Positions 1 through 64,000 of a stretch of 64,000 nucleotides of DNA are shown piece by piece. A program made the position numbers and the translations under genes. The notes below the pieces were generated by a model. The model was not told where the DNA came from, ran no database searches, and saw only the letters and a list, made by a program, of their open reading frames with translations. Source of the stretch: Thuidium tamariscinum (Eukaryota; Streptophyta; Bryopsida; Hypnales; Thuidiaceae); contig OX344750.2 in the NCBI GenBank assembly GCA_947034885.2, forward strand, positions 6,368,501-6,432,500, in the 5' to 3' direction. Every line of letters starts with the position of its first letter. The stretch's first letter is position 1.

Positions 1-65
1 ATTTGTCTTCCAAAATTCATAGTAATTTCAATTCATGTGATAAAATTACCAAAGTTTTTGCAATC

Positions 66-1270
66 CCCATCATTTGGTTGGGGTGAACCTGCCCTTCTTG
101 CTCAGCCACTCCAAGTAATTCTAGGGGTGCAAGTAAAACAAAAAGCCCCCTATTTTGTGCCAATCTAATTTGCCCTATGGACTCTTTTTTCCTAATTTGG
201 GGCCTCCGATTGCAAATATGAATTTCAAATTTGCAAAAAAAATGATTTGCAAAAATCAAAAAATTCTAATGTTTTTCCAAGTGGCCGAGCAAGGGGGGCA
301 GTTCACTCCAACCCATCATTTTCATCTTTGCACCTTTGAAAACATTTGTTTTGCCTTGCACTTTACTAATCATGTTTAGAATACCTTAAATGATCCGTTC
401 CAAGTGTTCTACCTTAGAGCGGCCCCACGGCAACTCAGCAAAGCAACACTCTAAATGGTTTGGTCCATTGATCTTCTTTGCAGCAAGAACGCCATCCATT
501 GATTTCATTTGCTGAGTTGCTTTGCTGAGTTGCTGTGCGGCTGCTCTTACCTTACCCCCATCCCTGGTCAGCGCACAACCAGCGTTGACCCGTTCAGTGC
601 CTCGAACTTTCTTTCTTTTTTTCAAAAATTTCCCCATCCCCCAGTCCCCAATGGAAAGCCCGTGGAGTGGGCACCCGGGCATCGAATGAACGTCCTCTGG
701 AGCGTTCACCTTCTTCCACAAAAGCGCGGAGACTTTTCCCAGCAGGTTCCCAACAAATAAGAGGAACTACCCTTTCCCCACAAAGGACACTAAATTCTCC
801 ATTCGAAGTGGGCCCAGCTGGGTGGATTTACCTCGGGGGAAAATGCAGGAATTTTTTTAATTTCTTCATAGCATTCAGTAGCCCATGGAAGGACTGCCTT
901 CCCCTTGGTGAAGTCCCCATCACCTAATTTCATCTAACATTTCTTGGAGTTGCAACTTTAGTTACTGAATGGTGTGGAATACCATTGGTGCTGGATGGAT
1001 TGGTGTGGGATATTCCACACCATTTCATCCGCTGGGAGGCAGTGTGACAGGCTGCTACTAAATGTAATGTTGAACTTAATTTTTCTTACAAACTCTGAAT
1101 TCATATTTACAATCAGAGACCCCAATTTAGAGTAATTGAGACTAAAACATATCCTAAAACATATCCTAAACAAGGCACAAAATAGGGGTCTTTTTTTTTT
1201 ACTTTTACCCAAGAGAACCAAAAGTTTACCCTACTTGGCAAATGGAGTATTTACCTTCCCAACATGGCAA
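66..1270. repeat. Inverted-repeat (foldback-like) repeat complex
   Basis: Two levels of inverted repeat are visible. An inner pair (about 66-110 and 283-330) shares a motif near GCTCAGCCACT / AGTGGCCGAGC. A wider pair (about 115-240 and 1082-1225) shares CCCCTATTTTGTGCC and a segment around AAATATGAATT in opposite orientation. Between them is GC-richer single-copy-like sequence, including a small hairpin at 432-535 built on GCAACTCAGCAAAGCAAC. The segment 962-1070 recurs inverted at the far end of the window. No transposase frame or clean target duplication was found, so the boundaries are approximate. Confidence 0.45.
962..1070 (+). repeat. Repeat end shared (inverted) with 63889-64000
   Basis: Roughly 108 bases match the reverse complement of the last 110 bases of the window with only scattered mismatches. 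The unit contains an internal palindrome, GGTGTGGGATATTCCACACC, and begins TTACTGAATGG. It is probably one terminus of a dispersed element. The class is unknown because neither copy shows a full element with both ends. Confidence 0.7.
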
Positions 1271-2875
1271 ACCAAAAAGATTCCCCTTTACAGATTCCCT
1301 TCCACAGATTCTTTCCACACAAGATTCGGCTAGCGTGGCGTGGTTCTCCAAAGACAGCAGCCCTTTGAATTGCACATGCCCACAAAACAGTGAGGGCAAG
1401 CCACATTGCACGGCGATGAGTGAGCCGCTCAGCCCACAACGGGAGACCACGACTCAGCCAATCCCATCCTATAATCCACCTCACAGGCACATTTCAGGTC
1501 TTGCAGGCCGAGCTCCACAGCCGCCTCAAATTCCAGGAGAACCTCTCTTATTAAACCTTCCCTAGGCTGATAAACCTCTATAATTCAATGTGTTAGACTA
1601 GTCCTAGACTGAGCCAAACTATTGAAGATGTGAGTAAATTTGATCGTCCCTAAGTAAATAAACCTTTGTAACTCAATATGTCAGATTGGGATGGAACCGA
1701 TTGAGTTAGAGAGGTTCTACTGTAATAAGAAGGCAAGTGTAATACTATAGAGCCAACGAAATCATAATACATCTTCCTCAAAATCTACCAAACAAAAATC
1801 AACCTTGCAGCAATATGTCTCAAAATGTCCCAACACTCCCAAAATCAAAATACAATACAATTTTAAAGGATAGAAAATCAACCTCAAGATGAACATACTT
1901 GAAATCTAGCCCAAGAGAATGTGCTTGTGCGGGATTGAAAGTCATTGAAGTGTAGTTGAAGATGACCCTAAACTATGAGATGATGGTGGAGAAGTACCCA
2001 AACCAAATGGCATGGTTGTAGGTTTAGAACGTGAGAGTGACAAGTGGCTTATTTGGCATGAAAAGAAACACTTCTTGATGAAAACCTTTGCAATGTGATT
2101 TTTTTAACACACTTGTTCAAAAAAAGAAGAGAGTTTTTGAAGCAGTTAGCCATCTATTTCATGTGTCACTCCATGATTAGAATGCAAGACATTGAAAGTA
2201 CATTCAAAGTTCAAATTGCAATAAAATATTCAATATTACAATTTTTTTCAAAACTCAAATTGGAGTAGAAACTAGAGTAGATGACCTTCATTTTGTTAGT
2301 TAGAGTCAAGCTCAAAAAATATAATTTTTATGAAGAAATTTGAGATTTAGAATAAGGAGCAACAACTTCCTAAAATTCATTAGAGTAGCATATTTTGTGA
2401 TCTATTTTTTTTAATAGCTTCTCATTCATGTAGAGACAAACCTTGACAAGATTACAAACCCAACTACATATTCTTTATAATCTTTCATGAAAGGTCAACA
2501 TGAAAAACATGGATGAAATAAATACTTTCAATCTCTCCATAGGTCATTGCATTGTCATCCAAAAGTCACAAAGTGACCGTTGTGGCATTTTAGGGTTAAA
2601 TATGAATTTGTTTATTTGCTTTGCTTGATATGGTGATATTTTTGAACTTGTCCAACATTTGGTCATGATCCTGGGATCATCGGAAAGCCCTCTATGAGGA
2701 GGAACGCATGGACTTTGTTTTGTGATGTTTGGACTTCTATTGTGAAAGTTATAGATTTTTGAAGTTTTAAGAATTAAAAAAATTACTTTCAGTTTTATTT
2801 TGGTTGTGGAAACAGCACAAGGCACTCTATTAGAAGTGAAATCTACCCCAGGAGCTATTATTTGAAGTCGGGACA
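1243..2875. repeat. Intergenic DNA; dispersed repeat family C (1950-2850)
   Basis: No gene recognised. The 1950-2850 stretch has diverged relatives at 7980-8420 (same strand), about 20200-20400 (opposite strand) and 56540-56745. Shared landmarks are GTGGCTTATT, AAAGTTATAGATTTTTGA and ACAAGGCAC. The copy at 7980-8170 has a GGTTCAATACC stretch resembling a Pol III B box, so a SINE or retroelement fragment is possible. No reverse transcriptase, LTR or target duplication was seen. Confidence 0.4.
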
Positions 2876-2969
2876 TCCTTGGAATCTACCAAGACCTTAG
2901 AATCTACCAAGACGTTCCGAAGGAATCTACGGATAGCTGTAGAGCAATCAAATGCCAGAGCTACATTAG

Positions 2970-4024
2970 AGAACGTGAAGCGGCCGCGACGGGCGGGGCC
3001 GGCTTTTGTCTGTGATTGGCAGCGCTTCCTCCGTCGCTCGCCGTGGCAGGCGCTTAGTGCGGCATCGCAGTCAGAAGATTACGCCGGCCCGCCGAACAAT
3101 TGGGTCTGGACTCTGGAACTCTGGATGGACGAGTGGACGACTGGAAGGAACTGTGAACTGGATGAGTGAGTGGAAGGCGGCCCCGTCCGTCGCTGGAGCG
3201 AAGCGTCGGCTCTGGCAGGAAAAGTTCGTGCAACTGGGAGTAGCTTAGCTGCAGCTGCAGCCGCAGCCGGCGAGTAGAAAGGGCCGGGTCGGAGGAGACG
3301 CAGAAGCTTCTCTCGGGCTTGACGGACCCAGGTGACACTCCACCCAACAAGTGCGCTTGGCCAGCCAGCAAGCCAGCACCAGCAGCAGACGCAGCAATTG
3401 CGACTCCGAGTGTCGTGTCCGGCCTTCGCCGTCGTCGTCCCCGTCGCTGCTGCTGCCCTTGCCTTAAGCTTACCCTTGGCCTGCCCTATTACCTTGCCGC
3501 ACTTTGCCTCGTCGCTTGCGCCGACCACAGCTCAGCGCTTCTCAGCCAGTTGGGTAGCAGTGGGGTGGCCAAGTTGGGCTTACGTTGGAGCTTTCGCCAT
3601 TCGCCTTCCTTCCGTGGTCTTCCGTGGCCTTCCTGACTCTTCTTCTACCCTCACACCGCGTCCCCTGCCTGCCGGCCTTTGTAGTCGCCGTGTCCCTGTC
3701 CCTGCCGCCCTGGTTTTAAGCTCTCCTCGGCGCCGGAGCGGACCATTATTCGGTTTTTAGACTTCTCTCTCATCTCGGTGTGTGGGTTCGGTGTGTACGT
3801 ATCGGTGGTTGGGTATTGTTGGGCTTGTTATTTAAGCGACGTTCTTCGTTGCTGAGGAACACAAGTAGTGTTGTTTCAGATCGGGAGTTTTACGAGCCTT
3901 GCGAGCTCGTAAGCTTTGAGAGTTTTGTGCGTGGCGAGTGGTTGTATCTTGTGACAGCGTTTGGTGGAGCCTCTGCGCTCCTTTCGTTACGCTCAGCGTG
4001 GTTGTTGTTTGGCTCTTCTGTAAG
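2970..4024 (+). promoter_or_regulatory. GC-rich promoter and 5' leader of the A20/AN1 gene
   Basis: Base composition changes sharply near 2970 from AT-rich repeats to a CpG-containing, GC-rich block that ends at the ATG at 4025. A TATTTAAG box lies near 3827-3834. The last bases before the ATG (a pyrimidine-rich run ending GTAAG) could be a 3' splice site, so a 5'-UTR intron, common in plant SAP genes, is possible but not proven. Long open frames here on both strands are compositional and show no domain. Confidence 0.5.
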
Positions 4025-4606
4025 ATGGCCACCGAGCGTGTGACCCAGGAAACAACCTCCCAGACTCCCGAGGGCCCGGTGATGTGCAAGAACGTGTGTG
4101 GCTTCTTCGGCAGCCAAGCTACCATGGGCCTTTGCTCCAAGTGTTATCGTGAGACCGTGATGCAAGCGAAGATGACGGCCGTGGCCACTCAAGCGACTTC
4201 GGCTGTTGCCATCGCCAGTCCTCCCTCCGAGGAGCCGGTCCTTCAAACCGCCGAAGGCGCGACGATGTTGATCCCGCCTCCTCAGCCTTCCAGTCATCAC
4301 TATCAAGAACCCGTCTCTCCCGCCCTCCCGCTTCCCGCCCCTTCTTCTTCGTCTTCTTCCTCTACCACTCCACTCAACCTTCACTCCTCCCCTCTTCCTT
4401 CCCGTCTTCCACCCCCGAACCGGTGCGGATCTTGTAGGAAGCGTGTGGGTCTGACGGGATTCAAGTGCCGATGCGGGAATCTGTACTGCGCGTTGCACCG
4501 ATATAGCGATAAGCACAGCTGCACGTTCGATTACAAGGCGGCTGGGCAGGAGGCCATTGCAAAAGCAAATCCTCTTGTGGTGGCGGAGAAGGTGGTCAAG
4601 TTCTGA
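4025..4606 (+). CDS. SAP: A20/AN1 zinc-finger stress-associated protein
   Basis: A 193-residue, intron-free protein. An A20-type finger sits at residues 21-40 (Cys21, Cys25, Cys37, Cys40; C-x3-C-x11-C-x2-C). An AN1 finger sits at 134-166 (Cys134, Cys137, Cys148, Cys150, Cys155, His158, His164, Cys166). Between them is a low-complexity Ser/Pro linker. Length, order of fingers and the usual plant C-terminus ending VVKF match the stress-associated protein family. Members bind ubiquitin through A20, some act as E3 ligases or redox sensors, and many are induced by cold, salt or drought; that is family knowledge, not shown here. The start is the first ATG in frame; the frame stays open upstream to about 3938 but only with non-ATG codons. 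A 317-codon antisense frame over the gene is a shadow. Confidence 0.95.
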   Translation: MATERVTQETTSQTPEGPVMCKNVCGFFGSQATMGLCSKCYRETVMQAKMTAVATQATSAVAIASPPSEEPVLQTAEGATMLIPPPQPSSHHYQEPVSPALPLPAPSSSSSSSTTPLNLHSSPLPSRLPPPNRCGSCRKRVGLTGFKCRCGNLYCALHRYSDKHSCTFDYKAAGQEAIAKANPLVVAEKVVKF

Positions 4607-4855
4607 AAGAAGCACGATGTGTTCGTTGTCGCAGACACCATTAATCATCTTTCTGAAGTAGCTCTTAACTTCCTTCTTTTTTTGAGAGGTTAGATTTACA
4701 ACGTCAGGGGCACGGCGGATGCGAGGCAGGCGGGGAGAGGAGCAGGGGTGGCGGTCTCTGTCTTCCTCGTCCCCTCTGCTGCAGAGGCATGCAAGTTTAG
4801 TCATGTGTACAGATGTAGGTAGGGTAGACAAATCCATATGCAAATCAATTGATAA

Positions 4856-5695
4856 TTCTCTCTTTTATTGAGGATATTCATCACCATCACTTGTTCTCTC
4901 TTTAGTGTTCTCTGGTGTACGTACGTGTTTTTCCCGTTTTGAAATTTTGGGTTTGCTGTGTTTATAAGTGTTCGACTTTCTTATCTCTTTGCATGAGTGT
5001 TTTTAGAGATTGGAGGAATGTGTACCTTCTACTCCTCGTGTAGCGTAGGTTTGTGATGGCAAATGTCGATACGAATCTGGGATTTTGGCTTACTTGCGGG
5101 TTGTGTGTCAAGAAATGGCAATAGGGTAGCAATCGTGGAGAATCGGTGGTGAGTTCGATGGATAACATGTCTAAAGGGTGAATCATGTCCACTGGAAGTA
5201 GTGACCAATTCCTGCCAAGCTGACTGAAATAGGACATGATTTTCTGACATTGTCGTTGAAATCCTTCGTGGCTCTCTTTTATTGAAGATATTCATCGCTA
5301 TCATTTGCCTGCGGATTTTCTTAGTGATATACGTTTTCAGGTTTGGGAACGTCGGATTCGTGGTGTTCGTATATGTGCCAGCTTATTTCGTCCTTGCTGC
5401 TGTGAATGCTTGTTTTGAGAGATGAGAATGTATATCTTCTATTTGATGTGGTACAGACATCTAATAGTGAATGTCGGCTTGAACCTGTATACCTGGCTGT
5501 TTCGTTTTTGGCTTCGTGTCAAGGAATGGCAATAAGATAGTCAGGCATGGAGAAATGGTGTGTATTCGGTGAGTTCAGTGATGTGAATCATGTCCCGGGG
5601 ATGAATCATGTCCACTGAAGTGAATGATCAATTCCTACCAAAACTGACTGGAAAAAGGACATGATTCCCAGACAATGTGTTTGAAGCCCTTGTAA
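4856..5695 (+). repeat. Degenerate 415-425-bp tandem duplication downstream of the SAP gene
   Basis: Two consecutive copies start at 4857 and 5271 with CTCTCTTTTATTGA followed by AGATATTCATC or a near match. Both run through GTGTCAAG, GAATCATGTCCACTG and CAATTCCT to GGACATGATT. The spacing drifts from 414 to about 425 bases, so the copies have diverged by substitutions and small indels. No conserved reading frame was found. The unit may be part of the 3' UTR or non-coding downstream DNA. Confidence 0.75.
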
Positions 5696-5699
5696 TGTT

Positions 5700-8600
5700 T
5701 GTGAACAGTATCATATGTTTTATGCTTGTGCTTGCAGATATGTTTTATACTCCTCATAACGTGTACACAGATGGGGTGAACATGAGACCACGGCAAACGG
5801 ACGGTCGATGGCAGCTTTGAGGTGATCTTCCGGGATGCCTTCATATCACAACTTGGACCCTAATTAGAAGTTACTGTTTACCAATTACCACTCATAAGCA
5901 TGTTTAATTACAAAATTTTCAACTCATCAATAATGGGTGTGATGAGACCTGCAGATAATCGGGCGAGGGCGGGATTGAATACTTACCAGTTTGAACTTGG
6001 AAGGTCATTCAGTCACTGGGGGGTCTTCGGCAGTCATTTTATTCGGGACATGTGGTAAGATGATTGTCCACAAGTTACTGAAAGTTTTAAAATAGCAATC
6101 TGTCTGTTTTGAAGGCAGAGGTGGTGGCTGCTTTCGCTTCACGCCACGTGTTTCCGTTTATAGATGAGCTGGTCGAGTCTCCTTGGAAATTTTGGTTTGT
6201 GAACAGTTCTTATAGAGTGTTGATTAGGGAAAGTGTCGATTGAAATTCCTTCTAGATTCTGCGTGTGACTGCTGACTGTCTGTACGTGTTTTCAGAGGCG
6301 CATTTGAGACGATAAGTTACACGCTGTTGATGATATGAGAGAACTGAAGGACTCGATTCGGAAAAGGTCCTAGCATGACACGCCATCACCTGGCTTACGT
6401 GCTTGCAATCAGACAATACCCGTAAACTTTAACTTAAGTTAGAACACTGGAAATTGTACGATGGTTTGCTTGCACCTTCCGTTTCGAGCTTCGGAGGGCG
6501 GAACTGGCTGCCGTGGGCCTCTGGTCTGAAAGAATCTGGTCAGTCAAGTAGTGTCAAAGGGCGTGGAACCTTAGTTTTTCTCCTTTCACTCAGGAATCCA
6601 GGAGAGCCCAAAGAAAGGTTGAAAGCCGCGTTGGGGATTTTCTGGAGTTTTTCAAGTTATTCTCTTTCAATGCTTATGTTGAGCCAGTTCTTCAAATATG
6701 GACTCCATATTTTCTCTATATTTTTTGGAACTAAATAGAAATTTTATACTGCAAAAAAAATAAATTTATAAATTTATAAAGATTTTTCACTGGGGTTTAT
6801 TCTGTCGTTTTCAAATTGCAACCGGTTTTGTTTCCAATTTCATTGGGTACCATTGAACTAAGGCAGTTTTCTTCAAACTTTGGTTGAAGAGATCTAAAAC
6901 TGCCCACCAATCCTAAAGAACCAAGGCCTTCTTGTGGGTTTTTTTCCCGTCAAATTCAGTCTTTTCACAAATTGACAATGCTCTACAGTTTTTTGTTGGC
7001 ATGTTTTCCTCCATATACTTCAATATTAAAAAATCCCGACTGGGTTCAAGTTGAAGTTTTCTTCAAATGTGCTTTTGATAAAAAGAAATTGACTTTCTCC
7101 AGAGCAATGTTCACCATAGAATACATGAATGGAAAAAAAATGGATAGAGTCACCTACATCCATATATTCATCCATGAAATTATTTATTATAAGCAAATTT
7201 CAAGCAAATATTATAATAATATCTATTTTTTGAAAGGAACTTGACAACTAGTCATCATATGCCATGGCCTCTATGATTTTTGCTTTCATCTTGCTATTAA
7301 CAAGGAATACTTTGATTATCCAAAATCAAAATTAAAATACACTAGCATCCATTTTATCTCATAGGGATGAATTGGTCTCTATAGAAATCATCATGTTTAC
7401 AATAGTGCAAATCATCTACTTAAAAATATTCAAAAGTATTCATAAGAGACCAAACTAGTGTTCATTGCTTCCCCTTTTTAAACAAAATTTCAAGGATGAA
7501 CAATTGCACTTTTGTCTCAAATGCAAGAATTTGCTATCATCTATCAGACTATTATCATCTGTAGCATCTTTACAAGATTAATATAGTTGTAGATGCACTA
7601 TCAATGATAGTATTGTCAAATTCTAATTCCATACCAATCAAAAATTAGTAATAGATCAATATATGCAATGCATAAAAGATGTTTTTATTCTATTTGTGAG
7701 AGCAAAGTTTAGCATCACTTTAAGATAAGGGTTACTACAATAGGTGAAAACTAGAGATGAAAATGAAAACTAGCCTAAGGACTATTGGAAGTGAAGGTCC
7801 AATTCACCTCTTAGGTGCCAAAATTGAATTTTCACATCACATTCTCAAGGGTCCTCATCACCTCACACCAATCACAAGATGACAAATGACATTTTTTTAG
7901 TTAAAAAATAACTTGTTTTATGCAAAATCTAACCTTTATGCAAGATAATTGAATATGTTGTCAAAAAATAGATTTTTGGGCTTGAGATGACCCAAAATGG
8001 TACAAAAGTATCCAAACTATATGGTATGGTTGTAGGTTCAATACCTAGTGGTGATAGGTGGCTTATTCATTATGAAATTAGCCTCTCTACTTATCCCAAA
8101 TCCTTCCATGTGTGTTGTTTAACATCCTTGTGTTAAAAAAAAAAGATTGACTTTTGTAAAATTGATACCTCTAGATAGCTTGGTTGATTGTTGTGTTGAG
8201 ATCTCCCGGCTTATGCGTCCACTAGTCATGTTCTTGATTACTATTAGAAAGCTCTTGGTGAGGAGGGATGCATTGGCTTTGTTTTATGACATTTTGACCT
8301 ACGATGAAAAAGTTATGGATTTTTGAGTTATTTCTTGTTCTAAAAAATTAAAAATTACTTTTACTTTGATTTTGGTTATGGCAATGGTACAAGGCACACT
8401 AGTAGTGTTAATTTAATAGTGTAAATCATCCTTAAGGTAAGAGGTCCTATAATGGACCATCTATGGGCTGAAACAGAATTTCAGAGACGTAAAACTTCTA
8501 GAAATATTTTTTGGTAAATTTTCCTTGAAAGAGAAGTAGGATTGACATTTAACCCAAGTCATTTCATATTTTTCTAATCTTTGTGGAATTAGATATCAAA

Positions 8601-9566
8601 ATTTGAAGTTGAAAGGCCATAGGGCTCTAAAATGATGCTCTAGCTAAAATGTACACTGTCAATACACTGCTGCAGGCTATGAAAAAGCAGCATGTACAAA
8701 TATTGTACATTTAAGGTAGGGCACCATTTTAGAACCCACTGCATTTTAGAGCCTTCTACCTTATTAGTGAGGAACGTAATTAGTGTGGCTTGCAGAAGGC
8801 ACTAGCTGCCACGAATGGCCCTTCCCCAAACTAAAGGCAGGCAGCGTGCTCCACAATGACAATGGGTTCAAATACAGAATCCATTTGATTTGAATAGAAA
8901 TTTTAAAGCATAATATTCTGTTCATCTAGCTGTAAGTTATACCGTGCCACCAGTGTGTGTCTGAGAATTATTGTGACAGAGAGGGATCCTCGGGGAGCAG
9001 TACTAAACGGATCTGGAATGGATCCGTGGCACTATTTTGGCAGGGGAACTTTGGCAACTTTCATCATCAGATGGAAAAAGGAGAGCACGGCAAATGTACA
9101 GGGCCCTCTAGAAAGTAAGTAGGACCGGCATCCCTGATTTTGACTTTCAAAGACAATATAACTTTCAGAATTTGACATGTTACAGTGGAAACACCCAAAA
9201 CCGTCCAAATAAGGAAGTCAGCACAGTTGGAGGCAACGTTTTCTATAAAATGATATTTTTCTAGTATTAGCAAGTGAAAATCATGAAAATTAAAAAAAAA
9301 TTAGATTTTTCGGATACAATATGTAATTTCTACAAATTTTCAAAGTATTGCCCCCCTAGACTTGTGGAACTGTCCTGTAGGTGCCCCTCAAACTGAACCT
9401 TGCGAAAATTAGTACTCAGCCAACTAAATTTCCCTATGTGTCCTTCAATTATATCATCAAATTACAATCATACATATGGCGAACACATTAAGGGAAGTCT
9501 ACTGACGCATTTGGGTGAATCTACAGTCCACTACAAGGAATAGGTGCGGGAATGAGTGTTTTGCCC
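5700..9566. other. Intergenic region, no gene recognised
   Basis: The left part (to about 6700) has near-genic composition and a CACGTG box near 6144, but no convincing reading frame. From 6750 on it is AT-rich. It contains a copy of repeat family C at about 7980-8420. It also has a small inverted repeat at 8624-8753 built on GGGCTCTAAAATG / CATTTTAGAGCC, with AGGTAGGGCACC inside. Confidence 0.4.
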
Positions 9567-9570
9567 TTAA

Positions 9571-10213
9571 CCCCTAAATGCCCAAGGTTTGTTTTGAGTG
9601 ACTTTGAATTTGCTCTAAAGTGAACAAAATGCCAACATTTTGATAAGTTGTATCAATTTCAAAAAAAAAATTGTAACCGTACCCATTCAAAGTAGAAATG
9701 TTAGAGATCTTGTAGGAAAAGAAAACACAACAATATCACTTATAGAGTGAAAGATTATAATGTTTGACCATGAGGGTGTTAAAACTGCAAAAAACTTTCA
9801 ATCCTCTTTTCACAAGTCAAATCTAAAAAAATGGTGACAAGAAAAAAATGAGGTTAAAGAGCCTAACATGTATAACCCCAATCAACTTTTGGCTTCTTAA
9901 AATCTACACTATAGTTTTTTTAAATGAATTTTGAATGTGATTTTTTCTCCAAGATCTAGTGTATTTGAGGCTCATTTCCAAGACTGCTCTCAACACTACG
10001 AGAAGTCAAGATTGCAATGGGTACCTTTGCACAAAATCTTCAATAGAAAAATCACTACTGATTATTCTCAAGATTGGATTTTTGAAGCTAAAACTAGACT
10101 TCACAAAGAACTTTCTAAAAATATTAAACTACTAAAAATAGCAACTTGGTTAAGTTTTGTTTGACTTCAAAGTTTTGCAAACACCAAATTTTGGTGCCTC
10201 ATGCATTTAGGGG
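9571..10213 (+). mobile_element. 643-bp non-autonomous element flanked by TTAA
   Basis: Starts CCCCTAAATGCCCAAGG after TTAA (9567-9570) and ends GCATTTAGGGG before TTAA (10214-10217). The 10-base ends are inverted repeats. A diverged relative lies at about 53300-53860, sharing the internal CCAACATTTTGAT and ACCAAATTTTGGTGCC blocks. The TTAA duplication and ends beginning CCC fit a piggyBac-type element; Kolobok also uses TTAA. There is no transposase frame. Confidence 0.7.
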
Positions 10214-10217
10214 TTAA

Positions 10218-11420
10218 GACTTATCTTTCAAAACTTAAGTTTTGCTCTCACTTGATGTTAGTGAGTGCTATTAGTGAGGGATTTAAGAACAACTTTAGAT
10301 CTACTTTTGGACCAAATTCACATTGCAAACATTACCCCTAATACCAAGTGAGAACGTACGCTATTCTATTAAATTTATTGTTCTATGCAATCCTACCCTT
10401 CTTGTTTACTACATAAAAATAGCAAAAAGGTAAATTTTGAAATTTTACAAGATAAAAATGGTAAGGGACATCACAATTATGTGATTGAAGGATTAGTTCT
10501 AGATCATTTTTTTAAGAATCCTTTTTTAGAAAGTGCAGTGGAGATGGCAATCACTTAGAATTTGGTAGAAGACACTATATTTCTACATTCATCCTTACTT
10601 TGGACTTGAAATTACTTTTTGATCGTATCCATTTGTTTTTTAATCCAAATTTGGTCACTTCATCCACATTTCAAATAGAAAATGGAACATTTCAAGTAAA
10701 AGAATATATATATTTTTTAAAAGACTTCTTTCATTTGGCAGAAAGTGGAGATTTTATTTCTAAATGGTGCAATTTGGTCCCACTGTGTCCAATAAAATAA
10801 AAGGGGTTCCTTGAATCCATTGTTGCATACTTTGTCAACTGAGGAGTTGAAGATAAGTTAAAGATGCCAGGCAAGGACATTGGAGCATGAACCCAAATAT
10901 TTTGGCCTTGAGCTGATTGAAGAGCTTGATACCAATTGAGCATAATTTCAAAGTTAGTGAGGAATCTTCAAATTTCAAGGTGCCCACCAAACTGTCCTCT
11001 TGGGTTCAAAATATACTCATCAGGGTATGTTTTTTTTTTCCGGCTTTCTAGATTTGCACCAGGAAAAAAAAATTGGTCCAAAAATGGCAACTAACTGTGA
11101 AGCTTTTTGAAAACAAAAATTCAAATTAAAAAAACATTCAATGGAAAGCTCCAAAAAAAATGAAACAACTTGGGTTAGTTGCCAATTTCACTTGTCTTCA
11201 AGGAAAAAATTTCTAAAAAAATATTTCAAGATGTTTCAATTCAGTTCCAACTCTCACATGGTCCATTTATGGACGTCCTACCTTATGGTCGAAACCTTGG
11301 GTCAAACCGGAACCAGTTACGTGAACTTATGGTCAGAGAAAATGTCACGAGACTCCACATCAAGTCACTTTGTGGATGAGTTTTATTTCATGACTCCATG
11401 ACAAGGATCAGTAATGTGGC
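10218..11420. other. Intergenic AT-rich DNA with a repeat block
   Basis: The stretch 10505-10800 has a diverged copy at about 56800-57060; landmarks are GATGGCAATCACTT, TTTCTACATTCATCC and AAATGGTGCAAT. That places it in the same dispersed family as repeat C, which directly precedes it in the 56-kb copy. No gene recognised. Confidence 0.4.
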
Positions 11421-11424
11421 ATAA

Positions 11425-11680
11425 GGGGCATTTCACACTATGGCCGTTCAAGTCGAGAGAGGCCGTGGTTTTCTCAAATCTGATTGATGAAAATCATGGT
11501 TTCTCAAATCTAATTGGTGGAATTGACGGCCTCTCAACTTGGACGGCCATAGTGTGAAAGCCGTCCAAGTCGAGAGGCTATAGTTTTCTCAAATATGATT
11601 GGTGAAAATCATGGTTTCTCAAATCTAATTGGTGGAATTGACAGCCTCTTGACTTGGACGGCCATAGTGTGAAACACCCC
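11425..11680. mobile_element. 256-bp Tourist-like MITE with TAA target duplication
   Basis: Begins GGGGCATTTCACACTATGG and ends CCATAGTGTGAAACACCCC. It is flanked on both sides by TAA (11422-11424 and 11681-11683). The terminal repeats extend about 35 bases. The interior is a two-fold direct duplication of a 120-base unit that itself has inverted ends. TAA duplication plus a GGGG start fits PIF/Harbinger (Tourist) MITEs. Confidence 0.8.
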
Positions 11681-11683
11681 TAA

Positions 11684-14327
11684 GTCTCGATGGAATGAAG
11701 AATGGTGGACTCATGAAAGAGTCTCGCCGGACAAACAACGTACACGATATGATAACATGATGTGAGGTACGAAAAAGATTGGCAGTGGAATCTTTTCCAT
11801 CCTGCCATTGTTGTGGACTGGCATTGGTTTTTAGACTCTGATTTAGTCCCAAGGGATCAACCATTTATTTGGGCGCTGACCCTCTTGTCTGAGCTGCCTG
11901 TTCTTAAATTTTGAGAGTTTTTTCAACGAAATTTATGTCGAAGAAAAGATTGCGTTACAAATCCAATGGTGGCAGTTTCATCAAATTCCAAGTTGAACTC
12001 TGCCTTCTGGAATGTTTTAAGAGTTGAGTGGTGTAGTGTAGTTCCCAACTCATGTTTTTTTGGTTTAGTTTGGGCATGGACTATAGGAAGACAACTAACT
12101 TATGTGACTATTGCCCACCTCAAAAAAGGGTAGATTAAAGGAGTTCAAAGAGAAGATGAGTGTGCCCATTCTTGTTTTTCTTGAAAACACTACAATCATT
12201 TTACTCACGATTGTGCATTGCAAGGTCCACCAAGAATTGTAAAAATGACCAAAATGTTGTAGAATTTCACTTGATCATTCTTGACTCTTTTGTCTTTCAC
12301 TGAGTTTTAAGAGGTCATCATTTCAAAATATTCTCACTAAGATACTCTCCTTCAAAGCTAACTTGCCCTAGTTTTCCATATAACTTCAAATTTAAGTTTC
12401 TATCAAAATGTGCAGTCAAATAATTTGAGGTTTTTCTCTAAGTTCTCAATGTCAATGTGGACTACAAGATCCTATGGTTATATATTACCTAATTTCAAGA
12501 AAAATGAGCAAATAAATTGCTCAAGTTCTTGACGGTTTGGGCCTATTCTGAAAGTATACCTCCTTTAGGTCATTTGAGGTTAAACAAAATCTCATCATGA
12601 ATTTATTCTAAATTTAGATCAATTCAAACCAACTACATATATAGTATAATTCAATGTTTGGAGAGAATTGTTCATTACTTCATTATTAGTTGGTGGAATT
12701 GGAAAAAAACTTGGTTGTAAATTTTAAACACAAAAAATGCCTTGGTAAGAAAATCTATAATTTTTTGGTTTTAAGGAATAAATTGAATCCAATACTTGAA
12801 AAAATAGTTCAATAAAAGAGTTGAGGGAAAATTGACTGTAAAATTCAAAAAAATATCTCCAAAAGTGGTGTAACCATTGCAACACTTGCAACCAACATCT
12901 TCTAGTATAATAATCATATTATAATTTTCACCTTGCCAAAATTGCATTCAAAATTCAAGAATATTTCAAAATTTTAGATGAATGCATGACCATCCCCCCA
13001 AAAGACAATATTATAGCATTGGATTGTGACATTGTACACATGACATAATCAAGATTATATTCTATTAGGAAGTGCTCCAAAGTCTATGCTCTAAAGTCTA
13101 TATTTTGAAAGATTAACATAATGACATTTCATCCAAACAATTTTTCATTCATTTAATGTTTGAATCTTTAAAAACTGTGACTATACGATTGAATAAATTT
13201 TCATATTTTTCTTGTTGGAAAATGAGGGGAGATTCCAATAGACTAAAGAATGTAATATTTGGATATTCTATTCAAAAGTTATGACAAATCAAAATTTTAT
13301 GATAGATATTCTAGAATTGTCTTTTGTCAACAATGGATACATATTGATTTAGAAGATGTTCATGTAGTGAGGATTTATTGAAGTGGCACTTATGCAATTT
13401 GGGGTATTCCTACTTTTACCCTTTAATACCTAGGCAACCTAAAAGTAGTTTTGAACGTAGGAAAAAGAGGAATAACTTGTAATCTTTGAGGAATTGGAAG
13501 TAAATTAGAATGTGGAGGTTTCTAATTTTTTTGATAGAGAATGAATTGGAACAATCTCATCTAAAAACTTGTATATAAAGATTACATACATTTATATTTA
13601 GGATGATTGCAAGAAACACTTTATGTTTTTGGCTCAAAAACACAATTTTTGGTCACAAAATTGGTAGTACAACATGATACTACCAATATCATGTGTCAAT
13701 AGTGCGCCTATAAATTTTAATTGTCGATTCAAGGTGCTTGCAGTTCTGGACCGTCAATAAGTACTATGTAGTACTATTGACTACTACAGAGAACTACTAA
13801 AGCCACTAGTAACAAAAAATAGTAGAAAAGGGGTGTGTGGATCTTTTCATTTTTTGTAATTCAAAAAGAATTCAAAGAATTCCCATGAAAAAAGCTATTT
13901 TGATAGAGAAGGTTGGCTTGCATTGCACCCAAAAATTCTTGTAGGAATTTTATTCCCTCTTCATAGCCTTTGCGCAAAGGAAGGTCACTTTGACCCCATG
14001 TGCACAACAAACAAGTTGCTATTTTCATGAAAACTCATTGTGAGTCCTTGTAATGTTACTAGACCTCCAATGTGTCCAATTAGTGGCTTCAAATTCTCAT
14101 TTTTTGGGTTAGGAATAGGACTAAAACCCCCCCAAAATGGTCAAGGTAGACACCTAATTGGGGGTAGGATAAAAAATTGGGCTTTGTAAAAAAATAGGTA
14201 CTTGCACTTGAGATGGCTTTATTTGTATGAAAATTATGTTCAAAATTATGTTTATTCTTTGTATTCATTCTTCAAAGCAAGTTGACTATATGCTTGAAAA
14301 TTTTCAAGCCATTTCAGATTGCGCAAC
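11684..14327. other. Intergenic AT-rich DNA, decayed repeat fragments
   Basis: No gene recognised. A fragment beginning GATGATTGCAAGAAACAC at about 13605 matches the end of the 4-bp-TSD transposon family. The segment 14040-14180 matches the interior of the copy at 44546-45274 in reverse orientation, suggesting a decayed member. Confidence 0.4.
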
Positions 14328-14331
14328 ATAT

Positions 14332-15066
14332 GGGCAATTGCAAGAAACACTTGTCCTATTTTCCGTCACACCTCATGTGCTGATTTGTTTTTTGGCCATA
14401 ACTTCTATGTTTTGGCTCCAAATGACTCAAGATTTATAGAGAAGATATTCATAGGTACCGTACACATTCTCTAATTTTTTTCATAATTTTCAAAAATAGT
14501 TTGATTTCAAAATAGTACTAGTGATTGAATGTCACACTTAGCAGTTTAGGGGTTTTTAGTCACTAAGGAGTACCTTTTTTTAATGATTTTGAGATGAAAT
14601 TTGGATGAGATGGTCTCCTAATAGACTTATAGCTCTCCACGTGAGGGATTTTGAGAAAAGTTATTTTTATGACGTGTAGAAGTCCACAAAGTGAGCTTCC
14701 TTCTAGTTGCATTTTGAAACATATAAAGTATTATTTTAGTGATTTTTTTGATGAATGACCATCTCCATAAAGTTGTTGCAAATGGCCACTTTTTATTTTT
14801 TGTATTTACTTATTTTTACTAATTTTTCCGAATTAAAACATGAAGGTATGTATTTTCTTGAGATTTGGCGCTTTTTAAGTTCTCCTACTTAGAGAATTTT
14901 TCTATCAATTTCCTTTAGTGAAAACCTTCATTTTAGGGGAGTATACATTATTCATATTTTTTCAAATTTTTTCAAATTAATTTTCTAATTTTAAAGTACT
15001 CCAGAAAAAGTCACGAGTACTGTAGTAAAACGCAACAAATAGGACAAGTGTTTCTTGCAATCACCC
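14332..15066. mobile_element. 735-bp transposon, 4-bp TSD ATAT (family B)
   Basis: Starts GGGCAATTGCAAGAAACAC and ends GTGTTTCTTGCAATCACCC. It is flanked by ATAT at 14328-14331 and 15067-15070. The terminal inverted repeat is close to 30 bases. An internal TTAA near 14991 is the uninterrupted counterpart of the site occupied in the 41.8-kb copy. A short open frame inside is not a recognisable transposase, so the copy is non-autonomous. Confidence 0.82.
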
Positions 15067-15099
15067 ATATAGATAAAAAATAGTTAGTAGAAAGAAGAA

Positions 15100-15640
15100 G
15101 AGAATAATTCAAAATACTAAATTGTTGACAATTTAATTATGGAATTGGAAGATGCCAATTCGAATGGTTGTAATGTTGTAATAACAACCTATATCTAATT
15201 CTTTTATTTCACCCCAAAAAATATCAAAATTTGAATAAAATACATGACTTCAAAGTTTATCTTAAAGTAGAGATTCTATAACTACCTGCAAACTACCCAC
15301 AAACAAAAACTCCTCATAACTTTCATCTCATCAATCAAAATGGAATGATTCAAAGATTTACATACATATACATAAAATAAACCAATTTCAAATTTTGATT
15401 TCAAATTTTTTTTTTTACAAAAGTCTTATAGAAGCTTGAGCTACTAGCTATATAATGAAAACTACTTATCATACAAAATAACTTTTTAACTATGAAGTCA
15501 AAAATTATGGAACTTTTTGGGCCTTAAAGCTACTCTTTGAATATATGGTTTGTTATAATTTCAAAGCATTAAAAATCCATTTGTAGTGCATTGCCCAAAA
15601 TTGCTATGTTGCCAAAAAAAACACAATTTAGGGTTTTAGG
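15100..15640 (-). mobile_element. Truncated reverse copy of the TTAA element at 18023-18967
   Basis: The reverse complement follows 18040-18545. Shared blocks are ATTGCTATGTTGCC, AATGAAAGTT-type text and ACAACATTACAACCATT. The end toward 15640 reads TTTAGGGTTTTAGG, a decayed form of the TTTAGGGGTTAA end. The other half of the element is missing. Confidence 0.6.
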
Positions 15641-16090
15641 AAATAAGCATGTATTTTCACACATAGTTGTATTTTTCAATATTGATTCAACTTTGTATGA
15701 ATCATGGATAAAATGATTTCTATACATGAAGTGAATCTTTTTATAAAGTTGCTAGTGCTACAATTATATTTGTACATATTTCATACCCTCTTCTATCCTC
15801 AATAATTCCAATAGTTAAAACAAATAAATCTATTACCACCATTATTTGTAATCTAGTTATCTTGGTGCCAACTTTAAAAGGAGAAAATATTTTCAGAGGT
15901 GTGTGCTTCTTTCACAAATCAAACTCAAGTAATATAATAATTTTTGTAAATTTCTAAAAATGGTAAGCCATAAAATTACAAAATCACTCAATAAATGTAA
16001 TCATAAATGTTCTATAAACACCCATAACCGCCTTTCTATGAATAAACCATTATATATACAATTGACACATAATTCTTTATTTGCATTAAA

Positions 16091-16340
16091 GGCCTTATTC
16101 ATTAAAATGAGACAATTTACACAATTTGAGACTTCACTCTAAAAAAATTTTAGTCATTTATCATCGAGTCAATGATAAGATGAGATTGCAACCTTTGAAC
16201 AATTAAAGGTTTTTACATGTATTATTATATTAAAGTCTCAAATTATCAAATAGACTCAAAATTAAAAAGTTATGACCATTTATCTTCGACTCTAAGATAA
16301 AATTGAGACTACACTTTGTCTCAATATAATGAATAAGGCC
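16091..16340. mobile_element. 250-bp MITE with GGCCTTATTCATTA ends
   Basis: Left end GGCCTTATTCATTAAAATG, right end ATAATGAATAAGGCC, each continuing into TGAGACAA / TTGTCTCA. Arms of about 25 bases are inverted. No unambiguous target duplication could be assigned. The interior is AT-rich without a reading frame. Confidence 0.65.
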
Positions 16341-17094
16341 TTATTAATGTATTGTTTGATTTGTTAGAAAATAAATGGATTTAGATGAATTTGTCGAGAA
16401 AATTATATTAGGGCCAAAAATAGAAGGACAATATTGCGCAATGAATTGAATTGACTTGAGTATCTTTAATCCCTAAACATCCAATCTTCTTCAAAATTGA
16501 CAATTTGAAAAAAATCATCATAAAGTACTGTTTGGAAAAATATTTTGGAATTGATATACAAATAAAAATTGTAGAGTTTGAGTTTAAGATTCCATTTATA
16601 TGATTTTATTTTCCAATGCTATCACCAATATTTTTCTACAAATTTTGAAAGGAAAAATTCAAAATTCTTTCTTAATTCAATTAGAAATAAAAAATTGTCA
16701 TTTTCAAAATTAAATTTTTTGGAATGGATTTGAAATGAGGCTCTCTTGATTTAATGATTTTTTGAAATTTTTGTGTTCTTTAAATCTACAACTTGATTTT
16801 TGCAAATCAAGTTTTGAATGAGACTCAATGCAACTTTTGAATGAGAGTCAATGCAACTTTGGCTTGGTTAACCACCTAACATGCTTCCACATAAATTTGT
16901 AATTTTAGATAAATATGTACTCTAGTAACACCAAATCCAACCCTTAGATAGAACAACTTCATATTCAAAAAGAAAACTAATTTTCAATTTGTTCATGGTC
17001 TAGAAATTGGGCATTGGACTGCTTTAGACTTAACAAAAGAAGTTAATCCTTCAAGGCTGTAACTATTTTGGTTAGAACAAAATTAAAAACAAAA

Positions 17095-17380
17095 ATGGTG
17101 GATTTCATTAAAATGGTGGTATTCTATATGCCATTTTTTAGACTACGTGGTCTAAACTAAATACTAACATCTAGGACTTATATAGATTTTTAGGCATCTA
17201 TGAAACATATAGATTTCAAACCGTGCGGTCTGAAACATCTTGAACTGGTATAGATTTCAGACATCTTTAAAATATATGAATATCAAAAATCTATGAAAGG
17301 TTTAGATTTTAAACCATGCAGTCTGTATTGTAAAAAGTGTCAAAGTAATAGAATACTACCATTTTAATAAAATTTGCCAT
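17095..17380. mobile_element. MITE with about 30-bp terminal inverted repeats
   Basis: Arms at 17095-17127 and 17348-17380 are complementary around CATTAAAATGGTGGTATTCT / AGAATACTACCATTTTAAT. The interior carries three variants of a short motif, AAACCGTGCGGTCTG, AAACCATGCAGTCTG and a third with ACGTGGTCT. No coding capacity. Confidence 0.6.
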
Positions 17381-18022
17381 AAAATCTCTAGTACTGTAAA
17401 GTAAACTTAGTTGATTTTGTCAACCTATTTTATGTCCCAATTTGATTAAAAAAAACATCCAAATCCATTCTTTTTCTAACAAAATCATTACATTAACTGC
17501 TTAAAGACAAGATCCATTGTTAATTAGTCAAACATCATGTCCAAGTTGGATTTAGCCTATTAGATTGTATGTAAATATCAATCCAACAATTTTATTATTT
17601 TCATTGCAAAGATTAAAAACCAATAAGAAAAAATAGAAAAAAAAAATCTAGATTATTTGAAATTCTCTCAAGACATTCAAGTAGCAATGAAGATTAGTGT
17701 AAAAAATTTTCAATTGATTATTTCATTTTTACACCCATACAACTTCAACAAAGATCTTGAAGCCAAATTTGACTATCAAACCAAATTTATCTTTTTATTT
17801 AATAAATGTACAAATTTTTGATATTTTTTGATAGTAGAAAATTGTAATCTCTACTAATTCTATTTTATTTCAAGTTTTTTGATGAAAAAAAAATCAAATT
17901 TTTGTGATTATTTTAAGTTAAAGGTGAAAATTAAATTATATAATTTATAATATATGATAGAACAATAAGAAATTTTTACCTTTAGTATTGGTTAGAATGG
18001 AAAACTTAATTTTGTAATTTAA

Positions 18023-18967
18023 CCCCTAAATGCCCAAACTGCGTTTTTTTGGCAACATAGCAATTTTGGGCAGCTCACTATAAATGGAGTTTTTATTTTT
18101 TTTCTTTGAAATTTTCACACCACGTGTGTCTAAGGAGTAGCTTTAAGGCCCAACAATTTTCATAACTTTTGACAACATGAATACAAAGTTATTGCATGAT
18201 ATGTGATTTTTTTTACTTAGCGGGCACCCCAGGCAGCTGAAAAAACTTCTTCAAAAATCACTTTTTCTAAAATTTGAAATTTGAAATTTTTTCTTTAGAT
18301 TTTTATCTACTTGGAAAGCTTTTAATTATTCCAATTTGGTTTGTGAAATGAAAGTTGTGGGAGTTTTAGTTTGAAGGTAGTTTGTGGGAAGTTATGGAAT
18401 CTCTACTCCAAAATAAACTTTGAAGTCCATTATTTTACTCAATTTTTAATATTTTTGAAAAAAAATAAACACATTAGGTAAATATTGTCTATTACAACAT
18501 TACAACCATTGAGATTGGAAACTTTCAATTTCAAAAATTAATTATTACTATTTTACTATTTTGATTCATTTTCTACCTCTTTCTACGTACTAATTGTTTT
18601 CTACATGTTGTACAACTCCAAATGATTTGAAATTTTGTATGCATGTAGCTAACTTGACTAAAGGAATGAATTGAAAGAGTAAATACCATTTTGGACTTTT
18701 TTTCATACAAAAGTGAGCTACTGAAGTGCAGCTGCCCGGATTTTCGTAGGGACAAAAAAAGCATTTTTGACAATTCAAACACTATTATCTTGCAATCTAT
18801 ACGGTGGAAATTTCTGAAATTTTTTCCACATATTCTCAAACTAGTTTATTATAAGATCCTATGGTTACATTTGTCTTAAGATGTTTTAAAAAAAATATTT
18901 TGGTCTTGTACTAAAAGTGGCAGTTTTGGAGTGTTTTTGGCAAAACATAGTCAAATACATTCAGGGG
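18023..18967 (+). mobile_element. 945-bp TTAA-flanked element, uninterrupted copy
   Basis: Begins CCCCTAAATGCCCAAAC after TTAA (18019-18022) and ends ACATTCAGGGG before TTAA (18968-18971). It is the uninterrupted counterpart of the 42484-45996 insertion: its left half matches 42484-42910 and its right half matches 45480-45996. There is no transposase frame. The class is most like piggyBac, or Kolobok, by target site. Confidence 0.75.
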
Positions 18968-18971
18968 TTAA

Positions 18972-20640
18972 ATAGAAAATCCATTTTAAAAGGAAAAAAT
19001 ATAAATGATAAACACAACATATTTTGTTTGTTGGATTATAATACATGAAGCTTGCAATTGCAATAATTCTTTAAATTAAAAAAAAAAATTAAGCTTCAAG
19101 ATGAAGTAGAAAAAGAATTTGTCAAGCTTCATTTTCTTAGTTTAAGTCAAACACCTCAAATGGATATATTGAAAGTTAAAATCAAGGTTGACCAAGGCAC
19201 ATTTACTTTTTGGATGTGAAAACCTTTAGGACTTTTGGCTAAGAAGGAGAATATGGTGATCCTATAATGGTGTATACTCAAATATTATTGTATGCATAGA
19301 AAGGTGATTATGGATTGTATCCAAGACATACATAACTATATCCAATGAACCATTTTGTAATTTCAAAGTAGACCACTTCAAAAATTCACAAAAATTATAA
19401 TTTTAATTAGACAATTGTAACTCCATTTGTGTAAATTCATGGAACAAGAAAACCCCATTGAAATATATTTGTCCCTTTGGGAGTAGGCCCCAAAATATTC
19501 AGATTGCAAGTTAGGGCAATATACAATAGGCTTGCTACTTTATTGATGAAATATTAGATATATCTCTAATATTGAGATTCCAACATTTCTCAAGCACAAA
19601 TCAATTTGGGACCCCTTTCATGAGCTTTTAGTCCTAATTTAAAAAAAAAGAAAAACACACATTCTAGCTTTGGTTGGAAATATGTCAATTTATAGGTTGG
19701 CTATGAGTTTCTACCTTAACCCATAGCTGAATATACAATGCACGTTCAATTTTACATTATACTTTAGATGTGTACAAAGTCCATAGAATTCTTCTACCAA
19801 GTTCACTATAAAGATCCTACAATGCATGAGACATTGTTTGATTTCTCTTCACATCAGATAGTCAGGGGCAAGGAAATATCGTAATCGTAACATCAATGTT
19901 TTTTATGGTAGCTTTGAAAACATTGATGTCAAGATTACGATAATTCAATGTTTTCTATTCTGACAACTCATCAAGAATTACCGTAATCTTAACCCCTAAA
20001 CACCACCGGCATCATTTTGTAACATTTGCATGATCAAAAGTATCTCTAGAGAGAGATCAAAAGCATTTTTTCATCCATTATTTGCTTATTGACTTTTTAT
20101 GGAGGGTTATGAAGAATACCTAATTTAGTTGGTAGTCTTGCTAGTGTGTATGAGGAGTTAAGAAAACAAATGGCAAAATTTGCTATTCAATGTACTTTGC
20201 TCCTCCCTCTAAATCTGAAATTTCTCCTTGAAAATGACATTTTCTAAGTTTGAGCCCAATTAACAAAATGAAGGCCATGCACTCTAGTTTCTAATCCAAT
20301 TTGAATTTTTCAGAAATTCATAATATTGAATAATTTATTGCAATTTGAACTCCGGATGTATTTTCAATGTCCATTGTGTTCTAGTTACAGGACATAGAAT
20401 TTCGGAGTTTACCAAGATGATTGTCAATGTAATGTACACATGGTGAAATTTTCACTTTTTTTTTGGAATACTTTTTCTATATGATGTGATTTTTTCTTCA
20501 TTCTTCCTTCAAAAATTCTCACAAAAATCAATTTTCCTCTATAAAATTTAATTTTCTTGTGAAGTACAGAAGACATGCCACTTCATCTCTGAAAAATAAA
20601 TGTAAAATTTTCTTACATATTACTTCAGAAATGGCAACGA
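18972..20640. other. Intergenic AT-rich DNA, repeat C fragment in reverse
   Basis: About 20200-20400 is the reverse complement of part of repeat C (2160-2330), sharing CAATTTGAACT-type text and ACAAAATGAAGG. A pair of related segments around AAAACATTGATG lies at 19890-19985, next to TTAACCCCTAAACACC at 19988. No gene recognised. Confidence 0.35.
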
Positions 20641-21788
20641 CCTGAGTGACGGGCATTGAGGCCTGAAACCACTGGTTTCAGGTCCGGCGATTCGGGGTTA
20701 ATGGTTTATCCGTCTTCCAGACGTGAAATGGGGGAGAAAAATGCGAAGATAAAGCAATCAGAGTTCGCCTGGGTTTCCACAACCACACATCAACAGAACA
20801 GAAAACACTGAGAGGACTTGTGCGCATTCGGAGTCTGAATTTCGATGAAGAAACCCCCACAATTACCTGCATCAACTGTACCAACAACTCCAAGCCACCT
20901 CTGACGAATCTACAGAGCATCCGGGAAGCTTTGAGTGCACACAACGATTGATACAAACGTTACAAAGGAAGGACGATGTTTCAAAAGCTAATTGAAGTTG
21001 TGACCATAACACAGACCCGTCAACTCAGTACTAGAGCCTAGCGTAAGCACAACTCCTAAATCAACTAGTTAAGGACACCTAGCTCTGGACGATGACGATG
21101 ACCTTCACCTCCAAAGTTTCTCTGAAAGCTTTCGGTACGTCTCTGAAGATGTACTCCCGTCGACACACGATTGTAAATTCATATAAGTCACTTCTGAATG
21201 GATAAATCAATCCGATGAAGTATCCATTCAAAAGCGACGTATACAACTTGACAACCGTGCTCACGGACAAGCGTCGACGGTTTCTCTACACTCTACTTCA
21301 AGTTCTCACAAGCGACTCGCGGATCACCATGCCTATCTCAACGAAATCTCAAAACCAAACCGAAAAATAGCGAGAACTCTGATATTACATCGGAACTATG
21401 AAGGAATCGAGCACTGCGATGAAACGGAGATCAGTTCTAAAAGATACAACACAAGAAAAAGAGACACTCTCTTGCGAGGAAGGAGGTAGAATATATGCGC
21501 GGTAAAGGCCGGCGGGGTTCACTCCGGTTCACAAAACTTAGGGTTTCATCCAGTAGATGAATGTGTTCATCCGATGGTCAGGTATAACGAAAAAGAGAAG
21601 GAAAGAAGACGTAACCTAAAGAAAATGAATTAGAAAGACAGAAAGACGGAGTCCTTCAGCAGAAGCGTTCTACTTCACTGCGTCGGTAGGATGCGCGATC
21701 GGAGAAGCTGGAATGGCGATGGCAGTGATCTTCGTGATGTCGTGTTAGAGCTTGATCGAAAGATTGAGTAATTTTTTCAGAATTGAAA
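20641..21788 (+). promoter_or_regulatory. Upstream region and probable 5' UTR of the CCDC22 gene
   Basis: Composition rises to near-genic levels from about 20640 up to the ATG at 21789, with CpG and a TAGGGTTT box near 21539. Minus-strand frames in it (for example 20678-20956) match nothing I recognise. It may contain the leader or a divergent promoter, but no transcription start can be fixed. Confidence 0.35.
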
Positions 21789-24055
21789 ATGGACGATGCG
21801 CAACAGATTGTGTTGGTGGCGTTGGAACAAGCAGGGATTGCAGTTCCAGACGCAGCCAAAGCAGGGAACGAGCTTCTGAGCTCCAGCTCGCTCGTCAGCA
21901 TCTGCTCCCAAGCGGTGAATTCCTTGCTTTCCAATCGTGAAAATGGCGGATCCGGCCACGTTCTTCCCACGAGTCTCCCCTCAGGCACAGCGGAGCGGTT
22001 TCGAATTTGCACGGATTTAGCTGGTGCCGTCAAACTGCTTGGATACCGAGCCGACCTCAGTTTTCACCAATTTCTGTACCCCTCCCTCAAAGACACGCAC
22101 AATTTGTTGCGTTTTCTTCTGGACAAGCTGTCCAAGTCGGTGCCATCGACATCTTCCTCACAAGGTTCGAGGATTCGCAAGTCGCGGACGTTTGGGGGTG
22201 CTTCAACGCGCATGGTAGTGGACGCATTGACGAAAGCGTACGGGGATTCACACACTGGTGAGGGTGGCTTGAGAGAGCTTTCGCGGTTCCAGAGTTGCGT
22301 CCTTCGAACTTCCGTCGTGAAAACCGTCGACGGAGTTGCTGTTGTGAGGCCGACGCTTGTGACGCTGCAGGCGAAGCCGCGACAGTCGCTCCTCCCGTCG
22401 TTGCTGGAGCTCAATGGGAAGGATGCAATTAGGGCAGGGTCAAAGGGTTTGGACGACCAGAGGGTTAGTGGAGATGGCGATATAACCCTAACGAGCCATG
22501 GCGAGTTTCTGCCGCAGCAATTGTCTGCGGGGACTTCCAATCAGCTACGTCTCTTCGATGGCAATCAGGTAACCAGTCCTCTTTTCGTGATCCCACAATT
22601 TGGGCAATCAAAAATTAGGTTAACTCATCAGCAAATGGAAGTGAATCGTAGAATAACAGATTTTTAAAGTTGAAAAACGTCCGAAACCTAATGCACAGTC
22701 ACGGAGTTGGCGAACCTTCTCACTTTCCAGCTCACCTTCAATGTAGAGCATTTTTCCAACGGTTTTCAATTGCATCCGAGATCTTGTAGCATTTGGAACA
22801 CGGGATTTTGAAACAGAACAGACTGTAAATCTGGAGAATATGTTCGTTCTTTTTAACAATTAGCTAATGTTGACACTAGTCTAACCCTTCAGTGGGCATC
22901 CTTGAAGCATTGACCCCTCATTGCTTGCTTCAAAGAACTCTTCAACTTGCATTGGCTACTTGAGCTTGGTTCCAGATGTGGAGACGATCTGCTTTTCGTT
23001 TTTAGTCTTTCTTTTCAGTGCTAAATCGAAGTCATGCATCTTGAAGAGTGTCGTTATTTAAACGTATACTTACCTAAATTCTCGTGTCGATGGTGTATCA
23101 GGACGCAGAGGTCGAAAAGGATGGAAGTAAGACCGCTGAAGCCTTATTGCAGGAGCAGGTGAGGGAGCTTCAATCCCAGGCGGACAGAATGGAAACCGAA
23201 GTGCAATCCATTCATGGCCGTATCTCTCTCCTCAAGCAGGATCACGACTCCAAAGACGAGGACATTCAACAAGCGGAATCCGAAATTGCTGTTCTCCGAG
23301 AGGCAGTCCGTCTCGCATTGGATCCCTCAACAGATGCCGTTTCTGATTTGCGAGAGCAAGTCTCGCAGGGTGAGCACCACATGGCTTCCTTACAAGCCGA
23401 ATGGGAATCCGTGAGGCGGCCATTGGAGGAGAAGAAGACCGAGTTGGAGCAAAACACAATGACCACGGAAGGAGACTTGATTTCGAAAACGAAGAAACTC
23501 AAGGAGACTCGACACCTATTGCAGAAATTCACGGAGAAGCTGCGTGTGCGAGAAGAGCAGGCATGGACAATGGAATCTGAGTTGAAAGAGATTTCCTCCC
23601 GAGCCAAACGATCCTCGTACGTGCATCGCATCACTGAGCTTGTGAAGAACAGTCAAAAGCAGGAGACCGACATTGCGAAGATCATCACGGACACGCGGGT
23701 GTTGCAACGGGACAGCAATGCCACGAATGATCGGTTACGTCGGACGTACGCGCTTGTTGATGAGCTTGTGTTCCGTGACGCCAAGAAGGACCCCGTGTGT
23801 CGCCAGTCATACCGGCAATTGACCACCATTCATGAGACTTTTGCTGATATTGTGGACAAAGTGCTGGAGATGGACAAGACGGGGAGGGAGATTGCTGAAT
23901 TGCAAGCGCAGCTGGAGGAGCTGCAGAAATCCTCACTTGATGTGCAGAGCGTTCAGGCTGATGTTGACGCTGTTGCTGTTGAAACTCTGGCTCTTGAGAG
24001 GCGCCTTGCTCGTGTGCAAGCTTCCTCGCATCACAATATCCTTGTGTCAGCCTGA
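21789..24055 (+). CDS. CCDC22: CCDC22 homologue, Commander/CCC complex subunit (2 exons)
   Basis: Exon 1 is 21789-22568 (donor GTAACC) and exon 2 is 23102-24055 (acceptor TATCAG). The junction is in phase 0 and gives 577 residues, near the animal protein's length. Residues 1-110 resemble the NDC80/NUF2-type calponin-homology domain of CCDC22 (MDDAQQIVLVALEQAG at the start, then FLYPS near residue 95). The middle is variable and the C-terminal half is coiled coil. The block VDELVFRDAKKD near residue 480 is a hallmark of the family. In animals CCDC22 pairs with CCDC93 and binds COMMD proteins to recycle endosomal cargo; the plant role is not established. The start is the ATG after a pyrimidine-rich leader. 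The frame opens slightly upstream only with non-ATG codons. Confidence 0.88.
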
Positions 24056-24089
24056 GTCAATTCTTTCCTTTTTAGGGTTCTCATTGCAA

Positions 24090-24620
24090 GTTCATGGCTA
24101 GGAATTGGTGTTGCAGGTGTATGATATTAGTGGGTTTGGGAGGAGTTTAGGAAGCAAAAGGTGCAATGGGAAGACCAATAGTGCTGGGTAGTTTGATTCT
24201 TCTTTTCATTCTCTAGTTAGAGGCATTTTGAGTTCTCGACTATGAACTGGTGTTGCGAGTGTATGATATTAGTGAGTTCAGGAGTGGTTTAGGAGGCAAG
24301 AGGTTTCCAACATTGGAATGGGAGGTTCAGTAATGGTGCACGCTTTGAAACTGCATTATCTCTCTATTCTCATAACAGGGAGATTAGTTTGCAGGATGAA
24401 GTTCAGTTATCGATGTTGCAAGTCATTATCGATCTCCTTGAGGTGGGTGACAACTATCCAACAAAAGTCTTGGCCTTGGTCGTGGTCTCGTTCTAGTTCT
24501 ACAAGCGTATCAATTGCGGGTTTCAGGTTAGTTTAAGAGGCAGAAAGCTCAGCTTTGAGTGCTTTCAATGTTGGAATTGGAGGACCAATACGTGGGGGCA
24601 AAAATGGTGGCTACTTCAAA
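24090..24620 (+). repeat. Degenerate threefold tandem repeat after CCDC22
   Basis: Three imperfect units (about 24095, 24232 and 24476) share the order GGTGTTG, GTATGATATTAGTG, GTTTAGGAGGCA and AATTGGAGGACCAATA, with decreasing fidelity. They lie immediately 3' of the stop and may fall in the 3' UTR. No reading frame is conserved among units. Confidence 0.5.
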
Positions 24621-25830
24621 ACCCCATCTTCTCTCAATTTCCCAATTTTCTTAGAGAGAAAGATGCGTCTTCACAGTTGGAAGCATGATGATGAGTCACT
24701 GATCACAAAACATGAAGATGAATTTTCAATATGAAACAGCGTCAAAGCTGCAGAAAGCTCTCGTGAAACCCGGATGTTCCCAGATAAGTGGGTCTTGGGG
24801 AACAGTGTCGCCCTTCCCAGCCTCGCATTCTCATCAGTCTGGACAACAGACCACCCAGACCAGTCCTTCATCATTGTCTGGCTTCTGGCTCTCATCAGCT
24901 CTCTCTCTTCCTTCTGCGAGTTCTGTTGCCGTCACCAACTTCACCCACTCCTGCTGCAATCCATCGTCCCCACTGGAGCACCTTCAGTTCTGCCACCCCG
25001 CCCATGCCCCGGAGACCACTCTGTGCGGGAATTAGGGTTTCCATTTTAGAATCTCTCGCGGAGTCATTACATTACTCCCCGACCCAGCTGCTGCGATCGC
25101 TTGTCGGAGAAGTGGCGTGCTTCCTGTGCGCACGCCCACGAGTCGACTGTCAATGAAATAGGGTGAGTTCATCTGGCACTTCCAGAGTGTCTTCTGAGTG
25201 GGGTGAGGGTGTGTCGGTCAAGAGAATCAGAGGTCCCCTTGGAGAGATGAGAGGCCAGAGAAGGGTAATCGTCCCGTTTTGCGGTCTCGGAGCACAGCTA
25301 GGGGCGTTCGATTCAACGCCGCTGTATGGATTGTCACGTTATAACGCTCCTTCTATGTGAGGAATAGAAACTTGGTATTTTTGTGTCGTTTGTGAAGTTA
25401 GCTTTCCGTTAAGCTTTGGTCCCTGGGACTGCTCAATTTGTGGGGAGTGTGAAGCTAGGGTGCTGTGTTCTTTTATGTTTAGTGTTCCTTGTTCTTTTGT
25501 TTGCTGGAGTGGTGGCGAGGGGTTTGCATGTTGGATCGTGGGTGTCGAATTTGTGATGCAAAATCGTTCTGGTTGTCTCTATTTTTTGAGATGCAATCAT
25601 AGCTCTCTCCAAGCCTAGTTGAATTCCGCTACCTAGACTAAAGTACATTGGTTTGTGCATATAGTACTTGTAATACTAATTTACCAAAGTAACACTCTTT
25701 TGAATTAGTGTGTCGCAAAATGTCGTATTGAACAAATTTCCACAAAAATGAAACTTCTTGGTGGCACTAATTAAATCTTTTATGTGACGCTAATTTCGTA
25801 TGAATACAAGAAACCAGTGTAGTAGCTAAA
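24621..25830. other. Intergenic region between CCDC22 and the SRP54-like gene
   Basis: The composition of 24700-25400 is near-genic, with overlapping open frames on the plus strand and a TTAGGGTTT box near 25032. No domain is recognisable and the frames lack a plausible splice structure. It is left unannotated as protein. Confidence 0.35.
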
Positions 25831-25837
25831 CGGAGAT

Positions 25838-25962
25838 GTGATGTTAGAGGGTATGATTTTAGAGAAAGTGATTTTAGAGAATGTGATATTAAAGGATGTG
25901 ATTTTAGATAAAGTGACATTAGAGCAAGTTACATTAGAGAGTGTGATATTAAAGGGACTGAG
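25838..25962 (+). repeat. 13-base minisatellite, about nine units
   Basis: Consecutive imperfect units of the form GTGATTTTAGAGA (variants GTGATATTAAAGG, GTGACATTAGAGC, GTTACATTAGAGA) run without a break. The array sits about 310 bases upstream of the ATG of the next gene, so it may lie in its promoter. Confidence 0.8.
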
Positions 25963-26274
25963 TAAATCATTGTATTGCGCACATTCAACTGCTGTGCCTA
26001 AACCCTAAAACGCTTAGTTTAAGTGCATGCGTCCATCACGAAGATCCTGCCTCAACTCGTTGCCTTGCACATTTTCCTTCCACTTTGAGATCAGTAGGTG
26101 TGCATTCCCAAGCCCTTGAAATCTTCTCTTTCTCCCACTCCATCAATCGAAATTAGGTTTTTGCAAGTTGTAGGAGGTTTGGGATTAATCCGGTAGTCTT
26201 TTCTAACCGATCCAGGGTTGGATTGTCTTACTTCGCAGCCGAGTTTTCGATTCACGAGTTCAATTTTGCGGTCC

Positions 26275-28295
26275 ATGGGAACATTCGTGAGTCAGCGTCT
26301 GGTCTCTCATTTGTCTCGCGGGCAGCCTGGTCTCAGGGTGCTCACTCTGGGCAATGTTAACACCTCAACTGCGGTCGATTATTCGACTTCATCCGAAAGC
26401 GAGGACCCGAATTCTTCGTGGTTTCAGAAGTTGAAAGGAGTGTTCAAGGGAAAATCGTCTTCTGAAACGCTGCCCCAGGCGTCCGAACCAAAGGCAAATT
26501 TGCCAGGCGACTTCACTATGGAAAGTGAGGCGATCTATTTTCGTTTCCTCATCAATTTGCAGACTCCTGTGTCATGAATGCATTAAAAAATTCATGCTAT
26601 ATATTTTGAAGGCCAGTAGCTTGAAGATGAGAAATGCATGTCGTGATTGTGCAATCTAAACCCTAAATCTTCATTAGGGAAATTACAGGGGTAAATTGTA
26701 TGGGCAACATTGTTTACTATAAGGGTTTCTGGCTACTTTGGCAGACTTCGCGGATGAGCTTAAGAAGGCTCGTCAATTTGGAAGCATGACCACATTTGGA
26801 CGGGGACTCCCGCGTGGAGGCGAAATGTCGGCAGTGAAGTCATTGCAAAGACAAGAAGATATACTACGTGCTTTGAATAAGCGAGACCCTGTGGTAAGTT
26901 TGCTGGTCTGCTTGCATTTTTTTTTCATTTTTGGACATCTACGTTAGCCGCCTCTTATTTTGTGAGTCAGGCTGAGGAATGTTGTCAATGAGATCGTTGA
27001 ATGGTCTCTTGCAAATTTGTTTCAAAGTGTAGAAGACGAATGCAAAAAATGGTTCATAATAATCATTCATCATTTTTTGTGTGTTTACAAGTTTGACGTT
27101 TGAACAGATACATCTAAGAACAACAGTTTCTATCCCAAATAGAAAGTAACCTGTAACTGTGATCTCTCTCTTTCCACATAGTCCTGCGTATAGTCCTCAC
27201 TGATTAGAATTCTTTTTTGGTAATCACTTAACTCTATTTGACAATCCTAGAGTGCCATTATTCCTATAATCACATGTCACAATTCTACTTGACTTAAGAA
27301 ATTTAATCTTTGGAAGAATGGGACCAACATGCTTCCATTGCTTTAACACGTTTTTTTATTTTCATGGAGCACCGAACCTTTCTAATTTCAGCATCTGCTT
27401 AGTCTCTGCTCATGTGGAAGAGACAACGGAAAAGCATATCTTGGAGCATAAAGAACTGCAGCTGTTCAGTGAGAGCCTTGATTTGCAGGTTTGCGCCTCT
27501 AAAGTACGGGTTATAAGGAAGGGTCTTCTGGCTGGGCATGGTGGTTGTTCAGCAAGTAGGAGCACAGCACAAGGCTGAAGTGGCTGCTGAGTGCGAGTGC
27601 ACAGTTTTTGATGTGGAGAATGTGTTGTCCAAATACGAATGGGCCAAGGAGGCTAATCGGCGGGTCAAGAAACTCGAAGCGGAGGGCAAGCCTTTACCGA
27701 AGACATTGAATGAGGTATTTTACCTGTTCAAAAATGAATTTGTATTCTACATTGTGCACTACACTAAACGCACCATCACTGCACGTTTTCAATTTCAATG
27801 GGCGGGCAATTGTGCCGCACTAATCTTGCATTCATATAGGATTGTGGTCTCTTTTATTGTATAATGGGTGCTGAAATTTTCTTGTAGTTTAGCTCACTCT
27901 TGTGGATTATGTATAGTCAGGACTGTCAAGAAACTTGAGTCTCCCTTCTACGTGGCATGGGATTTTCAGTGCACTACTGTGCCCCTGTTTCTTGACGGTG
28001 TTTTGTTGCGTTACAAGGTTGAAGCCCTTATGGGCGGCAGCTGGAGTGCAGCCGCTTCTGTAAATCTAGCAAAGAGTGGGAATATCAGCAGAAACGCTCC
28101 TTGCCCTTGTGGGTCCGAAAAGAAGTACAAGAGGTCAGTACGTCGTCTCTACAGATTTTTATTCTGGAGTCTCTAGTCGGAAAATGATTCCATTCCTTGA
28201 CTCCATCAGTAAGTGTGCCCTCCGATGAAACAGTACCTGACGTGTTTTTCTGGTTGCTTGGCAGATGTTGCGGGAAAAATGCAGTGCAAACCTAA
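26275..28295 (+). CDS. SRP54 M-domain-like protein with C-terminal SEC-C motif (6 exons)
   Basis: Predicted exons are 26275-26524, 26745-26893, 27423-27488, 27568-27714, 28018-28133 and 28265-28295. All introns are GT-AG and phases agree, giving 252 residues and TAA. The basic, Ser-rich N-terminus (MGTFVSQRLVSHLSRG) looks like a mitochondrial or plastid presequence. The middle parallels the SRP54/Ffh M domain: FADELKKARQFG near residue 85, then EVAAECECTVFDVENVLSKY, which lines up with the family's helix containing R-V-A-x-G-S-G-x-x-V-x-D-V. The C-terminus, RNAPCPCGSEKKYKRCCGKN, is a SEC-C zinc-binding motif as at the end of bacterial SecA. No GTPase domain is present. The start of exon 4 could be 27553 or 27574 instead. 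The function is not known to me; nucleic-acid or membrane-protein chaperoning in an organelle is only inference. Confidence 0.78.
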
Positions 28296-29058
28296 GCTTA
28301 ATAGAATGTACGAACTCTTTCCAACCCTAGCCGAAACATTAGTGACCGTCATCTTTTCACATATAAATCAAACATTGGCTTTTACAGAGATACGGCTAGT
28401 TCTCATCTGATTCGCATCCTCTAGCTTGGCAGCTCTTGCGTCGTTGGAAATCTTCTCCGTTCCTCGAAGCAGAGTGATCTGTTCTCCAGTGGCTGATTAC
28501 GCCACTAGAAGTGCATCGCTCACAGACTAATGATTCAGCTGATGAATGGAAATCACGTTCCAGAACTCACTTTCCTCAAATGTTTGATCTCCAGTGACAC
28601 AGATTATGCATCTAGAATCGAGAATGTTCTCTCTTGTCTAAAGTACAGCGGGAGAACCAAGTCACAAAACTGTGTGCATGCATTCAGGTGAACAAGATAC
28701 AATAGAGCACCCCACCGTATGATGTTCCTCCCATTGGTCCACAAATGTCACCAAGCAGAAGCACACCTACGATGAGTTGACGATGTCGGATAGGATGAAC
28801 AGGAAATGACACTCGAAAGCTTTTTCCAAACCCGCATCCATCACAAGCGCTCACGGATTCTGGTTCAGGCTTGACCATTAACCATTGAATTGAAGTTGGG
28901 TTGACGAAATACGTGTGAAAAACTCTCGAATTGGCAATAAAATTAAATTGTGAACCCAATCAATCGGAATAATTGAACAGACTTGAGGGACCCTCAATAG
29001 GCGTACCGACATTACCACATTCAGATGAAATATTGGTAACAGGTCTTGGGCAACTTCC
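28296..29058. other. Downstream region of the SRP54-like gene
   Basis: Probable 3' UTR and unassigned sequence of near-genic composition. A minus-strand frame at 28684-28959 has no recognisable domain. Nothing else is supported. Confidence 0.3.
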
Positions 29059-29060
29059 TA

Positions 29061-29333
29061 AGGTGGGTACACCTAAAAGCGCCACTTATTCTTACTGTGC
29101 CTAGTTCCTGTTATCATGCTGTTCAGATTTTCATGCAGTCTTGTTGGCAAGTGAAAGCATGTTCCAACGCACCAAAGAACAGAGGATTTGAATATGGTAT
29201 GCAAAAGTTATTAATGATCAAAGTCAGTTTTTGAAAGCGCCATCTACAGTCTGGGTACATGACTGATTTTGAAAATGTATGCACATTGTAGATGGCGCTT
29301 TAAGGTCAGGTGCCATTTTGGGTGTACCTACCT
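29061..29333. mobile_element. 273-bp MITE, TA target duplication (copy 1)
   Basis: Ends AGGTGGGTACACC and GGTGTACCTACCT, flanked by TA on both sides (29059-29060, 29334-29335). It is closely similar throughout to the element at 30796-31067. A second inverted pair lies inside (GCGCCATCTACA / TGTAGATGGCGC). TA duplication suggests Tc1/mariner mobilisation, although the ends are not those of Stowaway. Confidence 0.8.
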
Positions 29334-29659
29334 TATATTGGAAGAGTTTGTTGAAGGAAATGAGTGTACTGCTTGGAATTACTGTTCAGCAATAATTTCC
29401 AATGATAGAAATGCTTGCTCTGAAACTCACTAAGGTAAACTACCCCATTTCGGCCAGTGCAATATGGGTGCTACCATGGGCATCCCATTTTAGCTTGTGA
29501 GTGTCATAAAAGTAGCTATTGTATGAAAGTGTGAAAGGACATTCATACATCTTCAATAGACACAATCACCTCCAAGTTTCATATATCCAAAAATTTCATT
29601 GAAGTAATATTAGCTAACATTAACCATATTATTATCAAATATTTTGTAAAAGGTGGATA

Positions 29660-30021
29660 CATAAGAGGATTTTCAGCTACTGTAAGAGACTGCGAGTTCC
29701 CAAACGCTGGGAACGCATTGGGAACTCTGGGAACGCGATGCTGATGTGGTCGAGCGACTGCCATGTTAGAAAATAAATTTTTTTTATTAATTTTAATTAA
29801 ATATTAAATATTTTTTAAATATTTTTTTGAAAAAAAAATATTTTTTTAAATCATTTTTTTTCTGTTTAATACATTCTGAAGTTTTTTGGAAAAAAAATAA
29901 TTTAATTTAATTTTTTCAAAATTCAAAAATTCAGACCAACAGGGGGCTGGTCTGCAGCAGTGGGAACAATTTCGGGGAACACCCCTGAAACGGTCTCCTG
30001 AGGGCCCAGAATCCTCTTATG
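29660..30021. mobile_element. MITE-like element with CATAAGAGG ends (copy 1)
   Basis: Starts CATAAGAGGATTTT and ends AGAATCCTCTTATG. Just inside is AGACTGCGAGTTCCC, which recurs at 51430. A clearer copy with the same ends is at 51401-51651, and a decayed one lies at about 30270-30580. The interior is an AT-rich block followed by CAGACCA-GGGGCTGGTCTG text. Target duplication is not resolved. Confidence 0.65.
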
Positions 30022-30269
30022 CCTTCAAAATCATCACTTTTTGGTCATGTGTCTACTGACTATTATTAGATTTTTACATTTTTTTGTTGGGACTTACAAG
30101 GAAGCTCTAACGCACTAAAGGACATCACATTTGAATATCATATACAATTGTTATGAAGGAACAAAGTTTGGTTCTAAAACAATTGCTTCCATATAGGTAC
30201 ATAATTGATTTTGGAGATGTACACAAAATCAAAATGGTGGTTTACAGTCAATGGCACATTTGGGCCATT

Positions 30270-30580
30270 CAAAGAAATTTGATCTTTTGAAAGATTGTGA
30301 GTTCTTAAATGATGGGAACATAGTGAACTCTATTACACTAGGAATCTAATGTGGTTTGGCGACTACCATGTCAAATAATATTAAATAAATAAATAAAATT
30401 TAAATATTTGAATATTATTTTAAATCATTTTAAAAATTCATTTTGAAATTTCAAGTTTTAATTTAATTTAATTTGAAAATTCAGACTAGTAGGGGTTGGT
30501 TTACAATAGTAGAAACAATTTTAGGAAACAACCATGAAATAGTCTTTTAGAGATCTAAAACTCTTGTAATGGTGCCTGCC
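30270..30580. mobile_element. Decayed relative of the CATAAGAGG element
   Basis: It follows the order of the 29660 element (GATTGTGAGTTC, CTAATGTGG, AATTCAGACTAGTAGGGG, GAAACAATTTTAGG, CTCTTGTAATG) at much lower identity. Both ends are mutated, so limits are approximate. The stretch 30080-30260 just before it resembles the interior of the TA-flanked MITE on either side. Confidence 0.5.
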
Positions 30581-30795
30581 TTACATCATTTTGAACAAAT
30601 GGATAATTGAAAACAACCTAAATCCACCTCTCTCCTTAAATCCATACTAACAATATATCAACTTCAAAAACCTACTAATACTCCAAAACCACATAGCATA
30701 AGCATACCACATTCATTGTCAAATCTTTAACATTATTCAACTTGCTTTTCCTTCAAGATCTTCAAAACCATAGAGCCTCCTTCTTAATTGAAGTA

Positions 30796-31067
30796 AGGTA
30801 GGTACACCCAAAAGCGCCAGTTTCTCTACTATGCCTAGTTCCTGTTATTATGTTGTTCAAATTTTTTTACAGTCTTGTTGGTGAGTGAAAGCATGTTCCA
30901 ACGCACCAAAGAACAGTGGATTTGGATACCGTATGCAAAAGTTATTAACAGTCAAAGTGTGTTTTTGAAAGCGCCATCTACAGTCTGGGTACATGACTGA
31001 TTTTGAAAATCTATGCACGTTGTATAGAGCGCTTTAAGGTCAGGAGCCATTTTGGGTGTACCTACCT
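30796..31067. mobile_element. 272-bp MITE, TA target duplication (copy 2)
   Basis: Ends AGGTAGGTACACCC and GGGTGTACCTACCT, flanked by TA at 30794-30795 and 31068-31069. It matches the 29061 copy along its whole length, including AAAGCATGTTCCAACGCACC and GGGTACATGACTGATTTTG, with scattered substitutions. Confidence 0.82.
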
Positions 31068-31289
31068 TATATAGTATTGGTGTCACTCATCTAGTTATTT
31101 GTAATTTGATCGAAGTAGGATCCAATGTGAACAAGGCTCTTAAATTATGTTGAACCTAAAATTAGAGTTATTTGACTCTCTATCTATTTAGAAATCTAAA
31201 CTCATTGAAATGTAACACCAAAATCCAAATAAAGATCAAGAATGTTTAAGGAAGTCAAATAAAACCTTTTGTAAACTATTGAAAGAAGT

Positions 31290-33095
31290 CACTTTACATG
31301 TGATTAGATCATCTACACCCTACTTCTAGATGAATGACTTTCAACATGGCATTTAAAGGGTCTAATTAGATAGGTGTGTTGATCCCTATTCTTATTTGTT
31401 CAATCCCCTAAGTAAGAAAAAAATCATTCGTTAGTCTTCCTCTACAACTATGAATTTCTATATGTCAAAGGTGAATGTAGGATCCAATCAAGTAGGTAAG
31501 TTGATTCCTATCTCACTCAATCCTAGCCTAAAAAAATGTCATGTGCTAGTCTCCCTCTACAACTACATCTCTCTATGATCGTATCAAAAGTGAATATAAA
31601 GTCCAATTAGGTAGGTGTGTTGATGCCTATCATTATTCACTCTCTCCCCTAAGAAAGGCCATATATTAGTCTCCCTCTATAGCTATATGTCTCCATGATT
31701 TTTTCAAAAGTAAATATAAGGTCCAAACATATAGGTGCATTGATGCCTATCCTTGCTTGCTTGGTCCCCTAAGAAAAGGCCATGTATTGGTCTTTGTCTA
31801 CAACTATGAGTCTTCATCTACAACTACATGTCTCTACAATTGTCAAAAGTAAATATTGAATCCAATTATATAGGTGCATTGATGCCTATCCTTGCTTGCT
31901 CAGTCCCCTAGGAAAAGGCCATGTGTTGGTCTTTGTCTACAACTATGAGTCTTCATCTACAACTATGTGTCTCTGCGATTGTCAAAAGTAAATATTGGGT
32001 CCAATGATATAGGTGCGTTGATGCCTATCCTTGCTTAGCCCCCTAGGAAAAGGCCATAAGTTGGTCTCTGACTACAACTATGAGTCTTCATCTACAACTA
32101 TATGTCTTTGTGATTGTCAAAAGTAAATATTGGGTTCAAGTGTTGATCGATGCCTATCCTTGCTTGCCAGTCCCCTAAGAAAAGGCCATGTGTTGGTCTT
32201 TGTTTACAACTACGTGTCTTCATTTACAACTATGTGTCTCTATTATTGCTTGCTCAGTCCTTTAGGAAAAGACCATGTGTTGGTCTCTGTTTACAACTAC
32301 ATGACTGATTTTCAAAAGTAAATATAGGGTCAATAGGATATGTATATTATTGCCTATCCTTGCTCATTTAGTCCCTTAGAAAAAAGCCATGTGTTGTTTC
32401 TTTATGATTTTGTCAAAAATAAATATAGGATCCAATCACAAAGGTGTGTTGATGCCTATCTTTCCTCATTGAGTTCTAGGCTAAGAAAATTGTCATGTGT
32501 TAGTCTCCCTCTATAACTATATATTTCCATCACTGTTGAAAATGATTATAAGGTCTAATTAGGTAGGTGTGTTGATGCCTATCTTTGCCTATGGAAAAAA
32601 TACATGTCTTAAATTCCTTCTACAGCTAAGTCTCTATGATTGTATCAAAAGTGAATATAGGGTCTAATCAAATAGGCATGTTGATGCTCAATCTTCTAGA
32701 AAAAGATCATGTGTTAGTCTCCTTCTACAAATAAGTGCCTCCCCAAGTGTATTGAAAGTGAATATACAATCCAATCACGTGGGTGTGTTGATGCCTATCC
32801 TTGTTCACTCAGTCTTGGCCTTAGAAAAACGCCATGCATTAGTTTCCCTCTATAATTGACTATCTCCATGATTTTGTCAAAAGTAAATACAGAGCCCAGT
32901 CAAGTAGGTGTATTGATGCCTATCTTCATTTGCACAATCTCCAATGAAAACTAAGGCCATGTGTTAGTCTACCCAAAATATTCATGATTGTGTCAAAAGC
33001 AAATATAAGGTCCAATTAGGTAGCTATTCTTGCTCACTCAATCCCATCAAGAAAAAAAACCATGAGTTAATTTCTCTCTACAACTAAGTGTCTAT
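31290..33095 (+). repeat. Degenerate tandem array, about 15 units of 100-140 bp
   Basis: A repeating order of landmarks recurs: GTGTTGATGCCTATCCTTG, then CAGTCCCCTAAGAAAAGGCC, ATGTGTTGGTCT, CTACAACTA, TGTCTC, then TCAAAAGTAAATATAGGGTC and CAATCA-GTAGGT. The GATGCCTAT landmark or a variant occurs near 31381, 31502, 31622, 31742, 31879, 32021, 32150, 32350, 32451, 32574, 32683, 32790 and 32916. Units vary in length by internal duplications of the CTACAACTA segment. It is not CRISPR: there are no constant repeats with unique spacers. Confidence 0.85.
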
Positions 33096-33830
33096 GTATC
33101 ATAGTGAATATAGACCAATTTGACCACCTAGAATCTACACTCTAGAAGCAAAAGCGAGGGCCTTGAATAGATGCGTGCCAAAGCCACTTTTTTTTAGAGT
33201 CCAAGATGTTGCAAGGGCATAGGTGGGGCATCGGTAACCCTCCAGCCCCGGGAAGAAGCGTTCTGGGCATGCTGAATGTGGTCTTGTGCATGATCTGTGG
33301 GCAACAACACTATCTATTATTGGTGCTTTACTTATATGAATTTTGGAAGCGATTACCCTCTCTATATTTGGTCAAAGTACTTTGCTTGTAGTACCGAAAT
33401 TAGTAGTAGCTACCTATGAAATCTGTAACAAAGAAAGTTCAAGACAAGGCGAATTTATTGAGAAAAAGAAGTAAATCACTGATGGATCTGTACAAATTAT
33501 TGGGAACCAACCGAGATTGGTTTGAACACCCTAAGAAATGGACAAAATGCTAACAAGGTAGGGCGGGTGTATCAAAGAATCCTATACAACATCATTACAA
33601 GGTCCCAACAAGGCCTTCATTCTATACCACCTCCTTTCCTTCAAGCTAACAAACTGATTGTGCCGTGATGACAACTCCAAATCATGAATGCACTGAATAT
33701 ATGCTTGAACGTCAAACCATGCGGTTCCAAAACTAACATAAATGACTGCTGGTACAAAATATCACACTACTGCCACTGAGTAACAGCCACAGCCAGTGTG
33801 GCAGTACCATGTCCTAACAACACAATCCCA
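33096..33830 (-). other. Probable 3' UTR of ATG4 and junction with the tandem array
   Basis: On the minus strand an AATAAA hexamer lies at 33454-33459, about 370 bases after the ATG4 stop, and could be its poly(A) signal. The stretch 33140-33410 has near-genic composition but no frame I recognise. Confidence 0.4.
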
Positions 33831-36748
33831 TCAAAGCATTTGCCAGTCATCTTCAGATGGAGGGCCTTTGGGAACGGATTCTCCCAGATCCAAGTTGCCG
33901 GCGTCTGCTGCTTTCGGGGGAGCGGACTTCTCAGCAACGGTAAACATGGGGGCTCCGTTGGATTGCTGGGCTAACTCAGATGACCGGGCGCAAAGGTCAT
34001 CAAACTCGGCTGTCACAAAGTGTCAACAACGTTTCACACAATTAATAGCAACCAAGGTCGTTAAACTGTTCATTAACAACTGCTCTCAAGTCTAAAACGA
34101 TTAAAGGTAAATAGTATTGAAGACCTGATCCCCGTTACCACGACCAACTCACCTCTTCCAATACACTTGTTTGAGACTTCAATTAGCACGTTGTGTAAGC
34201 AACCCTAGGCTGAGTGTCTATAGTCACCGATCTATGAAAGGAAACATGGACATCTACGGTCACTTAAAGTGGTCGAAAGATCTTTCAATCTGAAATTGGA
34301 TAAGATACTCATACATGGTAATTAAAAATTAATAGATATTGGCTATTGTAGTGAAAGTGATCTCTCCACAGCTCTTCATTGATCTCTTCGTGAAAGCACG
34401 CTTCTACATACGTCAATTTGTGTGAAAAAATAGCATCCTCTTCCTTGAGCAGAAAGCATCATAAGTAGACGTAGCAAACGCCTCAGGAGTCTCAAGAACA
34501 TGTAGCCTTCGGATAGTATTACGATGAATAAGATGCGGTAATTTTACCTCGGTCTCGACAGTAGAAGCCAATAGCAAGGGATGGATCGATAGAGTCCAAT
34601 GGAAGACGCCGCACAGCACTGCGCAACCAAAAAAACAGTCGTTTGAGGGAACAACCCGACATCGGAAAGTACTTTGGCAGACGAGCAAGTACCTTCTTCC
34701 ACAGAGATAGCCCAGACAAGGCGACACATCTCTATCAAACCCATACATTCTTAACACTAAATAAGCACACCTGGGAACACCCTTCCCACAATTTACAAAC
34801 AATTCAACCTAAATCACCATTAGCTGCTCCTCATCAAATGCAGATTATGAACTTTCTACGTACGCTTCAAAGCAGACGCCTGTACGAATCAGGACTGAAG
34901 CAAGGCTAGAAATGCATCAGGGCTACCTGCAATGATAGGAGCTCGTATCCAGCTCCAGATTCTCCGGCGTTACTGGCACAACCTACAAAGTAAGCACTGG
35001 AATTTATCAAGTGTCGATCATTTACAGCTGCGTCCACACTACCACATAAGTGCTGCTCATCAACACGCTAACGGATAGTGACTCCAATCTGCAAGGATTG
35101 GAAGAGGAGTCTGCGAAATCCTTTAGTCTCTACATAGATCTCTCAAATTTACCTGCTGTGTTTCGTGAGGGTCCAAGTACATCGCCTGATCATCTTGCAC
35201 ACCAACTAGGTACGTGGAAGCACCCGGCTTACCACCTGCAATCCCAAGACTCTGAGGGAAAGTGAACGTCGCTCTCAATGATGGTAAGTACCTGCATAAA
35301 TAAATAAAGTCTCCTATTTAGAGTTTATTAACTTCCTTAAAACTCTAATAAATTAAATGATGAAAGGGATCCGATTAAAAAAACATAGCTCTTTCACCAC
35401 AAGCTTGGAAATCACTCATTCAAGAAGAAAACAAAAACGCATTCAAATCTGCTCAATAAGGTGTCCTAACAGTAGAGGCGACAACGGATCTAAACAGTGG
35501 AAATTCTGCGGTACAAGGATCCATCACCATTGAAACAGGGCAATGCAACAAACCTGGGGTTCACTTTGTCAAGGCCAAGCACAAGAGGCACAAGCAACAA
35601 CAACGGGCTCCATTCTTCTGGAGGCTCTCCCCACTTCGAACACAACAACGCTACATCTTCCACGCATAAGACTGGTGCACCACCTCTCTCACCCTCAGCT
35701 TCTCCAGAAACAACATAAACAGAAAATGGTAATGCTCGCTTCGACCCAATCTTGTGGCTCTGATTTCTGTCGGCCTTAGACAGCGCTTCCAGGGTCCTAC
35801 AAAGAGCGTAAGGACCAAGCCAAGAACCCGCAACCAAGCCAAACGGGGTACCCGCCTCCAGCAAACTGTGGATCGAGAAGGAGCACGACTCAGAGTCACC
35901 AAAGCTTTCCAAGATTTGCAGGTACTCTTGCGAAGATGGCTGAGCAACAGAAAATAACGAAGCTTAAAACACGGCATGAGTACCTACATAAAGCTTAATC
36001 AGACCAAAATTTGAACGCCCAGCACCAACACCACGGAATGAATTCCCACTCGAAGACTTGCAAAAACACCAAAGGATCAAATGCGCAGCAGCAGCGTTGG
36101 AAAAAAATGAGAGACACCAACCTGTCCAGGATCCCGTCGCCATGACCGACCCAAACAGTGGCAAACAAGGGCCTGCATCACAGCCGCAAGTCAGATACTG
36201 CAGAAACAAGCAACGGACTGTTCACAATGACGCAGCCGATTCCAGGAGCAAAAAAATCGGCAGCAAATCACTGAAACAAGTACAAGCTGCGACTAATTAG
36301 AAGACAAACGCAATGCTCAGGTCCTACTAGAAATAATCACAGGAGTACCTGAGCTAAAAGCATCTGGCCGCTGCGTAACATGCATCCCCACCCTACATCG
36401 CTCGTCAATTTCGACTGGCCCACACATTCAAAACCTGCTGAAACAAATCAAAACGAAGCATTCACCAAGCTGTGCAAACTAAGGCTGTTCAAACCCGCCA
36501 ACAACGTGGTCACTGCAGACACGAACTCATACAAGCCAAAAGCGAAACAAACCTTTCCGGTATGTGATCCAGATTCGGGAACTGAAATCAAGGAGAAACT
36601 CCTCAAAAGCTTGAGCCGACGCAGCTTCATTGCTGGAATCTGCAGAAACCTTGTAGCACAATCCCAAAACCCAAATCTCACTCCCCGACGAAGCGTTGGC
36701 TGCTGTGTACCATCTGTGCCCCAGCAGACGCTCCTGCAGACGCCGCAT
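33831..36748 (-). CDS. ATG4: ATG4 autophagy cysteine protease (8 exons resolved, 5' end open)
   Basis: Exons in transcript order: 36748-36553 (the exon extends further 5'), 36434-36349, 36172-36122, 35939-35554, 35291-35153, 34982-34927, 34618-34548, 34009-33831. They splice in frame to 387 residues counted from the Met at 36748, ending TGA. The catalytic Cys is in GWGCMLRSGQM (Cys83), and Asp280 and His282 are in YLDPHE. FGDSES, GSWLGPYALCR, GGKPGAS and DPSLAIGFYCRD are family blocks. ATG4 trims the C-terminus of ATG8 and releases ATG8 from phosphatidylethanolamine in autophagy. The last residues, EDDWQML, form an ATG8-interacting motif. Plant ATG4 is about 470 residues, so 80 or so N-terminal residues remain upstream; the frame already continues as VVRRVVSCGS before this Met. 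Confidence 0.9.
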
Positions 36749-37477
36749 AGAGCCGCAACTCACCACTCGCCTTACCACCTCCAGCGCCCCTGCTTGTAGT
36801 ACCAGCTCAATAATGTAATAAAACACCCACCGACCCTCCCCTGTATCACTTCGGCACTATGCAGCTACCAATATCGTGTCTGAAGTTCGATCAATCCACC
36901 AAGTCAAGCGCCCTTTCTCTGCTCGAGTAAACCGCTTATAACACCTACTCCTCAACATGCACGCTCTTCCGCCGAGGATTAACTTCTTCGCACAACCTCC
37001 TCGCCGAAACTAAAATTTTCGCTGTGACAAAACAAGCACGAAACAAAGCAAAACTTCAAACCAATGCTTTTCGCACGCACAGTCGTGCATACTCAGGGAC
37101 TCATTACATCACTAAAACCCTAACTCCGACAATTCAAGAAGAACGTAGCCAGAAATATCCAGATATTCACGATCTTTGCCTGGTCAGTCACAGAAAAGCT
37201 ACGGTTGCTCTACGACAAGCGAAACACGCAAATACTCGGTGGGAGGAAACGTCTAATTACCTCCGTATAAAAAAAATAAGCCAGTAAACAGTACAGGATT
37301 TATAGCACTACTTGCGCGCACGGCAGGGTCCAAGGCCGCAGCATTTCACATACACCTCGAGAAGACAAGAGGACACTAAAATCCTTCCTACAAAGAATAG
37401 CAGTCGATTCAGACTGAAATGCAGTAACAAGATTACGAATCGAACCTAGTAACGAAACCACACAATGAATTGCTCAC

Positions 37478-37544
37478 CCGAGCGTTGTCCTCCGATCCTG
37501 TTCTTCGCAGCAAACCGTCCTTCACACCATTATGAGCTGCATCA
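37478..37544 (-). other. Candidate N-terminal exon of ATG4
   Basis: On the minus strand this 67-base segment follows a pyrimidine-rich tract ending TTTGTAG and precedes GTGAGC. It is open in one frame as DAAHNGVKDGLLRR and on, ending in phase 0. The variable N-terminus of plant ATG4 could begin here or farther upstream. How it joins the exon ending near 36795 is not resolved, because intermediate segments (about 37260-37390 and 36940-37010) have stops in some frames. Confidence 0.3.
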
Positions 37545-38180
37545 CTACAAATGAAAGCTATTCAATTTCACTGTTCTTCCTTGTAAGAGGCCGCGATCTT
37601 CTCCCCACGGCTTGCCCAGCCAAGAACCAATCCACGCTACTCTCACTCCGAACCCAATTAACACCGAACAGAAACCGATCCAAAAACTCTCAATCAAACC
37701 TTGAAAACGCACAACTCAATCACACCCCAAAGTGTGTAATCCGACCCGAAACCCTATCAAGCTCAATTCTCCCAATCGCATCCGTCCCACGCGAAACCGA
37801 AACTCCCGCCCGCCAACTGAAACTCAAGGCTCCCTACCAAAACATTCTGGCGGAACGGAAAACACGCAAAAGCAAATCACACGAAACAGAGCTCCAGCCA
37901 AAACCTAAAGAAATTCGCCCATTGGGAAGATTAGACGATGAGTTTTGAAACGGAAGTAGGAAGAATCTGCGCTCGTAAAGAAGAAGAGGGATTCGTAAGC
38001 CCTACCGGTGGATGGCGTAATCGGTCGATGGTGTGTGCGAATTCCTTCCCTGCGAACGACGCCACGCAAAATTTGACGAACAGTCGAGCTACGCTTCAAA
38101 CGAGAGAGACAACCCTTTCCATTGTTTGTTGTATGTATGTACTGGGAATCGTATTCGTATTCCATTATTTAGAATACAAT
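37545..38180 (-). promoter_or_regulatory. Probable 5' UTR/promoter of ATG4
   Basis: GC-richer sequence with CpG ends abruptly near 38200 against AT-rich DNA. On the minus strand it holds several short upstream frames, for example one starting ATGGGCGAATTTCTTTAG near 37925. No TATA box was settled on. Confidence 0.35.
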
Positions 38181-38229
38181 ACACTAGGGCTACGCTTTGA
38201 TTGTGGTGCAAAGAAGAGATTTTGATTTT

Positions 38230-39594
38230 TTTTTTTTTTAAGTTTTCTTGTAGTGACGAAAAGCCATTTATGTCAAAGAATGAAGAGACATTGCAAACAC
38301 ATAAGTATACATGATCTTCTTTTTTTTCCAATAATACCTTCATCATTAAGTGATCAAAGTTTTGTTTTTAATTTAGGTGAAACCTCTTCAATATAAATAT
38401 CATGGATAGAATTATGAATTTTTACTTCCTCCACCTTAGGTTTTAATTTTGTTCAACAAATTAATTCTATGAGGTATAAATACACTACCTTGATTTGTAT
38501 TGATGAATCTATGCCAAAGACAGAGTTTCACAAATTAAAAAAAGTTTAACCTCAATGATTAGCATTGTAGTCAACGTTTACTCATCACATACAATTAAGG
38601 TAAGTATTTAGTACTAGAAACAAAATTTTAGTTTTTTTAATCTATTTGGTTGTCTTGAGATCCATTGTAGTTGTAATAGTTTTTAAAATATCAAATAAGT
38701 ACAGTCCAACTAAAAGTTTAGTAAAGACAAGTGGTATATACAAAGATATACACAAGATTATTGCCTCTATAGAAAGCTATTGAATGCATGAAGAAAAAAG
38801 GCAAAGAGATGCAATCTAAGACCAAAGTGCAAATGCCAGTCCAATCTTAGAAGGTTAAAGAATGAAACTAGCATCTATTATCAATAGTGATAAAGACACC
38901 GTTGACAACGCTTTAGGATCCTATGGACTTGTGCGAATTCACCTACTTGCGGGATAAAGGTCAAGGTTGAATTCAATGAAACATCAAACGTCCATTTAGA
39001 TATTAGATTTGATGTGTTGTACTATATGAGTGGATAATGCAACCTAATTTATAATCCTACCCCTACTTCATACCTATGATTGGAGGAAATGGAGAGCTTT
39101 ATCCAATAGCCAATATGAGAACATCATTGTCAAATTTTTTTTTTATCAAAATAGACAATCTTATATTAATAATTTTCATCAAAATGGACAATCTTATTAA
39201 ATGAATTACTATACAACAATTTAATCACATTCCAAATTATAACTACCCAAACCCTACCAAATTCAATATGGCCAATTACATCTACCTATAGAGAAGCAAA
39301 AGTTTTGTTTACAAACTAAAAGAATGTTCTACCAGAGTAGGAAACCATACACTTCTATTTATCATTGAAAGGATACAAGTATGATTTTATCTACAAGTTG
39401 GCCCTTCAAAATCAATTAGAAATTTAGAATTAGTAAAATAATTATCATAATTCAACTAATAAATTTGAACTTAAATTGAAAAGTTTATTTTGAAAGTAAT
39501 AAATATTCAATTGAAGATCAATTTTAAAACAGTTTTAGTTTTTAGTTTTTAATTTCAATTTTATTTAAAAAAAATTTTTTGATAGTATAGCAAT
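38230..39594. other. AT-rich intergenic DNA
   Basis: No gene, RNA or clear repeat was recognised. A poly-T tract lies at 38228-38239. Nothing here is strong enough to annotate further. Confidence 0.4.
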
Positions 39595-39597
39595 TGA

Positions 39598-41551
39598 TAC
39601 TACAAGGGAAATGGGCCCTAATCTATAGAAATTTTGACAGAATAGTGTCCGAAATGACAACTACAACTTTTGAAATTCAGCACTTTGTCAATATGGTCAC
39701 TATTGCAATGTCTATCAAATTCTTGTCAATTTCTTTGTCAATTTTAACAAGTACGTTTAAAGTCTTCTAAGAAATTCAACAATTTTTTACAAATAACTTC
39801 TATTTCAAATATAAAACTTTTACTAACAATATGTAACACACAGCAATGTAACACACAACAATTTTCAACCACTCACCAACCACATCTAGGCATTACTTGT
39901 CTTTAAAGGAGAGAAGCTCCCTCAATATATGTGGAGTGGTCGGAGCACGGCCAATCCATGTGGGATATGTGCATTTTTTAAGTTAGGAGAGATCATAGTC
40001 AAGTTAGAAACCCGTGATTTGGTATTAAAACTAAGATTTCAAACCTCAATTAGGCATAGAAGTTTGTCTTTTTACAAAAAAAAAATTGAACTAAAACTAG
40101 TTAGAATATAAAATAGAGTTTTAAGTCCAAAAATCCATTTGACATTTAAAGCTACCAATCAAAAGTTCTGGACAAATTTCAAAGAGAAAATTTGGAAAAA
40201 TGTAAAAAGAACAATTTCAAACACCTCTTTGAAATTCCAAAACTTTTGATTGGAAACTTAAAATATAAAACGGATTTTTTTGAATGAAACTTCATTTAAT
40301 AATATAACTAGCTTTAGTTCAAAGTTTTTTACAAAAACACATTCTACTATGCCTAAATGAGGTCTGCAATCCTACTTTTAATACAATTCCTATTTCTAAC
40401 TTAGTGCTAAGTTAGAAATAGGAATTGTATTAAAAGTAGGATTGCAGACCTCATTTAGGCATAGTAGAATGTGTTTTTGTAAAAAACTTTGAACTAAAGC
40501 TAGTTATATTATTAAATGAAGTTTCATTCAAAAAAATCCGTTTTATATTTTAAGTTTCCAATCAAAAGTTTTGGAATTTCAAAGAGGTGTTTGAAATTGT
40601 TCTTTTTACATTTTTCCAAATTTTCTCTTTGAAATTTGTCCAGAACTTTTGATTGGTAGCTTTAAATGTCAAATGGATTTTTGGACTTAAAACTCTATTT
40701 TATATTCTAACTAGTTTTAGTTCAAATTTTTTTGTAAAAAGACAAACTTTGAACTAAAGCTAGTTATATTATTAAATGAAGTTTCATTCAAGAAAATCCG
40801 TTTTATATTTCAAGTTTCCAATCAAAAGTTTTGGAATTTCAAAGAGGTGTTTGAAATTGTTCTTCTTACATTTTTCCAAATTTTCTCTTTGAAATCTGTC
40901 CATAACTTTTGATTGGCAGCTTTAAATGTCAAACGGATTTTTGGACTTGAAACTCTATTTTATATTCTAACTAGTTTTAGACTTTTAGTTCAAATTTTTT
41001 TGTAAAAAGACATTCTTCTATGCCTAATTGAGGTTTGAAATCTTAGTTTTAATACTAAATCATGGGTTTCTAATTTGACTATGAGCTCTCCTAACTTCAA
41101 AAATGCACATATCCCATATGGATTGGCTATGCTCCTACCTCCATATGTGTATATATATAGCTTCCCTTCCCCATTCACTTCACAATTACAAATGGTTCAT
41201 ATACTTTTGAAAATAATAAAAATTTATTAATTCAAAAATATTCATCTAAACATTTATCATTCATCCAATAAAATTTCATCCAAATTTTTTTTGGCCATTA
41301 TTTCAATTATTTTATTAAATCTTTGGATAATAAAATAATTTTTTTGAATTAAATGACGTGTCAAAAAGAATCCACGGTGGCAAAGGAGTGAAAAAAAAGA
41401 CTTGCTAACGTGTATTCATGTCTAAATCTACAAAAAAATTGACAAAATTTGGTCAATTGGATGTCCGAATCAGGGTCTCCTAACCTACAAAAGAATTGAT
41501 AGAATTCTGTCACATTTTTTGTCAATTAGGACACAGTTTTCCCTTGTAGTG
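39598..41551. mobile_element. 1954-bp CACTA-like non-autonomous element
   Basis: The right end reads TTTTCCCTTGTAGTG and the left end TACTACAAGGGAAA, so both match CACTACAAGGGAAA apart from one base at the left. The 3-base flank TGA is present on both sides (39595-39597, 41552-41554), as expected for CACTA (En/Spm). There is no transposase. The interior is occupied by a large foldback (see the palindrome entry). Confidence 0.78.
39928..41150. repeat. Large palindrome with a second, diverged arm
   Basis: Around a 2-base centre at 40404-40405 (CTAACTTAG-TG-CTAAGTTAG), some 345 bases on each side (about 40061-40403 and 40406-40747) are almost perfectly complementary. At 40748 the right arm jumps back to TTTGAACTAAAGC and runs through a second, more diverged copy to about 41150. 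That copy alone pairs with the outermost left segment (39931-40060; CCAATCCATGTGGGATATG against CATATCCCATATGGATTGG). The transcript of either strand would form a long hairpin. Confidence 0.85.
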
Positions 41552-41554
41552 TGA

Positions 41555-41836
41555 TCTTATGATATAGATATAAACCATAAATCACGTCTTGAAGTCATTA
41601 TTAAAATATCCTTGTATATTGCATTTTATAGGACTTCTTTATAATATAAAAATTTTGAACTATTATAGTCTTTCAAGGATTAAAGGTTAGAATAAGATCA
41701 TTTTATAATATCTATCTTTTCCATCTAGGATTCCAAGTGATATCTCATATATGAAAAATGGCATGGGCCTTAGCATCAATATATGTAAATCCAACTAGGA
41801 CCATAATCTATTTATTGGTCAAAGATTGCTTTGATA
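41555..41836. other. AT-rich spacer
   Basis: Between the CACTA-like element and the nested transposon complex. No feature was recognised. Confidence 0.4.
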
Positions 41837-43620
41837 TGGTGATTGCAAGAAACACCTCTACTATTTTCTATCACTCAATGTGTGCTCACCTTTTTTTTGG
41901 CCATAAATTTTGTGTTTTGGATTTACATAATTCAAAATTTATAGAGAAGGTAATCATGGCTAATATACACTTTACCTAATTTTTTTGGAGTTTTTAAAGA
42001 TAGTTAAATATCTAGAAATAGATCCCAATTTAATGTCACACTTGCCAATTTGGAGGTCTTTATTACTATTTAAGACCCAAGAAAACAAATTTTGAGCTAA
42101 AATTTAGAGATAATGGTCTTCCAATAGACTTGTATCTAATAGACAAAGGAATTTTTTAAATAATTATTTTTATGTGCTGTAAAAGCTCACAAAGTAAACT
42201 ATTTTCTACTTGCATTTTGAAATGTGTAAAAAATGATTTTGGTTTTTTTTTTTTATGAATGTCCATCTCAATAAGTTGTTGCAAAAAGACTATTTTTATT
42301 TTGTTTTTCTATTTTTTCCTACTTAAAACATCAAAGTAGGTATTTTCTTGAGATTTGGCACTTTCTAGTCCTCCCACTTAGAGAATTTTTCTATACATTT
42401 CTTTTGGTGGTTACCTTTGTCTTAAAGATGTATACTCATTAATCATAATTTTTTTTAATTCAAAATTATTTTTCTAATTTTAACCCCTAAAGGACCAAAG
42501 TGCCTTTTTTGGCAACTTAAAAATTTTGGGCAAATATGTGTGACTAGAGATTTCCATGTTTTGGGATCAAACTCTAATAGATGGTGTAGATAAGGAATAT
42601 CTTTAAATTCCAAAAAATTTTGTAACTTTTGATTGCATGGTTAGAAAAATTATTGCATTATTTGTTGTCTCTTTTTCAACTTGAGCAGTTTAGGCAGATG
42701 AAAAAAAACTACTTTTTTTAGAAATAAAAATTTGAAATTGATTTTATGAATTTATTTATATGTAGAAAGCTTTGAATCATTCCATTGGATTAATGAGTCA
42801 AAAGTTATGAAAAGATTTTGTTCACAGGTAGTTACAAATCCTCTACTCTGAAATCAATTTTAAAGTCCTTTATTTTATTCACTTTTCAATATTTTTGAAA
42901 AAAAATAAAATTGTTAACTAGCTCAGTCCTTGCTTCCCACCTCATTGAAAAATCTCCTCATTGTCAATATGAATATAAAAGAATTTGAAATGCCCCCACA
43001 TGACATCCACTTGAATTTATTTTTTAAAATTAAATGACATGAAATATGAGAATTGAAGGAGGCCAAAACAAGAAAGAAAGTGGCGGTTCATGTCTAGCAA
43101 AATAACTATCTTGAAAAGAAGCTTCCTTTCGAATCTTTTAACTTCCTCTCATGATCTTTCCCAAATAAGCATTATTGGATAGGTCATCTCTCTTTGCAAG
43201 CAATATTTGAAGTTTTGTGTTTTTGGATGCCAATTTTAATGCAACATATTGAATCCAATGATTTGCTATTTCTTCTTATTATATAGCACAACTAAGCTTT
43301 CTATAGAAGGAGATGAAGCAAAATACAAAAAGAGGGCCAAAGATGAAATAGTTATTCTAAAGCGGATTCTTGTAAGTTCAAATGTTATTTGTTTTTGTAG
43401 GATCCACTTGCCTATTGTTCTATATTCTTGTTTGAAATTCAATCATTTTTATTTATTTTCAAAAGTAGTTAATTAAGTTGATGTATATTGAGGAGGATTT
43501 GGCAATATAATGTTTGATTATTCAATATGGAGCACCATGTATATTTAGAGGTGAATTGGGAGAGTTAGGATCTAGAAATTTCGATTGTGATTCACAAGGG
43601 TGATGATGCTTTAGACAATG

Positions 43621-44352
43621 GGGTCATTGCAAAAAAGACCGAACGATTTTGGTAGCATTTTCCACAATACTGCTGAAATTTTTGGAAGTACTGTATAATT
43701 AGAAAAATAATTTTTAAAAAATGTAAAAAATATGTTTTATGTATATACCTCTAAAAAGAAGGTTCCCTGGGAAGGATAAGTGTAGAAAAATTCTCTAAGT
43801 AGGAGAACTAGAAAAGTGCAAATTTTCATGAAAATAGGTACTTTGACATTTTAATTTGTAAGAAATAGGAAAAAGAATTTTTTTTAAAACTAAAAATTTC
43901 AATTTGGGAGAACTTTATGATGAAGAGATTTCACCAAAAGAATTATCTCAAAACCATCTTAAATGTTAAAAAATACGCACGCAAGGGAGGCCTGTTAGCG
44001 CACATGTAGAGGAAAGAGAATAATGATTTTTGAGATTTCCTTTGGTAGAAACATGCCTACCTAGTATGGAAATAGGCCACAAAAGTTTCAGCTTTAGATT
44101 ATTAATTTTGGATGCTCCCTAGTACTAAAAACCCTTAAACTACAAAGTGTGACAAATTAGCTTAATTGAAATTTAATTAGAAAATGATTTTTTAATTTTT
44201 TTGAAAAATAAAGAATTTTATTGTTGTCATATCAGACATCTTCAATAAAAATTTCAAGGTAATATGGTTCATAATTTAAAAGTTATAGTCAATAACAACT
44301 CCGTCATTCAAAGTGTGATGCAAAATAGTACCGGTCTTTCTTGCAATCACCC
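43621..44352. mobile_element. 732-bp family B element, TSD AATG
   Basis: Begins GGGTCATTGCAAAAAAGACC and ends GGTCTTTCTTGCAATCACCC. It is flanked by AATG at 43617-43620 and 44353-44356. The interior is related to the 14-kb copy in reverse orientation (ATTCTCTAAGTAGGAGAACT against AGTTCTCCTACTTAGAGAAT). Confidence 0.85.
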
Positions 44353-44545
44353 AATGATAGGATGGGATGCTTGTAATGCTTCTTAATTTTAACTAAGAAG
44401 TGCGTATTAGATTGCATTTGAAATTTTGAATGTTGAAATTTTTTGATAGCTATATAATTCTTATTCTGGTGTCTTTGACATTTTATTGTTAATATTTTTT
44501 AATTTACGTGTTTTTGTATATTTTAATGCTTCTCTCTTCATTTGT

Positions 44546-45274
44546 GGGTGATTGCAAGAAACACTTGTCCTATTTTTTGTCCCCTTGACCTCCAACAGGT
44601 AGTTTTTTGCTCATAACTTTTGCATAGTTTTTCCTATCAACTTGAAATTTGGAATGAAGGTGCACACAAAAGTTTTATATGTTGTGTAATTTTTTCAATT
44701 TTTTAAAAATTAGTTTACTATTTTTAAACTGCCCCCAATTGGCTGTCTACCTTGGCCATTTTGGGGGGTTTTAGTCCTATTTTTGACCCAAAAATAAAAA
44801 TTTTGAGCTGAAAATTGGCATGCAAAGACCTCACCTAATGTTACACAAGACCACGAAGAGATTTTTTGAAAATACTATATTGTTCAACCTCCACATGCCA
44901 TCAAAGTCGCTGACTTTGCGCAAGTATAGAGAATAGAGTTAATTTTTTCCAAAGATGAAATTTGTTGGAAAAGAAAGACCTTTACTTGAAGAAAAAACGA
45001 TTTTTTCATTTTTCATTTTTTCATTTTTTTACTATTTTTACCAAATTAGTGAAAAAAGAGCTATTTTCATTGTATTTTCCATTGTCTATAACATTTAGAG
45101 AAAAAATTTCTTAGGTCTGAATTTCAAGAGACATAATATTCTCATTGCTCTTCAAATTATCCATATTTTTTTCAATTTAATAAAAATTTATTTCAAAGGG
45201 TCATAGGACTCATAGGACTCATTGATTTTAAGCCATTTTGAGCCAAAACCGGTAAGTGTTTCTTGCAACGACCC
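44546..45274. mobile_element. 729-bp family B element, TSD TTGT
   Basis: Begins GGGTGATTGCAAGAAACAC and ends GTGTTTCTTGCAACGACCC. It is flanked by TTGT at 44542-44545 and 45275-45278. The interior differs from the 14-kb copy and matches the decayed fragment at 14040-14180, so it is a second subfamily sharing termini. Confidence 0.85.
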
Positions 45275-46043
45275 TTGTAGAGAATTTTAGATATCGAAAG
45301 GTGACAAAGAAAGAGAAAGAGACATGAGATTGAAGACAAAGTTGTTGAAAAGATTAGAGTTAGAATCAAATGTAAAAGTGATGTAGTTAGGATAGGGTTT
45401 GCTACCCCTAAAAAAAATTAACAACCAATGAAATTTGGCCATGTGTATTATTTGTGGAAAATAAAAAAATAATACTTTGAAGTTGACATTGTGAAAAAAT
45501 ACCTACCTACTCTTAATTATTACAACATTTGAACCATTAGGATTGGCAATTTTCAATTTCACAAATAAATTCTTAACAATTTAGTATTCTAAATCATTTT
45601 CTACTTCTTTCTACTAACTATTTTTTTCCTATATGTTGTACAATTTCAAATGATTTGAAATTTTCTTAAGCATGTAGCCAACTTGCCTTGAAAAATGAAT
45701 CCAAAGAAAAACTACCATTTGGGACTTTTTTTATTTAAATGTGAGCTTATAAAGTGCAGCTACCTGATTTTTTGCAGGGCCAAAAGAAGGATTTTGGTCA
45801 ATTTAAATGCTCATATCTTATAATCCATATAGTAGAAAATTATGAAAAATTTTCCTCATATTTTCAAACTAGCATACTACAAGATCCTATGGTTGCATAT
45901 GTCTAAAAATAATATTTTTCAAGTATTCGATGCTTGTGTTGAAAATGGCAATTTTCAAGTGCTTTTGGTGAGAACATAGTCAAGGAACTGTAGGAGTTAA
46001 AGTTCTTCCAAAAAAATCATGAAAACGCATCAAAATTGACAAT

Positions 46044-46256
46044 TGTTTCTTGTAGTCATTTAAAAACTCAAGTGCTTTTGGTGCAAACCACCATCAAATC
46101 CTTTTATTACTATCACTCAAAATATTACAATCACTAGTCTTCTACACTTGTTTCTTGTAGTCATTTAAAAGCTTAAGTGCTTTTGGTGCAAACCACCATG
46201 AAATCTTTCTATTACTATCACTCAAAATATTACAATCACTAGTCTACTACACTTGT
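46044..46256 (+). repeat. 106-bp direct tandem duplication
   Basis: Two adjacent copies of GTTTCTTGTAGTCATTTAAA through GCTTTTGGTGCAAACCACCAT, ATTACTATCACTCAAAATA and CACTAGTCT-CTACACTT differ at only a few positions. The duplication begins inside the end of the host family B element. Confidence 0.85.
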
Positions 46257-46748
46257 CATGCACACTTATTAAACACCATATAACAAGTATATAGAAGATG
46301 TTGTGCTTTAAATAAAAATTGGAAATCTCATTTCCACAAACTCTTTAGTATTATTGGAAATAACCACCTAAATCTTCCTTATTAATGATATCTAAGTCAT
46401 TTTTTTGTTTGTCTATAGCATTTTTACTATATTTGATTTGAAGATCTTGCATGATTGACCTTAACAACCAAGGCTTTCTTTAATTTTATCTTGGCACCAA
46501 ATATATTAGATTTTGACCTCTCTAGCCTTGTCCCTCTCCAAATTAATTTGCGTAGTGAGGTCAACAACAAGAACATTAGTAAAAAAAAAGTCTAAGTCTT
46601 TGTTACAAGTGATGTGCCAATCAACTTTAGATAGTTGCAATTTGTCTATCCACAATATTTTTTTCCATTATAATTGATTTTATTAGAAAAATCTCATGAG
46701 GACTTTCTTTTAGACCAATGTCCCCCTTGCTTGCCTTCCTCTATAATC

Positions 46749-48223
46749 CAGCGGTGCTATTCTGTGAGCTTGTGAGCATGAGACTGTGAGCGTAGAGCAG
46801 GGATTTTGTGAGTACAGAGCTTAAAAATTTGAAGAAGCATTATAAAACTTAATTTTATTCATTAAAATTGATTCTATCTTAAATTTTGAATCAAATTTTT
46901 TATTTCTAATAAATTTTAGTACCTATTTTTGTAGACCTATTACCGTGAACCTATTACCGTGGTTATGTTGAAATTGGATGAAGATTCTAATTTTCAATCT
47001 TACTTAAAAGTATACATTACAAAAATGAAGAATTCAATTGATATGAAAGATGAATAAAGATGGAATTAAGTTAATATAAAGTATTGGTTGATCATTATCC
47101 TATAATAATGTAGATCTTTTTGAGGCCTAGGAAAAGGTACTAATGATTTTTATTGATGTATTATTATTATAGTTGTTTAGATTTTAGAAAGAAAATTTGT
47201 TGATAAAAATCTTTGGTACACTAAATTTTATTTTGGTTGATCATGTCTTGTAGCATTATAAGTCTTTTCAAGGCCAATAGGAGGGCATCAATTATTCCCT
47301 CTTCATTTTTAAGTCATTAGACTTGTTTAAATTTTAGAAAAAAATTTGTTTGTATGATTTCATTATATATGGTAAGAACTTAGTTGTACCAAATTTCATT
47401 TTGTTCATGAGTATCTTATAGTAGCGTAGGTCTTCTCAAAGGCCAATGTAGGCACCTATAGTTTTGTCTTAATGTATCGATAATGGAACTTGTTAAGATT
47501 TTAAAAAAAAATTTGATTGATAGGGATTATTTTTGTAAAGAATGAACTTCGTTACACAAGATTATTAATTAGTTGACTCATTATCCTCTTGTTCATCCAA
47601 TGAAGGGATTCATTTCTTCTTTCTTGATCCAATGGTTGTTTATTTATCATCTTGAAACAATACTTGTCAAGCTTTGCTAGATTTTTGTGAACACTCTCCT
47701 TGGTCATGCTTCTTAGTACCCCTCGGCACCAAGAGGAGTCCCACGGCTCCGATAAAATTATTATTGCAAAAAAAAAAAACTAACTTTTTTTCCCCCTTCC
47801 CAACCGAGGGACTCCCCTCGGTGTCGAGGGTAGTCCCACAATTGTGGGGAGAAAAAATAATTTTTTTAAATCAAAGTTGTGGGACTCCCCTTGCTGCCAA
47901 CTTGCCAAGGGGTACTAAGAAGCAAGACTAAGGAGAGTGTTCACAAAAATCTAAATTTGTGAAATAACCTCATTTGATTTCAAAAAAATTATAATTAGTC
48001 ACTAATTTTTTTTCTTCATAAAATCTAGCAAAGTACAATAAATGGTAAAACAAAGTTATTCACGGGACCACGGTAATAGGTACACAATAATAGTTCCACG
48101 GTAATAGGCACTAAAATTTACCAAAGTTAATCAAATTTGGCCAAAAGTTTTAGATGGAATTTTCAAAAAATCGTGTAGGCTTGCAAGCTCATAGGCTCAC
48201 AGGCTCACAAAATAGCAACCCTG
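46749..48223. mobile_element. hAT-like element with long terminal inverted repeats
   Basis: Left end CAGCGGTGCTATTCTGTGAG and right end CACAAAATAGCAACCCTG are inverted, and the relation continues through GAGCTTGTGAGC / GCTCACAGGCTC. A second inverted pair, CCTATTACCGTG (46933, 46949) and CACGGTAATAGG (48068, 48098), lies inside. The CAGNG start is typical of hAT, but the 8-base flanks (CTATAATC / GTAGAAAT) do not match well. No transposase frame. Confidence 0.6.
47680..47951. mobile_element. 272-bp MITE nested in the hAT-like element, TA duplication
   Basis: Starts GATTTTTGTGAACACTCTCC and ends GGAGAGTGTTCACAAAAATC, with TA at 47678-47679 and 47952-47953. Inverted repeats continue for about 45 bases through CTTCTTAGTACCCC. 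The centre is unusually GC-rich for this region, with GGGACTCCCCTCGG-type palindromic text. Confidence 0.8.
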
Positions 48224-48231
48224 GTAGAAAT

Positions 48232-51200
48232 TGCAAGCTTTTGCTCTTCCACTAATGTTACACATATCTCTTTAAAGATCTCTCAAAAATCAAATATTTA
48301 TCTTTTTGTATGAAAATAGAAAACTTTCAATAGTTTATCTTCAATACTATTTGCAAAAAATTTAAAATGTAAATAGGAACCTAATTACCTACACCAAAAC
48401 AAGACCAAAACTTGAATAAACCATACATAGTTTGTTATGCAATTAGAAATTAAGGGCAATAAGCTCCTGAGCATCTTTTTGGAGGTCTAGATTGGTTCAT
48501 AAAAATTCATAGTATTTGAGAGGATGGAAATTACAAAAGATGAGATTTCATTATAGCTTTGTTAAAATGTAAGTTTTTTTCCAATTAAATGCCCAAATCA
48601 AAAGTTGTAGGGCTTAAGTTTAGGGGAAGCATACTAATAGAGAAGGCAAGTAGTCAAGCAACTTGTAAATTTTTTTCCAATTCATTTGACTTTGAACACT
48701 TACATCTTGCAATCTATGATTTCAAATGGACTAAAATTTATTTCCCACATTCTCATAGTTTAGAAAACTAGTGAATGATTTAAATAAATAAATACACTTT
48801 TGTATTAGTTTCACTCAATGTACTGAAAATGTCAATTTTAGAACTATTAGCACAAATTTGAAGTTTTAGTTTAAATTCATGAGATTTTTCTCTTTTTTGC
48901 TTTTTGTTTTCATAATTGAATTCTTCAAGGGAATGCTCTTTGCTTGTGATTTTAATTTTCTAGAAAATGTGTATTTAGGAAAAAAAAATCTTACTCATGA
49001 AGTGTATGTTTGCATATTGGTCACATTTGAAAATTAGCATACAAATAACTAACATATCTAGCTACGCAATTGTCTAAATTCACAAAGTTGAATAGTCCCT
49101 CCTCTACAAGTTGAATCAAAATTTGTTGACTCTATTGGATTTGGCTCTAATTTTTTTTTTCTAACTTCAAATGTTTTTATCTTGAAATCTTTGAAGTTAA
49201 ACGGGTTAAAAAAATTTTCCACAATTTCTTGCAATAGTCTAGTAAATATTTGTATTGTTGAAAGTTTGAAAACTATTTTATATTTCAATTATACTTAATC
49301 CATTAGGAAGTAACAATTTTGGAATTTTTTTGTGAAAATAGTCAAAGGGACTATAGGAATTAAGTCTTGATCCCTTCTACATCTAAGTTTCACTAAAATC
49401 TACTTGAAAATAGCTTTTTTCAATTAGAATACTTATTTTACTATTATTTTATATATTTTGTATATCCTACCACATGATCTTGTGCTTGACTATAGAGATC
49501 TGAAAATGTGTGAAAGGAATTTTAGATAATTTGACCTTAATTAATGATTTTACAATAATAGAATTTAAAAGTGAATTAAATATTTCTTTTTCAACTTGCC
49601 ATACTAGGTCAAAAGACTTTGAATACCTTCACATAAAACTTTTGCAATGTAGATTTTAAATTTAATATATTATATTTCAATATTAAGTTGAAGGTATAAA
49701 AAACAATTGAAAATCAATGAATTGATTCTTATTGTTTACCGATAATTGTCAAAGTGAGGTTGATATGAGATGGAAGGAAAAACTTAAATTTTTAGTTCTT
49801 AGATAAAATGAAATACATTTATAATAATAGTGCAATTTTCTAGCCCACAATGTGAATCTTATATTATAGACTTTTGATTTTTGAAAAATTATGTAAATCA
49901 AATTCAAAAACAAATTCTAAATGTTTTAATGCTCTAATTGCCTCAACAACAAAATTCTTCCTACTTTCACATCCTTAATCCAAATTGAACCCAGGGAGAT
50001 CACTCCTTGTAATTTTAAGTATACACGTGCGTGAATAAAATATTTAACATCGGGCTATTTACCTTCATTATAGTTATTAAGATAACCATATTTTTATATA
50101 TAAAGATATCAAGGGTATATTTTTAATATCCTATGATTTTTTATAAATTCATTCATATGATTTTTATAGTTGGGCTATCTTATATACAAAACTTATATGT
50201 CTAATTTTTTATACCTATATACAATACAGATTATAAAACTAGTGTCTTACATGTACGCTTTTTTTTTTTATACATGCACTATTTGTATTGTAGTACAATT
50301 TCAAATGACAAATAAATGTGTGAAATAAAGCATTAGTTTTAAATATTTCTAAATTCTATACCATGTATTCTAAGCAACCTAATATAGTGAATAACAAACA
50401 ACATCATAAAAGCATTAAACATAGTTATGATGCTAAAACTAAGAAAAACACCAATACTAGCACAACTGATCTATGACTTAGTGTCCTAAACAACTGCAAA
50501 ATGACTGAAACTCTATAATTGCACCTAACTCATAATGTATACTCAAGAGCAGCCATTTTACAATCGTACAAATGCCTAAATGATGAAGAATGAACCAATA
50601 GTGGCTTCAGACTACATTCATCCATGCTTTTTCAATGAATTAAGTATCCAAATAGGTGATGTAGACTTTAGAAGCCATATATCCATAAAACTGGGTCTCT
50701 ACAACAACTAAACAATGACTACAACTCTCTCATTATTGCACTAGTAGTCATTTATTCAAACCATCTAAGTCATTCCAGAGTCACCAATGCAACTATCAAA
50801 AGGATAATTTGTGAAGTGCAAGTTTTATCCACTCTTTCAAATTTTTTGAGTCTTTAAAATGGTGATATGGGACATTGTAAACTTCTACTTTTGAACCCCA
50901 AATATAGAACAAGTAGGACATAGTCATTTTGTATGACTACACTTCATTTTAAGGTGACTAATCATTGACTCTAGGAAGGAACTCTTTATACAAGTGAGTT
51001 AGTGGTAGGTAAGACAATCCATATGGGATTTTTGAATGAGGGTAAATAGGAGCTTCACCACTCATAGTCATAGTTAAGTTAAATGTAGGAATTGTGTCAA
51101 AGGTCAAATTTCATACCTCATTTAGGCATAGTAACAGATCTTTTTTCTTAAAACTTTGAACTAAAAAAAGTTGCGTAATAAAGCTAAGTTTTATATCCCA

Positions 51201-51395
51201 AAACCTGTTTGGATTTTTGAGGTTCTACCTAAAAGTTATAGACAAATTTCAGAGAGGGTGTTTGAAAATGTCCTAAAAAATGTCCTTTTAAAACCCTAAA
51301 CTCCATAGTACACCTTCATTGAAAGTTTACAGTTCAACTCTCTTGTCTTCAAATGGTAGATTCTTACATCAATTAACTTACATGTTGTCACATTG
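48232..51395. other. AT-rich intergenic DNA, no gene recognised
   Basis: Some stretches (48540-48900, 49040-49360) resemble decayed copies of the right half of the TTAA element (TGCAATCTATGATTT, GTCAAAGGGACTATAGGAATTAAG at the latter's end). Small open frames have no domains. Confidence 0.35.
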
Positions 51396-51400
51396 TTGGT

Positions 51401-51651
51401 CATAAGAGGTTTTCTTACCATGTTGGGAGACTGCGAGTTCCCGGACTCTGGAAACTCGCTGAAAATTGTCCCAACAGCAAATCTAATGTGGCACAGAGAC
51501 TGCCACATCAGATAATAATATTTTATTAAAAAAAAAATAAAAAAAAATTTCATTGTTTTAATATTTTTTAATTCTGACCAGCAGTGGCTGGTTCACAAAA
51601 TGGGAAACAAGGCTGAAATAGTCTCTCAATACCCCGAAAAAACCTCTTATG
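51401..51651. mobile_element. 251-bp MITE-like element with CATAAGAGG ends (copy 3)
   Basis: Starts CATAAGAGGTTTTCTT and ends AAAAAACCTCTTATG. The interior keeps GAGACTGCGAGTTCCC and CTGACCAGCAGTGGCTGGT from the 29660 copy, with a shorter AT block. Confidence 0.7.
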
Positions 51652-51866
51652 ATACTTACAAAAAGATTGGTACATATAGGCTAACATTATTTGAGAGCTA
51701 CAACAAATGTGAAGAAAAAAATCCTTAGATTTATTAGATTGTATAAGTTTTATCATTCATTTAAAAAAATTGTATACATTTACACTCATTGTACTATAAA
51801 AAAATTGTATACTAGTAAAGACTAGTTTATTAATAAAAAAATCCTACCAAATAATGTTTTTACATA

Positions 51867-51898
51867 GCCTATCTTATATATAATAGGCTATGTGGCAT
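51867..51898. repeat. Short perfect hairpin
   Basis: ACATAGCCTAT and ATAGGCTATGT face each other across an AT-only loop. It lies in AT-rich DNA with no neighbouring gene. It could be a relic MITE or chance. Confidence 0.4.
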
Positions 51899-52262
51899 TT
51901 CAAGGATCCTATAGTAGCCCTACATATTATATAAAATTTATCTCCTTTGAATTAAACGAACCCTATCTTTTAACTCACATAGTTTTGTAAAAATCACGAA
52001 TTATCTCCCCGGGAAATTGAATCAAAGAAAGTTTTCTATATAGATGTAAATATATTCCTTAATTCAAGAATTCAAGTCATACAATATTCTCTCACAATAA
52101 TTTAATGTAAACATTTAGATGAATTTTAGACAAATTTTTAATTAAAAAGATGAAATTGTATTAAAGTGAATGAAAGTTGAATGACAATCACCTAAATATA
52201 AGATAGTATGAAATTAGTGTACACTACATTATTAGATTTTATATAAAATATTGAGAGCTTCT

Positions 52263-52434
52263 CACTAGAAGAAATCTTTGTTTGCCTCAACAAAATCCAC
52301 TTGATGTGTTTGTTGAGGCAAATGCAAAAACTGCGTTGAAGAATGTAGAAAAACTCAAATTTTGCGTTTGCCTCAACAAACACATCAAGTGGATTTTGTT
52401 GAGGCAAACAGCCAAACACAGTTTTCTTCTAGTG
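52263..52434. mobile_element. 172-bp mini-CACTA with hairpin interior
   Basis: Ends CACTAGAAGAAA and TTTTCTTCTAGTG with the 3-base duplication TCT on both sides (52260-52262, 52435-52437). The interior is two complementary 42-base arms, TTTGCCTCAACAAAATCC to GTTTGTTGAGGCAAA and its inverse. Each arm is also self-complementary at its ends. A transcript would fold into a stem of about 50 bases. Confidence 0.82.
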
Positions 52435-52680
52435 TCTATATTAGTACACTTCTCAAATTCAAGTTGTTGTTTGGATTCTAAGAAAAAAATATCTTTAGTA
52501 GAAACGAAATCATCAAAAAATGACTAGTATATTGTTAGATTTTATATTGCATTACTGGGTGATTTAGAATAAATTAGCCCCCTTATTTACTCTTGAAATT
52601 TTGCATGCATGTACTTAACAAGATGTACTACATGGTTTAGACGCTCAATTTTACTCTAAAAGGGTTCAAAGCAAGTATTA

Positions 52681-53250
52681 GGCAATTGCAACAAGTAGTT
52701 GTATTATTTTCTATCACACATTGTATGTTGATTTGTTTTTTGGCAAAAACTTTTACATTGTGGCTCTAAAAGACTCAAGATTTATAGGTAACATATTCAT
52801 GACTAATATATATTCTTTGTCTAGTTTTTTTCTCATTTTCCAAAATATTTTATTATCTAATGAAAGCCCCCAAATTCATACTACACTTGCGAATTTGGAG
52901 ATTTATGATACTACTAACCCAAAACAACAAATTTGAAGTTCAATATTAGAGGGGATGGTCTTCTAGTAGATTAGCTACTCTTGTTTGAAGAAATTTCTAA
53001 AATAGTTGATTCAATATTGTACGAAAGTCTACAAAGTCACTTTTCTACTTTCATTTTCAAACATGTAAATATTATTTTTGGTGGTTCTTTTAGTGAATCA
53101 TTATTTGCATAGAATTGTTATAAATAGTCAATATTTGTTTTTATTTTAAGAATTTTCATATTTATTGCAAATTAAAATGTCAAAATACCTATTTTCTTGA
53201 GATTTTGTAGTTTTTTAGTTCTCCTACTTAGAGAATTTCTCTAAGAGTAT
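52681..53250 (+). mobile_element. Truncated family B element
   Basis: It begins GGCAATTGCAACAAGTAG and follows 14332-14910 in order (TTTTTTGGC, GACTCAAGATTTATAG, TTCTCCTACTTAGAGAATTT). It stops at about 53250, where sequence related to the 9571 element begins. The right end is missing. Confidence 0.6.
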
Positions 53251-53299
53251 CGACTTTTCCAAAGAAGAGGACATGCCCAATATTTTTTTGAAGCTTCTT

Positions 53300-53862
53300 C
53301 AATTTGAACATAAAGCCAACATTTTGATGAGTTTAATCAATTTTTTTTAGGTTGAGACTATATAAATTCAAACTAATCCTATGAGAAAAAAAAAACATAA
53401 TATCATTCATAGATTGTAAGATTACAATGTCTCATCATGAAAAGTAATTTGAAATCTTTCAATCTTCTTCCCACATGTCAAATCTAAATTCAAGTCACCA
53501 AAAAATATGAAGTTACAAGGCATAATGTGTATAACCCCAATCAATTTGCAACTTTTCAAAATCCACTTGAAAAATTATTCAAATGAATTTTTAATGTGAT
53601 TTTTTCTCCAAAATCTAGTGGATTTAATTCTCATTCCAAGAGTCATCAACACTCAAAAATCAAGATTTGCAATGGACATCCTTGAACAAAATCTTGAATA
53701 GAAAAATCATAATCATTTGTTTTTGAAATTGGATTTTTGTATAAGACATCAAAAAGTTTTTTCAAAAATATAAACTACTAAAAATAATAACTTGGTAAAT
53801 TTTGATTTAGCCTCAAGTTATTGTTAACACCAAAATTTGGTGCCTTGGGCATTTAGGAGTAA
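53300..53862 (+). mobile_element. Diverged relative of the TTAA element at 9571
   Basis: Shares GCCAACATTTTGATG, CTCCAAAATCTAGTG, AAACTACTAAAAATA and ACCAAAATTTGGTGCC in the same order. The right end, GGGCATTTAGGAGTAAAT, is a mutated form of GGGCATTTAGGGGTTAA. The left end is lost against the family B fragment. Confidence 0.6.
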
Positions 53863-55930
53863 ATTTCTACAATGGATCACCCTTTGTGTATTTTGGCCAT
53901 TTCTTATTACCAATATTTATTCTTATGAGAATCTTAGCTATAAAAATGATGCTTTTTTAAATTTGAGATCAACAAATAAAATGCAGATAAATATTTTAGT
54001 TTCTACTTTAATTAAAAAATACAAAATAATTATAAATTTCAACATTATATGACAATATGAACTTTAGGCCTATAACCATGGTTTAAAAAAAATTTAGAGT
54101 GACACAATAACTTTGGATTACACCATAATATAAGTGGTGAAAATATCAGATTTTTTTACCCTGATTTTTAAGTATCTTTTGTAATTGAAATTAATTTTCT
54201 TCATTTTTTTCTTAGGAAATTCACCATAATTTCAATTTTTCCCCAAAAAATTTGAAAACTTCACAACTTGCACTAGACATATGAATCCATCTCCAAAAGC
54301 TAAGGCAAATGTAAAAGTTTTCATTCATTCATATATATATTAAATACAGATATCAAAGGGACTCATACTAATTAATTGACATTTTACAATATACAAATAT
54401 CTACCTATGCTATACATTGACAAGTTATTGAAGTACATGGGGTTGTACATCATGTTTCAAACATCTATAGTTTTCTACAATAAGTCCCTTAAATTTGTTT
54501 GGTTCCCTTAATACCCATACTAATTTTAATGTAGTTACAAAATGGCAACAAATAGAGTGATGGATAGTGAGGCTTGAAATTAGTTGTTATATGCTTGTAC
54601 TTCTGGTTAAGAAACTAAGTATAAGTACTTCAAATGTTGATTTATCCATAGTCTATTTGTATAGTACTATACGATGGCCTTCAATATGTCTTATACCCCC
54701 ACCTTTAATTTTCAGTCAAGTAGTTTAATTACAAAATCTAACTATGGTAGGTAAATTTAGATATTTGATTGATATTTTTTGCCTTGGACAAGGTGAGTTA
54801 TGTACCTTCTTGTGACTCATTCTTTTTTTAGAAATCTCTCACTTGTGACATGTGGTTGATTTTAGAGACACTAAGTTAAATTCAAAGGTACAATGCTACA
54901 TTTTGATAATCTCATTCTACAAGATCTTAGGTAGTTGATTTGAACTAGCTTTGGAGTTGAGAGGACCAAATATTATTACATGCATGCTTCTAGTCATTAT
55001 TGCTCGCAAATGTAACCTAAAAGTTTGTCTACAATATTGTATAAATGATGTTGCTAGAAGTTCTATAAGCAAATTTTGTGAGATTTTAAGTAATGTTAGT
55101 TCACTTTGTACTATGATATAGTGTAAATCTCATTGAATGGCCATCAAATTCTTTTAGCTTTAATCCCATAGAAAACATATAGAAGCAAGTCAAGAATTTG
55201 GTACAAAAAGAAATCAGTAGATCTACAACAAAGACCAAATGTGTACACTAGTGAATTTGGCATGGGAGGATAATTATACTTTAAAAAACTATCTAAAAGT
55301 TAACTTTTACAATGCCAAACTACATGGAAGCAATAATAGGAGCTCAAGGTGATAATACTTGATGGTAGTAGAAGTACCACTTTGTTGCAAATTAGTTGCA
55401 ACTGAGCAAGACAAAAATGCAAAAATCATGTTATAGTAAACTTCTACAATATTACACAGCTTTCTAATGGTACTCTATTTGATAAAATTCATTGAATTTT
55501 TTCAAATTTATAACTTTTGTCTTAAATATATATGAAAGAAAAATGAAAAACACATTAAAGCCACATGGAAGACAATTTTACCTACATAATGTGAATTTTT
55601 GTAATATGTAAGATGTAGACAATGATGTTTCCTAAATACATGTACAATCAAATCTTAAAAAATCATCATGTATATTTTTCAACTAATTGATTATATAACT
55701 TTGTGAAAAAAGAATAATTCTCCTAAAATTGAATTTCTATTTTTAATCATTGAAATTTCATACGTTGGTTAACTAAAGATTCCATAAAGCAATAGATTGA
55801 ATAGGACATTTTGATAGGATATTCTTAAAGTGGAATTTAATAAGAAAAGTTTGAAAGACTTCAATGTGGGGTTGCAAAACTTATTGGACAATATTATACA
55901 ATACAATTCATTACAATTCTTCATCTAGAG
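53863..55930. other. AT-rich intergenic DNA
   Basis: No gene, RNA or recognisable element. Confidence 0.4.
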
Positions 55931-55932
55931 TA

Positions 55933-56318
55933 AGATAGAAGTACCCAAATGTAATACTAGTCATTCACAGAAACCTAAATTCAAGAACAAGAAGACCCTA
56001 AGAAGATATGTGGGGCTGTAAAGTAGAGAAGAGAGGTTCCAAGAAGTGGCCAATCACCTACAAGGGATCCAAAGTTAGAGTGTATCACTTTTGGATTTTT
56101 TTGTGCCCACATTGGTATTACTCTAGTATCCACAATAGATGCATGTATATGATTATTTTCAAAAATTTGTAATATATTCATACAAACTTGAAAAACATAC
56201 AAAACTAATCTTCTTCGTTTCATAAACCATTTCCTAACAAATGCACATCATTTTTTTCTCTATGCACTCTCAAGATCAAGAAATCCAATGTAAATGTTGC
56301 ATTTAGGTACTTCTACCT
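55933..56318. mobile_element. 386-bp MITE, TA target duplication, AGATAGAAGTACC ends
   Basis: Starts AGATAGAAGTACCCAAATG and ends CATTTAGGTACTTCTACCT, flanked by TA at 55931-55932 and 56319-56320. The ends resemble the AGGTAGGTACACC ends of the 29-31 kb MITEs but the interior is unrelated. Confidence 0.75.
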
Positions 56319-56539
56319 TATTAGGCAACAACTCCATCTTCAGAACCCAACCAATCCTCATCTCTTTCTACAACAAGTCTCTCCAAGTGTCAAAACCCTA
56401 TTATGCATTTGGAAGTACTACTCTATCTACTATATTAATTATCCACTATTATTTCAACATCAAATCAATTTAATTACATTGATCTCATCTCCATACTTTT
56501 AAGATAGGTTGTTTGTTTATATTGTTTTGTTTTGTTTTA

Positions 56540-57060
56540 TTTGTTATCATGAGATCTCTTGGATTGAGCATCCCTTGGTTGTATTCTTGGTACCATTGAA
56601 AAGTCCTAGATGAAGAAGGATGCATAGGCTTTATTTCATGACATTTGGACTTAGGGTGGGAAAGTTATAGATTTCTGACTTGTTTCTGGTTCCCCCATAT
56701 TAGAAAATTACTTTTAAGGGCACAAGGCACACTAGTTCTAAATTAACATTGAAGCAATGACTGTCAAATTGTTCTAGAGCCAAGCAACCCTTCTTTTTAA
56801 CTTTTTGAGAAAGTACCAAGATGGCAATCACTTCAGACTTAATGAAGCATAGTATTTCTACATTCATCCATCTTTTGGACTTAAAAACACTTTTCCATTA
56901 TATTCTTACACTTTTTCATCCAAATTTGCTGACTTCATCCATATTTTAAAAAGAATTGGAAAAAATTTGGCAAAAAAAGATTACTTTTATTTGACAAAAA
57001 AAAAAGACATTTATTTTGAAATGGTGCAATCTAGCCCCATAGTGCTGGGAAAAAAAGGGC
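56540..57060 (+). repeat. Dispersed repeat family C, longest contiguous copy
   Basis: The first part (56540-56745) matches 2668-2850 and 8217-8420; the second part (56800-57060) matches 10505-10800. The two parts are therefore one unit of more than 500 bases that is seen in pieces elsewhere. No coding capacity. Confidence 0.5.
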
Positions 57061-59280
57061 TGGAGCCAAGCCTGGAATCCTTTAGACACTACAGGGACGA
57101 GTTTGCAGGAGCGTCGCCACCAAACCTCGAAGGCTTTCTGCAAGTTGGGGCAGTCGCACGTCTCCGGTGCTCGAGAATCGGTCAAACCACCGACGACAGC
57201 AAAATGCTCGGCTGCTGCTGCTGCTTCGATGGGAGCTTCAAAATGGTTTGGCTGAAACCTTCCTCCACCACCTGCCAGGAGTTTCCATTCAATTAGCAAG
57301 TGCTGTGAAAATGGGAAGGAGTCACTTCAAGAGGAAGTAGCGGTTGCAGCACATCTTCAATTATACTGCAATGACTTTATAATTTCCATACTTTGCCTCA
57401 TACTCATTGTCTACTGCAAACCATTGCTGTAAATGTTGCATACCCTTATGCAAAGGCATGGAACCGATGACTGATTTGTTGTAAGAATTATTGCAATCTC
57501 AAGTGGTTGCAAATACATTGCATAATGGTGTTCTAAACCATTGCAAAATTGTTAACAGATTTCTGGTAAGCTGTAGCTGTAGCTTACCATTGTGGTTAGA
57601 ATTCGGAGTCTGCCCTCATGCCACTGCTGAAATTTTTGAAATCTTTTCCTAAACAAAGACAAGTAAGAAATAGTGAGAGCAACTGAAAGTACATTTTCCA
57701 GACAAAATATGAATTTGTGATGAATTTTTGAAGTGACCCGTTCAAATGAGTCTGTAGGCTACCCCACAACCAACAAAAACTATATCCAATATGTTCAACT
57801 TAATTACCTGAAGCCGTCACAATAACTTCTACTGTAGAAGGCCCATGAAAAGTCAATTCTTACAATGATTTACACTAAAAAAGTTGGGTGTTCCTAAAGA
57901 GGTCACTAATCACTCCATTGGTGTTAGATTAGGCATTGATTATGGCTTGAAAAACTATCATGGGATCAATAGGTGTCTGTCATGGATCATTTGACCACAA
58001 TGGGTTGTTCTACCTTAGTCCTTGCCAAACTGTTGCAAAAACTAAGTTATTGCAATCTCAGTCCTCTGCAATAGTAAGTTCTGGAGCTCTTCAATCACGG
58101 AATCTAGACAATTCCTAGACAATGTTTCAGGAAGAAAAACATGGGCATTTAATTAGATCTGGTAGCTCGGAAATTGCTGACTTGCAGAGTTGATTTGGCT
58201 GACCTATTTGTCCAAGTTGCGGCAGCACCCTTGCATCCATGCAAAATCAACCACGAGGGGTTGCAACCAGGTTGTCATCGGCCATGCCACAGTCGATCAA
58301 AATGCCCACCAGCCAGTGCAGGTTATCCGCCTGCCGAGCCATCTCCACCAGCATGCCACCCTCTCAACATTAGTTTTTAATGGACTGGAAAGGACCTCCA
58401 TTACAGATGGAGAATCACAGTTCTCATGTTACCTCAGCTGCCAAACCAGCCAACGAAATAGGACCGACACAAACTCAAGAATCCTGAACTTCCGCATTGC
58501 TTTCGAGCATCTAGCTTTGTTCCTCCAATGCAGTGGCTTCAAGAGCAAACCTCGTAGGTCTTAACATGTGCATGAAGGGCAAAAAAATTAGGGAGAAACT
58601 GATGCTAGATAGCCAGCATGATGTGATTTTCAACCCCATGAACTTGAAATACCATTGCATTATTCGCGCTCCGATGTCCAATTCCTGGATGATGGAGGGT
58701 TCAAAATTTACTACTTGGGTGAAAGTCATCGTCATTTGTGAAAATACTTTATGTTGTTGTCCTATCTAATGATTGGATTTGATGTTACTAAAGGACATAT
58801 ATATTTTTCTAAAATAACAAATGTGGGAGTATATCAAGTGGTTGACCAAGCTAAAATTGCATTGACTGTAGTTCAAAAGAGGATTTGCAAAAATGAGGTC
58901 ATAGATTTCAAGAATATAAAAATTTCAAAAATCACCATGGCAAGAAAACCTTACTTCAAATCCATTCAACAAATTGTACTGAAAAAATGACAATATTTTC
59001 CTTGTAATTGAATTTACAAGCAATTTTGAAATTTCCTTTCAAAAATCATAGAAAAGCATTGGTGAATCCAACGGTATGAATGGAATCTAAAATTGAAGCT
59101 CTACAACTTTTATTTGTATAGCAAATCCAAAATATTTATTTCTTCCACATAGTACTCTGTAATGATTTTTCCCAAATCGTCAGATTTGGAAAAAATCCAG
59201 ACGTTCAGGGGTTAATCAGTTCTAACTGAGTTCCTAAGCCTATTGCAAATGGGGTTTAAATAAAAACCCTCAGAAGGAGA
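57061..59280. other. Mixed-composition intergenic DNA
   Basis: Two GC-richer islands (57060-57300 and 58160-58560) carry open frames on both strands without domains. A TTCAGGGGTTAA end like those of the TTAA elements occurs at 59203-59214, but its partner end was not found. No gene is supported. Confidence 0.35.
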
Positions 59281-62059
59281 GATATTCCATGCTCTCGCGA
59301 GGTGTCACAGAGGGCCTGATGGAGAAAATAACAAAAGGTCATAAAGAGAAAATTTCAGGGAAAGATAATTGTGTACCAGCACAAATAGACGGAATAGGGA
59401 GACGAGGCAGCCATAGCAAGCTCGATACAAACTCTCTTTGCTCACATCCACTGTGTTCTTGTTCTGCGACATGTTTTCTCGAAGCATCCTTGAAACTCGA
59501 GAGCCTAGTCATCAGTCCCTGGAATTCAAAATGACCAACATGCCAACATCCCCGAGCTTCATGCACTTCATTAGATAAACTAACGTTCCTTCGGAGAATT
59601 TGAAAGACGATTTTCTAAACCATGAAAATATAAATCTGACGTGCGGCACAATTTAATTTACTTTCCTTTCATTTGACGAAAATAATTACAACCCAACGCA
59701 AAGAGATTCAAAATTTAAGAAGCTGTATTTACTTGTGAAAGTTCAGTCATCATGAAGTCTTGCAGAAAATCATGCTCACCCTATCTCACCTAACTCATTA
59801 AGCTTGGTATAGGAAGGTTAAAATCAAAGTACTTCCTTGTCATGAAGTCTGAGCACATGGCAATCATCATTGGCTTCAGATAATCACTTGAATTATGACA
59901 TTGAGTGGAACTGCAGATCAATGCTTAACCAAAAAACAAATGAAGATAAGAAAGCCTACCTCAGGCAATACATGAAGTGATCACTCATACAAAAATCAGC
60001 TGCATGAATTAATAGCCGAGCTAGACAAAGAAGGACCAGTACATTTGTCTTTCTCAACACATGCCACTAGAGAGGCACTGTCAAACTACCTCAATTTCAG
60101 AAAGCAAAGACTAAAAGAGGCTAACGGTGGCTCCATCGTCACACTATTAACTCTCCTTACAACAATGGGTATACCCGCAAAACCTCACAATTGTCAAACT
60201 CTTAACTTTAAGCAAACAGAGATCAAAATTTTGAACAGAAGCTCAACGAAACCAACCCATTTGCTTGGATTAATAATGTTATGATACAGCAAGCACAAAA
60301 ATCGTGCAAGTGGGTACGGGCTGAATTAGTACAATTGGTGACGGCTTGCAAAAGGCGAACGAGGAGGTCCTTGGAGTTGGAGCTCTCAGGACCAGGGCAA
60401 CGCTTCATCACATCACATGAGCGGCCACGCTTACACTCTCCAACTGCAGCTGCTCCATAAGTGCCGTCACCTTCTCTTCCTCGTCATCTGCCCAGGGTAG
60501 CACCTCAAGATACTCCAGCCATGAAACACGCCGCCCTCAAACATGATGTGCGCAGACAGTTGCATCATCACAATGACGGTAAACAAATGTTCACACATTT
60601 TCAGAACGGTTCTTCCGCACTTGGTGTTAGCAACGTGGATCTATGCAAAAGATGACTATGATTCCAATCCTAACACACTTGCTACCCCCATTCGTAACAC
60701 CTTGTTGAACAGACTGCTTGCATCACTTTAAACATGCTTGTGTAGGAGTGATTTTGGGAAGGGAAAAATAGTTGTGGAGAGATCTTAGGGTAAAAGAGCC
60801 AAATCTGTTGAACTTTTCTCACTACAAATGGATTTCACTTGCAATTTCAGAGCGGGAGGTTGTAGACCATTAAATAATAGTAGACAACAGATTAGTCCCA
60901 CGACTTGCTAATTAGTCTAGCGAAGTGTATGAAGAGATGATTTTATTGTTGACAAAGAGGTTAGAGCAAGAGGCGAAATCAGGTCCAGAACGGTTTAGCA
61001 TACTCTCTCATAAGCTTCACAAATCATTGTTAGATAAAGTAAAACATTTCGATTTAATTGCCAAAAGATTCTTCATTAAATTGAAATCCACTCATCCCTA
61101 TCTTTTGCACTGCGTTTAGGGTCCCAGGATGCACTTCGACGTGTGGAACATAATTGTCAAATCAGATCTCTACACAATATGAGAGATCCTGGGTATGTAG
61201 GGCGAATCAGCAATTCCTGAGTCTACAGGTGGAGAGTGCTGAGTTATACGAGGCAGAGTTTTCTTTACTCATTTTCCTCACTAGCGTGACTCCAAGAAAT
61301 TGATGGAGGCACACAGTCCTGGTGACTTTTGCATAAGATTTCGGTACACATACTACAGTTTCTAGAAATTCACAGCAAAACTTCATTCAAGTCTGGCAAT
61401 AATGATCAGAATTTCGTCCTTCAAACTCCTATAAGCCAGAAAATTTGTCAAGACCCTGACAAATTTTAGCACCACAAAAAGGAACAACTGAGTGAGAGTG
61501 TAGCCTGCAAACCTTGAGAATGCCCAGAATGGGACACACATATCCATGAGTAGGTCATAGAGCCAGGAACACTTGCACGAGTCGAGAGACGGTAATCGTA
61601 GACGTTCTCCATCACCGCACGAAGAGGCAGCAAGGTATAGCAAAAGTGACAAAAACGGTTGGTTCTAGCCATGTCAAACGCATTGATAGTGGATTGCAAA
61701 ACCTCGGATCGATTCAAAACTCAGCTGCTGAATGAAAGAAAACTGATGTCCTTGACAATAGAGCATCCATTGACTGGTCAGATCAACAAGACAATCCGAG
61801 GCGTTGCAACAATGCAGCCCTCATTGCGTTTCAACATTGGCTAGAAATAACCGGTTTGGTCAAGTGTTTTCCGGACGACCCACAACGCCAAGCGAACTTG
61901 AACAGCAACTCGCTACATAGTGCCGATGCTCGCCGCCCTGACAAAACAAAAGCCATTCGAGCTCTCACAAAAATTCCATATGGAGCAACCAGCGGATAGA
62001 TCTCGGGACCTCGGAAACTCGGAAGTATCCGCGTTCAGGACTGAAGCAAGATAGAAACC
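59281..62059 (-). other. Genic-composition region; possible decayed gene on the minus strand
   Basis: Short minus-strand frames follow one another at 60650-60230. One reads through LEVLPWADDEEEKVTALMEQ to a stop near 60418; an overlapping frame continues SCDVMKRCPGPESSN to about 60225. The change of frame between adjacent protein-like stretches suggests an old gene broken by indels, or short exons. I do not recognise the family. Nothing supported was found in 60660-62059. Confidence 0.25.
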
Positions 62060-62166
62060 GTGTCCTAACAATAGAGGAACCAAAAAAAAAATTTATACAC
62101 ATCTGAAAGGTGAAGATTCTACAGTAAAGTGATCCATCATAATTCAAACAGAGAAATGCAACAAAC

Positions 62167-63895
62167 CTGGGGTTCACTTTATAAAGGCCAAGCACAAGAG
62201 GCACAAGAAACAACAACGGGCTCCATTCTTCTGGAGGCTCTCCCCACTTCGAACACAATAACGATACATCTTCCACGCATAAGACTGGTGCACCCATCTC
62301 TCACCTCTGCTTCTCCAGAAACAGCATAAACAGAAAATGGTAATGCTCGCTTCGACCCAATCTTGTGGCTCTGATTTCTGTCGGCCTTAGACAGCGCTTC
62401 CAAGGTCCTACAAAGAGCGTAAGGACCAAGCCAAGAACCCGCAGCCAAGCCAAACGGGGTACCCGCCTCCAGCAAATTGTGGATCGAGAAGGAGCACGAC
62501 TCAGAGTCACCAAAGCTTTGCAAGATTTGCAGGTACTCTTGCGAAGGTGGCTGAGCAACAGAAAATAACGAAGCTTAAAACACGGCATGAGTACAACATA
62601 AAGCTTAACCAGACCAAGATTTAAACGCCCAGCATCAACACCACCGGATGAATTACACTCAAAGACTTGCAAAAACACCAAAGGATCAAATGCGCAGCAG
62701 CAGCGTTGGAAAAAAATGAGAGACACCAACCTGTCCAGGATCCCATCGCCATGACCGACCCAAACAGTGGCAAACAAGGGCCTGCATCACAGCCGCAAGT
62801 CAGATACTGCAGAAACAAGTAACGGACTGTTCACAATGACGCAACCGATTCCAGCCCGAAAAAAATTCGGCAGCATACCACTGAAACAAGTACAAGCTGC
62901 GGCTATTTAGAAGAGCAACGCAATGCTCAGGTCCTACTGCAAATAATTACAGGAGTACCTGAGCTAAAAGCATCTGGCCGCAGCGTAACATGCATCCCCA
63001 CCCTACATCGCTCGTCAATTTCGACTGGCCCACACATTCAAAACCTGCTGAAACAAATCAAAACGAAGCATTCAAAAGGACAACCCAAGCTGTGGCTCAT
63101 GCCCTAATCTCATAAAAAAACGACAAAGATAAAAGAAAAAGAGGAGATACAACTGCTGCTCAAACTAAGGCTGTTCAAACCCGCCAACAACGCGGTCACT
63201 GCAGACACGAACTCAAACAAGCCAAAAGCGAAACAAACCTTTCCGGTATGTGATCCAGATTCGGGAACTGAAATCAAGGAGAAACTCCTCAAAAGCTTGA
63301 GCCGACGCAGCTTCATTGCTGGAATCTGCAGAAACCTTGTAGCACAATCCCAAAACCCAAATCTCACTCCCCGATGAAGCGTTGGCTGCTGTGTACCATC
63401 TGTGCCCCAGCAGACGCTCCTGCAGACGCCGCATAGAGCCGCAACTCACCACTCGCCTTACCACCTCCAGCGCCCCTGCTTGTAGTACCAGCTCAATAAT
63501 GTAATAAAACACCCACCGACCCTCCCCTGTATCACTTCGGCACTATGCAGCTACCAATATCGTGTCTGAAGTTCGATCAATCCACCAAGTCAAGCGCCCT
63601 TTCTCTGCTCGAGTAAACCGCTTATAACACCTACTCCTCAACATGCACGCTCTTCCGCCGAGGATTAACTTCTTCGCACAACCTCCTCGCCGAAACTAAA
63701 ATTTTCGCTGTGACAAAACATGCACGAAACAAAGCAAAACTTCAAACCAATGCTTTTTGCAGGCACAGTCGTGCATACTCAGGGACTCATTACATCACTA
63801 AAACCCTAACTCCGACAATTCAAGAAAAACGTAGCCAGAAATATCCAGATATTCACGATCTTTGCCTGGTCAGTCACAGAAAAGCCACGGTACAT
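62167..63895 (-). pseudogene. ATG4: Partial ATG4 copy, frameshifted and missing its 3' exons
   Basis: Counterparts of four ATG4 exons are present: 63434-63239 (same encoded protein as the intact copy), 63044-62959, 62781-62731 and 62550-62167. The last is 384 rather than 386 bases. A 2-base net loss near 62290-62310 shifts the frame after VSGEAE, so the rest of the protease core is out of frame. Changes also include Ser to Cys after GWGCMLR, Arg to Trp in the third exon, and Asp to Tyr in the LGLDKVNPR block. The exons with the catalytic Asp and His, and the C-terminus, are not found to the left. Similarity with 35457-37195 extends over introns, so this is a DNA duplication, not a retrocopy. 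Transcription is possible but a working protease is not. Confidence 0.85.
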
Positions 63896-64000
63896 TACAT
63901 TCAGCAGCAGACTGTCACACTGCCTCCCAGCGGATGAAATGGTGTGGGATATCCCACACCATTCCATCCAGCACCAATGGTATTCCACTCCAATCAGTAA
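63889..64000 (-). repeat. Repeat end abutting the ATG4 copy, inverted match to 962-1070
   Basis: Similarity to the intact ATG4 locus stops at about 63890, after CAGTCACAGAAAAGC. The remaining 110 bases match the reverse complement of 962-1070, including the palindrome GGTGTGGGATATCCCACACC. The element continues beyond the window. Confidence 0.75.

Follow-up and report, generated by a model that had tools for sequence, protein, structure and literature searches.

Evidence that a TTAA-flanked insert in a moss repeat is an old non-autonomous piggyBac-type transposon

A TTAA-flanked insert at positions 42484-45996 of a 64,000-nucleotide stretch of the Thuidium tamariscinum genome (contig OX344750.2; hereafter the window) is almost certainly an old non-autonomous transposon of the piggyBac superfamily, presumably mobilised in trans and joined into a TTAA of a family B repeat. 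The insert has TTAA-flanked ends and an empty paralogue, other copies of its family lie at TTAA, and autonomous elements whose ends are of this kind carry a piggyBac transposase with the catalytic aspartates.

The host family B repeat (41837-46061) is interrupted by 3513 bp, and TTAA borders the insert at 42480-42483 and 45997-46000, exact to the base with the positions given in an earlier examination of these letters (the sequence-only reading). In a paralogous copy of family B (14332-15066), a single TTAA stands at the matching point (14991-14994); this copy has further TTAAs elsewhere. We aligned the flanks (41837-42483 plus 45997-46061) to this copy, omitting the insert and keeping one TTAA, and found that 546 of 765 alignment columns were identical (498 of 692 in the left arm) and that the junction coincided with the TTAA at 14991-14994. 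Thus, the breakpoints meet at TTAA, and the flanks do continue family B as in the empty copy, as had been claimed. We read the 'empty site' as a paralogous repeat copy, ~71% identical and at a different locus, and not as the pre-insertion state; the copy is itself nested in a reverse-strand copy of the TTAA family (15640-15066 plus 14337-14177). The features of the split repeat and its counterpart are as follows.

14332-15066, plus strand: family B copy with the empty site, junction TTAA at 14991-14994 (from alignment).
41837-42483, plus strand: left arm of the host family B, up to and including the left TTAA (42480-42483; from alignment to the empty copy).
42484-45996, plus strand: the 3513-bp insert, very probably a non-autonomous element of piggyBac type into which other DNA inserted later (from TTAA on both sides, the ends CCCCTAAAGG and CTCCTACAGT, and genome relatives).
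42484-42910, plus strand: left part of the core, 68% identical to window 18022-18469.
43621-44352, minus strand: nested family B copy with AATG on each side (from the sequence and blastn).
44546-45274, plus strand: younger nested family B copy with TTGT on each side, matching 39 other scored genome places at 94-96% identity.
45518-45996, plus strand: right part of the core, 77% identical to window 18490-18954.
45997-46061, plus strand: the right TTAA (45997-46000), followed by the right arm of the host family B (from alignment to the empty copy and control scores).

The insert is composite. Its core of ~0.9 kb (42484-42910 plus 45518-45996) matches window 18022-18954, the first ~427 bp and last ~480 bp of the insert matching a clean 945-bp element at 18023-18967, and is interrupted by ~2.6 kb of other DNA that includes two family B copies. 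The sequence-only reading had described a single 3.5-kb element, which was right in its size and edges; however, what it took as one element is the core plus ~2.6 kb of later insertions. It had overlooked this nested structure, as well as further such elements in the window and the near-identical group of transposases described below. Read inward, the right end of the insert is CTCCTACAGT; it shares 7 of 10 bases with the left end, CCCCTAAAGG, so that the earlier description of the right end as a decayed GGGG is a fair one; that end now reads CTCC. The longest stop-free frame in the insert is 78 aa; it has no coding capacity, and its assignment to a superfamily depends on its relatives.

The nesting suggests that an old family B copy was there first, that the TTAA element followed, and that younger family B copies later entered the TTAA element. 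In the mechanism that we propose, a piggyBac-type transposase from full-length elements elsewhere in the genome would have acted in trans, a short element with ends of the CCCCTAAA(T/C)GCCC type would have been cut from a donor and joined into a TTAA inside the family B repeat, leaving TTAA on each side, and two family B elements and other DNA would have inserted later, enlarging the element from ~0.9 to 3.5 kb. We infer the cut-and-paste chemistry and the trans supply, as well as the identity of the mobilising lineage considered below, from the sequences.

The window holds further TTAA elements. The clean member of the insert's family has inverted ends of 10 bp, and two elements of other families are bounded by TTAA and CCCC ends (9567-10217 and 19989-20701).

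9567-10217, plus strand: second TTAA family, 643 bp between TTAAs, perfect 10-bp inverted ends CCCCTAAATG (from the sequence and a 5' match to transposase locus L018).
15066-15640, minus strand: part of a third copy of the insert's family, broken by the empty family B copy, 74% identical to 18025-18607; a further piece lies at 14177-14337.
18019-18971, plus strand: clean 945-bp member of the insert's family, TTAA at 18019-18022 and 18968-18971, inverted ends CCCCTAAATG and CATTCAGGGG (from the sequence and genome matches).
19989-20701, plus strand: third TTAA family, 705 bp between TTAAs, ends CCCCTAAACACC and CCCCGAATCGCC (from the sequence).

More partial matches to the window TTAA families were found at 15640-15066 (minus strand), 53287-53863 and 2178-2599, and a separate repeat pair (16466-16963 and 59215-58750) has one such end in each member. 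The motif TTAACCCCTAA occurs 4 times on the plus strand of the window, while 0.026 occurrences are expected from dinucleotides. With up to 3 mismatches, TTAACCCCTAAATG was found 17 times compared to 9.8 expected, a count reached by 2 of 100 shuffles; thus, loose end matches alone carry little weight.

The genome is rich in piggyBac transposases. The PF13843 (DDE_Tnp_1_7) profile gave at least 116 scored matches, all above the cut-off (best 5.7e-80), with 659 first-look candidates, and 0 matches in 14 control genomes; some of the matches contain stop codons. We fetched 30 of the 116 loci and read four of these end to end. For 19 of the 30, the 1.5 kb that we fetched reached a 3' end bounded by TTAA; it showed no clear 3' end for the other 11 (L010, L012, L014-L018, L032, L033, L035 and L038), and reading L015 further gave a candidate end, GGGTCATTTAAGGGTTAA. 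The autonomous DDE_Tnp_1_7 copies between such ends that the sequence-only reading had suggested looking for exist: L018 (5143 bp including both TTAAs), L020 (5096 bp), L031 (5946 bp) and L036 (4896 bp) each have PF13843 between TTAA-bounded ends, with CCC or CCCC termini in all four. L018 matches the solved Trichoplusia ni (T. ni) piggyBac (6x67) at 5.9e-27 and, in an alignment read by eye, D268, D346 and D447 are aligned; these residues are named as the catalytic triad of T. ni piggyBac in a passage of PMC7351741. The columns corresponding to the catalytic aspartates hold D in all 30 fetched transposase loci. Among PDB sequences, 6x67 and 9c0f alone were matched at an E of 0.001 or below, and a Pfam search with L020 returned PF13843 alone.

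The window family is most likely a non-autonomous derivative or passenger of piggyBac of the L018 lineage. A first comparison of the window elements with the 30 transposase loci turned up brief matches at the ends, some nested neighbours and a single weak internal match, which was to L018; the link to L018 was seen clearly only on reading further downstream and upstream. The first 20 bp of L018 (TTAA included) are identical to the clean window element, and a 154-bp match to the same element (67.5%, E 1.4e-5) runs collinear with the 3' end. The last 200 bp of L018 scored 64 against a genome copy of the short element (L044), compared to a best background of 41 in 4000 stretches and a best shuffle of 30 in 1000. 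The 5' end also agrees with the 9567-10217 element at 21 of 22 bp (TTAA included). The homology of L018 to the window family does not go beyond ~20 bp on the 5' side and ~150-200 bp on the 3' side, and a second GGGGTTAA lies 11-12 bp past the L018 end that we used.

L018, on C7, is thus the best candidate for the lineage that supplied transposase in trans. It could instead be, and this possibility has some weight although less than an even chance, that the family is piggyBac-type but was moved by another lineage (L031, L037 or one outside the fetched set): the 3' end of L031 read inward, TTAACCCCTAAACGCCCAAG, is close to the window ends, and the fetched loci are 30 of 116, with both ends read in four. 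Among the fetched stretches compared, however, subterminal homology at its own end was found for L018 only.

The other superfamily that the sequence-only reading had weighed, Kolobok, is a very improbable source of the insert. Kolobok makes TTAA duplications too and is reported from a chlorophyte alga (PMC9587614), but the same passage gives its termini as 5'-RR...YY-3', while those here are 5'-CCCC...GGGG, and elements with ends of the CCCC...GGGG type carry PF13843. We rejected Kolobok, which the TTAA duplication would fit, on its termini and on PF13843. A terminal inverted repeat starting with CCC was found in most of 30 genome copies of the window family and in all four completely read elements, the right end of the insert being CTCC, and CCC/GGG is described as the usual start of piggyBac termini in a passage of PMC10140906. 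The earlier leaning towards piggyBac is therefore supported by the TTAA flanks, the CCC or CCCC ends, the PF13843 elements, and the terminal and 3' subterminal sequence shared by L018.

TTAA as target rests on many insertions and not on the window pair alone. Because TTAA is palindromic, a single filled and empty pair cannot distinguish duplication of TTAA from that of TA or TTA with a longer inverted repeat. The pair had been presented as direct evidence of TTAA duplication; TTAA does stand on both sides of the insert and once in the paralogue, but the pair alone is ambiguous and the flanks of multiple copies were needed. A genome search with the clean 945-bp element (40 scored among 10,208 first-look candidates) gave at least 44 matches, 40 of them near full length at 94-100% identity (the window copy included) and four partial. 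We compared flanks at the best 30 places (L039-L068), which include the clean window copy at 18023-18967. The printed flanks differ among all 30 copies. TTAA is found on both sides in 28 of them, with L055 and L057 lacking a perfect TTAA on one side; in orientation, the left flank reads T in 29, T in 28, A in 30 and A in 30, the right flank is TTAA in 30 of 30, and the bases outside these four positions are mixed. This table fits duplication of TTAA, and not of TA, TTA or TAA. In a wider count, we found 104 exact copies of the 20-base left end across the genome, 96 of them directly after TTAA (0 with the reversed pattern as control), and the eight without TTAA include L055 and L057. The genome-wide look for ends beside TTAA that had been proposed thus bears out the target.

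Paralogous empty sites were found for 5 of the 30 copies, with an exact TTAA in the paralogues of L050 and L062 and close variants in those of L040 (TCAA, with an adjacent one-base gap), L060 (TCAA) and L057 (TTGA). The 30 copies, the 104 left ends, and the empty paralogues of the window copy and of these five agree with TTAA duplication on insertion. An element that duplicates TA or TTA/TAA (Tc1/mariner or PIF/Harbinger), with an inverted repeat starting A or AA, could have been accommodated by the single window comparison, which the palindrome leaves ambiguous; it is extremely improbable given four TTAA positions fixed or nearly so in 30 insertions, mixed bases next to them, and window-family ends common to an element with a piggyBac transposase. 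That family B fragments flank unrelated DNA by chance or recombination is hardly credible: the right family B arm is just ~65 bp with 48 of 73 columns identical, but its homology exceeds chance, its local score of 40 being above the 33 reached by the best of 3000 other stretches of the window on both strands, and the insert begins and ends where other copies of its family do.

Ends of the form CCCCTAAA(T/C)G are found in most of the 30 copies. The left ends of L039-L068 read CCCCTAAACGCC in 22, CCCCTAAATGCC in five and other forms in three, a pattern of variation that CpG decay would give.

The elements described here resemble the piggyBac superfamily (T. ni piggyBac and piggyBat) in the TTAA site and its duplication, the inverted ends starting with CCC, and the DDD transposase (PF13843). 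They differ in length, with 4.9-5.9 kb for the four autonomous elements compared to 2472 bp for T. ni piggyBac in a passage of PMC10140906. In two of three elements examined, another frame of 285-297 aa precedes that of the transposase, a further difference from T. ni piggyBac and piggyBat. The upstream frames in L020 and L036 (with L070 and L071) are alike by eye across two lineages, and no Pfam match was found to the first 179 aa of that of L020, the part tested. Short subterminal palindromes were seen by eye in three 5' ends.

The pairwise identity of the 30 short-element copies is 94.5-98.9% (median 96.8%), and the window core is 74% identical to them (median). Eleven of the 30 fetched transposase loci (L020-L030) show 0-2 differences from the reference L020 over 3984 bp, and their 3' ends each adjoin a separate TTAA in different surroundings; of their 5' ends, that of L020 was read. 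From these identities, the short-element family is older than the L020-L030 group, and the spread of one transposase group appears to be very recent. Among 14 representative transposases, distant lineages are 34-45% identical to each other. Several deep lineages, at least 116 strong transposase matches, the 11-copy group and several TTAA passenger families may mean that naturally active piggyBac is invading this moss genome now, or was doing so until very recent times, a reading for which we consider the balance even. If true, a land plant would harbour a native piggyBac system that is active at present, and repeated horizontal transfer may have brought it there.

At L022 (~3981-4174, oriented on the transposase), a young near-identical piggyBac copy ends exactly at a TTAA adjoining an older relative of the 18019 element. 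This TTAA is common to both elements, as if existing duplications were reused as targets.

piggyBac has been studied and used mostly in animals. For a land plant, its abundance and recency in this moss are unexpected. The remark that such elements are poorly documented in land plants is fair in general, but piggyBac copies have already been annotated in plants: passages of PMC10140906 and PMC10813416 describe piggyBac as present in plants, a table of a fern genome lists 1230 for PiggyBac (in part of PMC6890710), a grass genome is given 1 (in part of PMC8319324), and a passage of the review PMC10004981 places PiggyBac among angiosperm MITE superfamilies. Those MITEs, like the insert, are non-autonomous and classed as PiggyBac, but they are angiosperm elements, whereas here transposase-bearing elements with matching ends are found in the same moss genome. 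Our literature search on piggyBac and TTAA elements in mosses, bryophytes and plants (mainly open-access) found no account of piggyBac in mosses; one apparent mention (PMC10619864) was discarded, the word there being 'piggybacking'. The many lineages and the near-identical recent group make testable the natural activity of piggyBac in plants, its route of arrival and the share of moss DNA that it has shaped, and otherwise anonymous TTAA-flanked repeat families gain a superfamily.

Family B belongs to a different superfamily from the TTAA elements. Its inverted ends are GGGTGATTGCAAGAAACACTT, and a variable 4-bp duplication was found in 7 of 7 genome copies read (L002-L008: ATAA, TGAA, TGTT, CAAA, TTGT, ACAA and TACA) and at the window copies 14332-15066, 43621-44352 and 44546-45274 (ATAT, AATG and TTGT). 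Sola1 and Sola2 make 4-bp duplications while Sola3 uses TTAA, and we presume that family B is perhaps Sola-like. The TTAA elements are like Sola in their use of TTAA; we set Sola aside for them, since a piggyBac transposase with matching ends suffices.

Elsewhere in the window, two copies with an ATG4-type peptidase (Peptidase_C54) at 35488-37205 and 62101-63891 are 94.0% and 98.6% identical in two pieces and represent a recent local duplication. A large inverted-repeat region lies at 40060-41139, in which 692 bp match their own reverse complement at 98.8%, and overlapping, diverged tandem-like repeats (~67-72% identical) lie at 31353-33093; no Rfam matches were found in the window. The genome also has a LEAFY-type gene that makes a moss host very likely, the best of six PF01698 matches having an E of 1.6e-27, with 0 matches in the 14 control genomes. 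A stretch of its DNA-binding domain is identical at 100 of 106 positions to PDB 4bhk, which we take to be the Physcomitrella protein, at 75 of 103 to 2vy1, presumably the Arabidopsis protein, and at 74 of 105 to 9fwy.
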